The notes under the pieces: generated by a model | The model's input: the letters and a program-made list of their open reading frames with translations, nothing else | What the model was told of the DNA's origin: nothing | The model's database searches: none | Assembly (NCBI GenBank): GCA_019775845.1 | Contig: JADQAV010000007.1 | Span: forward strand, 682,390 to 746,389 | Origin: Myrmaecium sp. VS I D KN 1 | Taxonomy: Eukaryota; Ascomycota; Dothideomycetes; Valsariales; Valsariaceae | Reading direction: 5' to 3' | Length of the DNA stretch: 64,000 bases | Made by a program: the position numbers and the translations under genes | Shown: in pieces, positions 1-64,000 of the stretch | Position numbering within the stretch: position 1 is the stretch's first letter | Layout: the number at the start of each line of letters is the position of its first letter

Positions 1-1
1 C

Positions 2-262
2 GTGCACATCAAGCACGACGCCTGCGTGCTGTACTCGATCGTCGGCTGGGGCAGCAAGATCGGCGCCTGGGCGCGCGTGGAGGGCACCCCCACCCCGGTG
101 ACCAGCCACAACACCAGCATCGTCAAGAACGGGGTGAAGGTGCAGAGCATCACGATCCTGGGCAAGGAGTGCGGCGTGGGCGACGAGGTCCGCGTGCAGA
201 ACTGCGTCTGCCTGCCGTACAAGGAGCTGAAGAGGGATGTGTCGAACGAGGTGATCATGTAA
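2..262 (+). CDS. Mannose-1-phosphate guanylyltransferase alpha-like protein, C-terminal end (partial)
   Basis: Only the last 86 residues are inside the window; the 5' part lies off the left edge. The peptide VGWGSKIGAWARVEGTP and the later ITILGKECGVGDEVRVQN resemble the C-terminal left-handed beta-helix (hexapeptide repeats) of the GMPPA branch of GDP-mannose pyrophosphorylases. It ends in a polar tail with LPYKELKRDVSNEVIM, close to the LPHKEL...NQIIL ending of animal GMPPA. In the known family the catalytic subunit makes GDP-mannose from mannose-1-phosphate and GTP in the cytosol. The alpha-type protein is generally regulatory. The beta-type catalytic paralogue is an alternative, but its tail differs. 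No intron is visible in this fragment. TAA at 260-262 ends the frame. Confidence 0.8.
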   Translation: MHIKHDACVLYSIVGWGSKIGAWARVEGTPTPVTSHNTSIVKNGVKVQSITILGKECGVGDEVRVQNCVCLPYKELKRDVSNEVIM

Positions 263-795
263 AAGGGGTGACGGTGGAGGCCTGGTCAATACGCAAGCTT
301 TCGGGGCTTGGTGATTTGTTCTAGTGTTGGTTGGTTTGGTGGTGGTGGTGAAGATGAAGAAGACGAAGGATCTAATGAACGAAAATATCATTGGGATCGC
401 CAGTTCCACGACGTATGCGTTTTTCACGAGAATATAATACATTCTGTTCTTTTTTTTTACTGTAACCTCTTATATTTGCAAATCTCATTTTACACGGTGG
501 TATACGAGCCTGGAACTGCTCCTCCGCGCCGGGCTACCACACTACTACGTACACTCCTCAACTCCCTGAATGCCAAGCCGTGTAACCATGCATGAGTATC
601 TTCGTCACTTCGTCATTCCTTACATATTCATTTCTGCCGCCCGACAACGCCCCACCAACACATGATAAGCAAGAAAACCTCCCTCTCTTCCATACCAGAA
701 AGCCAACCCGCACCGCCGAGCCTTATCCGCGCCCAATCCAACAAGCATCCCTTTTCCCCCAATCGGCAACCCGGAGAGCGAACATGACTCCCGGC
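263..795. other. Intergenic, 3' ends of two converging genes
   Basis: This stretch lies between the stop of the mannose-1-phosphate guanylyltransferase-like gene and the stop of the minus-strand RING-like gene, so it should contain both 3' UTRs. T-rich stretches (for example 450-460) and A/T-rich sequence around 425-480 fit polyadenylation regions. No convincing reading frame or RNA gene is visible. Confidence 0.5.
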
Positions 796-1592
796 TCAGG
801 CAAACATCTCATCCCACTCCTCCTCACTCTCCTCCCCCTCCTTCTTCCGCCTCCTCTCCTCCTCCGCAGCGGCTTTCCTTCGCTCCTCAGGGGCTTTCCA
901 AAGGACACGGCGATCGAGGGGGCATGTCGGGTTGAGCCGGAGCCAAGGGCCGACACACTCGAGGTCGAAGCGATGGCGGTCGTCGCAGGGCAAGCTGACG
1001 ACAAGCGGGTAAGGGTCGTCGAGGAAAGGGTTACCGCAGATGGGGCAGGTGTCGCTGGAGCCGAGGGCGGATTTGGGCACCCGGTCGAGCGCGTCGAGGA
1101 AGGATTGCGGGGCTCCGGGGATGGTGGTGGGTGGGGTGTCGGCGGAGGCCATGAGGCTGTCGATCAGCGTGGTCAGGAGGGCGGTGTGGGATTCGGTGGG
1201 GTCGTGGTGGGAGGAGTAGGAGGAGTCTGAAGAGGTGGGAGGGGCACCGCCGCCGGCGGCGGTGGTGGTGGTGGTAGTGCCGGGGAGTTGGTCGTGCCGG
1301 AGGATCTGGAAGGCGTTGGCGAGGAGGCGGTAGGTGGCGGCGACGTCGGAGGGGTGCGGGGTGGCGTGCGGGTTGTGATGGTGGTGGTTGGGGCCGGCGT
1401 GGGCCTCGTCGTCGCCGTCGAGCTGGGAGAGGGCGCTGAAGAAGGAGGATAGGTCGGGGCGCCGCGGTGGGACGGAGGGGGTGGTCTCCTCTTTGATGTT
1501 GTGTTCGACTGGAGGAGGGTGTGAGTGGGGGAGCTGTTCGCGGGTGGATTGGGGCGGCGGTCGGCGGTCTTCTTACCTTCGTAGCCGGACAT
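796..1592 (-). CDS. RING-like zinc-finger protein (putative E3 ubiquitin ligase), 242 aa, one intron
   Basis: Two exons: 1592-1577 and 1508-796. The intron 1576-1509 has donor GTAAGA and acceptor CAG; joining gives MSGYEVEHNIKEETTP and an open frame to the stop. The middle is Ser/Thr/His/Pro-rich. A single zinc-finger-like domain starts near residue 160 with CPIC, then CDDRH near 180-184, FDLEC at about 186-190 and TCPLDR near 200. The domain resembles RING-H2 fingers, but the usual second His and the last Cys are replaced by Asp, as I recall seeing in fungal relatives of this type. The C-terminus is a charged helix rich in Glu, Arg and Lys. A role as ubiquitin ligase is inferred from the family; the altered ligands could mean one zinc site is lost. 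It is transcribed away from the TAPT1/Emp65-like gene, with 334 bp between the two ATGs. Confidence 0.75.
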
Positions 1593-1926
1593 GGTGGAGG
1601 TGATGCTGATGAGAGGGATGGAAGGATGCGGGAGGTGTTGAGGAGGGGAGGGAGGTTAGGTTGTGAGGTTATATACAAGCTTTTGTAGTTAGGCAGTAGG
1701 GGATGTCGTGGTGTGGAGGGGCAGATGGGCAGCAAAGCCCAGGGTTTTGCTTCCACCAACATCTCCGCTTATCCCCGCCCATGGCTGGCCCAAGCTCGGG
1801 GGTGGGTGGTGGATGGATGGTCAGGGCGCTCGCTCCATCCCGGCTCGGATCCTCCCTTCCTCGACCAACAAAGACAACCTGTCTCACCGCCATGGCTTGA
1901 CGAATCTCACCGCACTCGACGATGCA
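1593..1926. promoter_or_regulatory. Shared divergent promoter region
   Basis: The region separates the start codons of two divergently transcribed genes (RING-like, minus; TAPT1/Emp65-like, plus). The plus-strand frame is open upstream to 1708, which would give a 73-residue longer Emp65-like start. That extra peptide is low-complexity and sits in what should be promoter. No clear TATA box is seen. Confidence 0.45.
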
Positions 1927-4841
1927 ATGCCCGCCCTCACGAACGGATCGAGGGACGACGATGACGGCCGACATACTACATCTGAGGCGACTGCCTTCCC
2001 TTCCCCTGCGTTCTCTGCCACGGAGACCAGCGATGCCACCGTAAACGGATACCTTCCTACGCCTGCTCTCTCTCCAATCACCGAGTCTGACATGCCCTCA
2101 ACCCCAGAAATTGATGGGCAACTGGATGGCGCCGTCGGACTGGGAATCAACGGACACAACGGAGAGCTCGAGCACGCACAGGACGAGGCATCGGTCGTAG
2201 CAGGTGTGGACGGACCTGCAGAAGCCGGCTCGGAGGTGGTCAAGACGCCGTCGCACTCCGGGGAGAAGCGCAGTCCCACCATCACACATATCAGCTCGCC
2301 AGCACAGTCCGATAGGGTTCTGAAGCTCTCCCCGGCGCAGATACAACAGCTCACGGAGTCGCCCGCATCGCTACCCGTCCGCCGCACCTCTCCGGTGCCG
2401 GAGAACGTATCGCAACTAGAGCCGCCTGCGAAGCGCGGATCCGCCAATGGAAGAGTCGGACGAGAAACACCGAAAGCGAACATTGCGCAACAGCTGGATA
2501 CAGAGGAGCAGAGACGGCAGGACAAGGAGGCCGGAAAGGCAGATTCCGATGTCGACGCCAAATCGCCGTCCTTGAGACCTCGCCTGCACCTGCAGTCTCG
2601 CGCATTCTCCACGCCGACGCTCTCGCGTCGCAAGCCCGCCTCCAGTTCAAGCAAGCACAATGGGACGGCGCAGTCTTCCCGCCATGCGCCCAGTCCCCTC
2701 CACCTCGACGATAAACCCAACGGCACGCCGTCTGGCGGAAATCTCAAGCCCTCGCCGATGCCCGATTCTTTACCTTCCCCTATGCCGCAGTCCATACCTC
2801 TTCCTCCGCTCTCTATACCAACCTACCTCCAACTCGAGCTCGCGTCAGAGAGACCTTCGCAACTGTACATCTACCGCTCCTCGCAGAGCGATTTCCCTTA
2901 CGAGTCATCAAAAGTGAAGTTTGAGCGGCTCTGGAATTTCTTGATTTTACCTTTCCAACTTGAGCAGATCCTGTGGTTTGGCACCCTAGCATGTCTGGAC
3001 GCCTGGCTGTACACCTTTACCATCCTTCCTATGCGGTTTCTGAAGGCGCTGTGGGTGCTGGCGCAGTGGTGGTCGAACAATGCGTTCAAGGAGGCGAGCG
3101 ACTTGGCCAGCTTTGTCTATCAAGGGGTCGGGAGGCTGTGGCAACGCAGGAGAGGGGCTTCTTTGCCCCCAACACCTGCAGATGAGCTGACGAAGCCGCG
3201 GAGACCGTCCATCTCCACCATGGTTGGCAGGGAAAATGGCTTCGTGTGGCCGGACCCTGGGCGCAAGTCTCGAGGCATGTACAGGCACCGCAGAACGAAA
3301 TCGACGCCTTCTCTGCTGCAGCCCAGTCATAAGGCCGATATTCTAAAAGGCTTGCTCGTGGTGGTGAGCAGTGCGATCTTGATGCGGTTTGATGCGAGTC
3401 GCATGTATCACAACATTCGAGGGCAGGCGGCGATCAAGTTGTACGTGATCTACAATGTACTCGAGGTATGTATCGCTTGCAGTACGCTCAGGCTACGGCT
3501 AATAGCGACTAGGTGTGCGATCGTCTCTTCTCTGCCATCGGTCAAGACGTCCTTGAATGCCTGTTCTCTCGCGAAACGCTGGAGCGCAACGAGGACGGTC
3601 GCTCCAAGGTGATCCGGCCTTTCTGGATGTTCCTTCTCGCGCTAGGGTACAATGTCTTCCATGCAACCGCGCTATTCTACCAGGTCATCACGCTCAATGT
3701 CGCCGTCAACTCGTACTCAAACGCGCTCCTCACGCTCCTCATGTCCAACCAGTTCGTTGAGATCAAGGGCACTGTGTTCAAGAAGTTCGAAAAGGAGAAC
3801 CTCTTCCAGCTGACATGTGCGGATGTAGTGGAGCGCTTCCAGCTTTGGCTCATGCTCACCATCATCGCCATGCGCAATATCGTAGAGGTAGGCGGATTCA
3901 GCATTGGCTTTGGCGGCAGCAGCTCCAGCCTCGGCAGCAGCACCTCCTCCAACATCGGTCCAAACACGACTAGCATCCCGCTGCGCAGCAGCATCATCCC
4001 CAAGTCCTTCACCCTCGTCCCGACGTGGGCCGGGCAAGTGCTCGGCCCCTTCCTCATCGTCCTCGGCTCCGAGATGCTGGTGGACTGGCTGAAGCACTGC
4101 TACGTGACCAAGTTCAACAACGTGCGGCCGGTCGTGTACGGCCGGTTCTTGGACGTGCTGGCGAAGGACTACTACTCGCACGCGTTCGCGGACCAGAACC
4201 TGACCAAGCGGCTCGGCCTGCCGGTGCTCCCGCTCAGCTGCCTCTTCATCCGCGCCCTCGTGCAGACGTACCATATGTTCCTGGCCACACATGTACCGAT
4301 GCCAATCCCGCCGCCCGCATCACCGAGCGCGGTGAGCGAGTCCTCCTCACTGAGCTCGCCGGCGACGACCAAGGCACTGGAGCACGTAGACATGGTGTTC
4401 CGGCGAGCGTTGGGACGGAGCTCCTTTGGGGCGGGGGTGTCGGACGGCGGCGGGCCGGCGGGGGAGTGGAGCTGGGACGACCTGATCGCGGTGACGACGA
4501 TGGTGGTCGTGTTCCTGGTGGCGTTCCTGCTGCTGCTGGCGGCGAAGCTGGTGCTGGGCATGCTGCTGCTGAGCTACGCCCGCACCCGCTACCGGGACAT
4601 GAAGCGCCGGGAGGCGGAGGCGTACACGACGGCGGAGGCGAAGCGGATGGGCGGCTGGGGCACGGTCGAGGTCGGCGAGGGGGCGCGCCGGTGGGTGTAC
4701 GCGGACGATCCGGCTGGGTTGGAGGGCCTGCGGCGGCGGGAGGAGCGCGGGCGCCAGCGGGAGAAGGAGGGCGGTGGTGGGGAGACTGTGAAGCTGGAAG
4801 GGGTGGCGCGGTATGGCATGGTGGGCAAGCGGATCTGGTAG
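1927..4841 (+). CDS. EMP65: TAPT1/Emp65 family ER membrane protein, about 955 aa, one intron
   Basis: Exons 1927-3465 and 3513-4841; the 47-bp intron has donor GTATGT and acceptor TAG and keeps phase 0. The first ~300 residues are Ser/Pro-rich and probably disordered. The conserved core follows: LWNFLILPFQLEQ, then hydrophobic membrane segments, then VIYNVLE/VCDRLFSAIGQD across the splice, SNQFVEIKGTVFKKFEKENL, and LGSEMLVDWLKHCYVTKFN. These match the TAPT1/DUF747 family closely (human TAPT1, yeast Emp65). Yeast Emp65 works with Slp1 to protect newly made proteins in the ER; human TAPT1 is linked to cilia. The C-terminus adds one more membrane segment near genomic 4490-4590 and a basic tail. 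The first in-frame ATG is at 1708, but 1927 is preferred because the extra stretch lies in the divergent promoter. Confidence 0.85.
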
Positions 4842-5912
4842 GGAACGCTTGGAGTTCGTTTACACGACTCGAGTCGTTCCCCTTCGATAGATCCTGAGTA
4901 TTCTATTGTATTGTTCCCGTTCCCCCTTCCGCCCCTGTTGTCATTCCGTCCGCCGCCTCCATCTGTGCATCTGGTAACCCCACCCCGCGTCCAAGCTAGC
5001 TCCGTTCGCCAGCTCTTCGTCCAGTGCTTCGTCTGTGATGGGTATCAGAGGGGTAAATATCACCCGCGGTACTGAATGTCCTCATTCCGCTTACGTTTTC
5101 GGTGGTAACCAGGGGAAGAGAAAAAGGTCGAGAGCGCGAGGGGCAACTCAACAAACTGCGCATTGGTCAGAAGGCAGAGAGATTCGTCTCTGTCGCATCA
5201 TTTCACTTGGGTGATGCCAGTGTGCGCCCTTGTAGTCACTACTTATTTCTGTCCGCGGAGTGCAGGGTGGCTGAGTGCACCTCGGCTGGACGTGATTGGT
5301 TGACGGCTGTTTGAGCCGGATGGTATTGTACCCTCGACCAATGCCGAGCGGGCGGAGGGGGTTCCGCCGCCGCGGCCGTCACCGCCTACATCCGAGTCAG
5401 CATAGCCCGCTCGTTCGCCACACCACCACGGAGCGCTGTCCCGTATAGTACACGGCACTGGAGCAAGATCGTCTCTGAGGATAGGCCAACGAACGTCATG
5501 GCCTCGTCACGTTTGGTACGTCGACAGGCCGCCTGGCTCTCTTGAAAAACGAAAAACCGGTAGGATGCAAGTATAATACCATCGAGTGATACCGAAGCCG
5601 TGTATTGGTGCCTTACTTACCATCGACTGATTGGCGGTTGCCGACGTACTTATCGAGCTCTGGACCTCATTCCATCCGTTCTGCACCATTACCCCTCTGT
5701 TTCTGCCACCTCCACCATTGAAAAAGCGCGAGGTAAAATCTCACGTCCGTCCCGACTCTCGAGCTCTCACATCCACTCCCTTTCATCACACTTCCATCTT
5801 CCGGGTGCCAGTCATCTCGCTCCCATCATCACCCTCAGCCTGCGATCTTCGTTCACGACCCGAGCAATCTCTTTCCAGTCGACGCCGGATCGCGGTGGCG
5901 ACGAACCCCTGT
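4842..5912. other. Intergenic, 3' UTR and promoter of the Zn2Cys6 gene
   Basis: About 1.07 kb between two plus-strand genes. A CT-rich stretch with few ATGs runs over about 5680-5880 just before the transcription-factor ATG and fits a 5' UTR or promoter. No coding sequence or RNA gene is supported. Confidence 0.4.
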
Positions 5913-8900
5913 ATGTCGTCGTCCTCCTTCCAGACGCCGGGAGAAGTCGAGCCACATCCGCCCAAGGTGCCCATCCCCCGCCTCGAGCGGCGCGACTGTG
6001 ACCTGTCCCGGGCGTCCACGCGCCGGACCCGGGTTCAGCGGGCGTGCACCGGCTGCCGGGCGCGCAAGGTGAAATGCACGGGCGAGAAGCCGCGGTGCCA
6101 GAACTGCGCGACCAACGACCAGCCGTGCAGTTACGATGAGACCAGGAAGGACCGGCTGAAGACGTGGGCGACACTATCTCCAATTACTGTTCCAACTCTC
6201 TCTCTGCTTTCGTGCCCGTTCTCGGAGGTTGCTTGAGGTGGCAGTGCCCTTTCTTTTGCTGACGATTTTACCTTTGGCCTTCCCCCCCTTCTTTGTGGAT
6301 ACTTCAGAGCCCACGAGCAGAATTCTACGTTGATCGCCTTTCTGAGGTCGATCAAGACCCGCGTTTTGGAGGAGGACAATCGGCGGATCGAGCATCTGCT
6401 GCGTCATGTAGGCTATCTTCGAACCTCCCGTGACACACTCTCAGCGTACGACTAGCACCCGTTTCGAACCACGCTGGGCCGGGAATCCACCGCTGATGAT
6501 GCCTTAGATGGAGCATGTGTCGCGGCCGAAGTTGCGCAAGGATTCCACGAAATCGTCGGGCACGCCCGATGGTGAAAGAGATGACAGTTCTGCCGATGAG
6601 ACGTCGGGTGACGACGGTCTGGACGGGGACGGCGATCTCGCGCGCATGGCGAGGCCGACGTCGCAGGATTCGGGGCGGCGACCGCGGCGCGACGTGAAGG
6701 ACGAGCTGAGCCAGGGTGCCTCCGAGTCCGTGGCCACGTCCACACCAGCTGACAATAGGGAAACCTCCACGGTACAGTCGCGACGGGACAGCGAAAGAGC
6801 GCTGCGTTTGGCGATCGGCCGCGCGGAACCCTCGGAGATCATCGCATATCTGCAGATGCAATCGGAGGAAGACGCACAGAGAGCCCTGAAACATCTCAGG
6901 CAGGGCAACCATGCTGATCTCAAGTCCATCCGGCGCTGGCCCAGGCCTCACGACGGTCGGTCTCGGTCCGGAAGCGATAAACCCTCACCGAATGCATCAA
7001 CGGAGCCAATGAGCCCAACGACTAAAAAGGTCAGGGTAGGGCAGAAACTCGAGGAAACCATCACGGCAGGGACGGATGTCTCGTCTGAACCGGGAGCTTG
7101 GATACCGGTCGTCACCGTCGCGGTTTCGAGGAGGGCGGTGGACACCTTCGTTCAGTCGAGCGGATCACTATTTCATATTATCCGCGACGAGGACATCCAG
7201 GGTCTTGTCGGGGAAATGTTGCAGACGCTGCCTCCGGAGACGGCTTTTTGGGAGGTTCTGAAGAAGTGCAAAGCCTTGCGTAGCAGAGCCCGACTCGCCG
7301 AACTCTGCGGGATCATATCAGTTGGATTGCTGTACACGCGTACAATAGGCGAAAGATGGAGGAGTTCAGCGGAAGTGGGCCACCGTTTCTACTTCGTGAC
7401 AAAGCTGCTGCTGGACAGTGCTGTGGAAGTCAACTCGGCGCGGGCGATGAAGGTGTGCGCATTTTTGGCGCTCTATCAGCTCATCCTGGCCCCGGAAGTG
7501 GCGCTGGCTTATGTCGGTAGGTGATTTGACTTCGCTGCCTGACAAGAACCGCGGCTGACGCATATGCCTCCATAGAATTCGGCTTGGGACTCGGACGACT
7601 CAACCAACTTGCTGGCCGCCAATGTCCGCCAGGAATCGAATATGAGACCTTCGTCGACCACCAGAAGACGTGGAAAACCCTGATCCTCCTCTCTAGGTAA
7701 CTTTACCCTCTTACCCTCCTCAGAGTAGGTCATCGTTGGCTAACCCATGACTTCTCAGCTGGCTTACAGCTTCCCTTGGCTACCAGGTGTCCCACGCGCT
7801 CCCGATTGACCTCGTCGATCCAATTGCCATCCAATGCGAGATGGTGAAAGTTACCATCATCAAAGCCGACATTATGCGCCTCATGGCTGATCCCTCGCCC
7901 GACCGCGACCACGGCCACACTATCAACAGCTTGCGAGAGGGCCTCCATCGCTTTAATCGCGAGCTTCCTGCATGGATGAGCCTGGCCTCGCTCATCGACC
8001 TTCCTCAAACTCCGTCGCTCCGCGCCACCATCTTCTACCTCCACATCTTCTACCTCTCGGCCATACAACTGCTGCACCGGCGCGCCATCGCCAGCCGGGC
8101 CTACCTGCGCTCGCTGCCCGCGCACCCGCTCGCGAAGACGGCCGTCAGCGAGGGCCTCGTGTCGGCGAAGATGACGGCCCGGATCCTGGCCCTGATGATG
8201 CAGGAGGACGCCGTCCTCGTGCGCGAGTGCTATCTGTGCGTCTACGCAGCCTACACCACCGCCGTCGTGCTGCTGCACAAGGCCGCGCACAAGGCCCTCG
8301 CCGGCTACCCTGGTCCGTCATGCGCCACCGACCTGGCCCTCGTCGACACGTGCCTCACGTTCCTGACATGGTGCGGATCCGGCGCCGACGCCGGGCGCGA
8401 GGATCCTCTGATGGTGGCGCTGGCGAAGCGGGTGCGGTGGTTTCGGGAGCTACTAAGGCAGGCAGTGGAGGTGCCCGCGGGTACGAATACGGGTGCGGGT
8501 ACGGATGCGAACGCGAACACGAATCGGCAGGCGGACGTGGACATGACAGAAGTCGACTGGGCGGAGAACGACGAGACCGACATCGTCGGCCACCTCCTGC
8601 GCGTGCCGGAGGGCAGCACACCCGTGCACGCGGCCGCGCGGGACCTGCTGCAGCTGGTGCACCGCCCCTTCGCCGCCGCCGAGCGGGAGCTGGAGCTCCT
8701 TCCGGCTCCCGCTGGGGCCTGGGGCGACGTGCGCTTGCAGGATACGTTGGTCAATTGGATGGAGGCTGCGGCGGGCTGTCCGCTGGAGTGGGCGTGGGAG
8801 ATGGAGCGCGCGGGCTTGGGAAAGGGAGATCAGAACGATGATGTTGATGATGATGATCGTCGTTGTCATCGCTGGCTTGGGAGCATGCTGGATGAGGAGA

Positions 8901-8944
8901 TGGGCGTTGTGGCTTGTGCGCTGGACGGGGTGGATGGTGTCTGA
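5913..8944 (+). CDS. Zn2Cys6 fungal transcription factor, about 888 aa, five exons
   Basis: Exons inferred: 5913-6163, 6308-6407, 6508-7516, 7576-7696, 7759-8944; all junctions use GT/AG and keep frame. The DNA-binding domain holds Cys45, 48, 55, 62, 65 and 72 in the pattern of a binuclear zinc cluster (ACTGCRARKVKC). The splice into exon 2 gives RLKTAHEQNSTLIAFLRS, the usual linker and short coiled coil. The splice into exon 5 gives LLSSWLTASLGYQVSHALP, typical of the fungal-specific transcription-factor (middle homology) domain. It is expected to bind DNA in the nucleus; no target can be named. The C-terminal 100 residues include a small Asn/Thr/Ala repeat and an acidic Asp run. The next gene converges on it from the right. 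Confidence 0.85.
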
Positions 8945-9760
8945 GGCGCGTCGTGAGCGCTGCTGCTGGCTGTGGCGGCGCTGTGCATTCGATGTATGTA
9001 TGTATCTTTTGCCTTTTTGAGAATCCCGGCATTGCAACTGACACTGGGAGGATGGAAGGCAGGGATAGGTAGAAACGTCGGTACAAAGCATGCAGTTATC
9101 ATCGTATGCGCATATATATATATATATATTATCCGCATCATCTACGACACTCTGTTTTCTGAGTCGGTGAGGTCGCTCAGGAAAAGGCATGCGTGTGGCG
9201 AAGAAAAGAAAAACCTCTGCTTCGCCGGCGAACAAACTCTTTACACCACCACAACAGTAGAAGAAATCTAGCATATATACAAGCGGAAAGAAAGAAGAGG
9301 GGTATGTACAGTAGGGAGCAGAAGCGCGAAAGAAAGTCGCGCTGGAGAGAAGGGGACGGTAGAAGGAGTAATTCCACGTGCTCCACATTCCATATCTCAC
9401 ATCCCTCCTTCCTTCTATCTTCCGATATGTATAAGTAGAAGAAAAATGGGAAAGACCACTCCACTCCCCGTTCGCTTCGAAGAAGAAAAGGAAGAGTGGA
9501 AAGACCCAGTCTATTTTTATCTTCTTCCCTTTCTCCTCCCATGATGGGCAGGAAAAGAAAAGAGGAAGAAAGGGAAAGGGAAGTGGGAAGAAAAGGGAAG
9601 AAAGAAAGAAAAAGGAAATCACATCTCACGTCATCTAAAGGAAAAAGGAAAAGGCAAAATCAAATGAGAAAAAGGAAGAGGAAGAACCACATAGTCTCCA
9701 TACCCCACAACCCCTCCATCCCCACAAGGTCAAGGTAACGACGACATCTACGAACCGCAT
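8945..9760. other. Convergent intergenic region with (TA)n and purine-rich tract
   Basis: This separates the stops of the Zn2Cys6 gene (plus) and the Kch1-like gene (minus). A (TA)n microsatellite is at about 9113-9130. From about 9270 to 9700 the plus strand is strongly purine-rich (AAGAAGGAA-type runs). In either direction this is likely 3' UTR. No gene is seen. Confidence 0.5.
9113..9130. repeat. (TA)n microsatellite
   Basis: An uninterrupted alternating TA run in the convergent intergenic space after the Zn2Cys6 gene. Simple-sequence repeat with no further structure. Confidence 0.8.
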
Positions 9761-12293
9761 CTACCACCGCTCCACCATCCCCCCAAACCCATCCGACACC
9801 ATGCCATCATCAGCATCAACCCCTCCATGTCCATCCAGTCCTCCTGATCCTCTCGCCGCCACCACAGGCGCCACACTCGCGCTGCGCACCACCCCTCCCG
9901 CCGCCGCCGCCGCCACGGCCGGCTCATCCGCCGGGCCGCGCATGGCCGCCGCCATATCCACCGGCGCCGTCGCGCTGCGCATCGGTGGGCCCATGCCCTG
10001 CGGGCCGGGACCGGAGTGCCACGCGCCCGTCGATGACGGTGGCTGCGTGGTGGTGCTGGTGCTGGGGTACGCGACGGAGCTCGCGCTCATGAGGGAGTAG
10101 GCGGGGCTATTGGTGCGGTCGGGATGTTGCTGTTGTGCTTGTTGTTGCTGTTGCTGCGAACCGGGGGTGTGCACGCGTGGGTTGAACGCGACGTATCCGC
10201 CGGTGTTCTGAGGCTGCGGTTGCGGCTGCGGCGGCGGAGGAGGTGCGGCTTGCTGAGGAGCGGACAGCGGCATCGGGGTCTGGGTGCCGTAGTCGTCGAC
10301 GAGATCGGCGAGGGGCGACGCGGTGCTGCGGTCCACGGGGCTCATTTCGAAGGACTGGCCGAATTGCATGGGCGGAGAGGGCGAACGGGTGGAGAAGGGA
10401 GGGATTTGGGGGGGAGAGGCGGACAGCGGGGAAGGGCCTGTGGGACGGCGATCCAGTGGGCCGTTTAGAGAGGGTGCAGGCGAAGCCATGCGCGGTCCTG
10501 GGCCTCCAGGTCCGTTGCTCAAACCGGTGTTGGAACGCACTGGAGGTCTGTAGGGCTCGATGTTCGCAGCGTCGAAGCCGGTATTCGAACGCATCGGGGG
10601 GCCATACGGTGCGCTTGATCCCTGACTGAATCCAGTGTTTGACCGTGGAGGAGGGCCATACGGGCCACCCTGTCCCTCGTTAAACCCGGTGTTGGACCGC
10701 GGTAGAGGACCGTACGGGCCGCCTGGTCCCTCGTTGAATCCCGTATTTGACCGCGGCGGAGGACCGTAAGGAGGGCGACGGGGTCCTCCGGGCATGCCGC
10801 CAGGGCCGCTGGCAGAGCGAAGGGACTGTGCGGTGCCGGGTCTGTCCATGGAACTGAACGGACGTTCGCGTGGGTTCGTGCGCATCCGCGCGGGCGGTGC
10901 GGAAGGCGCGCGGTTGTCAAAGTAGCGGCGGTCGAGCGGAGGCAGCTGAGGCGCGGGCGACTGCGTGCGCACGGGGTCGGAGTAGCCCATGGAGCCGGCG
11001 TCGCCGAGGAGTGGAGCGTTGGAGCGGGAGCTGGCGCCGGTACCGGTGCGCGAGGGCATCGGCGGACGGCTTCCGTCGAGGGTTTCGGAAGTGTTGGTGC
11101 GGGTTGGACCGCGAAGGGTAGTGCCCGAATAAATCGAGCTGTTATCGTCATCCGCGGCCAGGACTGGCAGAGTTGGCTTTCGTAGAACTTCCTTTGCATC
11201 GACATCTGCGTTGCCCTTCTTCTTCATCGTCTTCAGAGCCTTCTCTTGCTCCTTCATTCTCTTTTTGTTTTCTTCTTCCAACGCAGCCTTGGTCTTCTTG
11301 CTGATGATTCTGTCGAGACGGGAGTCGACCTTCCTTCGGCAGTAACGGGAAAGGGTACCATCCGTGCTCGGGATGTAATGCCAGAGGAAAAGCAGATAGA
11401 GGATGATCGAGAGGAGGAGACTCAAAGCTGAGATCACCCACAGAATGAGGGTGTACAACATAGTACATAAGGTGACGGCTTGTTCTTTGTTGCTCTCGGC
11501 CAAAACCTCAATGTTGTAGAAGAACTGCTGAACACCAGAACGGCCATCTGTCGCTTCATTTGCGCCCTCGGGGATCAGGTTCGCCTGGAGTACTCCGTAC
11601 AAAGTCAAGGCATTGACGACTTGGCGAGGTCCTTCTGCGAGCACGATGCGTATAGCGGCTGAGGCAAGGTTAGCGGTTATAGCATACATACAACCTGCAT
11701 GTCATCTTGCTTACCTTTGAACTGGAAGTAGACAAAGAGAGCGATGTAATCGGTCCCCTTCTTACTCTTCGTTAATTCGGCAAAAACCAAGAACCTCCTC
11801 CAACCTCGGCCGAGGCGACCAACGCGCATACTCTGCAGGACGACGGCCAGAGGATCGAGGTAGCTTTCGGCAACGCCACCGCCACGCATGACGCGAAACG
11901 CCCGGAGAAATTCGAACCCAGCAAGGACCCAGGAAAGGATGATACACCCAGCGAAGATCCATTTGACGATGTCGAATGCGATTGGCGGGTCCAAATCACC
12001 GGTCCATTTATTGAAAGCCAGCAGGTTCACGGCCGTGAAGGTGTCGGCGACATATGCAGAAACCGTGATGCCGGAGAGGAACCACAACCACGCATACGAC
12101 AGTGGGGTCAAGCAAGACGTCGACTTGAAATCGTCAAGGTTCTGAGAACAGTTAGCCAAGGATACGAAGCGATGTGACGCATCGGAAACATCATCTGCAA
12201 GATCTCGCGTTGTAAAGGGCGGGGACTCACGATATAAGCCCATTTCCGCTGCTCGCTCACTTCTCCCTTTTCTTTATCGCCAAAACAACCCAT
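9761..12293 (-). CDS. KCH1: Kch1-type low-affinity potassium transporter, about 795 aa, three exons
   Basis: Exons (minus): 12293-12231, 12141-11715, 11658-9761; introns have GTGAGT/CAG and GTAAGC/CAG ends and keep frame. The start MGCFGDKEKGEVSEQRKWAY and then NLDDFKSTSCLTPLSYAWLW match the fungal Kch1/Prm6 family. Several membrane helices follow in the first ~300 residues, with EGPRQVVNALTLYG after the second splice. A membrane segment in exon 3 (TLCTMLYTLILWVISALSLL) is followed by a Lys-rich coiled stretch. In yeast, Kch1 carries K+ influx at the plasma membrane during pheromone response and supports calcium signalling. The C-terminal half is a long cytosolic Pro/Gly/Ser-rich tail with about five tandem units around YGPPPRSNTGF, then Gln and Ala runs. 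Such tails are typical in Pezizomycotina. Confidence 0.85.
10515..10770 (-). repeat. In-gene tandem repeat coding for about five SNTGF units
   Basis: Within the Kch1 tail, a unit of about 18-19 codons repeats five times, each carrying RSNTGF or RSNTGL preceded by Y(G/R)PP. The units differ slightly in DNA and protein, so the array is not a recent expansion. The Ser/Thr/Arg composition makes it a candidate phosphorylation platform; that is inference. Confidence 0.7.
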
Positions 12294-15061
12294 GATCTCT
12301 AAGTAGCGCAGAAGGGAAAGCCGAAAGGGGTATCAGAAGAAAAAGACTGGAAAAAAAGGAAGATGGCAATGAGTAAGGAAATCAAGGAGATCCAGTCCGG
12401 CTGGCTTTTGCGATCGTGACTGCGTGCGTCCAGGCCTCGGTCGGGATCCAAAAAAAATGAGTGACTATGCGCAGAGCAGTCAAAAGATGACCGCGCAACC
12501 GTACTGGGGAGTTTTCCTCTAGTTACGGCAGCTTCTCAACAGAGCCAGCTGTTGACCGCCCAGCGGGATTTTGCTTGTCGAGGAGATAGCGAAGGCGGGG
12601 AGCGAGTGTTCGTAGTAGCGACGACGACAAGAGGCGGATTATGAAAAGGAAAGACACGTCGACGGAAAGGAACGAGCGAGCGCTCCGTGTAAGGGGGGAT
12701 TGCGGTCCGTGAGCGGCTATGGTGCAGATGTTGGAATGTGCATTCTGCGACTTGGGCGCTTGGTACGGTCGGAATGGGGCGCGAGAGGTTTGATAGGCGC
12801 GCTCTGTGGGAAGGAGGCCTGGCGGACAATCTCGAAGTAATGAAGATGTAGGCGACGTGGTGACCGATTGACGTCAGGAAGGATGGGCGTGGTTTGGAGA
12901 GGCGCTCGTGTGCCTTTGTGTGCGACGGGAGAAGATGAAAGAGCGGATTGTTTGGTGAAGCGGCGACGTGAAAGAGAATTCGGCTTGAGCGATACAATGA
13001 GAGGGGGACTGGCCAAGTCTTCTTTCAAAGCTCCGATAAGGTTAAGGAGCGGGCGGTCGGCAAGCAGACAAGGACGCAAAGAGAGCGGGCTGAGGTGTCA
13101 AAGCCGTCGCATTGATGCAGCAGGAGCCAGTGATAGGCAAAGGACGGTCGATGTTGTTGGAGGACAATTGGTCGCGACGGTCTCGGCAGAGGGAAAAGCG
13201 AGGGTCCTGGGAGGGCCTTGGCCGCGACCCCTCAGGCAGTGGCGGCCAGGGGAGCCTCCCAGTGCCTCCCAGTGCCTCCCAGTGCCTCCCACTCCTCCGC
13301 ACGCTGCCCGTCCCGCAACGCAAGCCGTTTGAGACCCTGGCCGTCCCCGACCAATCATGAACCCGGAAGCTCGGGGACCGGCTGCTGGAACCTCGCCCGC
13401 TAGTCCTGTTCCTGACCTGGACTCCTGTGTACGAAGTATTCTCTACCTATACAAATGGAGATACGTACAGTAGTAACGGCGCGTACAGAAGAGCACGGTA
13501 CCTCTCCGCTAAACCTCGTTCTCTTTCCTCCCATTCAACCACTGGCTCTCATACTCCGTCCTCTCAACCGACGCATCAAGAAGTGGAAGCAGCCGTGATC
13601 CGAAACGGCAATGCCGTGCTCCGACAACCCTGTGGTACCAGCGCCTACACACGCATTGTACTCCGAAGGAACCATGATAAACAGACGCCCAAACGCCCCA
13701 CATACCGTCATTTCGGCGGTACTGCTTTCAGTCCATCATCTCGCTGAGCTCCCACGTGGTCATTGCGATGAAAGGAAAAGGAAGGAAGATGCGAAGGAAC
13801 GTAAATGAACCATACGGATGTTCCGACACCGAACATATTCAGATAACGTCCTTTCTCTTCGGGTTCACTCCCGTCGGCGAAGAGGACGACGCTTCCAAAC
13901 TCCACGGCATCTAACACCAAAACCATCCCAGCATTCCATGCCATCCCTCAGCCTCATAACCAGCCACAACCGACGGCCTCCACAAGAAGCCCCCTTTTCA
14001 GCCTCGCCGATCCGGCACAGCCCTCCCGACGACACCGCCCACCCGACCTCCTCATTCATGCAAGTCATACTTACATACGCACAGCGTCATCCACATACAT
14101 ATCCGACTGAAGGACTCCCAGTGCCCGCGGCGGGCGAATGCGGCTTTCAACAGGGGTTGGTTGCAATTCGTATGTATGTATGTACTCCCCCCTCGCCCGA
14201 CCGACCTGATACCGGATACCTGCATATGGTACTGCTGTATCCGTCAAGATTATCCATGCATCTTAAGGGGAACTTGTTTGCTTCCCGTTTCTCGGCGGAG
14301 GATATAGTGAGGGTGGAATGGCAGGGTAGGTATGTATCAATTCCCCGCCTTTGCAGGCCTGTTGTCGGGCTGTGGGGCTCCATTGTTCGCCCTTTTGATA
14401 TCCGCCTTGTTTCGCTTTGGTCTGGTTGTTGTTTCTTTCCGTGTGGGCTTGTGTGTCTCGGCTTTTAGGTGTTGGTTGTTAGATCGCTATATCTAGTTTC
14501 GGAATGAAACATCGGGTGGTTTTTTCCCTCTCTCTCTCTCTTTCTCTGTTTTTCTCTTTTTTTCCAATTCCTCTTTCTGTCAGTTGGTCAGTCTGTCAGC
14601 TTTCTCTTTGCTTTCCCTTTTCTTTCGACGGAGTAAAGGGAGCTGAGATGGGATTCCGAACATTGCGACCCCGGAATGCTCTTAGATAGACCTGTTGTAA
14701 GTCTCGATCCCCCAGATGCTCTGCTCATCCCCCAGTCATCCTACTCCAAAGACCTCCAAGCGAGGGAAACAGATGAAAAGTAATGATTTGAACTTTTTTT
14801 TTTTTTTGATTCCGTTCTGAACCTATCATTCTAGATGATCCCATCTATACAATATGCCGCACCATACCGGGGTGGCAGTGGATCGTGGTTCCGGATCTAG
14901 GGTTTGCTGCTAGCTCGCAGGGCCCTTTCGTGAAAAGAAAATAAAGAAAAGAAGGCAAAAATGCAGCCAAAAACCCAAAACATGGTATCAACTCCGATCC
15001 CAATGCGCTCAACAATCCCGCTCCCCTCCATCACCGACGACGCTCCTCCGCCTCCTCCATC
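12294..15061. other. Gene-poor intergenic region
   Basis: About 2.8 kb upstream of the Kch1-like gene. Homopolymer A runs at 12,330-12,460, a three-copy 10-bp tandem repeat at 13,261-13,290 and a CT microsatellite at about 14,526-14,545 are visible. Reading frames here are short, overlap on both strands and show no family resemblance. No tRNA-like structure was recognised. Confidence 0.45.
13252..13290. repeat. Short tandem repeat, unit AGTGCCTCCC
   Basis: Three perfect 10-bp units at 13,261-13,290, with a partial unit just before (13,252-13,260). No associated gene; likely a slippage product. Confidence 0.85.
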
Positions 15062-15247
15062 TCAGTGATCAAAAGCGAGGTCCATCATCAAGGTCATGAC
15101 CTCGCCGACGTCGAGGGTGCGGTCGGCGGCGCCGACGGCGGCGAGCTGCGCGGGCGTCATGGACGTGACCTCCCAGGCGGCGTGGTCGGCGCGGGCGGCC
15201 GAGGGCGGGCCCAGGCCGTCCCAGGCGATGACGAGGGGTTTGAAGAG
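15062..15247 (-). other. In-frame open extension after the TGA of the small membrane protein gene
   Basis: Sixty-one sense codons follow the first TGA without interruption and end at a second TGA. The peptide begins LFKPLVIAWDGLGPP, continues with AWEVTSMTPAQLAAVGAADR and ends MTLMMDLAFDH. Almost every codon ends in C or G, as in the exons before it. The C-terminus is not a peroxisomal PTS1. It is recorded separately because its translation is uncertain. Confidence 0.5.
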
Positions 15248-15564
15248 TCAGATGCCGGTGCGCTTGAGCACGGCGGAGGCGACGAAGGGCCAGCCGAGGA
15301 GGGTGGCGGCGACGGGGACGTACCTGGGAAGAGGAGGGAAGAAGATGTTAGTCGGGAGGAAGGTGGAGGGAGGGTGGGAAGGGGAAAAACTTACCAGACC
15401 ATGGTGCGCGCGAGCTTGGTGGCGTAGAAGGAGGCGGCGTGGGGGTGCTCCGGGAGGGAGGCGGGGTAGCGGCCGTGCGGGTGGGCTTCCGAGAGGTAGG
15501 TCCGCATGTTGCGGGCGAAGGTGCGGCGGAAGGTGGCGCGGACGGGAGCGGTGAAGGCGGACAT
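15248..15564 (-). CDS. Small predicted membrane protein, 81 aa to the first stop, one intron; frame open beyond the stop
   Basis: Exons 15564-15395 and 15323-15248; the intron has donor GTAAGT and acceptor CAG and restores a Trp codon. The protein has an Arg-rich N-terminus (MSAFTAPVRATFRRTFARN), then HPHGRYPASLPEHPHAASFY, then one hydrophobic segment YVPVAATLLGWPFVASAVL across the splice, ending KRTGI. The basic start would fit a mitochondrial protein, but that is inference and I do not recognise the family. After the TGA at 15250-15248 the same frame stays open for 61 codons to the next TGA at 15064-15062, with strong C/G at third positions. So either the gene is truncated by a recent nonsense change (TGG to TGA is the simplest guess), or the stop (TGA followed by C) is read through, or a weakly spliced intron removes it. 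Confidence 0.55.
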
Positions 15565-17352
15565 GATTGGTTGTTTTGGGTTGGATTATTGAGAGGAGGT
15601 TGGTTTATGTGTGTTTTATTGTACACTCGTCAAGTCGTTATGGGAGAGGAGAGGAAATGGGTATCCCGGTTGGTGTGGAGTGGAGTGGAGTAGTGGAGGC
15701 TTTGGGTTTGTGAGTGGAGTTGGTTGTGTTGCTGTTGCTGTTGCTGTTTGCTTGCAAGGCTGTGGATGATGGGAGAGGAGAAAGCAGTTGGGTGATGCAG
15801 GCATGCGGGTTATATACAGGTTACATGGCGATGTTAGTGACGGAGAGTCACGGCGAGCAGCGTGGGTGAGCATGCCCGAAAGCGGAAGGTCGAGCATGGT
15901 CCTGGACGTCCATCTCACCTGAGATCCCGGTCGAGTAGGCGTGGGAAGGCGTGGAAGGTTGATCGGCCAGGCAGCTTTGGGCTGCTGGACACCCGAAATT
16001 AGGCGAGTCTGCAGGTCGTGTCAGGAGAGACGGGAGTAGCGGGAGTAGCGGGAGAGGCGCGGGGAAAGCAGTAAGGTAAGCGCAGGCGAGATTGCCGTGA
16101 AGGAAACCAGCGAAACGAAACGGCCTGGCGGACCAGTAAGGAGCGTGCGGAAAACATGCGGAGAAGGCGTCAGCAAGGCGATCTTGCCCGATCCGAGGGG
16201 CCGGCTGACAGCTTGGTCGGACAGCCTGTTCGTGCCTTGTCCTGCCTCGTCCTGCCTCGTCCTGCCCTCTCGTGCTTGTGGGGTGATGCGAGCGGCCGTG
16301 TGGTGTGAGACGAGCGAGATCCGGCGGTGATTGGCCGTCCTGGTTGGCCCTGGCCTCGGCTCGTCGTGGTTCGCCTCGGTTCGTGGGGGCCGGAAGCCGC
16401 CGACGACCGTCCGTGCACACACGAGTCTGGAACCACCATCAGGAGACACGAACGCCTCAGGCATCAGTTGTCGGGAATCCTTCGTCAGGCATCCTTCGTC
16501 AGGCATCTCTCATGCTTCCCAACTTCACTCAACCCTGACTCTTCCAGCAGCTCGTGCCTGTCCGTCCTCGATGGCTTCCCGGACGGCTTCCTTCGACTGA
16601 TATCGACTCTCCGTGAGACTGTAACTGGACTCCAGATGGGACATGTCGACCAGCTGTGTCCTTCGACGCGGCGCGGTGGTAGCAGAAGATGGCTCTGCCT
16701 CTGCTACACACCCTTCGTGAGGGGGTGTGTCCCTCGCCGCTACATCGTGATGACAGACGGGCGAGGTCCTCCACCCCCCGAACGGTAATGACAGTGAACA
16801 GAAGAACGAAGATACGTTGACAGCGTAAATTCCAGTCAAAGAGGGGGCCTTGGGAGAGGGACCTTAATATACCTCCTCCCAGTGACCCGCGGCGGTGGTC
16901 GAGCAGGACAGGTACAGGACATGTGGTACGTTACTCAGAAGGGCAGTCAGGTAACATAGCACCGAAACAAGCATGATCTCTGCATTCCTCCTGTCCACTA
17001 TTAGCCAATCGTTTTCGTTCATCTATCAACGTCCGTTGTGCGGCCGCCTGTTTCCAAACGCTTGATTGGATAGACCAGGTCGTTTCCGGCATATCTGATC
17101 ACCCTCAGGGTATCATGTTACTTTCCTCGCATGTCTCCGCTGTCCACCGCATGGCAGGCGGGGCGAGGGACGGGAAGGGCCGTCGCGCAACCGCTGCTGG
17201 CAGGCGGAGTCTCCTTCATTTAGGGCGATAACACAGACCTGGATACGTCGGCAACCCCCAGGAAAGACCTGTCAGCCCTGGGAGATGTTTCCCGAGGGTT
17301 TCCCAGGTGGTTTGACCTCGGCACCGACCGCGCCGATGTTTCTTCGTCAAGA

Positions 17353-17359
17353 TATAAGG
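17353..17359 (+). promoter_or_regulatory. Putative TATA box (TATAAGG)
   Basis: TATAAGG is followed 25-45 bp later by TTCGATTCTCTCTCG, a pyrimidine-rich context typical of fungal transcription starts. A reverse CCAAT (ATTGG) lies about 290 bp upstream near 17,065. Together they suggest a promoter reading into the pyrimidine-skewed tract. There is no experimental support. Confidence 0.3.
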
Positions 17360-17394
17360 ATCTGACCACCCTCGTTCGATTCTCTCTCGATTCC

Positions 17395-20200
17395 TAGCAC
17401 TTCACCCCCTTGTGCGATCCCACTTCCTTCGGACCGCATCCATGCTACCATATTGAGCATCCAAATCTTCCCATGATCTACCCACTCGGTCGTTTCTCTC
17501 TCCCGACTTTGCCAGCTCCCGAGAGATTTTCAGGTTTCCGGGCTCGTTTTTCCTGGATCTCATGCGATACTTCGGCACATTCCTCCAGATCACAGCCGAC
17601 AATTGCTCCACCTCACCCTGCTCCCTATCGAATTCGGTCGAACATGGACTTCAGTCTCCGAAACCCGATCCTCTCATACGGACCGGGCCTTTCCGCCGTC
17701 TCCGCACCTCGCCGCTTTCCTGCCCGCTCGTCTCCTGACCCCAGACTTCACCCCGATCTTTCCCCAGGCTCTCCCCAGATTGTCTCCTCCGCTTCCCCGA
17801 TTTCCGCCTACTGTACCGGAAACTTCCCGCCTTTGACATGAACGCCAATACCATCTCCTGAGTGTCGTTGCTTGCTGGCTATCGTCTGCTGAGCCTGTCG
17901 CTATTGTCTGCTGATAACTAGGCTCACACCGAGCCCGAACGAACTCCTTCCGTTTTTCGCCTTTCGTCCGTCCCGAGCCATGGAGGCTCACTCCCCGTAT
18001 CCGCGCGAACCCGCATGTTGCCGAGAAAACTCGACTTTTGTCATTCGAATGACCGAGAGAGCTCCTGCTCTACCCGTGAATTTCCTCCTTGAACCGGCTT
18101 TCACCTTCCCTCCCTTCCGAACTCCAGCTTTACCCGACGATATCTGCTGACTTGGGAACGACCAATCTCCCCGATATCTTCCGTTTCTCTTACAATATCG
18201 CCCGAAAGACTCCGGAGAACCAAGATATCACCACCAACTCTCCTGACAATGTATTCCTTCCGAAGGTATCCCGCGGGAAGTCTCTCCGCCATGTCATGTT
18301 GTCACCGGTAACGGTCCGCTAGCCGCCGATAACCGCCTCCGGGTCCCTTCAGAAGCAACGGGCCGTACCGCAGTTTACGTCGAACCGAGCGAAATCGTCC
18401 GCCACCTCGGGTACGTCCGTCGTCAATGCTCCGCTGTCTCCGATAGTTTCCGTCAACCGAGTTTTCTTCGCTCGTCTTATGGCATGATATTCGGAAGTAA
18501 CGCACCCTCTTATCAAACCGAGGACTACTACACCTGAACGGTCTGAAGGAAGATACCGGGCCGTTTCACCGAGAAAATGTTCCGTATCTTCTGATATCTC
18601 TTCTCAAGCCGAAGCTACCCTGGGATTGCCGCCATCGCTCGTTCTATCCTCACCAACCGAACTTCTCGGGAATTCCCTTCCCATACCTTCGCCGGGAGAA
18701 CTGTCGGAGTACGTACTCCGAAAGCACCGGCATGCGCCGAATGCCGCCTACCTTCGGCACCCGGTAAAAGCCGCGGTCATGTCGCCTTGCCTCCGTAAGC
18801 CGACATATGGATCTTTAGCGAATGCTTCTCCGCATCTCTGCAATCCGAATCCGTTCCATGGGCTCCCGCATGTTACCGTTGCATCTCCTGATATTCCGTT
18901 CCGCTATCCATTTTCTGACGACTACCCTCAATCCCGCACGCATGTTCCGTATCACACGACAAATCCCTTTCTCCGAACCGCTTAGCATCGGTCACCTCCG
19001 CAACTCCGCACCCCGGATTAACCGTCGTTCCCCTCCTGATCTTATGGCATAACGACGTCTTAACTCCGGTTTTCCCTCTAGACTCGCGTTAACGACCGGC
19101 CTGCCCATCTGTCGTGAACATCCCATAGCCGACACCCCACCAGAATCTCCAGTCTATCATGTCAACGTCACAAGATCTTCCTCGACATCTTCTCCGCGTT
19201 TCCGGCGAACGAATGCTCCGTGCCTTCCGTATCTGTTGACCCCGGGTAGTCCCTGCTCCTCCGGAGTTTCCCCAAATTATCCTCCGCGTTTCCGTTGAGC
19301 ATGCTCCGTGTCGCCTGGTACCGGTCCTATTCCGTATCAATCCTTGCTTCAAGAGCTCCTCAGCTGCACGGGGCCTGAATCACTTTCATTTCCTTCGTAG
19401 TCTCTCGCTTTGTTTATCTGCTTTTCTAATCCAACTCACCTTAACAGCCCCGTCCGACCTCGCCTCCGAGAAGCTGCATCTACTTTACACGACCATCCGA
19501 GTTCATCCGCACTGCCCTCGGAACCGCCCACCGAGAACTGCCTAGAACCAGAATGCCCTTACGTTTTTCCGGCTCGTCCTCGCCAACTACCCGACATTCC
19601 GCATACTTATGTACAACGCCCTCCACCGCTTCTGCACCCACCAACGTCTAGGAACCCTTCTTCGCTTCCTCATATACCATCTTTTATTCTTTCCAAATCC
19701 TCTCAAATCTGTCTTCTGTTCTTCTGTTTTTCCCCATCACCGATCTCGATCCCTAAGTCCCCTTGATTAGTGCCCCGGCTCCCCTTACCTTCGCGCTCCC
19801 ACAACCTTTCAACATGAAGGTCCGAACTCGCGTCATCCTCTATCCCCCAGCCTCCGCTCATAGAAATATGTGTACACCGGTATTCCTGTCATTCTCAGAT
19901 CCTTTGCAGCCCGCGTCCTGGCTCCTCGCTAGCATCAGTCCCTTTTTCCTTTCGGTCGGGTGGAATCATTTAACGTCGTCTCTCGAAGTCCCTTAAGATG
20001 CCGCAGTTGATCCAATGCCCTGGACAAAGCCCTCGTATGCATCATACGCTTCCAAAGGAACCTGTCTCTCCCAAATCGTTCGGTATTAAAGCGAAGGGCC
20101 GAAAAGGAAAAGGTATATACAGGTCGAACGAGCTGCTTTCTTCTCCCCGGAGCCATGAGTGAGGCGTCCTGCAGCTTTCTCAGCAAGTAAGTCAGTCAGG
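17395..20200 (+). other. Pyrimidine-skewed non-coding tract; possible long ncRNA or leader transcript
   Basis: For about 2.5-3 kb the plus strand is persistently rich in C and T, with TTCCG and CTCCG words recurring. No long open frame exists on either strand. The skew begins just after a TATA box. Sustained one-strand pyrimidine excess is common in fungal 5' leaders, so the tract may be a transcribed non-coding RNA or a long leader. A pair of roughly 30-bp near-repeats occurs at 19,192-19,222 and 19,282-19,310. There is no conserved RNA family that I recognise. Confidence 0.3.
19192..19310. repeat. Pair of direct near-repeats about 90 bp apart
   Basis: CTCCGCGTTTCCG at 19,192-19,204 recurs at 19,282-19,294. 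ATGCTCCGTG follows each, at 19,213-19,222 and 19,301-19,310. Spacing within the copies differs by two bases. Confidence 0.6.
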
Positions 20201-21379
20201 TTTTTTCCCCCTCTCTTTTTCTTTTAAGTTTTTTTTTATTACCTTTCTTTCTCTCTGTTCCTTTGCTTTTGCTTTCGAACCGCGTAGTTTTTTAGTTCGC
20301 TCCTACTCTCGGGCGCGCCATCAAGCGAAAAAAAAGGTTAAGGTGGATAAACGAATGGGAAAGGAAAGGCAAACGACGGGAAGTGAAAAGGGTGTAGTGG
20401 TAATCGCATGCGTGGATGATGCGGGATCTGTATGTAGCTGGTGTAGTTTGGTAGCTGAACTGAAATTCCAAGCACATATTACTCATCGTGTTTCTGCTAA
20501 TTTACATATAGTCCTATGGTGATTTTCTTATTTCACTCCCTCCTCCGGCTGACCTCAAGTGGCGGAAGTGGGCCGAAATAACTTCCGCCCCCCGCCCCGC
20601 CACGGCCCGTTCCGCGCGGCTGCACGCCCGTCCGGGTAGGGACGGTAGGCAAGTTCCGCAGGTAAGTTCCGCGGGGCGGAAGGTGCCTCCGCGCTGACGT
20701 CATCTTTCTTGCTGCACGTGCGGCTGGGGGCGGAATGGTGAGTGGGTTTAGGAGTTTTCGATTTCCTGGTTGTGGGGTTGGCTGCTGGCCTAATCGTGGC
20801 TGCTCACTTTGCTTTCTCAAAAGGGGACTTGGCTAGGTAAAGTACAGGAGACACAGCGGGGAACTGGCAAGAATGGCGTGCGGGTTGAGGCGGGTATCAC
20901 ACCACGATGGAGCGAGATCACTGTAGATGAGAGATGCACAGCAGAGGCAATGGATTGATGTCCTTCATTTGAATTTGGTCCCCAAGTCGACACCAGCGAC
21001 TGTGGTTCTTCAGTGCTACTCTCCTGGAAGAGAGGGCGAAGGTGAATATTAAGAGTGAGCTTTTTTCTTTGGGTGAATAATGGTAAATGAGAAAAAGTAA
21101 TAGAGAGAAGAAAGAGAAGTGATGATGGCTCGTCGGCCCCAAGCGTTTTTCGTTGATGAGGGTCCTAAAACACTCCTCAGATAGAGGCCCTTTGTGGAAC
21201 AGGGGGACAAAATAGCGTAACGGCAAAGGAAAGAAGAACGCGAGCAATATATTGGGTATCTCGGAAGGGAAACCGGAAGGACTGTAGTGGCGGGTAACGA
21301 TAAGCGGTGGCGATTACAGCCGCTCAGCGCCGGTCGAAAGAGCGTAGAGGACAATGGGAAGGCAGCAGCGGTTGCGAAT

Positions 21380-22136
21380 CTACTTCGCAGCAACCTTACG
21401 GTCCGGGTTGAGCGCCTCGTCGAACTGAATGGTAAGCGGACCAATATTGGCCGCGCCCTCGACCCGTTCCCAATGGCCGTGTTCGCCCTCCCCATCGCCG
21501 ATGGCCTGGTTGAGCCAGGCTTGCTCGTCTTCGCTCTCGTCGGCCGCCGCCGTCTCGGGCGTGGTGGCCCGGCTGCTGGAGGCGGGGGGCGGGAAGCGCT
21601 CGAGGAAGAGCCGGTGCCATTCGCTGGTCACTTTGGCGGCCGGGTCGGTGTAGCCGGCTTGTGAGACGTCGATGAGTTTGCTGGGGAGGGAGGGTTAGGA
21701 CTGGTTCCACTTGCCCCCCTTTTGCCCTTCGCCCTTTTGGAAAGGGCATGAAAGGGGAGAGGGGAATGGGGGGGGGGGGGGGGTGANNNNNNNNNGACTC
21801 ACTCGGAGGTTTGCGCGCAGATGCGCTCCAGCGCGTCTCGTTGGCGACGGATCTCTTCAGGGTCCGGCTGGGCGCCGACGTGGGCGCCGCCCTGACCGAG
21901 GCTGCCGTATTGGGGTTGATAGGAGTCGGCCAGCAGCTGGGACGTGTCGGAGGGCTACGGTTCGGTGTCGAGCAAGGAGGAAGAGGAGCAGTTAGTTTCC
22001 GTCAGGCGTGGGGGGGTGTTTCGTCGTACAAGCGCAGGAAGGGAGAGAGGGAGAGAGGGAGAGGGTCGACTAAGGTACTTACGTCGGACGGGGAGCCGCG
22101 ACGGCCGACGCCGAGGCAGGATGCGCAGATGCCCAT
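21380..22136 (-). CDS. meh1: Meh1/LAMTOR1-like membrane anchor of the EGO (Ragulator) complex, 168 aa, three exons
   Basis: Exons (minus): 22136-22083, 21954-21803, 21680-21380. Introns carry GTAAGT/TAG and GTGAGT/CAG ends and the phases agree. The N-terminus MGICASCLG is a dual lipidation signal: Gly2 for myristoylation, Cys4 and Cys7 for palmitoylation. The middle, QPDPEEIRRQRDALERICAQ followed by TSDKLIDV across splice 2, matches the conserved helix of fungal Meh1/p18 proteins as I remember them. In the family this protein pins the Rag GTPase-TORC1 machinery to the vacuole membrane. The C-terminus is acidic (ADESEDEQAWLNQ) and ends FDEALNPDRKVAAK. A run of G and the N gap lie inside intron 2, so the true length of that intron is unknown. 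Confidence 0.85.
21768..21795. other. Homopolymer G run and assembly gap (9 N)
   Basis: Sixteen G at 21,768-21,783 are followed by a few bases and nine N at 21,787-21,795. The gap is inside an intron of the Meh1-like gene, just beyond its donor site. Confidence 0.95.
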
Positions 22137-23126
22137 TGGAATGCGGAGGGATGGGCGGTGCCCGCGGACGTGTGTGGGGTGTTACAAGCTCAAGGACGAG
22201 CGGCGAGGTGGTGGAATCGTCATGGAAAGGCTGGGGAGTCGGAGCGGCGGGTGCTGAAGTGCTGGTGGTGGTCGGATGCAGAGCCTAAGGTTGCGCAGGG
22301 TCTTGGCACGGCCGGCATCTTGGCACTCCCGTCCTTTCTCCGACGCTTCTTTCAACGTCCGCCCTTCCTCTCTCCTACGACCTCCATCCTGCTGACTATC
22401 AGTGAGTCAAGCGCGCAGCATTCCTCGGGATGGCTAGGTGATACGATTGATTCCAGCATCCTGGTTTGTTACGAAAAGTTTGAAACATCTCTCTCGAGGC
22501 GTCCACGATCCTAATCGTGCAGTTCACTATCTCTGTTTCCTCCAGTCAGATCAACATGAATCCAATTTTATATCACTCTCTCTGATCCTAAGCCCGGTCA
22601 ATGGGCATTGCCGCGACTGTTGAACCCGTTAAGCCGCTGTCAAACTGTCAAAATATGCTTCGCGCTTGCGAGGTGAATCTGCAGAAATGCAAGGCTGCGT
22701 CCTCCTTTTCCTGTCTCGGCCTCCTAGAGTGGGGCCAAGCAAGGGGATATCAAAAGGGTGTTCTTCACTCATACCACAAATATACCAAGAATGGAGGACC
22801 TGACCACCACAACCCTTCGACGCGGTCGCACCTCACCCTATGGAGAAGATATATCGCGACCGACACCGAGGCTGGTAAGCAAGGCGATTGCCATATTGGC
22901 CCTACGCGCTCTCCGGATGCTACCCGTGGCGCTGAACGTGCACCGGGATAGGGAGACACTCTGTAAGGCAGGGTGTCTAGGTCGCATCTCCGTGGTAATG
23001 CAGCTATCAAGCGATATGGAAGGCAGGGTTAATATGTCTCACCTTCTATGGTATAATAAAGCTGTTTCCTATCCGCATGGACTGCCCTCAACCATACCTT
23101 CACATCAGCCCTCGGGTTGCTTGATC
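22137..23126. other. Divergent intergenic region between the meh1-like and glycoprotein genes
   Basis: About 1 kb of likely promoter for both neighbours. No conserved frame or RNA gene is seen. A sequence near 23,049-23,057 (GGTATAATAA) could act as a TATA-like element about 70 bp before the glycoprotein ATG. Confidence 0.4.
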
Positions 23127-26100
23127 ATGTTGTTCCGTCATTCGTTGTTGGCCTCCGGGCTCTTTCTTTTCTCTACCACCGAGGCACGAGTTGCAAATCA
23201 CCTGAACGGGCCAGAGCAGCAGCAGCCCGCCCGTAATGATGTCTCTCAAAACCGAGACGGTCTCTTTCATCATATGTGGAAGATCTTCAGACGACAAGAC
23301 CTCGATTGCGTCGCAGACGATTATCTTTCGATCCTTCAGACTTTACCTGCTGCTACACCCTTCTGCTGTAGCCTGATCAACATAGCTTCTACTACTGTTG
23401 TAGTGGATGTTACTCCTACAAGGTAGGCTCAATGCTACAACGCAGGATCGTGTGACTCTAATACCTTGAAGCACTATACGTTCCATTACCGGTACCGAGA
23501 CCATCAGTGATATCCGAGTTGTGAGAACAACGCAACTTATAACGGCCACCGCGACGGTCACCTCTACTGCAACCACGCCGGTCACCATCCCTGCTATCAC
23601 CCCTGGATTGAGCCCTCGGGCTGATCGTGTTATCCTGGAATTGGCTATCCGGGGAATGGTCGATTCCGTCGATGATACCCCCGCTAGAGTTCCTTCAACC
23701 TCGGCGGATTTTTATAAGTCATTGCGCACCGGGCTCTCAAGCGCTTGTTCTTGCATGAGGATACCCGCGTGCTCCACCGTGACTTCAACAAACACGGCAC
23801 CACCGGAGGTAGGCGCGAGACCACAAGGTTTGAAGACAGACACTAACTACCTCCTAGATAACCATACAGAAAGCGTACCGACAGAAGTACGTGTCCGGCA
23901 CAAGTACGAAGGTTTTCACCGTTACGACAACTACTACTGCCACCGTTGTCGTTGGACAGCAGGGAGCTACTTCTAGCTCTTCGGGTGCTCCTCCTACCCC
24001 TTCAGTCAATGGCACAGTATCCACTCGTGCAAGCCCGAGCGGCGTATCTTCCGCTGCCTCCTCGATCGTGGTCCCCGTCTCTGCAACAGTTATATCGGCA
24101 TCTTCTGCTGCTGCTGCCGTCTCCAGTACAGGACTCGCAGATCCGCGACCAACTGGTCTTCCATTTTCGTGCCCTGCTGACGACAACTCGACGTACACGG
24201 TGATTGTGGATGACCAGCGGTATGATTAAAAGATCTTCTGTGATACCAACATCCGGGAAACCGCGGATGATATTGGTGCAGACTACGCAACGCCACAACG
24301 ATGCGCAGCAGCATGCGCTAGCACCGATAACGGCTTCTCGGACGTCGTTTGCAAGGGGTTTTCATTTTACTCCCGCGAGAGTCCTGCTGGCGCGGATCAA
24401 GCCAACAACTGCCATCTTAAACAAGACGTTACCTACTTGGAGCGTGCACCTGGCGTCATAAGTGCAATACTGATCGGAGTATACCTCAACGTCCAGAATG
24501 CTACTACTTCCAGGGTTTGGGCGCCGGCAACTGGCACCCGCGTTTGGACTCCGCAGCAGAGCGGCGCTTCCCTAACCTCGATTCTATCCGATACCACCAT
24601 GATCACCCCACCCCCGGTCATCGACCAGTCCGCCACTTGCTCCGGCCAAACAAGCTACTTCTCCACCGGCACGACGATCAGTGGCGTCTACTTCTGGAGT
24701 TGGTACTTCGCATCCGTCGGTTCCTGCACGTGGTGGCAGACCATCAGCGCCGAGTGGTCCGCGGTATACTCTGCCAGGACCCTGATCATCGGCAACCAAA
24801 CCATCGTCACGAGCGTCGCGATCGAGGCAACAAGCACAGGAGGCACAGGCGGTGGTGGTGGCGGTGTTTATACCGTTGTCAACGGTACCACGTACTACGT
24901 CGGCTCGACCTATACCAGCCTCATCGAGGCCTCCGGCGCAGGTCAAGCCAGCGCTACTCCGGCTCCCTCCACACCGGCACCGGCCCCAGCTACGGTAACT
25001 TCAGTCTGGTCGTCTGAAACCGTCTACAGCACTGCAGTTGTTATTAGCGGCGTAATATCCGGCGGCGGCGCTAACTTTGGAAATGGCAGCGCTCAGGGCA
25101 CCGGTGGTTTTGGATCAGGAGCGCTCTCTGCACCCGTCCAGACATCAGTCATCGGGAGTCCATCTATCTCCGTCGGAGAAACAGTTATCGTGGTCAACGG
25201 CTCAACCGCCACGTCTACCGAGACGGCTGGCGCTGGGGTGTTGTCCACTGTGACCGGCAGTGCTTTCCCGGTCGTGACTTCCTTGGTATCCGTCGGGAGC
25301 ACTCACGTCGTCCTCAACGGGTCGAACGCTACATCCACCGCAGCCAGCGGGGGTGGAGCTGCTTCGAACGGCCTACCAGGAGGACCGAGCACCATCATCA
25401 TCCCCGGCACCACGATTGTTAGTACGTACCTCACGGTCATCTCGGGCGTCACCCAGACCTCGGTGTATACGTACGGTGCTGGTCAGGGCAATGTGACTGT
25501 TACAGCGACTGGCCGGGTGGCATCTGCGCCTCTTCCGACGGGCGGAGTGTCGGTCTTTTCGACGTACTCGGTCAACAGTACCCTGGTAGAGGCGTCCGGG
25601 GCTGGTAACTTCACACTCCCTGTTCCTACGGGTACTGCTATACCCAGCACTCCTGCCGGCAATACCACGGAGGTCATCAGCAACGCTGTCTCAGCTTTGC
25701 CTAGTGCTTCGATTGGTACTGCCGTTTTCTCGATGCTGTCTTCCAATGCTACATCCGTGGCAACTTCGGGCGCTGGGAACTTCAGCGTCTCGGGTCCTGG
25801 TCCAACTGGTCTCGCTCTTTCAAGCCAGGCTGCTATCGTTTCCTCAGGCGCTTCGGTGTTCTCTACCATGCTCGTCAACGCTACTACCGTCGAAGCTTCA
25901 GGTGCCGGGAATGCCACTCTTCCTGGCCCTTCGGGCACGGCACCTACTCCTGCTGTGGTGACCAGTGTCTTCCCTCATTTCTTCGGGTGTTTCAGTGCTC
26001 TCTACCATCCTCGTCAACGCTACTACTGTCGAAGCCTCAGGCGCCGGGAACCGCACTGTTCCGGGCCCTTCTGGCACGGCACCTGCTCCTGCCGTCCTGA

Positions 26101-28163
26101 CTAGGGTCATTCCTATCGTGTCTTCGGGTGTGTCTGTCTTCTCGACCTTCTCGGTCAATGTGACCAGGGTTGAAGCGTCTGGCGGTGGTAATATTTCCAT
26201 CTCGGCTCCTACTGGCACCCCTGTAAGCTCCAGTATCCCGACCGGGAATTTGACCGGAGTAGTTAGCGTGCCGACAACTGCTCCCATTAGTGCTTCACCG
26301 TCACCAAGCGGCAATGCGACAGTGCCGGTGGGTGTGACCGTCACTACTTTTATATCAAGCTCGGTGACGATCATCGTGTATTCCACGGCCAATGCAACTG
26401 CAACTGGTGGCTTTGGATCAGGGGTTCTGCCGTCAAGTCCCTCAGCCACCCTACCAAGCGCCGGAAATTACACTCTTCCTTTTGGAACAGGCACAACGGC
26501 GCCTCAAACAACCGAATTGCCCTTCCTGAGCGGGAGCACCGGCATTCCATCTCCATCCTTAAACGCCAGCGGAAGTATCACGATCTCCGAGGACGGCCGG
26601 GCGGGATCATACTCTCCGGGCGTCTCCGCTACCTTTTCAGGCTCTTCCGTCATTTATCAGAATCTGATATCCATCTTCCTCACCGGGGTGACGGCGCCGA
26701 CGGGCGCTCCTTCAATCACATCGGGCGGAACTGCTCCGCCTAGCTTGGTGCCATCGCCGTCCAGCAACGGCACTAATCTGACTTCAACTCGGAGCTACCC
26801 TCTCACTGACAAGCCTCGGTCCGGAGTCGCGCTGCCGTCCACGTCTGCTTTCGGTAACCAGACTATCGGCTCCGGATCGGGGACTGCACCAGTGGCAACA
26901 CCCACTGGTAATGGAACCTACACGCCTCCTGGGACTGGGTCACCTTCTGGTACGTTACCGTCGGCGTCCAATGGGACTTTCGCTTCGACTCTTCCTCCGT
27001 CTGCCGCGCCATCCGCTTCAACCAATGCAACATCTGGGATCCCGCCGAGCGGTTCAGCACCATATGCGCCTTCCTCTGGGACGGCTTCTCCTTCGTCTAA
27101 TGGAACATACAATATACCACCAACTGGCTCACTGGCGGGTGCGTCTGGCACGCCATTACCTTCCATGAATGGGACTTCTTCTCTACTGGCTTCTGGCTCC
27201 TCTCCCTTCTCCGGACTCCCGAGCGCGTCTGTCACACCGCAGCCGTCGTCAAACGGAACATACAGCGTCCTTGCAAGTGGATCCGCACCTAGCGCAGCTC
27301 CGTCAAGCTCGCCTACATGGTCTGGCAATGAAACCGCCCCCTTCCCTACTGGCAGTGTTACTTCAAGCCGCAGTGTCTCCATCACCGACCGTCCACGCTC
27401 GGGGACATACGCCCTCTCGGCAAGCAGCAGCTCCAAAGCGACATCCGCGCTTGCGACTGGAGCCCTCACCCCCACAGCAGCGAACTCATGCGCCACCGTC
27501 CCCGCCACCACCGTCGTCGTGACCGAAACCGTCACCACAACCGTCTGCGCCACCTCTTGCCCAACCAACTCGCCTGCTTCCTTCCCGGCTCCGCAGGCAT
27601 CCTCCTCCGCCGCACCCGCCGCGATCCGTCGCCGGGTCGACGAATCCGCCACCTCGGCCCAGATCGCCGCCGCTTGCGCGGGCAAGGCCAACGCCCTGTC
27701 CAACAGCGACTTCGCCGACGCGACCTCGAACGCGGATGCGGTCGACTGGACGAGCCGGACGGATAGCGCGAGTATCTATTTTCTCTCCCACGTGCCGTCG
27801 TTGTCAGCATCGAGCGGCGAAAGCGACGCGCATACCCGCGAAGGACGCGTGGTGAGCCTGGATCCCGGCGCGACGATCAACGTCACGCAGCCGGTGACGC
27901 TGTGTCCGGAGCGAACGTACGCGGTTCGGTTGCAGAGTCGGCAGGATAGTGAGCAGGCGGGGTGTCGGGCGGAGGTTTGGGTGGGGAATCAGAAGGCGTT
28001 GACGGATGAGCCGGGCACGGAGTGGGCGTGGGCGGAAGGTGTGGTGACGGTGGAGAGGGATGCGGCGAAGGATATTACGGTTCATGTGGGTTGTGCTGGG
28101 TCTGCGGATGAGAAGGGTCGGCGGGTTTGGAGGGTGAAGGGGTTGGAGGTTGTGCCGCTGTGA
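23127..28163 (+). pseudogene. Large mucin-like surface glycoprotein gene, disrupted by one in-frame stop and one frameshift
   Basis: Exons 23127-23422, 23472-23808 and 23858-28163; both introns have GTAGG donors, CTAAT or CTAAC branch sites and AG acceptors. Order: signal peptide (MLFRHSLLASGLFLFSTTEA); an N-terminal Cys domain; a Cys-rich PAN/apple-like domain (FCDTNIRETAD, RCAAACAST, NNCHLKQ); long Ser/Thr-rich repeats with VNATTVEASGAGN units; a second array with SNGTY units; and a C-terminal Cys-containing beta-type domain ending KGLEVVPL. It has no obvious GPI tail. TAA at about 24,227-24,229 interrupts the frame just before the Cys-rich domain, although the same frame carries on for hundreds of codons. 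A one-base shift occurs near 25,970 inside a repeat. Both could be assembly errors; if real, only the first ~316 residues would be made. The intact form would be a secreted cell-wall or adhesin-like protein of roughly 1,640 residues. Confidence 0.7.
25540..26220 (+). repeat. Tandem coding repeats (VEASGAGN-type units)
   Basis: Five degenerate units of about 45-65 codons, each with an FST or FSM start, an N-x-T sequon and (V/T)xASGAGN followed by a Pro/Gly/Thr stretch. The two units nearest 25,860-26,100 are the most alike (VNATTVEASGAGN in both), which suggests recent unequal exchange where the frameshift lies. Confidence 0.75.
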
Positions 28164-31100
28164 GTAATGGTAGGGTTTATGGTGGTGGTGGTTCTTTTTC
28201 TTGTGCGGTGCTTTGGGTTGATGTGTCCTTACTGATATTGGTGATAATTTGCTGTTTGGAGGTGTTTTCTACTTTGGTTTATCAATTTATTATAGTGGAA
28301 AGGTAGCTTAGTTGGTTCTGGATAGAATATATCTTCACTCCTTTGCCTTATCGCTTACAAGGCTTTTCCAAACAAAAAGCCCAAAAAACATAAATAGCGT
28401 CTCTTACCACGTAACGATCACCATCCTACCCTATTGGTTTCCCCCTCATACGCGCGCGTCAACTGTGGCGGAGCCCTCCCCGATCAGGCAGCCCCCCCCC
28501 CTGGGCAGGGCAGGGGGGCGTGGCTTGACCAGGGAGGGCTACTCTATTTGTCTCGCCTGTGCCTCAGCACTTGGGGGCCCTAGACTAGTTGGATTGGGCG
28601 ACCTGGGTAGTCTATTTGGACGTCAGCTCAACCGGCCTGCGACGGGGAACAGCCCTTATGCTGCTTTGGGATATATTTAGCGTGGAAAGATAGCAGTTTG
28701 GTATGTGAGGGTCCTTTGACTATGTCCTGCATCTCATCTCATCCGTTGTACCTCACAAGAGTTCAAAATTTGCCTCGTCGCTAGGCTCGGACTTCTACAA
28801 CCCTTGGGCAAAGCGTGATGCATCGCGACGCTCGTCATGCAGAAGAGTAACAATCCGTATCAAGAGCCAGGATTTGAGGGTTTCGGGGGCCCGGGCCAAT
28901 CCATCCTTCCCTAGAATTGTTTCATGCCTGGTCTAGAAGCATTAGAATCCCCTGCGATCGCCTGAAAGATGGATTTGTATGTGACTTCTGATCAAGACGT
29001 CTTCTAGGATTGCAAACTCTACTTAGCGTGCGTTATTAACGTTTGTGTCCAAAGCAAGCCTTGTATTGCGAAGTGTAAGGGAGGTTAGACAAGTAGCCTA
29101 CCTCTAAGAGAATGTATCTCAGTGAACTTGTTGTAAATACCTAGCTACGTTACCCAAGACGCGTCCACATCAACCTGAGCATCTTATCCCTTTACGTACC
29201 ACTCTTTCAGCGTGCATCACCTAGATCCGCAGTAGATCGACCGACAGCGGGGATGTTGCGAAAGGGTATGACTGAAAGATGAGAATTTCCGGGAACAGAG
29301 ATAACAGGCTGGCTGGCCGCGTCTTGCGTTGATCCCTATTCGAGAGTGAAACATCCATTGTATATCTCAAAAGCGGGTGAAGGGGTTCGATAAGGGGGAG
29401 GACGTGTTTCGATAGGATACCGCAGGTGATTTTGAAACCCACAGAACGGTCAAGCGTGTGAAAATTGTACGATAGGACGATGGAAATAGTCAGGAGGTTA
29501 GCTGAGATAAGTCTTGAACTCGGTGATTAAGGGGATTAAGAGGATAACAGACCATTAGCTATCTTAGAAGAAAGTTCACATCGGATGCAGCCGACTTCGC
29601 GACCTTTCCGCTATGCGGAAAGTACGGTGTATTGGCTCAGTCGGGGTAAAAGACAGTACATATAGAATATAAAAGAGAGTTAGAGAGATTAAAGCCAAGC
29701 TGTCTAGACAAAAGCAAAGCAGCTCGAGATAGAAAGTTTATATCGATAGGTCATCGCGAAAAAAAAAAAAAAAAGAGAACATTCTATCTTCCGTTTTACA
29801 CCATACGATTTACAGGGCACATCCATTACATGGAAGATATGTGTAAGAGGGCTCTCACCCCTTTTTACCGGGAATGCAGAGCAGACGTAGCAAGAGCAAA
29901 GGGCAAAGACTCCTGCTTATCATCTGCGATGGAAGAATCGAACAGAACACCGGGAGGATTGCGGTCTGCTATTCTATGAAGCATAAGATTTGAGACCCGA
30001 ATGGGAAGAGAAAACAAACCCTAGCAAGAACGTGCGATACGAGAGTTTGGAGATACAGCAAACGAGCTGTGCAATGACTGTGATCTGGAAGATGACGCTG
30101 CGGCAATTTATTGATCGGAAGACAACGAAACAGAATGGAAACCAATTCAGTTTTTGTGATTGCCTTAGGCGTCTAAAGAGGCAGGTGGGGCGGACCAGAA
30201 CGAGAAGAGATAAGGCTTGGTGATGGTCCCCATTTAAGATCGACGAAAAAGAATACGTGTGCTGTATTGGATTCGCGAAACGATAGTCGCAAACCATTGG
30301 AGCGGAGGAGGACAAACATCAGTGTAAACGCGAGAAGGCGCTGCGCATGAGGTTCTGGGAAATGATCGTATTGACTCCAAGAATTCTAGAGTAACATGAA
30401 AGTCCCGAGGACGATGGATGACGCGGCACTGTGTCTGAACTGCTGAGGTAAGTCCGAGCGAAGACTCCTACTCGTCGACACGAAGGTTTTGGATTCCGAG
30501 CAGTTTGTTTGACGAGCCGGCTGTTGGCTCTTTGGGTGTTTAGTCCAGCCTTGTGCCTGGGCTAGTGATTGGATTTCGAAGATTTCTATGGCATCAAGTG
30601 ATGTCTTCCCAAACACCGCTTCTCGAGCTGCTATTGGTCGGAGGGCTTCCCGTATCCAAGCATGGCCCCTGCACGTACTGGAATCATGGAAAACCGTCGC
30701 ACAAGGCTTCAGAAATGCAAGTGAACCTTGAAGATAAGCGCCTAATGGAAGCAGAAACTGAAGAAGGATGTCCATTGAAACGTCGATAGAGTAGTCGATA
30801 TGCAGTCATGATATCTTTCGGTGGAGCGACCCGGAACGCGAATGAAACGGTGAGAGATGACAATGCAGATTCCGGCATGAACTTAGGACTGGCAATTGAT
30901 GAAGGAGGATTTAATACCTCGCTGGTGACCGCATCCGCGAATTACATCTGGCCGGCTCAGTCGATCTTCGACTGCGTCAGACCAGTCAGAGACCGCCACG
31001 TGGATGCAGCTGGACTTTGACTGACCCTCCCGCCACACGCCTGATATGTACTTTGGGCTCCCCTCTGGTAACGTCAACGGAAAGGCAGTAGCAAAAAAGC

Positions 31101-32184
31101 AACCTCCTCTTGATACCGGACTGAAAGCACATTGCTGACACCAGAACAGGACCGAAGATACCACAACCAAGACGGCTCACTCAAACCATATCACGATCGA
31201 TGAACGGAAAGAACGGTTTTTTCTTGAGGATTTGACAACGATAGAGGATGAAGACGAGATGACAGTGGAGAGGGAAGACCACAGGGTCGATGAAAACGGA
31301 CCTACCTGTTGAGGCTGCTCAGCCAGCTTCCAGGATCTCGACGAGGCGAACAACTCGACAGTCGTGATAAAGCAGGCGGTACCTTGATGCTCAAGATATC
31401 ATGCCGTGGCTTGCATTGCGGTCGGGATACTGCGACGGACGGTGTGGACAGCTCGCCAACCCTCTCACAGACAGGTCGGCAGCAGGGGCGAGGTCGCGAT
31501 GGCGGTTCGGGAGGGGCGTTGCGGGGAGAGGCGGAGATGTCCGCTAGCGCCCGATGGTCACGTGGCAGAGTGGATCGCTTACTTCGACCTCCCGTCTACC
31601 TTACCCCTCAGCTCTCCCTCACCACCTCGTCCGGTGTCCTCGCACGTCGACCATGGATCGTCGCAGTATGCGATACAATGTCGCAGGTCTTGTCGCTGTG
31701 ATACTCTGTGCGGCCTCATCATAGGTCATGGCGTCCTGGCAGCATTTGTCCAGGCGAACCCCGGAGGAGCAGATGGAAGCGCTGGGTCCTTCGGAGCGTT
31801 CTATTCCGGCTATGCGACCCGCACGGATTGGATAACCTGCCAACCCGGTTGTCGGCCTCAGCGGCTACATAATCAACTGCCCCGGAGAACCAATCATTGA
31901 AAAAGAATGGAATTCATTTCATCATACGGTCGGTAACATGAACGCCGGAAGCAAAAAGGAACAGAACAGCGAAGGTATGAGCTGCCGCCGAACTTTCCCG
32001 GAACCCCCCTCATCCTCCTCTCCCTTCTCACTTCTCCGTCAACGCTCTTTCCTTGCATCAACCCCTTCTTTCTTCCTGCAAAGCGACTGGATGAATCGCT
32101 CGCCATGAAGGAAAGTCACTGTACATGAAACAAAACCGCCACCCGAAACCGGCGATCCTTTGTCCTCCCGCTTCTGTTCGCCGC
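28164..32184. other. Gene-sparse accessory region with low-complexity and A-rich tracts
   Basis: Four kilobases without a supportable gene. A C/G-rich patch with a poly-C run is at 28,490-28,520. Between 29,000 and 29,800 the sequence is A/T-rich and ends in a 15-A run at about 29,760-29,775, which could be the tail of an old retroelement; nothing else supports that. Several frames of 100-165 codons between 30,386 and 31,900 lack family resemblance. Confidence 0.4.
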
Positions 32185-32523
32185 TCAGTGTCCGAAGCCC
32201 TGAAGGCGCTTGTTCCTTTCGCAACTGAGCTCGTATATCTCCAAATCGAGGCTGCGAATCAGTTCCATGGACTTCTCGATCGAAGCCTTGAACTTGCTAC
32301 CCTCCCGCTGCCATCGGTTGACGCGTTCCACCTCCGCTGCTTTGCGTCGCATCTTGGTGTCGATCTTCTCGCACAGCTTACACTTCTGGCCTACTGGCAC
32401 CGTCGTCATGATCAATTTCATGCCGCAGGTTTCACCGATCCGGTATTCCTTGTTGCAGTGTTGACGGAAATGACCCCACTTCCAGTCACCACAGACGAAA
32501 CGGTGCTGATCGAAGAAACACAT
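32185..32523 (-). CDS. Small conserved fungal cysteine-rich protein of unknown function, 112 aa
   Basis: A single exon starting MCFFDQHRFVCGDWKWGHFR. Cysteines at 2, 11, 23, 33, 48 and 51 plus His22 give a possible metal-binding head (HRFVCGDW, RQHCNKEYRIGETC, QKCKLCEK). The second half is a basic, then helical segment (KIDTKMRRKAAEVERVNRW and onward), probably a coiled coil. I recognise it as a family common in filamentous ascomycetes that usually begins MCF(F/Y)DQ and has no assigned function. Its length fits those relatives. It is the only well-supported gene between 28.2 and 37.7 kb. No signal peptide, so probably intracellular. Confidence 0.75.
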   Translation of the reverse strand: MCFFDQHRFVCGDWKWGHFRQHCNKEYRIGETCGMKLIMTTVPVGQKCKLCEKIDTKMRRKAAEVERVNRWQREGSKFKASIEKSMELIRSLDLEIYELSCERNKRLQGFGH

Positions 32524-35500
32524 GATTGTTGCTTGGCAATGCTAGCGCAACCATCAGTATCAGCCTTATGGGATCTTACTGTTGACGACTGGATGTCCTC
32601 GACTTTGTCAACATACCTTTGATTGCTTGGCTGGATCGATTGGAGCGGGAGACCTGAACGAAACGATCGACCGTGGAGCTTCAGCAGGACCGTGAAGGAG
32701 TTCTCCTCAGTTGACAGTACACCACCGCGTGTGAGAAGTAGTCGTGGACAGGCTAAGGGTCGCGTGTTGACAAGCCAGGTACTTCGGCTGTTTGAAAAGA
32801 AGGTTCCGGGCGAATTGAGACTCGGTTTGAATGGAGGACTGGAGATGACTGCTGCTTGCTTGAGGCAATGGAGAGACATTGACGGGCCTCGAGACGGCTA
32901 TTTATGTCAAAGCAAGACTCAGGGATATCACTCTCTCGCCACGGACTCATTATCTTCTTCGGACACGGCGGCCATCTTTCGACCCTCCATCGGCACGAGG
33001 TTATCGTAACCCCACTCCATTTGGTCCAACTATATTGCCACGATCACACGGATCACTCCTCAATGCCGCTAGGGAACCCATGGCCGTTGGCTGCGATGAC
33101 ACCTTCGACTGTGCCGACGGCCCCAATGATGCAGAGTTATCGCATCCGCTAGGGATCACCGGACGTCGTGGCTTCTTTTCCCGCGTATTCCTCCCTGTTG
33201 GAAGAAAATCCCTCATCTCCCCTGTTCTGTTCGCGTGACGGCAGAGATTGAGAGGTTGAGATGCTTTGTTTCGGGGTTTCATCATCATCATCCTGTCTCT
33301 GGTGGTGCTGGAGATATTCAGCCCAATACTGGTCACGTGCTTTTCTTGATATGCCGGGGCCATGGACGGCCTTCATTGATTGGCCTTCCCTTCCCATTGA
33401 TTGGATAATGGGCTCTCTCACGTTGTGTTGAACAATCGCTTCGGAGCTTGGGCGGACGCTGCGACGTTTGCCTACGGAAGTGTCACCTTCCTTTCGACCT
33501 CCAGTCTCAATCAAGTCCCGGCCATCTGAGAGAAGCATTGGCCATCATTGCTCGAAGCTGTCATTGCGACTCCACCTGTCGCCGCTTCCCACTTCCCTCC
33601 GTCGTGCTGACCTTCCGCCCCATCAAGTTCAATTCCAGCACATACGGCTAAGTTAGGGTCAGATTTCTTGTGGATCTCCGCTAATCAACGTGTTCCAAAG
33701 GTCCCCCTGTCCAACTTCATTCGAAGCCTGGCTCGGCCGCCCCTCACATGGCTTCTACCGTATTACCTGGCTGACACGGCGTTTGCATCTCTTAGGCTAG
33801 CACCCTGACTGCATGCTCGGCTGGTTATCACCCCTTCGGCATGTCAGTCTTTGAAAAGGTTGCCCAAGGGTACCATGCCATGAACCGGCAGTGTGGTGCG
33901 CCGCGCGAGCCTGCGTAGAATGCCATGGGGATGCCGTGCTCTAATCACTCAGCTGATCAACTGTTCCCTTCCATGGCTTGGGCGGTCGGCGTCCAGCCTA
34001 CTGTTGCATCGTTTAGTTCATGCAGGCTGACAGGCTTCTTACCCTAGATAACGACGCTGGCGTGAAAGCGTATGCAATACTCACTCCGTCAATGCATATC
34101 GAATCAATCATATGAGTTCTGGACGACGCTAGAATTGTCCGGAGCATGCCCCATCGGAGATCACTGACGTGGCGAACGGGGTTTGGTTGAGAGTTTCTGA
34201 TGAGCCTGATTTTCTGTGGAAATCCTCGATCCTCGCAACCTTCTCATGGGCATGGTACAGGGCTATTTTGCTTCTCATTCCGCCTCACTGTTTGGGAAAT
34301 ACGCCCCCCTCGCCCCCGCTAAGATCAACCGAATTCCCTCCTCTCCCCAAAAATCCACCATTCATGGAGTAGACAGACCTGCATATCTGTGGCGAAGATC
34401 CGATGGCCATCAGCAATTCTTCACCGGTTACCCCGCGAGCCATACCGTTTCCTGACAGTGAGTGATCCCTCTTGACGTCTTCATGGCGGGACTCTTGCAG
34501 ATTTCAGTTCGTTCCGCTGTTGCCGACCCCCTTTTGCCTGATCTGCTTCGAGAGAAGGCAAACCTTGCACATCCTTCATTCTTTGTCCATACTACGAACT
34601 GTCCAGTCGCCTATCACGGCTATTGCTGTTTAATCCTGAGTACACCTCGACGGAAGAGTTTGACCATTCACTTGGTCTTGTCTCTTTGGATGAAGGGGTT
34701 GACTGCTCGCATCAGAAATTTTTGCATGCAGTCGTCTTCAGAGTCCCAACTATCTGATGTGCGTGCGCACGGCCCCTCGTGCATTCGGCGCAGGACACAC
34801 TCCAAAACATCACCAGCTGTTTAGGGCGGAAGTTTATGTAGCTGTTTAGATTGCAATGGAGCCTCGCGTCGTCCGGCAGTTTTGGTGCTTTGCGTGCAGT
34901 TAATTTTTGGACTATAGACCGGCCTCTACATTGCCGGGCTTTAACACCGCCGCCGAAGAAAACAACGGGCGACGTTGAGTTTTACTACATGCAGCTGCGC
35001 GTTCAGTCAGGGCTCGAATTCAGTCATGTGAATGGCCGTCGATGCTGGGTGGCGCCGCGGGAACGTAGAGTCGCGGGAACCCACACGATCAGCCAGTCTC
35101 CTGCTGTTCCGTCCATGCCCTTCACTCCCCACTCTGTCCGGCCACGCCTCGTACAAGAACGAGCCAGTAGGAGGGCAGCACTTCTGGACGGCCAACAGCG
35201 TGCGCCCAATCTTGTGCGACGAGACGGCCAGGCGGGGGCCACCTTGCCTGTTCCTTTGGCTTTCGCTTTTCGCTTTCGCTCCACAACTCAGCGCCTGCAT
35301 TGGTAGGTACTCCCACAGGCCTTTCTTCAGCGCTGGAGCAAAGGCGGATCAAGTTGAGCGCGCATTGCATGAGGGGTAGGGCAAGCCTGGGATTGACCGA
35401 ATGTGAAAGGTCGACTGAGCGGGTCCAATCGAGCCGCGACGCTTCTTGCCCAGGGGGGGAGGGACGAATGATGGCGTGGCGATTTTTCGCCTACGGTGGG

Positions 35501-37694
35501 AATGGGTCTCGCAATTCTTCTGGTCCTGATCTGTGACTTTTCGTCCTTCTCTCCTTGCCGTCCCCCAAACGCATTCGCGTCGCATGAATCGGTATGCACC
35601 AGGTTTATGCAGCTTGAGGTAGTTGCAGCTGCGGGCGCGCATGGGCTTCAGAGGCCCGGATTGGTGGATTGGGCTGCCGGATGTTTGTTGTGCTGTGGTG
35701 GAGGGGCTGAAGCGTGGTACTGTGATGGATCGAGCCGGACAAGAACCGTGACCTCTTCCAGCAACCGTCCTATAGCTCGGACGTGTCCGCCGGGAATATG
35801 TGATTAAATCACAATTGAGGCAGGCCCTACCTACGTATAGGGAGCTTCGAGTCCTCCAGCGGAGGTCCAGCCGTCTTCTTCCTTGGGCCAAATCCCGAAA
35901 AGCGGACACGCCGGAAAATGCCCCGTCAGACTAAAATGACCTCCGCCTCCTCCGCCTTTCACCGTCAAACTTCAGTGGACTTGGAGAACGCGTACTAGAC
36001 TTGTCGAAATCACGGGAGGATGAAGGAAAATCAGGCGGTTCTTATGGATAGTGACATGTCAGACACAGACTGGTACTTACGTACCTTGATTGCGTACAGA
36101 AAGTTGAGGACTGTACGCTGGATTCATTATAGGCCGCGTGTCAGTAACCAGCTTCCGCTAACCCAGAATTTCCTTTGGAGGTGAGTTACACACCCTTCTC
36201 CCCCATTCGTGCCCCTGGTCGGCTCGTGGGAGTTGGCAATAGGGCCGATGTACTCCGTGCTCCATACGAGCATGCGTGACATTGCGTTGGGACAGTGGCC
36301 CATCAAAACGCCAAGAAGAACTGGAGAAGGTAGCGCCAGGCCCCATCTTTCACGGCTATTCTTCGAGAACAATGTCCCGAGAGAGCGGTGAAGGGATTGA
36401 CCTCGGCCACTGCTAGCGCGCTGCTTGGGGAGGTTTCGGCGCCCGTTTTTTTCCCCATCTGCACAGAGCTCTTGCGCAATCCGCGGGTGGCCCATGTTGA
36501 AGCCGCTTCCGGTGCTCGGAGCAAGCTTTGTTCCGGGAAACGAGCGAAAGCAGGCTACGAGAGGCAGTTGCGTAGAGTTGAGCGGAAGAGGGAGGAAGTG
36601 AGCGATAACAGTTCACCGGCGGCGATTTTCTTGGCGCGAGAATTCTGTCTGAGACACTGTGGTGCGAAAGCTTGTCGTCAGGGCGTCTAAGAAAGCGCTG
36701 AGCTGCAGTTGATCGGTAGCTTGGCCGCCTGCTCTTGAGGCCACATCCCAGCTATTTGTGATTCCAAACGGTTGAGAATTGACGTTCAATAGCGATGATC
36801 GTAGGAAACATAACTCCAAAGATGACGGTTGATCTCGTGGCCCGTAGTAGAATCTCCTAAGACAATTGGCTGACTAACGGTGGAAACGAAGTTTTGAAAG
36901 TCTGAAGAGTATAGCAGAAGTGAAGGGGAAGATGTTCTTGTGTAGTCGCACAAACTTTTGTGTCTCACCTGGACCACCCAGGTGTCAATACTCAGGGGCC
37001 CCCAGGCTTCTGCTTCGTCTTTTCTTTGGCCTGACTCGAAGCCTCATAAGCGCCTCGTTGAGCTTATGCGGAAGCCAGCATAAGTCTTCCTGGCCAGTCT
37101 CTCGTCAAGGATTCCTTTGTAGTTCGCTTGGTCGAGCGTTGGGGTGGTGATCATGTAGGCGGTAAGGCGCGAGCCATGAGTCTTTCCCTGGCCGTGCCGT
37201 CGTGCCGTCGTAGCGCTTGTGCTCACTGACAAACACGCCCTGTGAATCACACGGAGTGGACGTGGGATGGGAGGCGAAGGTGATCCAACAGCGAGTGTGG
37301 TGAGAAAACGATGGGCGGCGGTCGTACAAAGGATGTGGTGAAGTTTCTTCTGGTTCGCCGTAGCATGGACGGATGCAGTTGCCCGCAAATACCAAATGTG
37401 CAGTCAGGGTAGGGGGTGGGCGTCGCCTCTTCTCATCAGCGTAATTGCTACTACATAGACACACAAACACTGGAAAAAAAGCCCCAATGAGTTTGATACT
37501 AAGGTCGTACCGACGCGAATTATAATTTGGTAAGTTCATACCTTAAAACAACTTGAATATCACTAATCAGAAAGCCCGAGGCGGAAATAAGGCAACAATG
37601 GATTTGTATATATCGAGAAGATTCAAAGAAAGCACCAAGGAAGCCCTCCGACGGCGGAATATACTAAGATGGACTGAGCAACTTGCGAGGAGGC
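32524..37694. other. Gene-sparse accessory region
   Basis: Over 5 kb with no supportable gene. Frames of 100-190 codons occur on both strands (for example 33,149-33,538 minus, hydrophilic; 37,105-37,539 minus with a hydrophobic start), but none has a recognisable domain. No transposase, reverse transcriptase or terminal repeats could be identified. Confidence 0.4.
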
Positions 37695-39278
37695 TCAGGA
37701 CTGCCATCCCTTCTCACGGAGTCTACTGTTCCTCTCTGTCCACTCATCGATGCGTTTCCTCTCTGGTCCATCAGCTATCATGCTGGCGGTACCATACACC
37801 TTGGTAGAGTCGATCTCCCAGGACTCATCCGCTGCTTCGACCATCGAAATATCATCCGGTCCGCACGTCGTTCCATCCGGCAGAATCACCTGCCGCCGCC
37901 ACGCTTCGATGCGCCCGTCTTTTGCCGACGCGATCCATCGCTGCTCTCCGCTGAGCCTATAGCCATCGTCGGGATGGTCGGGGAAATGGCAATCTTGGAA
38001 ATAATCTGCCTCTAGTCCCGCCTCTTTCGCCTCCATCGTGGCAGCGTTGACAGCTTCATCCGCTTTCCGCCATTGCGTGGTAGCGTCCATCTGCCTCCGG
38101 AGGAACATAGGATCGAATTCGGCCTTGAAGTCGACATTTGGTCGGTTTACTTGGGCCTTGACGTACTCTTGAAGCTCTCGGCCGTAGTTCTGCTGGAGTG
38201 ACTCGAAAGCTTCCTCCGCACGTCGCTGCTCAACCAGTGCCTCTTCAAGTCGACGTTGGGCGATCGTTTGCCTTGCGTCCCGTTGCTCGGCTCCGTCGTC
38301 TTGATTGTGCGCATCCGCCGCGGCAGTCTCAAATTGTGGGTAGAAGGAGGCTGTGCTCTCTGGGCCGCCGTTGGTGGCATCCTCATTGTCCTTTTGGTTG
38401 TCGTGTGCATAAGGCTGATAGCCCTCAAGGCTTCCGTCGCCATACTCCGTCCAACGACCTTGGCCTGTCTGAACATGAGTCTCGGAGGGACCACTTGCCT
38501 GGCCGTTTCCGGATGGATGCCGGGAGCCTGTGGCCAAGCCAGGGTCTTGGACCCCCTGCCACGGTGGGAGAAGGCAGCACGCCTCGAAGACATCGTGCAT
38601 TATCCGGTCCACGGCAAATTGGAGCTCTCCCTGAACCCACCTCTTGTGATTGAGCTCAGAGATCAATCCTTGCTCTCGTTCAGCAAGCTCTGCACACTCA
38701 GCTTCGTAGGCTGCAATCACATCCCGAAGCCCTGCGATTCTATCCAGATCCGCTTCGGAAAGCGACCGATACTCTCCGTTATCAGACACCTCGATGTCCT
38801 CGATCTCCATCTTTGCTTGGATTATCATTCCTCTCCGTCGCTCAATCTCGCGGTCGAGCCTCCTACGTTGGTAGTCCACGTCCGCTTGTACCTGAAGCAG
38901 TTCTCGGTTGTGCATGAGCGCCTTTTGGATGTTCTCGGAGAGTTCCCAGGACAGCATGAGAGCCACGCATTTCCTGCCGTCTTCGTCATATACTCCTACC
39001 ATTTTGGCCGGACCCCTCGTGTAATCGGTTTCATCCTGGCCGTCGAAGTAGTAGGTTTTATTTGTCTGTGGACGAACGCATTCCGCCTCGGACGTCGTGG
39101 CCACCGGAGCTTCTGTACTCCGCGGTATGGGTGAAGGGGAAGCCCGGGTGACATCTATCACATCGACGTACGGAGGCCGACCCGCTGTCGCAAGCAACTG
39201 GGCCAACAGGGCATAGCTTCGTGCGAAGCCCTGCTGGATCCTGTTCATGGCGTCGGATTCTGATATGGGGGTACACAT
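37695..39278 (-). CDS. Coiled-coil protein of unknown function, 527 aa, partner of the divergent DUF6590 gene
   Basis: One long exon. The start chosen is the ATG at 39278 (MCTPISESDAMNRIQQGF); the ATG at 39248 is the alternative if an intron with donor GTACGG and acceptor CAG lies in the leader. Visible parts: an N-terminal segment with KTYYFDGQDETDY; a long charged helix roughly at 110-230 (YQRRRLDREIERRRGMIIQ); a polar Gln/Gly/Ser linker; a second helix roughly at 340-385 (RRLEEALVEQRRAEEAF); then VNRPNVDFKAEFDPMFLRRQ; and a C-terminal domain with ILPDGTTCGPDD. No signal peptide or membrane segment. I do not recognise the family. It is transcribed away from the DUF6590 gene, and a decayed relative of its C-terminal half occurs at 41.3-41.6 kb in the same arrangement. 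Confidence 0.75.
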   Translation of the reverse strand: MCTPISESDAMNRIQQGFARSYALLAQLLATAGRPPYVDVIDVTRASPSPIPRSTEAPVATTSEAECVRPQTNKTYYFDGQDETDYTRGPAKMVGVYDEDGRKCVALMLSWELSENIQKALMHNRELLQVQADVDYQRRRLDREIERRRGMIIQAKMEIEDIEVSDNGEYRSLSEADLDRIAGLRDVIAAYEAECAELAEREQGLISELNHKRWVQGELQFAVDRIMHDVFEACCLLPPWQGVQDPGLATGSRHPSGNGQASGPSETHVQTGQGRWTEYGDGSLEGYQPYAHDNQKDNEDATNGGPESTASFYPQFETAAADAHNQDDGAEQRDARQTIAQRRLEEALVEQRRAEEAFESLQQNYGRELQEYVKAQVNRPNVDFKAEFDPMFLRRQMDATTQWRKADEAVNAATMEAKEAGLEADYFQDCHFPDHPDDGYRLSGEQRWIASAKDGRIEAWRRQVILPDGTTCGPDDISMVEAADESWEIDSTKVYGTASMIADGPERKRIDEWTERNSRLREKGWQS

Positions 39279-39800
39279 TAGTGGAAGGGTCGTTGGTTTG
39301 ACTTGAAACCGTACCAAGTATGGAGTGTTCTAACAACGGCAGTAAGCTCAGGTGCGTGCGGTGTGAGAGTGGTTGAGGTTTCGTTACTACTTTGGAGGTG
39401 GTTGAAGAGGGTATGGAGGCAAGGTACACGGCGCTGACGCTTTATCTAGGATTTGGCGGAATCGAATTTCTTTGTTACATCCGACCGTAACTCAACAATG
39501 GTACCCTTCAGGATGCCATCCCACCGCTTCCTGAAAGCCGGCTTTGTTTGCTTTTGTGAATTATAGAGAAAGAGAGTGTGAAAGGTGCAAACAAAGTCCT
39601 TCACCGAGTTACGCCACGTGGTAGGCCGACAAAGAATATTAACATAGTCACTTACCTCGATCTCTATACTCGATGTTTTATAAATATAAATCTCAGTACA
39701 ATCCTCACCAAGAAGATGTCAAAACCTTTCCATCGATTCCGTTGTGCACAATTTTGCACTGTTCAATGTTCTGTCAATTTTGCTTTTTGTTCTAACAAAT
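39279..39800. promoter_or_regulatory. Shared divergent promoter of the coiled-coil/DUF6590 pair
   Basis: 522 bp between the two start codons. It is more A/T-rich than the genes around it, especially 39,640-39,800. The arrangement suggests joint expression; no specific factor site is called. Confidence 0.4.
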
Positions 39801-40665
39801 ATGCCTGAAGGTGAGTGGGTTCCAAACCTCAATTTAGCAGACGCATTACTTACCTGTTTGGATAGCCTCACGTACCCCTATGGGCGGACGTAGACATTTT
39901 GGTCCTCAAAATACCGATCATAGCAACCGTAACCTCCCAGATCGATGGGAGCCGTACCCCAAGTACGTGTCTCCTTCCCAAGCCAAGCGAGGTTCTATAT
40001 ATGGGTATAGCAACTATGGCCCTTCGGTGGCAATGGCCGGAGTGAGCCACTATGGGTTCAAGGACCCCAGCAGGGCTGGCGTTGGATATATGCCATCTGC
40101 GATGGGCAGTGCTATCACAGTCCAGCGATACCACAGACTACCCCGTCGTCTCTTGCGCTCGGAAATCAAACCCGGAATGGTCATCTGGAGCGCCCATTTC
40201 GCCAGCCTGAACAACCAGAACGTCCCAGGGACAGACAAGACTCGTGTTGAGACCCATCTTGGCCCTTGCTCCGTCAAGGGTCGGTACATGGTGGTCTTGC
40301 AAGTCTTCCATGGCAACCTGATAGCCATTCCGGCATACACGTTCGGGGGCCAGGGAATTATCAATAAGCCGCCCTTCAAACGCCATGAGTATATCGGATT
40401 CAAGAATGCCGATAACCAGGACTTTGTCAACGACTGTCCCTATCCTCCAATCGAATGCACGAACCTCCATGGATGGGCTGGTCCATCCCCCAAGTGCGTC
40501 CTGAACCTGGCGGAGACCGTCACCATCAACTACACGTTTTCCTCGACGGTTATCAAAGGTAACGTAACAAAACAAAGCTACAAGACACTGGTCGAATTGT
40601 ATGTACATCTCATTCAGGGCGAGGTCGAGGGAGGGAAGGAGGCGAAGGATATCGGGAAGCCTTAA
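39801..40665 (+). CDS. DUF6590-domain protein, 269 aa, one intron
   Basis: A 10-base first exon (39801-39810) joins exon 2 (39866-40665) over a 55-bp intron with donor GTGAGT and acceptor TAG. It gives MPEASRTPMGGRRHFGPQN in frame. If that exon is not used, the ATG at 39880 gives 261 aa. The core, SEIKPGMVIWSAHF, then VETHLGPCSVKGRYMVVLQV and IPAYTFGGQGI, then HEYIGFKN, is the pattern of the fungal DUF6590 domain (a small beta-rich fold of unknown function). There is no signal peptide. DUF6590 genes are expanded in some Pezizomycotina accessory regions; no biochemical role is known to me. It pairs head-to-head with the coiled-coil gene. Confidence 0.8.
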
Positions 40666-41329
40666 GCAGTAGACGTATACGGCCGTCGATGGAGTAAAAT
40701 AAGACGGAGAATCATACATAATCATTACTTATTGTTTAAAGTATCTCGGCAGTTGCTTTGTATTGTGTATGGTTTTGCTCTGGGGTTTATATCGCGTCAC
40801 GTAGTGGGCTCTGTGGAATCATCTTCCCCGAGATTTCACCTCCGCAATTGGAGTCAGCAGCAGTAGAATCAAATATATGCTATGCCTCTCCTTCGCCAAT
40901 AGAGACCTCCGACTCCTGGATGCTGCTTTATGTATTGGAGGATATGGTCGCAATGAGCGATTGATTCTGGACCAACTCCATTGAGAGGGCGTGCGGAGGG
41001 TATCTATATCATCTCGCCATGGATATATTCATTATCTCCCCGGCTCTGGATTCAGAATACTCCACGACTCAAACGGTTAACTGGAGGTCACATCCATTCA
41101 TCCACTTTCAAATCGACTAGTTGATCTTGCTTTCCATGGACCACGACTTCGATAACCACCTAAGAAGAGGAAGGAGAGGAGGCTGAGTGAGTTCAACCAC
41201 CTTCCATCTAGTTCGCCGGAGGAATCGAATGATACGGAATGATTGCAGAGAAACCTTGCCGTCCTGGGGATCACCTGCAAAGTCCCGTCACCGGAACATA
41301 TCATTTGGAAGTTAGACCGCCTGAGCCAT
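40666..41329. other. Spacer between the intact pair and its decayed copy
   Basis: No intact frame. On the minus strand, 41,098-41,329 may hold further eroded C-terminal coding sequence of the decayed coiled-coil copy, but similarity is too weak to call. Confidence 0.35.
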
Positions 41330-41620
41330 GTGCCACGTGGCCTTGAAATCTTCATCGGCGTCGCGCTATCAACTGGCGGCGATCATCTCTTTCTTCAGGG
41401 GAATGACATTTGACTCCACACAGAAGTCGGCGTTCGGCCAGTTAATCTGCATGGCCTCGCACACTTGGGAATCGCTTTAATTATGGGCGTCGAGGTCGCA
41501 AACCGCCTGCTCGGCCAGGATACCGGCTTTCTCCTTATGGTAGTATTCCTGGTAGGCATCGTAAATCTTAAGAGGTTCTGTAATTACGCAATTAGCATCA
41601 TTCAGTGATTTACTAATCAT
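41330..41620 (-). pseudogene. Decayed paralogue fragment of the coiled-coil gene
   Basis: Reading the minus strand gives YDAYQEYYHKEKAGILAEQ and later EAMQINWPNADFCVE and PLKKEMIAAS, interrupted by three stop codons. This lines up in order with KAQVNRPNVDFKAEFDPMFLRRQMDATT of the intact coiled-coil protein. No start and no full-length frame remain. It lies head-to-head with the decayed DUF6590-like gene, mirroring the intact pair 2-3 kb to the left. Similarity was judged by eye, so homology is likely but not proven. Confidence 0.5.
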
Positions 41621-41736
41621 CTCGCAGCCGTTATGTGTTTACCACATGATCTGCGTCGTACGCGAAGACCGTTCGATCGGGTGGAGGAATGATTTGGCAG
41701 TGACAAAGCCGTTCTCCAATACCTACTCGATTTGCT

Positions 41737-42491
41737 ATGGCAACTCACAATGTCGAGTTTTCCCCATTCCAAAAGTCTGATTCAAGCTCCGAGGCAGCTA
41801 AAGATTACGCACAGTTATTAATATCCAGAGTGTCCAAACTGCCAGCTCTTGACCTAACAAAGGCTGTGGACACGGTCTTACGTCACACCAACAGTGGAGA
41901 AAAAATGTTCAGTCTAATAAGAGTGGCCTTCAGCGTCCACGACAGACATTCCTTCCAGGTATCCCCACAAGAACGTCAATATTGTCTCGCGGATCAGAAA
42001 AGGGAACAAACATCAGCCCCCTCAGCGCCTGCTACCGGCCGCCCGACTCCGAAGAAATCTCAAGCGACGTTAACTGGAGTTCTGCGAGGCGATAATCATT
42101 ATAATCTCGGCACGCTCGTCTACAGCTGCCGCGTAGTGCCCTTGAAGGACTCGGCTACAGTCGTTAGGACACAGCTGGGCAGTTACATCTACAGGGGCCG
42201 GCCCACGGTTACAACCCCGATGTATCACGGCCTCGTGGTGGCAGCCCCAGTGTACAGCCAAGAAGACCAGGGCCTGGAGAAGAACCACTGATTAAACACT
42301 ATGAGTCCCTCTGGATACGCAAGCAGAATAACGTCGCATGGGTAAATTTTTCGCACAATGAACTACTTGAAGCCATCAATAGGACAAGTAAGAAGGCCGC
42401 GTGGCGTTCACACGCCGAGGGGTTATGCTTAGACATAGCCATGAAGGTAATAGAAGGCCTTCAGGCACAGACAGCAAAAGAATGCGTATGA
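41737..42491 (+). pseudogene. DUF6590-like paralogue, frameshifted
   Basis: An intact frame runs 41737-42291 (184 codons: MATHNVEFSPFQKSDSSSEA). It then stops, while another frame continues without a break to 42491 as EEPLIKHYESLWIRKQNN and onward. The join is near 42,270. Segments YNLGTLVYSC, VVRTQLGSYIYRGRPTV and HGLVVAAPVYSQEDQG fall in the same order as GMVIWSAHF, VETHLGPCSVKGRYMVV and HGNLIAIPAYTFGGQG of the intact DUF6590 protein. The N-terminal 90 residues (ALDLTKAVDTVLRHTNSGEK) have no match in the intact copy. A truncated protein could still be made from 41737-42291. The frameshift and the ruined partner next door favour a pseudogene. Confidence 0.5.
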
Positions 42492-43712
42492 GAGCAAAGA
42501 AGAATCGCCGACGTTCCCAAAGGCCAAGAAAGCGAGCTAGCTGAATAGGCAGCTTGCAAAACTTAGTTAGGTTAGGAGACTGCAACAGCTTCGCAAGCTT
42601 AGAAAAGGCGTTAGGAGCTATGACATCTCGCAGCAACCGCACTCCATGAATACCTAACATCTCCAACTACCTTCTCGCACTTTCCGCGCACCAGCGGCTA
42701 AGCTAGAGTTGTCGTTTATCAGACGAGTCGCCAGAAGCGTCTCGCGAAGTAGCATTACTGTTCCCTACGAGTCCCGGGCTACTGACGCTTTCTATGACCC
42801 TTTAAGTTTATCATAGTCTCTGCGGCTTCCTTCAACTCACAAGTGACCTGTGCCTCCGATTTTCTCATGGGAAGTATGCTTCTGGATGACGCATACCATG
42901 GAGAGGCATAGCATATGTATGTTGTGTGGGGCTTTGGATGGGTATATCTGAGTGAGCATTCGTTTATCTTATAGGTATCAAGTACTCCGGCTTGCAATTA
43001 ATCAATTTGACGGTACTCTGTCAGGCCTTATTTTTATTTCCCTTTGGTTGTATGTATGTGGAGACAATGTTGTCATGTAAGATATGTGGAAAGATACGGG
43101 TCGGGTATTCTCGATAGACATGAGGTTGGGGGAGATGATGTACGTTGACACGTATGATATTATACACTGCCGTAGGTGTATAAAGGTGTATATATACCCT
43201 TATTTGTATTCGAAGCTGCTTCTAAGTGGCAAGCTGAAGCTGAGTAACATCATTAGATACTATTCTCATCAGTTCGTTACACCGCTTGCCTATAGTATGT
43301 CAACTTCATACACCACCCGGAAAGAACATTTTCCTTTCAGTGATACGAGCTCTATACTCAATCACAGCACAATCCTTTCTCGGGGAAAGCAAACAATCGA
43401 AGAATAAACAGAGGAGTGATAGCGACAGTAGTATTAGGAACCACAACAAGTATAGGAATCCCTAAAGGGCTCTAGTATAAGTGGGTACCTACGAGAGCTT
43501 GATGTCTTCTACGTAAGAAGCTGAGCGGCAGCGCTGTACCATAGCAGGCGGAAACGGCGGGAAAATGAACGATAATGATATGTACTCTAGAAGGTAAAGA
43601 AGAAGTGAACTCGAGCTCTACGGTATATACAGATCCCATCCACACCCATCCACTCTTTCTCCTCGCTCCTCTAGTAGAGAAATCCCAAGAAAAAAGCAAA
43701 GCCCCAACAACC
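42492..43712. other. Intergenic, no gene seen
   Basis: A/T-rich sequence to the right of the decayed DUF6590-like gene, running to the stop of the OPT transporter gene. Only short frames are present and no repeat or RNA gene was recognised. Confidence 0.4.
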
Positions 43713-46097
43713 TCACGCCGAATCCAACGCAAAACACCGCTCCACACTCACATCGCTCCGATTGCCCCACCACACCGGCATCGTGACCACCTTGCCACTA
43801 CTAAACGCCACAAAAATCAACAGCATATTAATATTAAACGCCGCATCCGCCGCCGCCGCCACCAAAAAATTATACCGCCGCCAAACGTCAAACCGCCTGC
43901 GGTAAAAGTAATACATGCAGACCCACGCGACGAGGAAGCGGCTCGTGTACCCCGTGCTCAGGTTGCCGTAGAACTGCGACATGCCCGCGGCGAAGATGGT
44001 CACGTTCCAGAGGTGAAAGTGGAGACGGCTGCGGGGGAAGGCGCGGTGGAGGGCGTAGATGACGCAGGGGGCGGCGGCGCCGAAGAGGAAGCCGTAGAGG
44101 ATGGGGTGGTAGGGGCCGGCGAAGAGGCGCTGGGGTCCCAGCAGCACGTACTGCACGGCCATGGTGTTGTAGGAGACGAGCTGCTGGCCTGTCCATTGGC
44201 CGAGCGGGTCGGCGACGAGGCCGAGGAGGTAGTCGCGCTTGGACCGGATCACCCAGCGGATGATGCCGTAGTTGATGGGGATGCCGATGAGCTCGCCGAA
44301 GAGCTGGGAGAAGAAGACGGCGCGGGGCGGGAGGTGCATGTAGTGGCCGATCTTCTGGTCTTGGAGCATGTACTGCGCCCGGTACCAGACGTCGCCGGCG
44401 ATGCTGCCGTACGTCGACGCGCCCGCCGGGTGCTTGTGCCCGGCCACCGCGTTGATCATGTAGCCGTACATCAGCTCGTTGAAGGAGCCGATGGCGACTT
44501 GGAAGTTGGAGAGCGCGTACAGGTAGCCCATCGGGATGATGCAGGCCGCCCCCGTCAGCAGCGCGATGATGTATGTCCAGATGGGGATGAAGAAGAGGCC
44601 CTTGGCCAGGATGATGAGGATGGTGAGGAAGGAGGCCACGAACAGGACGACGTACCACCAGACCGGGACCTCGGGGTAGGCCCGCATGAGCACGTTCAGT
44701 CGGTCGGTGTACTGCCGCGAGATGCTTTCGCCGCCATTGGTGGTGAAGCGTTTGTATATTTTATGGGCGGTCGCTCGGATCTTACCGTGGCCAAACAGTG
44801 CGATCCAGGTGAAGGCGGAGATGTACGAGGCGTAGTCGAAGAAGAGACCCCATGCCAGCTGCGTGCCCATGTAGGCCGGGCCGTATTCCTTCAGCGCCGT
44901 CTCGTTCAGGCGAAGATCCGGCGTCATGAGCGCGGTGACGGGGTATTCGGTGCCGTTGGCGAGGAAGAGGTCGTTGGACATCAAGCCGTACTTGAACGTG
45001 CCCAAGCTGCCCCACTTGGCCGCGGGGATCAGGATCCAAGAGTTGAAGACGTATGCGGCGAAGAGCACGGCACTGGTCCAGAATGGCATGATCATGGGGT
45101 TCCCCAGGTTCTCCGAGATGGTGGACCAGTCGAGAGAGAGGTTAAGCACGCCCATGCCGCCGATGCCGGCACCGACGAAGTTGGCCACCGCGTTGTGAGG
45201 AGCCACCCAGCAGAGGAAGGAGAGCGAGCTGACGAAGGGAAAGACGTATTCCGGAAGAAATTGCCACAGCGTAACGCCCACGAGGATGATGAAGAAGACA
45301 CGCTTCTGTTTACGAGCAGTCCGCGAGTTGTCCGCGCTCTTCCTCAGGGTCTCGAACAGCGACGTCTGCATCAGGGCTTGCGGCCAGAGGAAGTCGGGGT
45401 CATAAAGTATGAACTGGCGAGCCATCGCAGCCAGAGAGTAGCCCAAGAAGACGATGGCGAACATGAAGAAGATGCACGCGGCCGGGTGAATCGGATCGTT
45501 GTAGTACAGCTCGGCCAGGGCGATTGGCGTCCAGGCTGCGTTCGAGGTGGCGCCGCTGGACGCAGAGATGGTGACCATGACGTGCTCCTTCACGCTCCAG
45601 GGCCCGGGGTTGAGGCTGAATATCCAGCGTGTGAACGGCACCCGGATCTCCCACGCGGGCAGGACGGCGGCGAGCCACTTGCCCAGATAGTGTGTCATCA
45701 CTTGCACGAAGAGGACCGAGTATGGCGAGGAGGTTGTGCGGAACTGGCCCATTTGGTACAGGAAGGCCCCTGGGGCTATGAGGACGATAGAGAGGAGGAA
45801 GTAGCGGAAGGTGATGACGGGCATGTTGGGATCGTCCTCGAGACTGACCGTCTTCCTCACCTGCAGCGGGAGTTCGGCAACGTCGGGGTCGAGATCCTCC
45901 TCCCTGGTGGCATCGTCCGAGTCGGAGGAGTGAATGCCCACCTCGGGGTCGGTTTTACTCTTTGTCCCAAAGGCATCGCGCTGCGCCGGTTTCTCAGCAG
46001 ATACGGGGCCGTCGACCTCCACGTTCGTCGGTTGTGAATCCGCAACGCTTTCCGATCCGGCAGGCTTGCGGGCATAGCGGTTGAACAATGAAGCCAT
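43713..46097 (-). CDS. Oligopeptide transporter, OPT family, 794 aa
   Basis: A single long exon. The start chosen is the ATG at 46097 (MASLFNRYARKP); an in-frame ATG at 46160 would add 21 residues with no family resemblance. A soluble acidic N-terminus of about 90 residues is followed by some 14-16 hydrophobic segments. The OPT signature SLNPGPWSVKEHV is at about 161-173, near the usual NPGPF-KEH motif. A HLPPRAVFF stretch stands where K(I/L)PPR is found in the family. VSSLSFLCWVAPHN, GWTS-like TSAVLF and GHGKIR motifs also fit. Family members import small peptides, glutathione or metal-chelate peptides into the cell by proton symport across the plasma membrane. The C-terminus is polar and ends VERCFALDSA. 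Substrate cannot be told from sequence. Confidence 0.9.
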   Translation of the reverse strand: MASLFNRYARKPAGSESVADSQPTNVEVDGPVSAEKPAQRDAFGTKSKTDPEVGIHSSDSDDATREEDLDPDVAELPLQVRKTVSLEDDPNMPVITFRYFLLSIVLIAPGAFLYQMGQFRTTSSPYSVLFVQVMTHYLGKWLAAVLPAWEIRVPFTRWIFSLNPGPWSVKEHVMVTISASSGATSNAAWTPIALAELYYNDPIHPAACIFFMFAIVFLGYSLAAMARQFILYDPDFLWPQALMQTSLFETLRKSADNSRTARKQKRVFFIILVGVTLWQFLPEYVFPFVSSLSFLCWVAPHNAVANFVGAGIGGMGVLNLSLDWSTISENLGNPMIMPFWTSAVLFAAYVFNSWILIPAAKWGSLGTFKYGLMSNDLFLANGTEYPVTALMTPDLRLNETALKEYGPAYMGTQLAWGLFFDYASYISAFTWIALFGHGKIRATAHKIYKRFTTNGGESISRQYTDRLNVLMRAYPEVPVWWYVVLFVASFLTILIILAKGLFFIPIWTYIIALLTGAACIIPMGYLYALSNFQVAIGSFNELMYGYMINAVAGHKHPAGASTYGSIAGDVWYRAQYMLQDQKIGHYMHLPPRAVFFSQLFGELIGIPINYGIIRWVIRSKRDYLLGLVADPLGQWTGQQLVSYNTMAVQYVLLGPQRLFAGPYHPILYGFLFGAAAPCVIYALHRAFPRSRLHFHLWNVTIFAAGMSQFYGNLSTGYTSRFLVAWVCMYYFYRRRFDVWRRYNFLVAAAADAAFNINMLLIFVAFSSGKVVTMPVWWGNRSDVSVERCFALDSA

Positions 46098-48029
46098 CGT
46101 GCGGGGAAGACGGGTGATCCGATGGGGGGCCAAGGCGGTTAGGGGTGAAGATAAAGGCAAAGAGGACAGGCGGTCGTACAGACCATATCAGTGTAGAGCG
46201 TTAAACCAATCTTCCTACACCAAGGAGCAGAGGAGAAAGAGGCGGTCATCCGCGCTCTTATGAGCTCTTTGAATCCATCCCACCACACCCGCACCCCCGC
46301 CACAACGTCGTATCGTAACAGTGCAAGAAGTTGCATCGATCCTCCTTCTCCTCATCCTTTTCTTCTTTTTCACCTTGCCACTTGGTGTGAGGGGATGCCG
46401 CAAGATAAAGCGGCGATCGCGCAATCGGATGTGCTATTCCCCCTCCGTCCTGACGGCCGCGGCCGTGCCCCTCCCCTAACGACCTTCCGCATCCCGCATA
46501 GGCCCGTTCGCTTCCCCGAGCCCGCGATTCCCACCGCGCCAGGGATTTATCGTGGCTGCATGGTGGTGGTGGTGGTGATGATGTGGGGGATGGAAGCTTG
46601 TTCCGACAATCCACCCTGATTTCGTAGAACGAGCACCTTGCATTGTGGCCGGTGTGGAGGAGAGGTGAAGCGTGCAAGGGGTGCTGTGGCAACTGCTCCC
46701 GCTAGTCTTTCCTTTGACAGAGTCTTGCACTGAAGTACCAATGTACATATCGAGCCATGCTATCAGACCGTTTCCCGCCGCTTTTTATGATCCATGGAGT
46801 TCGGTAGTTCGGTAGATCGGCTCGGTCGGTTCACAAGCGAGTCTCCCCGACACTGCTCGGAGGAAGGATCCACGCACGAAGGAATTCTGGAACATAGGAG
46901 TTCTGGCACATATGTACACATGGATTCAATGCGCAAATACCCAGACATCTTGCGCCATCGGATAGGTAGCATTATCTGAGGAGTCAGGGGTACGAGGTGA
47001 TGGGTGGCAGTGTATCCTCTTGCTACTACAGACAGTTATATTCGCAAGTATAGTCCTGGGCCATGAGTTCGAACAGTCGTAGGTACAGTAGTATACTTGC
47101 TCAAAAACGCGCCTACACAATGAGCTTTTGGAATACCGAATAAACGCAGGTCTCATACGTTACACCCGTAATCCTCGCTCCCGACGCTTCCAACAACCAA
47201 ACATACCGCGACCATTGCTTACCTAGCATGATATACCGGCTGTTTATTCATTTCAGCCAGCGCAATCCTTTTATAATCAGAATCAGAAGAAGAAGATATC
47301 TATGAAACCGCCAGATAAAGTAGTTTAGACAGACATCCTCCAAATGAAAAATATATCTAACTGCATCTCTATATAACCTCGCGTTCGTCTGCATTAGTAC
47401 TACGACATCTCCGCTTAGTCTTCGCAGAACTATCTGAGAGTGTAATCCCGCTAAGTGTACGAAGCAGGCTGCAGCCTGGTATCAGATACAGGTTTATATT
47501 CTATGGATCACTCCACGACATACGTATACTACACGCGCAGGGGTTAGACCTCCACTTATAAGTATTATGGAAAGTAACTCTAATTACTATCTTTCTTATT
47601 CTTTCCCTTCTAATCTCTTATAGTAATGAAAAAACGAACCTCTACCTGGAAAAGCAGTATGCTAACCTCGACACGCTAGAATACGATATTATTATATATC
47701 TTTCTGGGGTAAGAAGAAAGACTAATCGATTAAGAGTGGGAACGCGGAACAGCTGCTCTGAAGAGAAAAGAAGGAAAGAACTAAGAATGACGAGGAAGGC
47801 CACGAGGGCGGAAGCATAAGAATAAAGAGCCTGTACTCGACTTTAGCGAAGAAAATATAGCTATAAAAAACAGCGGAAAGCTATAATCACGCTCTTTCCT
47901 TATGGTAAAACCTTCTTAAGCTGCCAGATAGATATATATAAACGCATCAGGCACCGCTTGATGCTGCAGCAGCATATCAGATTTCCCAAACAGCCAGTTG
48001 ACATCTCGTAACACTCCCAAACCACCCCA
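46098..48029. other. OPT promoter side and A/T-rich block
   Basis: 46,098-47,000 is upstream sequence of the OPT gene with CT-rich and (GGT)n stretches (46,559-46,577). 47,100-47,980 is markedly A/T- and TpA-rich compared with its surroundings and has no intact frame. It may be eroded repeat DNA, but no element family could be named. Confidence 0.4.
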
Positions 48030-49616
48030 TCACATCCCAGAAGTCTCTGCATCCTCACCCTCAGCCTCATCTCCCTCCCCCTCCCCTTCACCCTTCCCAT
48101 CCTCATCTCCATCCTCATCTCCATCCCCCTCCCCATCCCCACCACGCGCCGGCACATCAGCAAAACACCTCACCCCCTCCCCCACCGCCCTCCTCCCCGC
48201 CCTCACCCCCTCCAAAACACTCACCGCCATCCCCAGCCGGCGCCTCCCTTCTTCCTCCTCCTCCTGCTCCTCCACCACCATCCTCCTCTCCCGACCCCGC
48301 TGACCAGCACCAGCCCCAGCCCCAGCCCCAGTACCCCTACCACCCCAAACAAACCCCCTCCCCACGCGCGCTTGCTGCGCCTCCGCGCCGCCGTGCAAAG
48401 GGGGGTGGCCGCCGTGGGCGTACGTCTCCGCGAGCCAGGCGTCGAGTTCTTCGTTCGTTGTGAGGCCGGCGAGTTTGGCGAGTTGGGTTGTGGGGGTGGT
48501 TGTGGGGTGAGGGCGTAGGTGAGCGGAGGTCCAGTGGGGGAGGTGGGAGGCGCTGTGTTTGTTGCTCTTTGTTGTTGGTGGTGGCTGTTTGGTGATTTTC
48601 ATGGTTGATGCCCCCGGGGCGGATCGATGGTGCTTTAGGGGGTTGTGGGGTTTCTTTGGGGTGGGCTTCTTCAGGTTGGTCTTTTCTGTGGGGGAGGTGG
48701 ATGTGATGTTCGACGCATACGTGGATGCTGTTTGGCCGGTTGGTGAAGCTGCGGAAGGCTGAGGAGGTTCTAAAGCTCGAGGAGCTTGAAGACACGCGTT
48801 GAAAGCAGAAGGCGCGTGGGAGGAAGCGGTATTGTCGCGAGTGCGCTTGCTGCTCGAACCTCCAGCGTTCCTCAGCGATGGAGTAGACTTGGCCCGCCTT
48901 GCATACGGCGTGAAGCGACCAGAAGCATCACGCTGCGAACGGTTGACCAGGTCGGTGCGACGGGTGCTCCTCCTCCGCAGACTGCCTTCGGTAACGACTT
49001 CATCAGGGTCATCCTCCAGCTCGGCAAGGTCCAGTGGTAGGTCCGCATTTTCGGTCATGCGCGGCCTAAAGCGACCTGAGAATGTGGGCTTGGGTTGGTA
49101 GGCCTCGTGGTCTTCTTCGAATGGGGCTCTTGGTCTGATGGGCGACATGGCTGCTGAGCCTGATGTCGACGGGCGTTCGTAGCCATGGAGTAGGATATGC
49201 ATGCGCAAGGCATGCCCCTCAAGAGCAGTGACAGGAGACCGGTTTGTGTGACTGGCCTCTGCTTCATCGTCCTCTTTCTTGATGTGATCGTCCCCAGCGG
49301 GCGCAGTCGCCGAATATCCGTGCCCAACGTTGGAAAGAGGGTTGGGTTGCGGCGGAAGAGGACCGAAGGGGTTGACGGCATTCGAAAAAAGACCAGAAGC
49401 CCGACCAGCCGGAGCGTGATCGGTTCCTCCTCTTTGCTCGATGCAGTCAGCGCAGGCTTGCCAGGTGCAATCGGTGCACCTCTTCATAGGGAGTTCATCC
49501 GGTCGGCGAGCGAACTTCTTGTTCGTCTTTCGATCGCAGATGATGCATGTCGCTGATCCAATGTCGACGTCTTCGAACTTGGTATGTCCAGCTGCTGGTG
49601 GATTATGGTGCGACAT
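48030..49616 (-). CDS. Hypothetical protein with N-terminal Cys-rich (zinc-binding-like) motif and acidic tail, 528 aa
   Basis: One exon starting MSHHNPPAAGHTKFEDVDIG. Six cysteines at 24, 27, 47, 50, 55 and 58 (CIIC, CTDC, QACADC) form a compact putative two-zinc module. The rest is low-complexity: a basic Ser/Arg region with RRRSTRRTDLVNRSQRDASG, a Lys/Pro-rich segment, and a short ordered stretch LAGLTTNEELDAWLAETYA. A Gly/Ala/Arg tract follows, then a tail of GDGDEDGDEDG repeats made by a DNA minisatellite. There is no signal peptide. Nuclear or chromatin-related function is a guess from composition only; the family is not recognised. Confidence 0.7.
   Translation of the reverse strand: MSHHNPPAAGHTKFEDVDIGSATCIICDRKTNKKFARRPDELPMKRCTDCTWQACADCIEQRGGTDHAPAGRASGLFSNAVNPFGPLPPQPNPLSNVGHGYSATAPAGDDHIKKEDDEAEASHTNRSPVTALEGHALRMHILLHGYERPSTSGSAAMSPIRPRAPFEEDHEAYQPKPTFSGRFRPRMTENADLPLDLAELEDDPDEVVTEGSLRRRSTRRTDLVNRSQRDASGRFTPYARRAKSTPSLRNAGGSSSKRTRDNTASSHAPSAFNACLQAPRALEPPQPSAASPTGQTASTYASNITSTSPTEKTNLKKPTPKKPHNPLKHHRSAPGASTMKITKQPPPTTKSNKHSASHLPHWTSAHLRPHPTTTPTTQLAKLAGLTTNEELDAWLAETYAHGGHPPLHGGAEAQQARVGRGFVWGGRGTGAGAGAGAGQRGRERRMVVEEQEEEEEGRRRLGMAVSVLEGVRAGRRAVGEGVRCFADVPARGGDGEGDGDEDGDEDGKGEGEGEGDEAEGEDAETSGM
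48075..48150 (-). repeat. Minisatellite coding for the acidic Gly/Asp/Glu tail
   Basis: On the plus strand, short CCATCC and CCTCATCTCCAT units repeat irregularly; on the coding strand they give GEGDGDEDGDEDGKGEGEGE. Length polymorphism between strains is likely. Confidence 0.75.
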
Positions 49617-50823
49617 GGTTGTGTTGTGATCGGGTTCGCAGAGGTAGACTGCGTTTTCTTATATATAAAAGTCGAAAGATGGTATTGGAGTGGATGCTTG
49701 AACTCCAAGTCGACTTTTCTGGTATGTGTGTATTGTTGAAGAGAAAGATTGGGGAGAGAACTTTCCCCCTTATATATAGACTGTGAAATATCGTGTTGAC
49801 TGGTAGCTGGTGAGGTGAAGTGACTTCCTGTGACAGCTTCCACTGACCCAGTCTAACTTCAGTCACAACAACAACCTCTTGCGAATTAGCCTAAACACAA
49901 TATCTATTGAAGGATCCGTGTAATGACTTACAGTACAGATAATATTCAGGCAGATGTTTCTATAACAGGGTGAATACTTGGAGACGTGAGTTAAACGCCT
50001 TTCTGGTTCCACAAGGTATATAAGGGGAGGCTGGATGTGAGATTTGCCTTGTGATAATTGTTCTATATATAGATTCCGAGAAGGAAACCTGAGGATGCTA
50101 CTGAGCTCAGTAGCGACGGCAGTCCTAGGGCTTCGGGACGAGTGAAAGATGAGGATTGAGATATAAGGAAGTCGAAGTAACGATTGCAACGAAAGGCATG
50201 AAGCAAAGAAGCAAAGGTAAGACTATAAGTAGGCAGTGAACAAGTCAGGAGACAATGAAGTACACCGCTATGGTTGGACACGTCCGTTTCTTTGTTTTCC
50301 AAAGGGGAAGCGGGAGCCTGATGCTTGCACCGCACGTAACTAATGACGAGAGCTCAGAGATACTACGCGGTAACGATCTATATAGTACAGCACACCCGCC
50401 AGGTCCAAGTGGGTAAACGGCAGTCTGATTTCACACAGCAAACAGCAAGTTGCGCCAGCGCATCGTGAAGTCAGATCCAGGCTGAAGAGGAGTCTAGTGC
50501 ATCGGCAGGTGAAAAGGCGGGGAAGGGATCCGTCGATGCCAACGAACACGTGGAGTCTAGTCAGATGCCACCAGTGCCTTGTACCCGGAAATGTCAGGAC
50601 CCGGCTTATCTGCATGTTCACAAGCACAACAGGGCTCGCGAGCAGGGCTGGGATGTAACAGGATGAGTTTCGAGGGGAAAAGTTGAACGCAAGATTAGCG
50701 AGGAGATCCTAGAAGACATCGGCCGCATCCCAGCTATCCTTCCATATCCGATAGGGGCAACTCCACCGGATCCACGAAAGAGCACCGAACAGCGGTTCCT
50801 TGAGCGAGTTCCTTTCCCGGCTA
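49617..50823. other. Intergenic, promoter side of the hypothetical Cys-motif gene
   Basis: TATATA-type sequences occur at 49,661-49,667 and 49,772-49,777. Either could serve the minus-strand gene beginning at 49,616. No gene is seen between here and the BYS1-like gene. Confidence 0.35.
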
Positions 50824-51385
50824 TCAGCACAACGTAAAAATCACCATGTTCCCGCCAGCACGGCACTCGGCGAGCTTCGGCCATTCGCACGAAGGGCCAT
50901 GTTGGCCCGGGCGGCAGGTGATGACGGGGCATTGCCCGGCCTGTCCGAGTACGCCAACGGTAAGACGGCGGTTGTAGGCAACAAACGGATTGCCATCGAG
51001 GGCGCTGAGGTTGCACCAGACCCGGCCGCCGCGGAAGGCGAACTCGATCTGATAGGGGTCCGCGACGTCATGGTTGTCGCTGACCTTGATGGTGATGCCC
51101 GTTTGCTCGCTGACCGCCTCCCGCGCGGACACGTAGATGGAGAGCGGCGCGATGAAGGTCGTCGGGCTTTCGCCGCCGGGTCCCCACGCCGTTTTGCCGT
51201 AGATGCCGAAGGGACAGGCGTTCACTACGACTCCGCGAGTTGCCCTGACGGGGATGGAGAACATTCCGAGCGTTTGGAGTATCGTGACTATGCCGCGTTA
51301 GGAGACGGTTTCGGTAGCTAGGAACAGCGAAAGCTCGCTTACTGCATCGTATTCTTGACAACCACTTATCGGCAAACAGACGCAT
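50824..51385 (-). CDS. BYS1-like secreted protein (thaumatin-like fold), 168 aa, one intron
   Basis: Exons 51385-51343 and 51287-50824. The 55-bp intron has donor GTAAGC, branch CTAAC and acceptor TAG, and splits the signal peptide. Joined, the start is MRLFADKWLSRIRCITIL followed by QTLGMFSIPVRA, a basic then hydrophobic leader. The mature part has VVVNACPFGIYGKTAWGPGG, ISIK-like TGITIKVSDNHD, VWCNLSALDGNPF, CPVITCRPG and a C-terminal MVIFTLC, the order and cysteine spacing of the Blastomyces yeast-phase-specific (BYS1) family. Members are small secreted proteins of unclear function, in some species tied to growth form. If translation started at the internal ATG in exon 2 (position 51264), 146 aa without a leader would result; the spliced form is better. 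Confidence 0.75.
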
Positions 51386-52384
51386 GGCAGTTGCGATTGC
51401 ACGTGATGACAGCAGAGTACGTTGGCTTCCAGTACCTAAGGAGGAGTTCAAACTAAGGTATAAACGGCTTGCCACATTCAGAGAAGACGCAGAAGAAAAA
51501 GAGGACGATGGATCCGGGAAAGGAGATAGCGAGCACCTACTACAATCGAATTGACCTCCAGACATTTCGGAAGGCGCAGCTGCCATCTCCTGCCATGATA
51601 GCCGACATCCTCTCACCGTAGCTACCTGCATAAGTACTACTCCTACAGTATCATCTCATGTACTTCGACCGAGATAGAGGAGGTATATTAGTACCACAGA
51701 GACCAACGCATAAAATTCAACGACAACTCCTGATCACAGACGACGAGCCGATGAGATGCTATACCAACACGCATAAACCGAAAGACAAAGCATTAACGAA
51801 AAGGCAAATCAAACTCGAGCTGGAAGAGACGACGCTTCCCATGGGGCGGCGGGGGCTTGAGGGCCTTGATTCGAGTTCACAATGGACACCGTTGCTGCAT
51901 CACTGTCACGAAGACTATGCCTGACGCCAGCACCTCCGCAGGCCGCCCCGGAATTCAACCACTACGGAGAAAGGCTGTCGCATCCGTACCTCATAGCGGA
52001 CTCGGGAAATTCACTGAAAGATGATGTTAGATCGGAGTCGGGATGGGAAAACTCCGCCCGTCTCGTCTCCCCGCCCCGCCCCTTAGCCACGGCCCGGGCA
52101 TCCCTGTGGCGGCGGGGCGGACGGGACTGGAGAAACGGAGCCGGACCGTGTGCCAATCCCGTTCCTTGCCTTAGGTCGTGGGGAATGGCGCAGCGACGAC
52201 GACGACGACGGCACGCAAGTTGCAGCAATTCCATCTTGATTTAAAAGGGGTTTGAGATCCCATCTTCTCGCCCTCACGCATATTTAGATATCATCGGACT
52301 GTCTCACGACGTTGATCCTCGCCCGCGTTACCTACCCGTTCCCCCGCTGCCGTACAACCCCGCGGCCACCGCTGACATCAAGGC
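51386..52384. other. Divergent intergenic region between BYS1-like and P450 genes
   Basis: About 1 kb. There is a (CGA)n run at 52,194-52,210 and CG-rich sequence at 52,070-52,150. It probably includes promoters of both neighbours. No separate gene is supported. Confidence 0.4.
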
Positions 52385-54172
52385 ATGGGTGCCCCCACCG
52401 GCGTAATCGCGGTCACCGCATTGGCCGTATCCTTTCTGCTGACCAGGAACGCATCCGCGGACTCTTTCCGACGCTCATATCTTGTCACCTATATTGTTTC
52501 GTTTATTGGCATCTGGATCGCGAATCTCATATGGCGCGTCATCATCTACCCGCGATATTTCAGCCCGATCCGCCATCTGCCCGCGCCCAAGGTTCGTCTC
52601 CTCCACCCCGCAACAACACACCATGCGATCAGTATTACACGTAGTTTCGAGCTCGGGACTTGACGACTGATCAACAATCCAGGGCGGCTCCCTCTTAACG
52701 GGCCACATGCGCCAGATCCTCACGGCTGAGCCCGGGGAACTCTGGACGAAGTGGGTGGACGAGATCCCCAACGATGGGCTGATCCGTTATCAGTTCGGCT
52801 TCGACTGGCGGGTCATGCCGACCACGCCCAAGGCGCTGGCCGACGTGCTCGTGCATAAGAACTACGAGTTCGTCAAGCCGGCGCGGTTCGCCAAGGGGTT
52901 TGGCAGGCTTTTGGGGTTCGGCATCCTCTTCGCTGAGGGGGATGAACATAAGGTGAGCAGTATTACATCTTCTAGCACCTACCTCTCAGTCCTCATGAGT
53001 GTCTTACTCAATCATGACAGCATCAACGAAAGCTCCTCGGACCCGCGTTCGCATTTCGCCACATCAAAGAGCTCTATCCCCTCTTCTGGAAGAAGGCGGT
53101 CGAGTCCGCCGAAGCCATGTCGGCCGAGATCAAGGAGCGGTCCTCCGCCGACGAGAAAGCATCCGCCGTGGTAAACGTGCGCGACTGGGCCAGCCGCACG
53201 GCGCTGGACATCATCGGCCTGGCCGCCTTGGGCCGAGACTTCGACGCCATCCAAGACCCGCAGAACGAGCTGAACCAGCGATACGCCTCCATCTTCACGC
53301 CGACGCGCGCGCAACGCTTCTTCTTCATCCTCAGCATGTTCATCCCGCAGCCGCTCCTGCACGCCCTACCCCTCAAACGCAACGCGCAGTACCGGCGCGC
53401 GATCGCGCTCGTCCGGCAGGTGTGCAGCGCGAGCGTGCGGGAGAAGCGGGCGCGGCTGGCGCAGGGCGACCGCCGGCAGAAGGACATTATCTCCGTCGCG
53501 GTGGAGTCGGGCGGCTTCGACGACGACGAGCAGCTCGTCAACCAGATGATGACCTTCCTGGCCGCCGGACACGAGACCACGGCCGCGAGCATGCAGTTCG
53601 CCATGTACCACCTCGCCGCCAACCCGGACGTGCAGCACCGGCTGCGGGCGGAGATCCGCGCCGCCATCCCCGCGCTCGCCACGCCCACCACCATCACCGC
53701 CGCCGACATCGACCGACTCCCTTACCTGAACGCCGTCACGAACGAGGTGCTCCGGGTCTCCCCGCCCGTGCCGGCCACGGCCCGCGTGCCCACGCACGAC
53801 GGCAGCACAGTCGCCGGCCTGCCCGTGCCGCGCGGCACGCAGATCTGGATCGCGCCCTGGGCCATCAACCGCAGCCGGAAGGTTTGGGGCGCGGACGCGA
53901 CGGCCTTCCGACCGGAGCGGTGGTTGGCGCCCGGCTGCGCGAACACCGGGGGTGCGAGCAGCAATTATGATTTCTTGACGTTCTTGCAGGGCCCGCGCAG
54001 CTGCATCGGCAAGGATTTTGCAAAGGCGGAGTTCGCGTGCTTGTTGGCGGCGTGGGTGGGGCGGTTTGAGATCGCGTTGGAGGATCCGGGGTATAGGTTG
54101 ACGATGTCGGTGGCGGTGACGGCGAAGCCGAAGGATATGGTGGTTCGGTTGAGGGTGCTGGAGGATTGGTGA
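52385..54172 (+). CDS. Cytochrome P450 monooxygenase, 542 aa, three exons
   Basis: Exons 52385-52591, 52683-52952 and 53021-54172; GT/AG introns, all phase 0. An N-terminal membrane anchor (VTYIVSFIGIWIANLIW) leads to a Pro-rich hinge, RHLPAPKGGSLLTGH across splice 1. The I-helix has AAGHETTAAS at about 340-349, the K-helix NEVLRVSPPVP has the ExxR motif, and FRPERW is the PERF region. The heme-binding loop FLQGPRSCIGKDFAKAEF has the axial Cys at about 487. All catalytic landmarks are present. It acts at the ER with a P450 reductase. The C-terminal core resembles fungal P450s with CYP4-like heme loops, but the CYP family cannot be named without a search. The next gene on the same strand is a flavin-dependent reductase. 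Confidence 0.9.
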
Positions 54173-55490
54173 GGGGGTGAGGGGGTGAAGGGAGACGGAT
54201 ATAGACATTGGGGTTCGTAGGTACTGCTTCTACCGTACCGTACCGCTTTGCTTTTTCTCCCGTGGGGTCGGCGGAAGCGCATGTTGGACGATGGCTTTTG
54301 CCAATCAATCAGTCAGTCAGTCCGTACCACCTTTCTTCCATCTTGCATCTCCGTCGCGCGGAGAATGTGTTTATTTTTAGGCGTGCGTTCCTAGTCGGAG
54401 ATGCCCTTTCGGAGATGTCCTGCTTCGTTTCGGAGAAGCTGAGGGGGTGCTGGATTACTAATTCATCTCCAACACCCGCCGGGCAACCCTTGCGGGCAGA
54501 TCGTTCGCTCGCGCGAGATTCTCCCGAGAGGCTGCGGGCGCGGGCGGCCATCATGGATCGGATCCTTCAGCCTTGCGTTAAGTATCTGATTGATCATCAA
54601 GGATGCTGTAGCTAATAGTATAGGAGGACAGAGAGGAACATTGGTTCGGCCGGGATAAAATGGAGATGTGAACCAGAGTGGAACATCAAGAACTGAGTGC
54701 AATATTTTGTGTAGGTATGCTTACCTATACAATCCGAAAAGCAGAGAAACTGCGGTAGGTACCCCGCTCAAGTGTAGCACCACCATCGCCTCACACTCGC
54801 CGGTTTCACCTTGCTTCCAGCGGCGGGTGTTGTCTTTTTTTCTTTGACCTTCCACCTAATCCTATAACCCACAATACAGTCTTCGTTTCAGAGATCTGCT
54901 GAAGAAAGAAAAGAAAACCAAAAGAATGTCTATAGGTGAATAATGACCTTCAGTGACTTACGGACGGAGAAATGCGTTATTAAGCTTAAAAGCGAGCCAA
55001 CCGGACACATTAACGTGCAAAGGTACCATTTCCTTGCTCCGCGGGCAGTGCAGGTGTGCAGTGGTTGCTTTTCCGGTCCTAGTCCGGGTTTAACGCTTCA
55101 ACCCCCGTTGCCCCTCCGTCTTTTCCGCATGACGCAACTGCCGAACTCTCATGGAAAAAAATGGACGATAAGGTGCCTGACGGGTTGGATGCCGCCACGG
55201 GTAACCGGGGACCACTCCCCCATGTGGCTCTTGCTGATGGACTGTCTTTGGCAATTAATCAGCAGCTTCTTTTTGGGGGGTTTGAGCGGTACCTGCTAGT
55301 AGCTACTACGGGAGCTCGCGGTGTGATAAATTGTCCCCGTCTCCTCCTCCCTCTCTCTTGTTTCACCGCTTAACTTCAATTCATCCTTGCTTGCTCGCTG
55401 CTCTCCTACATCTCCACTGCTTTCCTACCTGCGATTCATCGGTTCTCTCCTCGCTTCGTCCACGACTGAAGAAAGTGTTGTTCTTCCACC
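54173..55490. other. Intergenic between P450 and old yellow enzyme genes
   Basis: 1.3 kb. A CT-rich leader with few ATGs covers about 55,330-55,490 before the next start codon. There is no supportable gene in the rest. Confidence 0.4.
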
Positions 55491-56921
<1,431 letters not shown>

Positions 56922-57661
56922 ATGGGTTGAGTCGTTTCTTTTGAGATTCTTATGACGACGGTAATGATCTTAAATGCTTAGATGCATAGACATAGAGAGA
57001 ATAGACCACTTTAGAAGATCACGCAGCTCCTTTCCATTCTATTGTCTATTAATCTCTCCTCACGTTGAAGAAAACAAGTCCTCCACGTGGTCTCATCTCC
57101 ATCATCATTCATGCATGTAACCACCACGCATTACCTTACCGAGCGCAGAGGCGAACAAAAAATGCCGGCAGAAAAGTCGCAAAGGACAGATATGTAGCAG
57201 CCACGCTGTCCTTTCATCGAGGGTTGTCTCACATCGTGAGTCAGATCGTGGCGAAGCTGAGCCACTTCATGGAGGGACAGAGGTAGGAGTATTGATACCT
57301 ATGAGAGCCTGAGGCAGAAAGGTAAAGCGTGGTCACGTGGCTGCGGGCACTTCGAAACGCACGCGCCCTTCTCTTCGGAGAAGCTTGGGCCGCTCGCTGC
57401 TGGAGAGGGTCGTTCCGTCATCGATGCGGTTTCGGTCTGTTTCTGGATACATGTGATGGGACCATCGTATCAAGTACTAGTAGTCAATGTGAATGGCAGG
57501 AGTAGGAGAGCTCGTTGCAAATGTGAATAATGGGAGGATTTGAACGCTGAGGTAAGCAGATCAGATACTTTGAGATACGATCTTGCAACTTGCCATTTTC
57601 GGTCCCCGCCCATTGTTTGCTTTGTGACGAGAATTGATGAAGGAGGAGCACAAGGAGGACC

Positions 57662-57674
57662 TTCTGGAATGTTC
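57662..57674 (+). promoter_or_regulatory. Heat-shock element (three alternating units)
   Basis: TTCTGGAATGTTC is a perfect nTTCnnGAAnnTTCn array, the binding site of trimeric Hsf1. A fourth GAA follows after one extra base. It lies about 585 bp before the kar2 ATG and about 315 bp before the TATA box. BiP genes are heat-inducible in other fungi, so function here is plausible. Confidence 0.6.
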
Positions 57675-57990
57675 AGCGAATGGAAAGTCCTCGGGGCGGG
57701 CGTGGGGAAAGAGGCCAGGTTGCGGTTGCCCTCATCGCCCCACGCGCCGCTGCCGGAAGCGTGCAAGCCTTCCAGTTGGCTGGCTGTCCTTTGGTTGGAA
57801 AGCTCAGGCACCCTCTCTGCCTTCCGGTCCGCCACACCCCCCAGGTAAATGCCACCTTTGCATCTTTTCTCTTCGTTCATAAAGGCGAAAACGCTGCTGC
57901 TGCTGCTGTTCTCTTCCACTTCCACTTCACTTCACATCCCTTTCACATCCTCCGACCTCCCTCCCCGTCACCCTTTCCCTTTCCCTTCCT

Positions 57991-57996
57991 TATATA
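57991..57996 (+). promoter_or_regulatory. TATA box of kar2
   Basis: TATATA sits at the end of a CT-rich stretch, 263 bp before the kar2 ATG. It gives a leader of about 230 nt without upstream ATGs. Confidence 0.55.
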
Positions 57997-58258
57997 CACA
58001 GTTCGCGTCTCCTTCCCACCGAGACTGCTTTCTGTTTTCCCCCATCCTCTGAGCTCGTTTGATACCCCCCCGACCTTTCGGAGTTTGCCTGCCTTTTTTC
58101 CTGTTCGCTTTCTGGATAGACCGCGTGCGAGCTACACTCGGCTTTCCGTCCCCCTTCTGCGCAGCTGCACATACCTCGACGTGTTCTATTGAAGGAACGT
58201 CCGCAGCAACTCTACACGCATCCTACCTTCCCTGCCGATTTCCTCCAGGCACATCACA

Positions 58259-60549
58259 ATGGCTTCCCGCTCTCGAGGCGGCCAATCGCGGTCGCTATGG
58301 TCGATAGCGGCCTACCTCCTCGTCGTCCTCTGCGCGAGCTTGATGTTCACCAGCGCAAAGGCCGATGAGAGCAAGGAGACCGCCGTCACCGGCCCCGTCA
58401 TCGGTATCGATCTGGGTACCACATACTCGTGTGTTGGTGTGATGAAGAACGGCCGCGTGGAGATCCTCACAAACGACCAAGGTGAGTTGGGCAACCCATC
58501 AGCACAGCGGCAGCGGAAGCAATTGCTGTCGGATTGCACGCGATTTGTTGAACGGTTGGACATGAGCTGACTTTGTCTGAATAGGTAACCGTATAACGCC
58601 TTCCTGGGTCGCTTTCACCGATGAGGAGAGACTTGTCGGCGACGCGGCAAAGAACCAGTACGCCAGCAACCCCCACCGGACCATCTTCGATATCGTAAGT
58701 GCCTTGAGCTGCGCCATTCGAGACTGATTCGGATGCTAACAACCTCTGCAGAAGCGTCTCATCGGTCGCAAGTTTAACGACAAGGACGTCCAGAACGACA
58801 TCAAGCACTTCCCCTTCAAGGTCATCAACAAGAATGGTCAGCCCCGTGTCAAGGTCGAGGTCAAGGGTGAGGAGAAGGTCTTCACCCCCGAGGAGATCTC
58901 CGCCATGGTCTTGGGCAAGATGAAGGAGGTCGCCGAGAACTATCTCGGCGAGACCGTCACCAACGCCGTCGTTACCGTCCCCGCCTACTTCAATGACGCC
59001 CAGAGAGCCGCGACCAAGGATGCCGGTACCATTGCCGGTTTGAACGTCCTCCGCGTTGTCAACGAACCCACCGCGGCCGCTTTGGCTTACGGTTTGGACA
59101 AGACCGACAAGGATGAGCGCCAGGTTATCGTGTACGATCTTGGTGGTGGTACTTTCGATGGTAAGCTTTCTTCGATACTGACCGCGGTATGAATAACGAA
59201 TTTCTAACATGTTATAGTTTCCATCCTCACCATCGACAACGGCGTCTTCGAGGTCCAGGCTACCGCTGGTGACACCCACCTTGGTGGTGAAGACTTCGAC
59301 AACCGTGTCATCCAGTACTTCGCCAAGAAGTTCAACAAGGAGAACAACGTGGACGTCACCAAGGACCCTAAGGCCATGGGTAAGCTGAAGCGCGAGGTTG
59401 AGAAGGCCAAGCGGACTCTCTCTTCCCAGAAGACCGCCAAGATCGAAATCGAATCCTTCTTCAACGGCAAGGACTTCTCTGAGACCCTTACCCGCGCCAA
59501 GTTCGAGGAATTGAACAACGATCTCTTCAAGAAGACCCTCAAGCCTGTCGAGCAGGTTCTGAAGGATGCCAAGCTCAAGAAGTCTGACATTGACGATATC
59601 GTTCTTGTCGGTGGTTCCACCCGTATTCCCAAGGTTCAGCAGATGCTCGAGGAGTTCTTCGGAAAGAAGGCTCGCAAGGATGTCAACCCCGATGAGGCTG
59701 TCGCCTACGGTGCCGCTGTTCAGGGTGGTGTCCTGTCCGGTGATGAGGAGACCAAGACCGTCGTCCTCATGGACGTCAACCCCCTGACTCTTGGTATTGA
59801 GACTACCGGTGGTGTCATGACCCAGTTGATCAAGCGTGGTACCACCATCCCAACCAAGAAGAGCCAGATCTTCTCTACCGCCGCGGACAACCAGCCCACC
59901 GTCTTGATCCAGGTCTATGAGGGTGAACGTTCTCTTACCAAGGACAACAACCTGCTCGGCAAGTTCGAGCTCACCAACATTCCGTAAGTAGCCATTGTCC
60001 CTCTCTGGTGAGCCTTCTGATGCTAACGATACTTGTAGTCCCGCGCCCCGTGGTGTTCCCCAGATCGAGGTCACTTTCGAGCTCGATGCGAACGGTATTC
60101 TCCGTGTCAGCGCCGCTGACAAGGGTACTGGCAAGTCGGAGTCCATCACCATCACCAATGACAAGGGCCGTCTGTCCGCCGAAGAAATCGAGCGCATGGT
60201 CCAGGAGGCTGAGAAGTACGCTGATGAGGACAAGGCGACCCGCGAGCGCATTGAGGCTCGCAACAGCCTGGAGAACTACGCCTACAACTTGAAGAACCAG
60301 GTCAACGACGAGGATGGCCTTGGCGGCAAGATCGATGAGGACGACAAGGAGACTCTTCTCGAGGCGATCAAGGAGGCTCAGGACTGGCTGGAGGAGAATG
60401 CCTCCACCGCCGAGGCCGCCGACTTCGAGGAGCAGCGCGAGAAGCTCAGCAACGTCGCCTACCCGATCACTAGCAAGCTTTACAGCGGTGGTGCCGGTGG
60501 CATGCCTGACTACGATGACGAGGAGCCTGCCGGTCACGATGAGTTGTAG
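58259..60549 (+). CDS. kar2: ER Hsp70 chaperone BiP/Kar2, 672 aa, five exons
   Basis: Exons 58259-58481, 58585-58694, 58752-59160, 59218-59983 and 60039-60549; all GT/AG and phases consistent. A signal peptide (hydrophobic [21 protein letters not shown]) precedes [15 protein letters not shown], the first phosphate loop of the Hsp70 ATPase. [12 protein letters not shown] spans a splice, and [13 protein letters not shown] is the adenosine motif. The substrate-binding part has [13 protein letters not shown] and the acidic lid ends in HDEL, the ER retention signal. It folds and translocates secretory proteins and restrains the unfolded-protein response. Length and intron-rich 5' half fit Pezizomycotina orthologues. 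Codon use is strongly C-ending, as expected for a highly expressed gene. Confidence 0.97.
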
Positions 60550-61162
60550 ATGGAGAGTGTATAGTTCCTTCATGTTCTTTTTTTTCACTTTTTGTTTCGA
60601 GGAGAAAAATGAGTCGTCGAGGGGATCGAGATTATGATTCACTTGGAGAAATTTGGGCATTATCATCACTTTACTCTAGAGTTATCGGACGCTTAGCTCT
60701 ACGAGTAATTTATTGGCGTCGTGCATGATGTGCAGTCTGATGCGAAGTGATATTACTGATGGTATCTTGTGCATCACAAAGCCCTCAACGTGTTATGGAT
60801 CCGTAGAGCTTTATCCTGGATGAGTGTCACGTCTGGGAAACTGGTTCGGCAATCTTCGGCGGAGGATCATTGATCGGCAGGGGCCGATAAAGATAGAAGC
60901 ACGGGGCCGTCCCAAGCGAGGACGAATCAGTCGTCATCGCAGCTGCGCAATCTCCTCCGACCACGCAGCACAGCCTCTGCACCTTCTTTAGACGGCCCGC
61001 GCCCCTCGTCTCTTGCATCCACGCGTTTCCCCCTTGTACCGATTTTGCTGTTGCTGTCCGTTTTTCGTGATGCTCGACCTGCTTGACAGTGTCTTCATTC
61101 CTTGCGTTCCCGCGACCTGAACGAACATCTCGAATCGGTTGCGTTGATCGAACAATGACACC
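60550..61162. other. Intergenic, kar2 3' UTR and promoter of the next gene
   Basis: A T-rich stretch at 60,575-60,595 directly after the kar2 stop suits the 3' UTR. No gene is seen up to the next ATG at 61,163. Confidence 0.4.
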
Positions 61163-62909
61163 ATGTTAGACGAAAATCTACCCAGTGAGTGGCCATGCCC
61201 GTCTGGGTTTCTGCGCTCCGTCCTTTCTCTAACGTTGGGTAACAGCATTCTTCCTCAAGCCGTCTCAGGACAAGGTCAAGCACCACCAGGCCTTCTACCT
61301 CTCGCAATATGGCTCCGAGCCCGAAGCGATCTACTCCCTCCGCAAACCGGATCCGACCTCCGCCGCCGCGAGGAATTGCTACGCCGTCGCCCTCTTCGAC
61401 TCCTACAACCCGGACGTGCTCTTCGGCGAGATACTCTGCCGACCAGACTGGACCCAACCCAGCCTGTCGCAGGAGGAGATCCGCAAGAACGGCGGCGTGC
61501 CACCACCGCCGACGCCCATCATCCCCGACTCCTTCACCATCCAGCTCTACAACCCGGACCAGCAGGTGGCCGTGTCCCAGCATACGGGCTTTTGGACCGG
61601 GAGCAGCTCCTTCGCCTTCAGCCTGCCCCAGACCTCGTTCCGGACGCCCTCCGCCTCCGCGCTGGATCGCGGCCTTAGCGACCCGGGCGCCGACCCGGTG
61701 ACGCCGCAGATCAACTTCGTGTGGCGGCGGGAGAGCCGGCTCTCCAAGGATCTGACCTGCTTCATGACGGGGAAGTCGACCGACCCGGCCCCCGCCAAGA
61801 AGCGGAACCGCGATCCGGACATCGCGATCGCGCTCTGCAGCAACGGGCTGCGCGAGCTGACCGTGCTGGAGAGCAACTTGTGCCGGGTGGAGCTGGAGGA
61901 CTACAAGGGCTTGGAGGTGGTGTTGCTTCTGAGCGCGGCGGCCATCAAGGATATCTACTTTGGCAATGTGAAGGAGACGTTCCACATCGGCGTGGACTCG
62001 GGCGTGCCGCGGAAGAACAGCGCCGGTGCCGCGCTGGGTCTACTGGGCCGTAAGATGAGCTCCCCGCTCGATCCTGCGGCGACGGCGGCGAAGTCGACCC
62101 CTTCGCCTCCTGTGCCAGGTCCGCCGGTGGCTCCGCATGGGAAGGGCAGCTCTTCCCCGTCGAACCTAAACCAACACCATCCCCAATCCTTCGCCGCCCG
62201 CACCTCCGCTGCCACCTCCGCCTCTGCCTCCAACCCCGCCCTACCGCCACTCGACCCCCTCGCGCAATGGGCCTCGGACGCCGAAACAGCCCGGTTGCGC
62301 CAGGCGGCGGAGGCCGAGGAGCGACAGCGGGAGCGCGACCGCCGGCGGCGCGCGGTGGAGGCGGAGCGGCAGACGCGGAAGCTGCTCGAGCAGGAGGAGC
62401 GCGAGCGGCGCAGGCGCGAAGAGGAGGTCAGACGGGAGACGGAGCGGCTGCGGAAGGTGTACGGGAGTGGCGCGCATGGGGTGGGGAGTCAGCCGATGCA
62501 GCCGATGCAGTCGCAGCCGCAGCCACAGCCTCGTTGGGGAGCGGCTTCGGCTCCTGCGCAGCAGCCGCCGCCACCGCGGTGGGGATCGTCAGCGGCGGCA
62601 GCAGTGCCGATGGCCCCGCCTCCATCTGCGCCTGCGCCTGCGCGTCCGCTTCCACCGCCGCCGCCACCGCCGCCGGGAACGGGACGGTGGAATACCGGAC
62701 CGTATTTGCATCCGGGATTGACGGCTGGGAGTAGCGTGTCGTTTTTTGGCGGTGGGTCGCAGTATGGGCAGGGGCAGGGGCAGGGGCAGGAGAGGAAGAA
62801 GATGGCGAGGAAGAGTCTGTTTGGGTTGAGGAGGGAGGAGGAGAGGGGGTCCGGAACGGGGACGGGGTCGGGGAGTGGGGTGTTGAGGAAGAAGAGTAGT
62901 GTTTGGTGA
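61163..62909 (+). CDS. Conserved fungal protein of unknown function with coiled coil and Pro-rich tail, 561 aa, one intron
   Basis: Exon 1 is 22 bases (61163-61184); exon 2 is 61246-62909; the 61-bp intron has donor GTGAGT and acceptor CAG. The join gives MLDENLPTFFLKPSQDKVKH. Residues ~10-265 look like an ordered, mostly beta domain (NPDVLFGEILCRPDWTQPSL, IPDSFTIQLYNPDQQ, PQINFVWRRES, DIAIALCSNGLRELTVLES). A charged helix (about 345-412, RQRERDRRRRAVEAERQ) follows, then Pro/Gln/Ala-rich sequence and a basic tail ending GVLRKKSSVW. I recognise the N-terminal pattern as widespread in filamentous ascomycetes but without a named function. There is no signal peptide. The short first exon is typical of this gene in relatives as far as I recall. 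Confidence 0.75.
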
Positions 62910-63014
62910 GTGGAGTGGTGTCTGGACGCGCTCTGGATGATGGGGTTGGGTGTGCGGGTATGGTTACTTGATTTTTTGTCTTTTTTTGGAGGGTTGGTTG
63001 GTTGGTGTATGTAC

Positions 63015-63039
63015 TATATATATATATATATATATATAT
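63015..63039. repeat. (TA)n microsatellite
   Basis: A TA dinucleotide run about 105 bp after the stop of the coiled-coil protein gene, probably in its 3' UTR. Confidence 0.85.
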
Positions 63040-63441
63040 CTAGGTGTTTAGGATACCCTGCTCGATTTCTTCTTTTCCCTCTTCGGACGCTGCGAGAAGA
63101 AATGGCGATAGATGTCAAGACTCAATCAAGGGTGTGAATTTCTGAACTCAGGCAAGGCTATGAGATCTCGTACGTATCCCTTCATCTATCTGATCTTCTT
63201 CTATTTTCTCTTCTATTTTGTCGCAGTATTCATTACTAGTACTTTGATAGCGTCCGGTGATAGCGGAGGAGGGAGGAGGGAGACGAGAAGATCATATGAA
63301 GATTGAGAAAATCTTGGAGCAAGGCGGAAAAGGCTTTTCCGTGCTCGGTCGCCGGGACCGCCCGGTGCGGGAGGACGATTGCGGGCCGCCTGCGGTGGAT
63401 AAGGTAAGGTATGGGGCCCCGTGGACTTCAGCGGGGACTGT

Positions 63442-63493
63442 GGGGGGGGGGGGGGGGGGGGGGGNNCCCCCCCCCCCCCCCCCCCCCCCCCCC
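63442..63493. other. Poly-G / NN / poly-C scaffold gap
   Basis: Twenty-three G, two N, then twenty-seven C. The self-complementary look and the N suggest a failed assembly join, not real sequence. Confidence 0.9.
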
Positions 63494-64000
63494 AGTCAGT
63501 CCAGGGTCCTTCCCGTACGGGTCAAACAAGCCCTTCGGTTGCGCGACCGCGACGTCTCTTGCTGCTCTCTTCTTCTTCTTCTCCCTCTTCTCCTCCACTC
63601 TTCTTCACCTTCTGCTCATCTCCCCAAGGACTTCCGACGACATGCTCGCCCACGTACATGATGTACGTGGATATGGATCTGCGAGCCTCGCAGATGAAGG
63701 GGCATCAGGCTGATCACGAGTCGATGCTGGATGGCTGCAGCCTGTGGCCTTGGACGTCCCTCACAAATGAGTATCCGCAGGTCAGATTCGATCCGGGTTA
63801 CCGGTCAAGTTCCAAAGGATCGTCGTCCAGTCTCTCGTCGTGGGCGTAATCTGAGGATGCATTTCGACCTCGCGTAACCCCGCATGGGGCGAAGGAAGTC
63901 AGCATCGCCGCACCATTCCAGAGATGCGCATCCGACGCGAGAGTCGGCGTGAGCGACGGGGTACAGGGCAGCCAAGGGGCCGGACGGCCATTCTCACTCG

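What the first reader, a model, noticed from the sequence alone, without database searches (positions are those of the whole stretch)
37695..42491. Divergent coiled-coil/DUF6590 two-gene module, present twice, second copy decayed
Seen: a minus-strand coiled-coil gene and a plus-strand DUF6590 gene share a 522-bp start-to-start region. About 2 kb to the right, a minus-strand fragment (PNADF, LKKEM) resembles the coiled-coil protein and a plus-strand gene (GTLVYS, RTQLG, RGRPTV, AAPVYS) resembles DUF6590, again head-to-head. Known: DUF6590 has no assigned function. Inference: the two genes form a co-inherited unit that duplicates as a pair in accessory DNA, where one copy is under loss. Paired birth and death of two linked genes is what one would expect of partners in recognition or self/non-self systems, though nothing here proves that role.
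Basis: partly seen in the sequence, partly recalled or inferred. Interest (0 to 1): 0.75.

Follow-up and report, generated by a model that had tools for sequence, protein, structure and literature searches.

The report
Duplicated fungal two-gene pair, one decayed
A fungal chromosome carries a back-to-back pair of uncharacterised genes that was copied as a pair, and the second copy has decayed; the only other clear gene of one of the two types found in this genome also sits back-to-back with a similar-looking partner, which hints that the two proteins work together, though this has not been tested.

Summary
An intact coiled-coil gene (-) and an intact DUF6590-type gene (+) are head-to-head at 37.7-40.7 kb. 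To the right lie a stop-ridden coil fragment (-) and a DUF6590-like frame (+), same order and orientation. Each matches its counterpart in the intact pair beyond all 1000 shuffles and does not clearly match the genome's other pair: an old tandem duplication of both genes. When the second copy died is not resolved. New here: the only other DUF6590 gene found in the 25.7-Mb genome (contig C49) is also head-to-head with a coil-rich gene of 517 residues. So 2 of 2 Pfam-detected DUF6590 loci, and the decayed copy, share the arrangement. Homology of the C49 coil gene with the window's is unresolved. No fungal genome collection was available, so conservation across species was not tested. Best reading: a co-selected two-gene unit whose proteins act together; plain bystander duplication is nearly as likely. 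A self/non-self role is possible but unsupported. No paper in the searched library holds the words DUF6590 or PF20233.

The parts
37695..39278 (-). Intact coiled-coil gene, 517 or 527 aa (start 39248 or 39278), single open frame; coil-like stretches at residues 97-205, 320-362 and 381-419, numbered from the M at 39248
   Evidence: Open frame; coil heuristic of my own; no Pfam family at E<=1
39279..39800 (.). Region between the two starts, 522 bp, probably a shared divergent promoter region (inferred)
   Evidence: no k-mers shared with the C49 intergenic region beyond shuffles
39801..40665 (+). Intact DUF6590-type gene, 269 aa; exon 1 39801-39810, intron 39811-39865, exon 2 39866-40665 (intron is my reading, no transcript)
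   Evidence: Pfam PF20233 E 1.9e-5, borderline to the curated cut-off
41255..41512 (-). Decayed copy of part of the coil gene (matches about residues 344-430 of the intact one), 5 stops in 86 codons, no gap
   Evidence: 0 of 1000 shuffles; 0 of 1000
41704..42291 (+). DUF6590-like copy: 195-codon open frame, matching block 42157-42276; ends early relative to the intact gene
   Evidence: 0 of 1000; 0 of 2000; no Pfam DUF6590 hit; not linked to the intact gene by the genome searches
42168..42491 (+). Open frame that may continue the DUF6590-like copy in a shifted frame (unproven)
   Evidence: Best match falls at the expected place but 777 of 2000 shuffles are as good
40870..40891 (+). Left arm of an inverted repeat (17 nt exact within 22 nt) that brackets the decayed pair
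   Evidence: relation to the pair unproven
42900..42921 (-). Right arm of the same inverted repeat

Best explanation
A two-gene unit: a long coiled-coil protein and a DUF6590-type protein, transcribed divergently from a region of about 0.5 kb so that both can be made together. SHOWN: the pair exists; both genes were duplicated in tandem in the same order and orientation; the second coil copy is dead; the genome's other DUF6590 gene is also head-to-head with a coil-rich gene. INFERRED: linkage is kept because the two products act together. The most likely way is that the coil protein oligomerises and serves as scaffold or holder of the DUF6590 protein, whose folded domain carries the activity, so that a matched pair is inherited together.
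For: Both halves of the second copy match their own counterparts beyond 1000 of 1000 shuffles, in the expected order and orientation. They match the local pair rather than the C49 pair: DUF 71 (0 of 2000 shuffles as good) against 40 (86 of 2000); coil 96 (0 of 1000) against 27 (688 of 1000). The only other DUF6590 gene found is head-to-head with a coil-rich ORF, 632 bp between starts. In a small sample 2 of 30 ORFs of at least 200 aa were coil-rich, and they are these two partners.
Against: Co-duplication of neighbours needs no functional link. Homology of the two coil genes is not established: the local score of 67 is reached by 3 to 13 of 1000 block shuffles, the global scores by 30 to 108 of 1000, and the C49 coil scores 66 with another coil-rich ORF that I take to be unrelated. 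The window coil did not find the C49 coil at E<=1, nor the C49 coil the window coil at E<=10. The regions between starts share nothing beyond shuffles. The coil count is a small sample scored with my own heuristic; with the left-out L017 it is 3 of 32. The codon pattern does not show that the second copy was long kept as a protein: a copy dead from birth fits as well. No usable fold; no species comparison.
Confidence: 0.45

Rival explanations
1. Bystander duplication: two unrelated neighbours were copied by one tandem segmental duplication, and the C49 arrangement is a coincidence. No joint function.
For: Tandem duplications carry neighbours regardless of function. The coil genes at the two loci are not shown to be homologous. 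Only two independent loci exist in this genome. A second copy that was dead from birth fits the codon-position counts (2dlogL 1.2).
Against: Coil-rich ORFs were rare in the sample: 2 of 30, both partners of DUF6590 (3 of 32 with L017). Both pairs are head-to-head with 0.5-0.6 kb between starts.
Confidence: 0.4
2. A recognition, incompatibility or toxin/neutraliser pair, in which one protein is harmful and the other controls it, with gain and loss of matched pairs.
For: Paired duplication and decay; divergent adjacent genes as in het-S/nwd2 (passages of PMC3321046). Gain and loss is described for fungal gasdermins, which lie in two-gene clusters (section 15 of PMC10197012).
Against: No NLR, HET, gasdermin or protease family in the proteins scanned; no PADLOC hit; no segment shared by partners (83 of 1000 and 525 of 1000 shuffles as good). 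The coil copy has 5 stops in 86 codons while the DUF-like frame is open over 195 codons; if this tells the order of loss, the coil broke first, which speaks against the coil being an essential neutraliser.
Confidence: 0.12
3. The resemblance of the second pair is chance.
For: Identity is low (33% for the coil part, 15 of 40 in the DUF block), and genome searches with either DUF frame listed only the query itself.
Against: 0 of 1000 shuffles for each half, same order and orientation; the only other place listed for the coil in the genome at E<=1.
Confidence: 0.02

Closest known systems
DUF6590 (Pfam PF20233)
   Same: The C49 gene is a clear member (153.9 bits); the window gene matches almost the whole profile (11-151 of 152) at the edge of the cut-off
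   Different: The window gene is divergent and borderline; the second copy has no Pfam hit. Pfam calls the family one of unknown function
het-S/nwd2 (HET-S with a STAND receptor)
   Same: Two adjacent, divergently transcribed fungal genes, one of which can be inactive (nwd2 in het-s strains; PMC3321046 passages)
   Different: No STAND/NLR domain in the coil proteins and no shared motif between partners found
Fungal gasdermin with protease, two-gene clusters
   Same: A linked pair; gain and loss of copies (PMC10197012 section 15)
   Different: No gasdermin or protease family was matched by these proteins

Membership tests
DUF6590 (PF20233) | Score at or above the curated cut-off of 27 bits | tested here: inconclusive
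   Window gene: 25.1, 26.9, 27 six-frame, over profile positions 11-151 of 152. C49 gene: 153.9, met. Second copy: no hit
het-S/nwd2-type amyloid pair | Adjacent genes | tested here: met
het-S/nwd2-type amyloid pair | One partner is a STAND/NLR protein | tested here: not met
   No Pfam family at E<=1 for the window coil; only weak hits to other families for the C49 coil
het-S/nwd2-type amyloid pair | Short motif shared by the two partners | tested here: not met
   Local score of coil against DUF reached by 83 of 1000 (window) and 525 of 1000 (C49) shuffles; a crude test that can miss a short motif, and the C49 DUF given lacked its second exon
Gasdermin/protease pair | Gasdermin and protease domains | tested here: not met
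   No such hit
Toxin-antitoxin of the PemK/MazF barrel type (considered from recalled motif likeness only) | Profile match to a toxin family | tested here: not met
   No such hit in Pfam or PADLOC at E<=10; the filters drop most weak matches
Toxin-antitoxin of the PemK/MazF barrel type (considered from recalled motif likeness only) | SH3-like barrel fold | tested here: inconclusive
   Both models had mean pLDDT about 30, too poor for a fold search; none was run

The most novel reading that the evidence does not exclude
DUF6590 and its coiled-coil neighbour form a so far undescribed fungal two-component system in which a DUF6590 effector is held or triggered by a matched coiled-coil partner, and matched pairs are gained and lost as units, as in conflict or recognition systems.
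Probability: 0.12. Interest if true: 0.8.

Novelty: new variant of a known kind. Interest (0 to 1): 0.42.

Why it matters
DUF6590 is a family of unknown function, and no paper in the searched library holds its name or Pfam number. A repeatedly linked partner would give the family a testable lead: look for the coil gene next door, test binding, remove both genes. If the linkage holds across fungi, it would add a two-gene unit to known ones such as HET-S/NWD2 and gasdermin/protease.

Tried and rejected
Structure: two AlphaFold jobs on the window's DUF6590 protein, alone and with the second copy as only other row, gave mean pLDDT 30.5 and 30.3. No fold search was run.

Relatives: none in viral contigs for either type of gene, none in genome contigs for DUF6590; in the PDB by sequence 0 for the window gene and one weak match (E 0.65) to the acidic tail of the C49 gene. 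These collections are not fungal genome collections, so this says nothing about fungi.

Loss after long use, withdrawn: identity of the dead coil by codon position is 44/51/31 of 86, which I first read as long maintenance before loss. A check shows that a copy dead from birth, facing a live copy frozen at positions 1 and 2, fits too (2dlogL 1.2, t 0.7, about 181 substitutions in 258 nt). The lack of any gap in 86 codons speaks against so long a neutral drift, the five stops for it; the stretch was also chosen by a search that favours gap-free matches. I leave the time of death open, and for this I lowered the best explanation from 0.5 to 0.45 and raised the bystander rival from 0.35 to 0.4.

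Mobile element: the decayed pair is bracketed by an inverted repeat, 17 nt exact. With up to 2 mismatches its 18-nt form has 4 places in the genome: these two and two with 2 mismatches (the reversed control pattern had 1). In the window, at up to 3 mismatches, there are 2 matches, 0.10 expected, and 1 of 100 shuffles had at least 2. A strict alignment score of 34 exceeds the best of 500 shuffles (32); a looser one (18) does not (best 29). No transposase was found among the ORFs that I scanned, so I do not claim an element.

RIP: 1-kb bins 41001 and 42001, which hold the decayed copy, do not meet both index limits that I recall for RIP; bins 39001 and 43001 do. The substitutions in the dead coil show no excess of C-to-T or G-to-A.

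Coil search artefact: the C49 coil hit on C7 (E 7e-5) is a proline-rich stretch. That region (L017) was left out of the 30-ORF sample because a coil search had brought it in; with its 2 ORFs the count is 3 of 32. Three L020 ORFs that begin in or near the overlap with the window were also skipped (none coil-rich).

Homology of the two coil genes: local, global and motif tests. The motifs DFxAxFxxM and [EQ]RW..I..W, in the same order in both, were picked after looking at both sequences: a lead, not a test. My memory that both look like one widespread fungal family, and that DUF6590 resembles PemK/MazF barrels, comes from no call.

Literature: DUF6590 and PF20233 gave 0 papers each; one search gave 0; some searches gave listings (12, 12, 1 and 1 papers), of which I read passages of PMC3321046 and passages and section 15 of PMC10197012; the rest I saw as listings only.
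Full report
WHAT IS THERE. The window lies in a genome of 25.66 Mb in 66 contigs (window = C57:682390-746389), fungal by its genes (a fungal Zn2-Cys6 domain and a fungal potassium channel among others). At 37695-39329 (-) there is one long open frame for a coil-rich protein, with possible starts at 39278 or 39248. At 39801-40665 (+) there is a DUF6590-type gene, which I read as a 10-nt first exon, a 55-nt intron and a second exon to the stop. DUF6590 matches profile positions 11-151 of 152, but at the edge of the curated cut-off: 25.1, 26.9 and 27 bits against 27, depending on how much is given.

THE SECOND COPY. The coil protein has one other listed place in the genome at E<=1: 41255-41512 (-), E 0.0019, 86 codons without a gap, about 33% identity, five stops. 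In 1000 dinucleotide shuffles of 41000-42800 the best score was 30.0 against 37.7 for the real sequence; for DUF6590 it was 27.3 against 31.6. Among 95 tiles of the rest of the window the DUF score was reached only by the two that hold the copy itself (next best 20.8); for the coil the best tile scored 25.0, no tile holding the whole coil fragment. The copy has the same order and orientation as the intact pair, as in a direct tandem duplication.

Against this stand weaker results. Genome searches with the decayed DUF-like frame (E<=1) and with the intact DUF frame (E<=10) each listed only the query itself, and the 1.8-kb DNA found only itself. The decayed DUF-like frame has no Pfam DUF6590 hit. 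The DUF half therefore rests on the direct comparison and on its place beside the coil fragment.

The copy is local. Its DUF part scores 71 with the window gene (0 of 2000 shuffles as good) and 40 with the C49 gene (86 of 2000). Its coil part scores 96 with the window coil (0 of 1000) and 27 with the C49 coil (688 of 1000). At the DNA level the flanks, the intergenic region and the DUF gene show no similarity above shuffles, while the coil part does (27 against a best of 24 in 200), so the duplication is old. The rest of the coil gene could not be traced in the copy.

HOW IT DECAYED. Over the 86 aligned coil codons identity by codon position is 44, 51 and 31 (about 25, 26 and 23 expected from composition); over 40 aligned DUF codons it is 25, 20 and 17 (about 11, 10 and 11 expected). 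This looks like divergence under protein-level selection, but it does not date the loss: a copy dead from birth facing a conserved live copy fits as well. The DUF-like frame is open over 195 codons but ends early, and the frame that might continue it (42168-42491) does not match significantly (777 of 2000 shuffles as good).

A THIRD INSTANCE. The family search finds DUF6590 at two loci only, the window and C49:46666-47147 (three matches, two of them exons of one gene; the count is a lower bound by the tool's own words). The C49 gene is a clear member (153.9 bits). In its surroundings (L008) the DUF6590 gene begins at L008:5481 (-) by my gene model, and a coil-rich frame with a start at L008:6114 (+) faces away from it, with 632 bp between the starts. 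So 2 of 2 Pfam-detected DUF6590 loci, and the decayed copy as a third, are head-to-head with a coil-type gene. With a simple heptad heuristic of my own, 2 of 30 non-overlapping ORFs of at least 200 aa were coil-rich, and they are these two partners (ORFs from the window, L008, L020, L032 and L033; with the left-out L017 it is 3 of 32).

WHAT REMAINS OPEN. The two coil proteins are both 517 aa from their likely starts, each with a first coil-like stretch of about 110 residues, a proline-bearing linker, further coil-like stretches and two short motifs in the same order, picked after the fact. The sequence similarity is not decisive: a local score of 67 is equalled by 3 to 13 of 1000 block shuffles, global scores by 30 to 108 of 1000, and the C49 coil scores 66 with another coil-rich ORF. 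Neither coil found the other in genome searches. I call the two coil genes alike in architecture, with homology unproven. The regions between the starts share no k-mers beyond shuffles.

MECHANISM. Most likely the two proteins act together: divergent transcription makes both at once, the coil protein oligomerises and holds or positions the DUF6590 protein, and linkage keeps matched versions together. Co-duplication and the repeated arrangement are shown; the physical partnership is inferred. The main rival, almost as likely, is plain bystander duplication plus one coincidence on C49. A recognition or toxin/neutraliser role would fit the gain and loss described for fungal gasdermins in two-gene clusters (section 15 of PMC10197012) and the divergent het-S/nwd2 pair (passages of PMC3321046), but none of the defining domains was found, and no motif shared by the partners.

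LIMITS. Structure prediction gave unusable models. Gene models are mine, without transcripts.

Noticed in passing
window 40870-40891 and 42900-42921: Inverted repeat, 17 nt exact, bracketing the decayed pair about 360-410 bp out on each side; elsewhere in the genome only two places with 2 mismatches were found. Possibly the trace of an insertion.
   Followed up: partly
window 58470-60275 (-): Long frame matching Pfam NAD-GH (E 5.6e-99). I recall this family as made of frames antisense to other genes, so it may not be a real gene.
   Followed up: no
window 28164-37694: About 9.5 kb without any open frame of 200 aa or more, next to the intact pair.
   Followed up: no
L008:4412-4612 (-): The C49 DUF6590 gene ends in a long run of aspartate and glutamate, absent from the window gene.
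   Followed up: no
window 43716-46187 (-): OPT oligopeptide transporter (E 9e-147), right-hand neighbour of the decayed pair.
   Followed up: no
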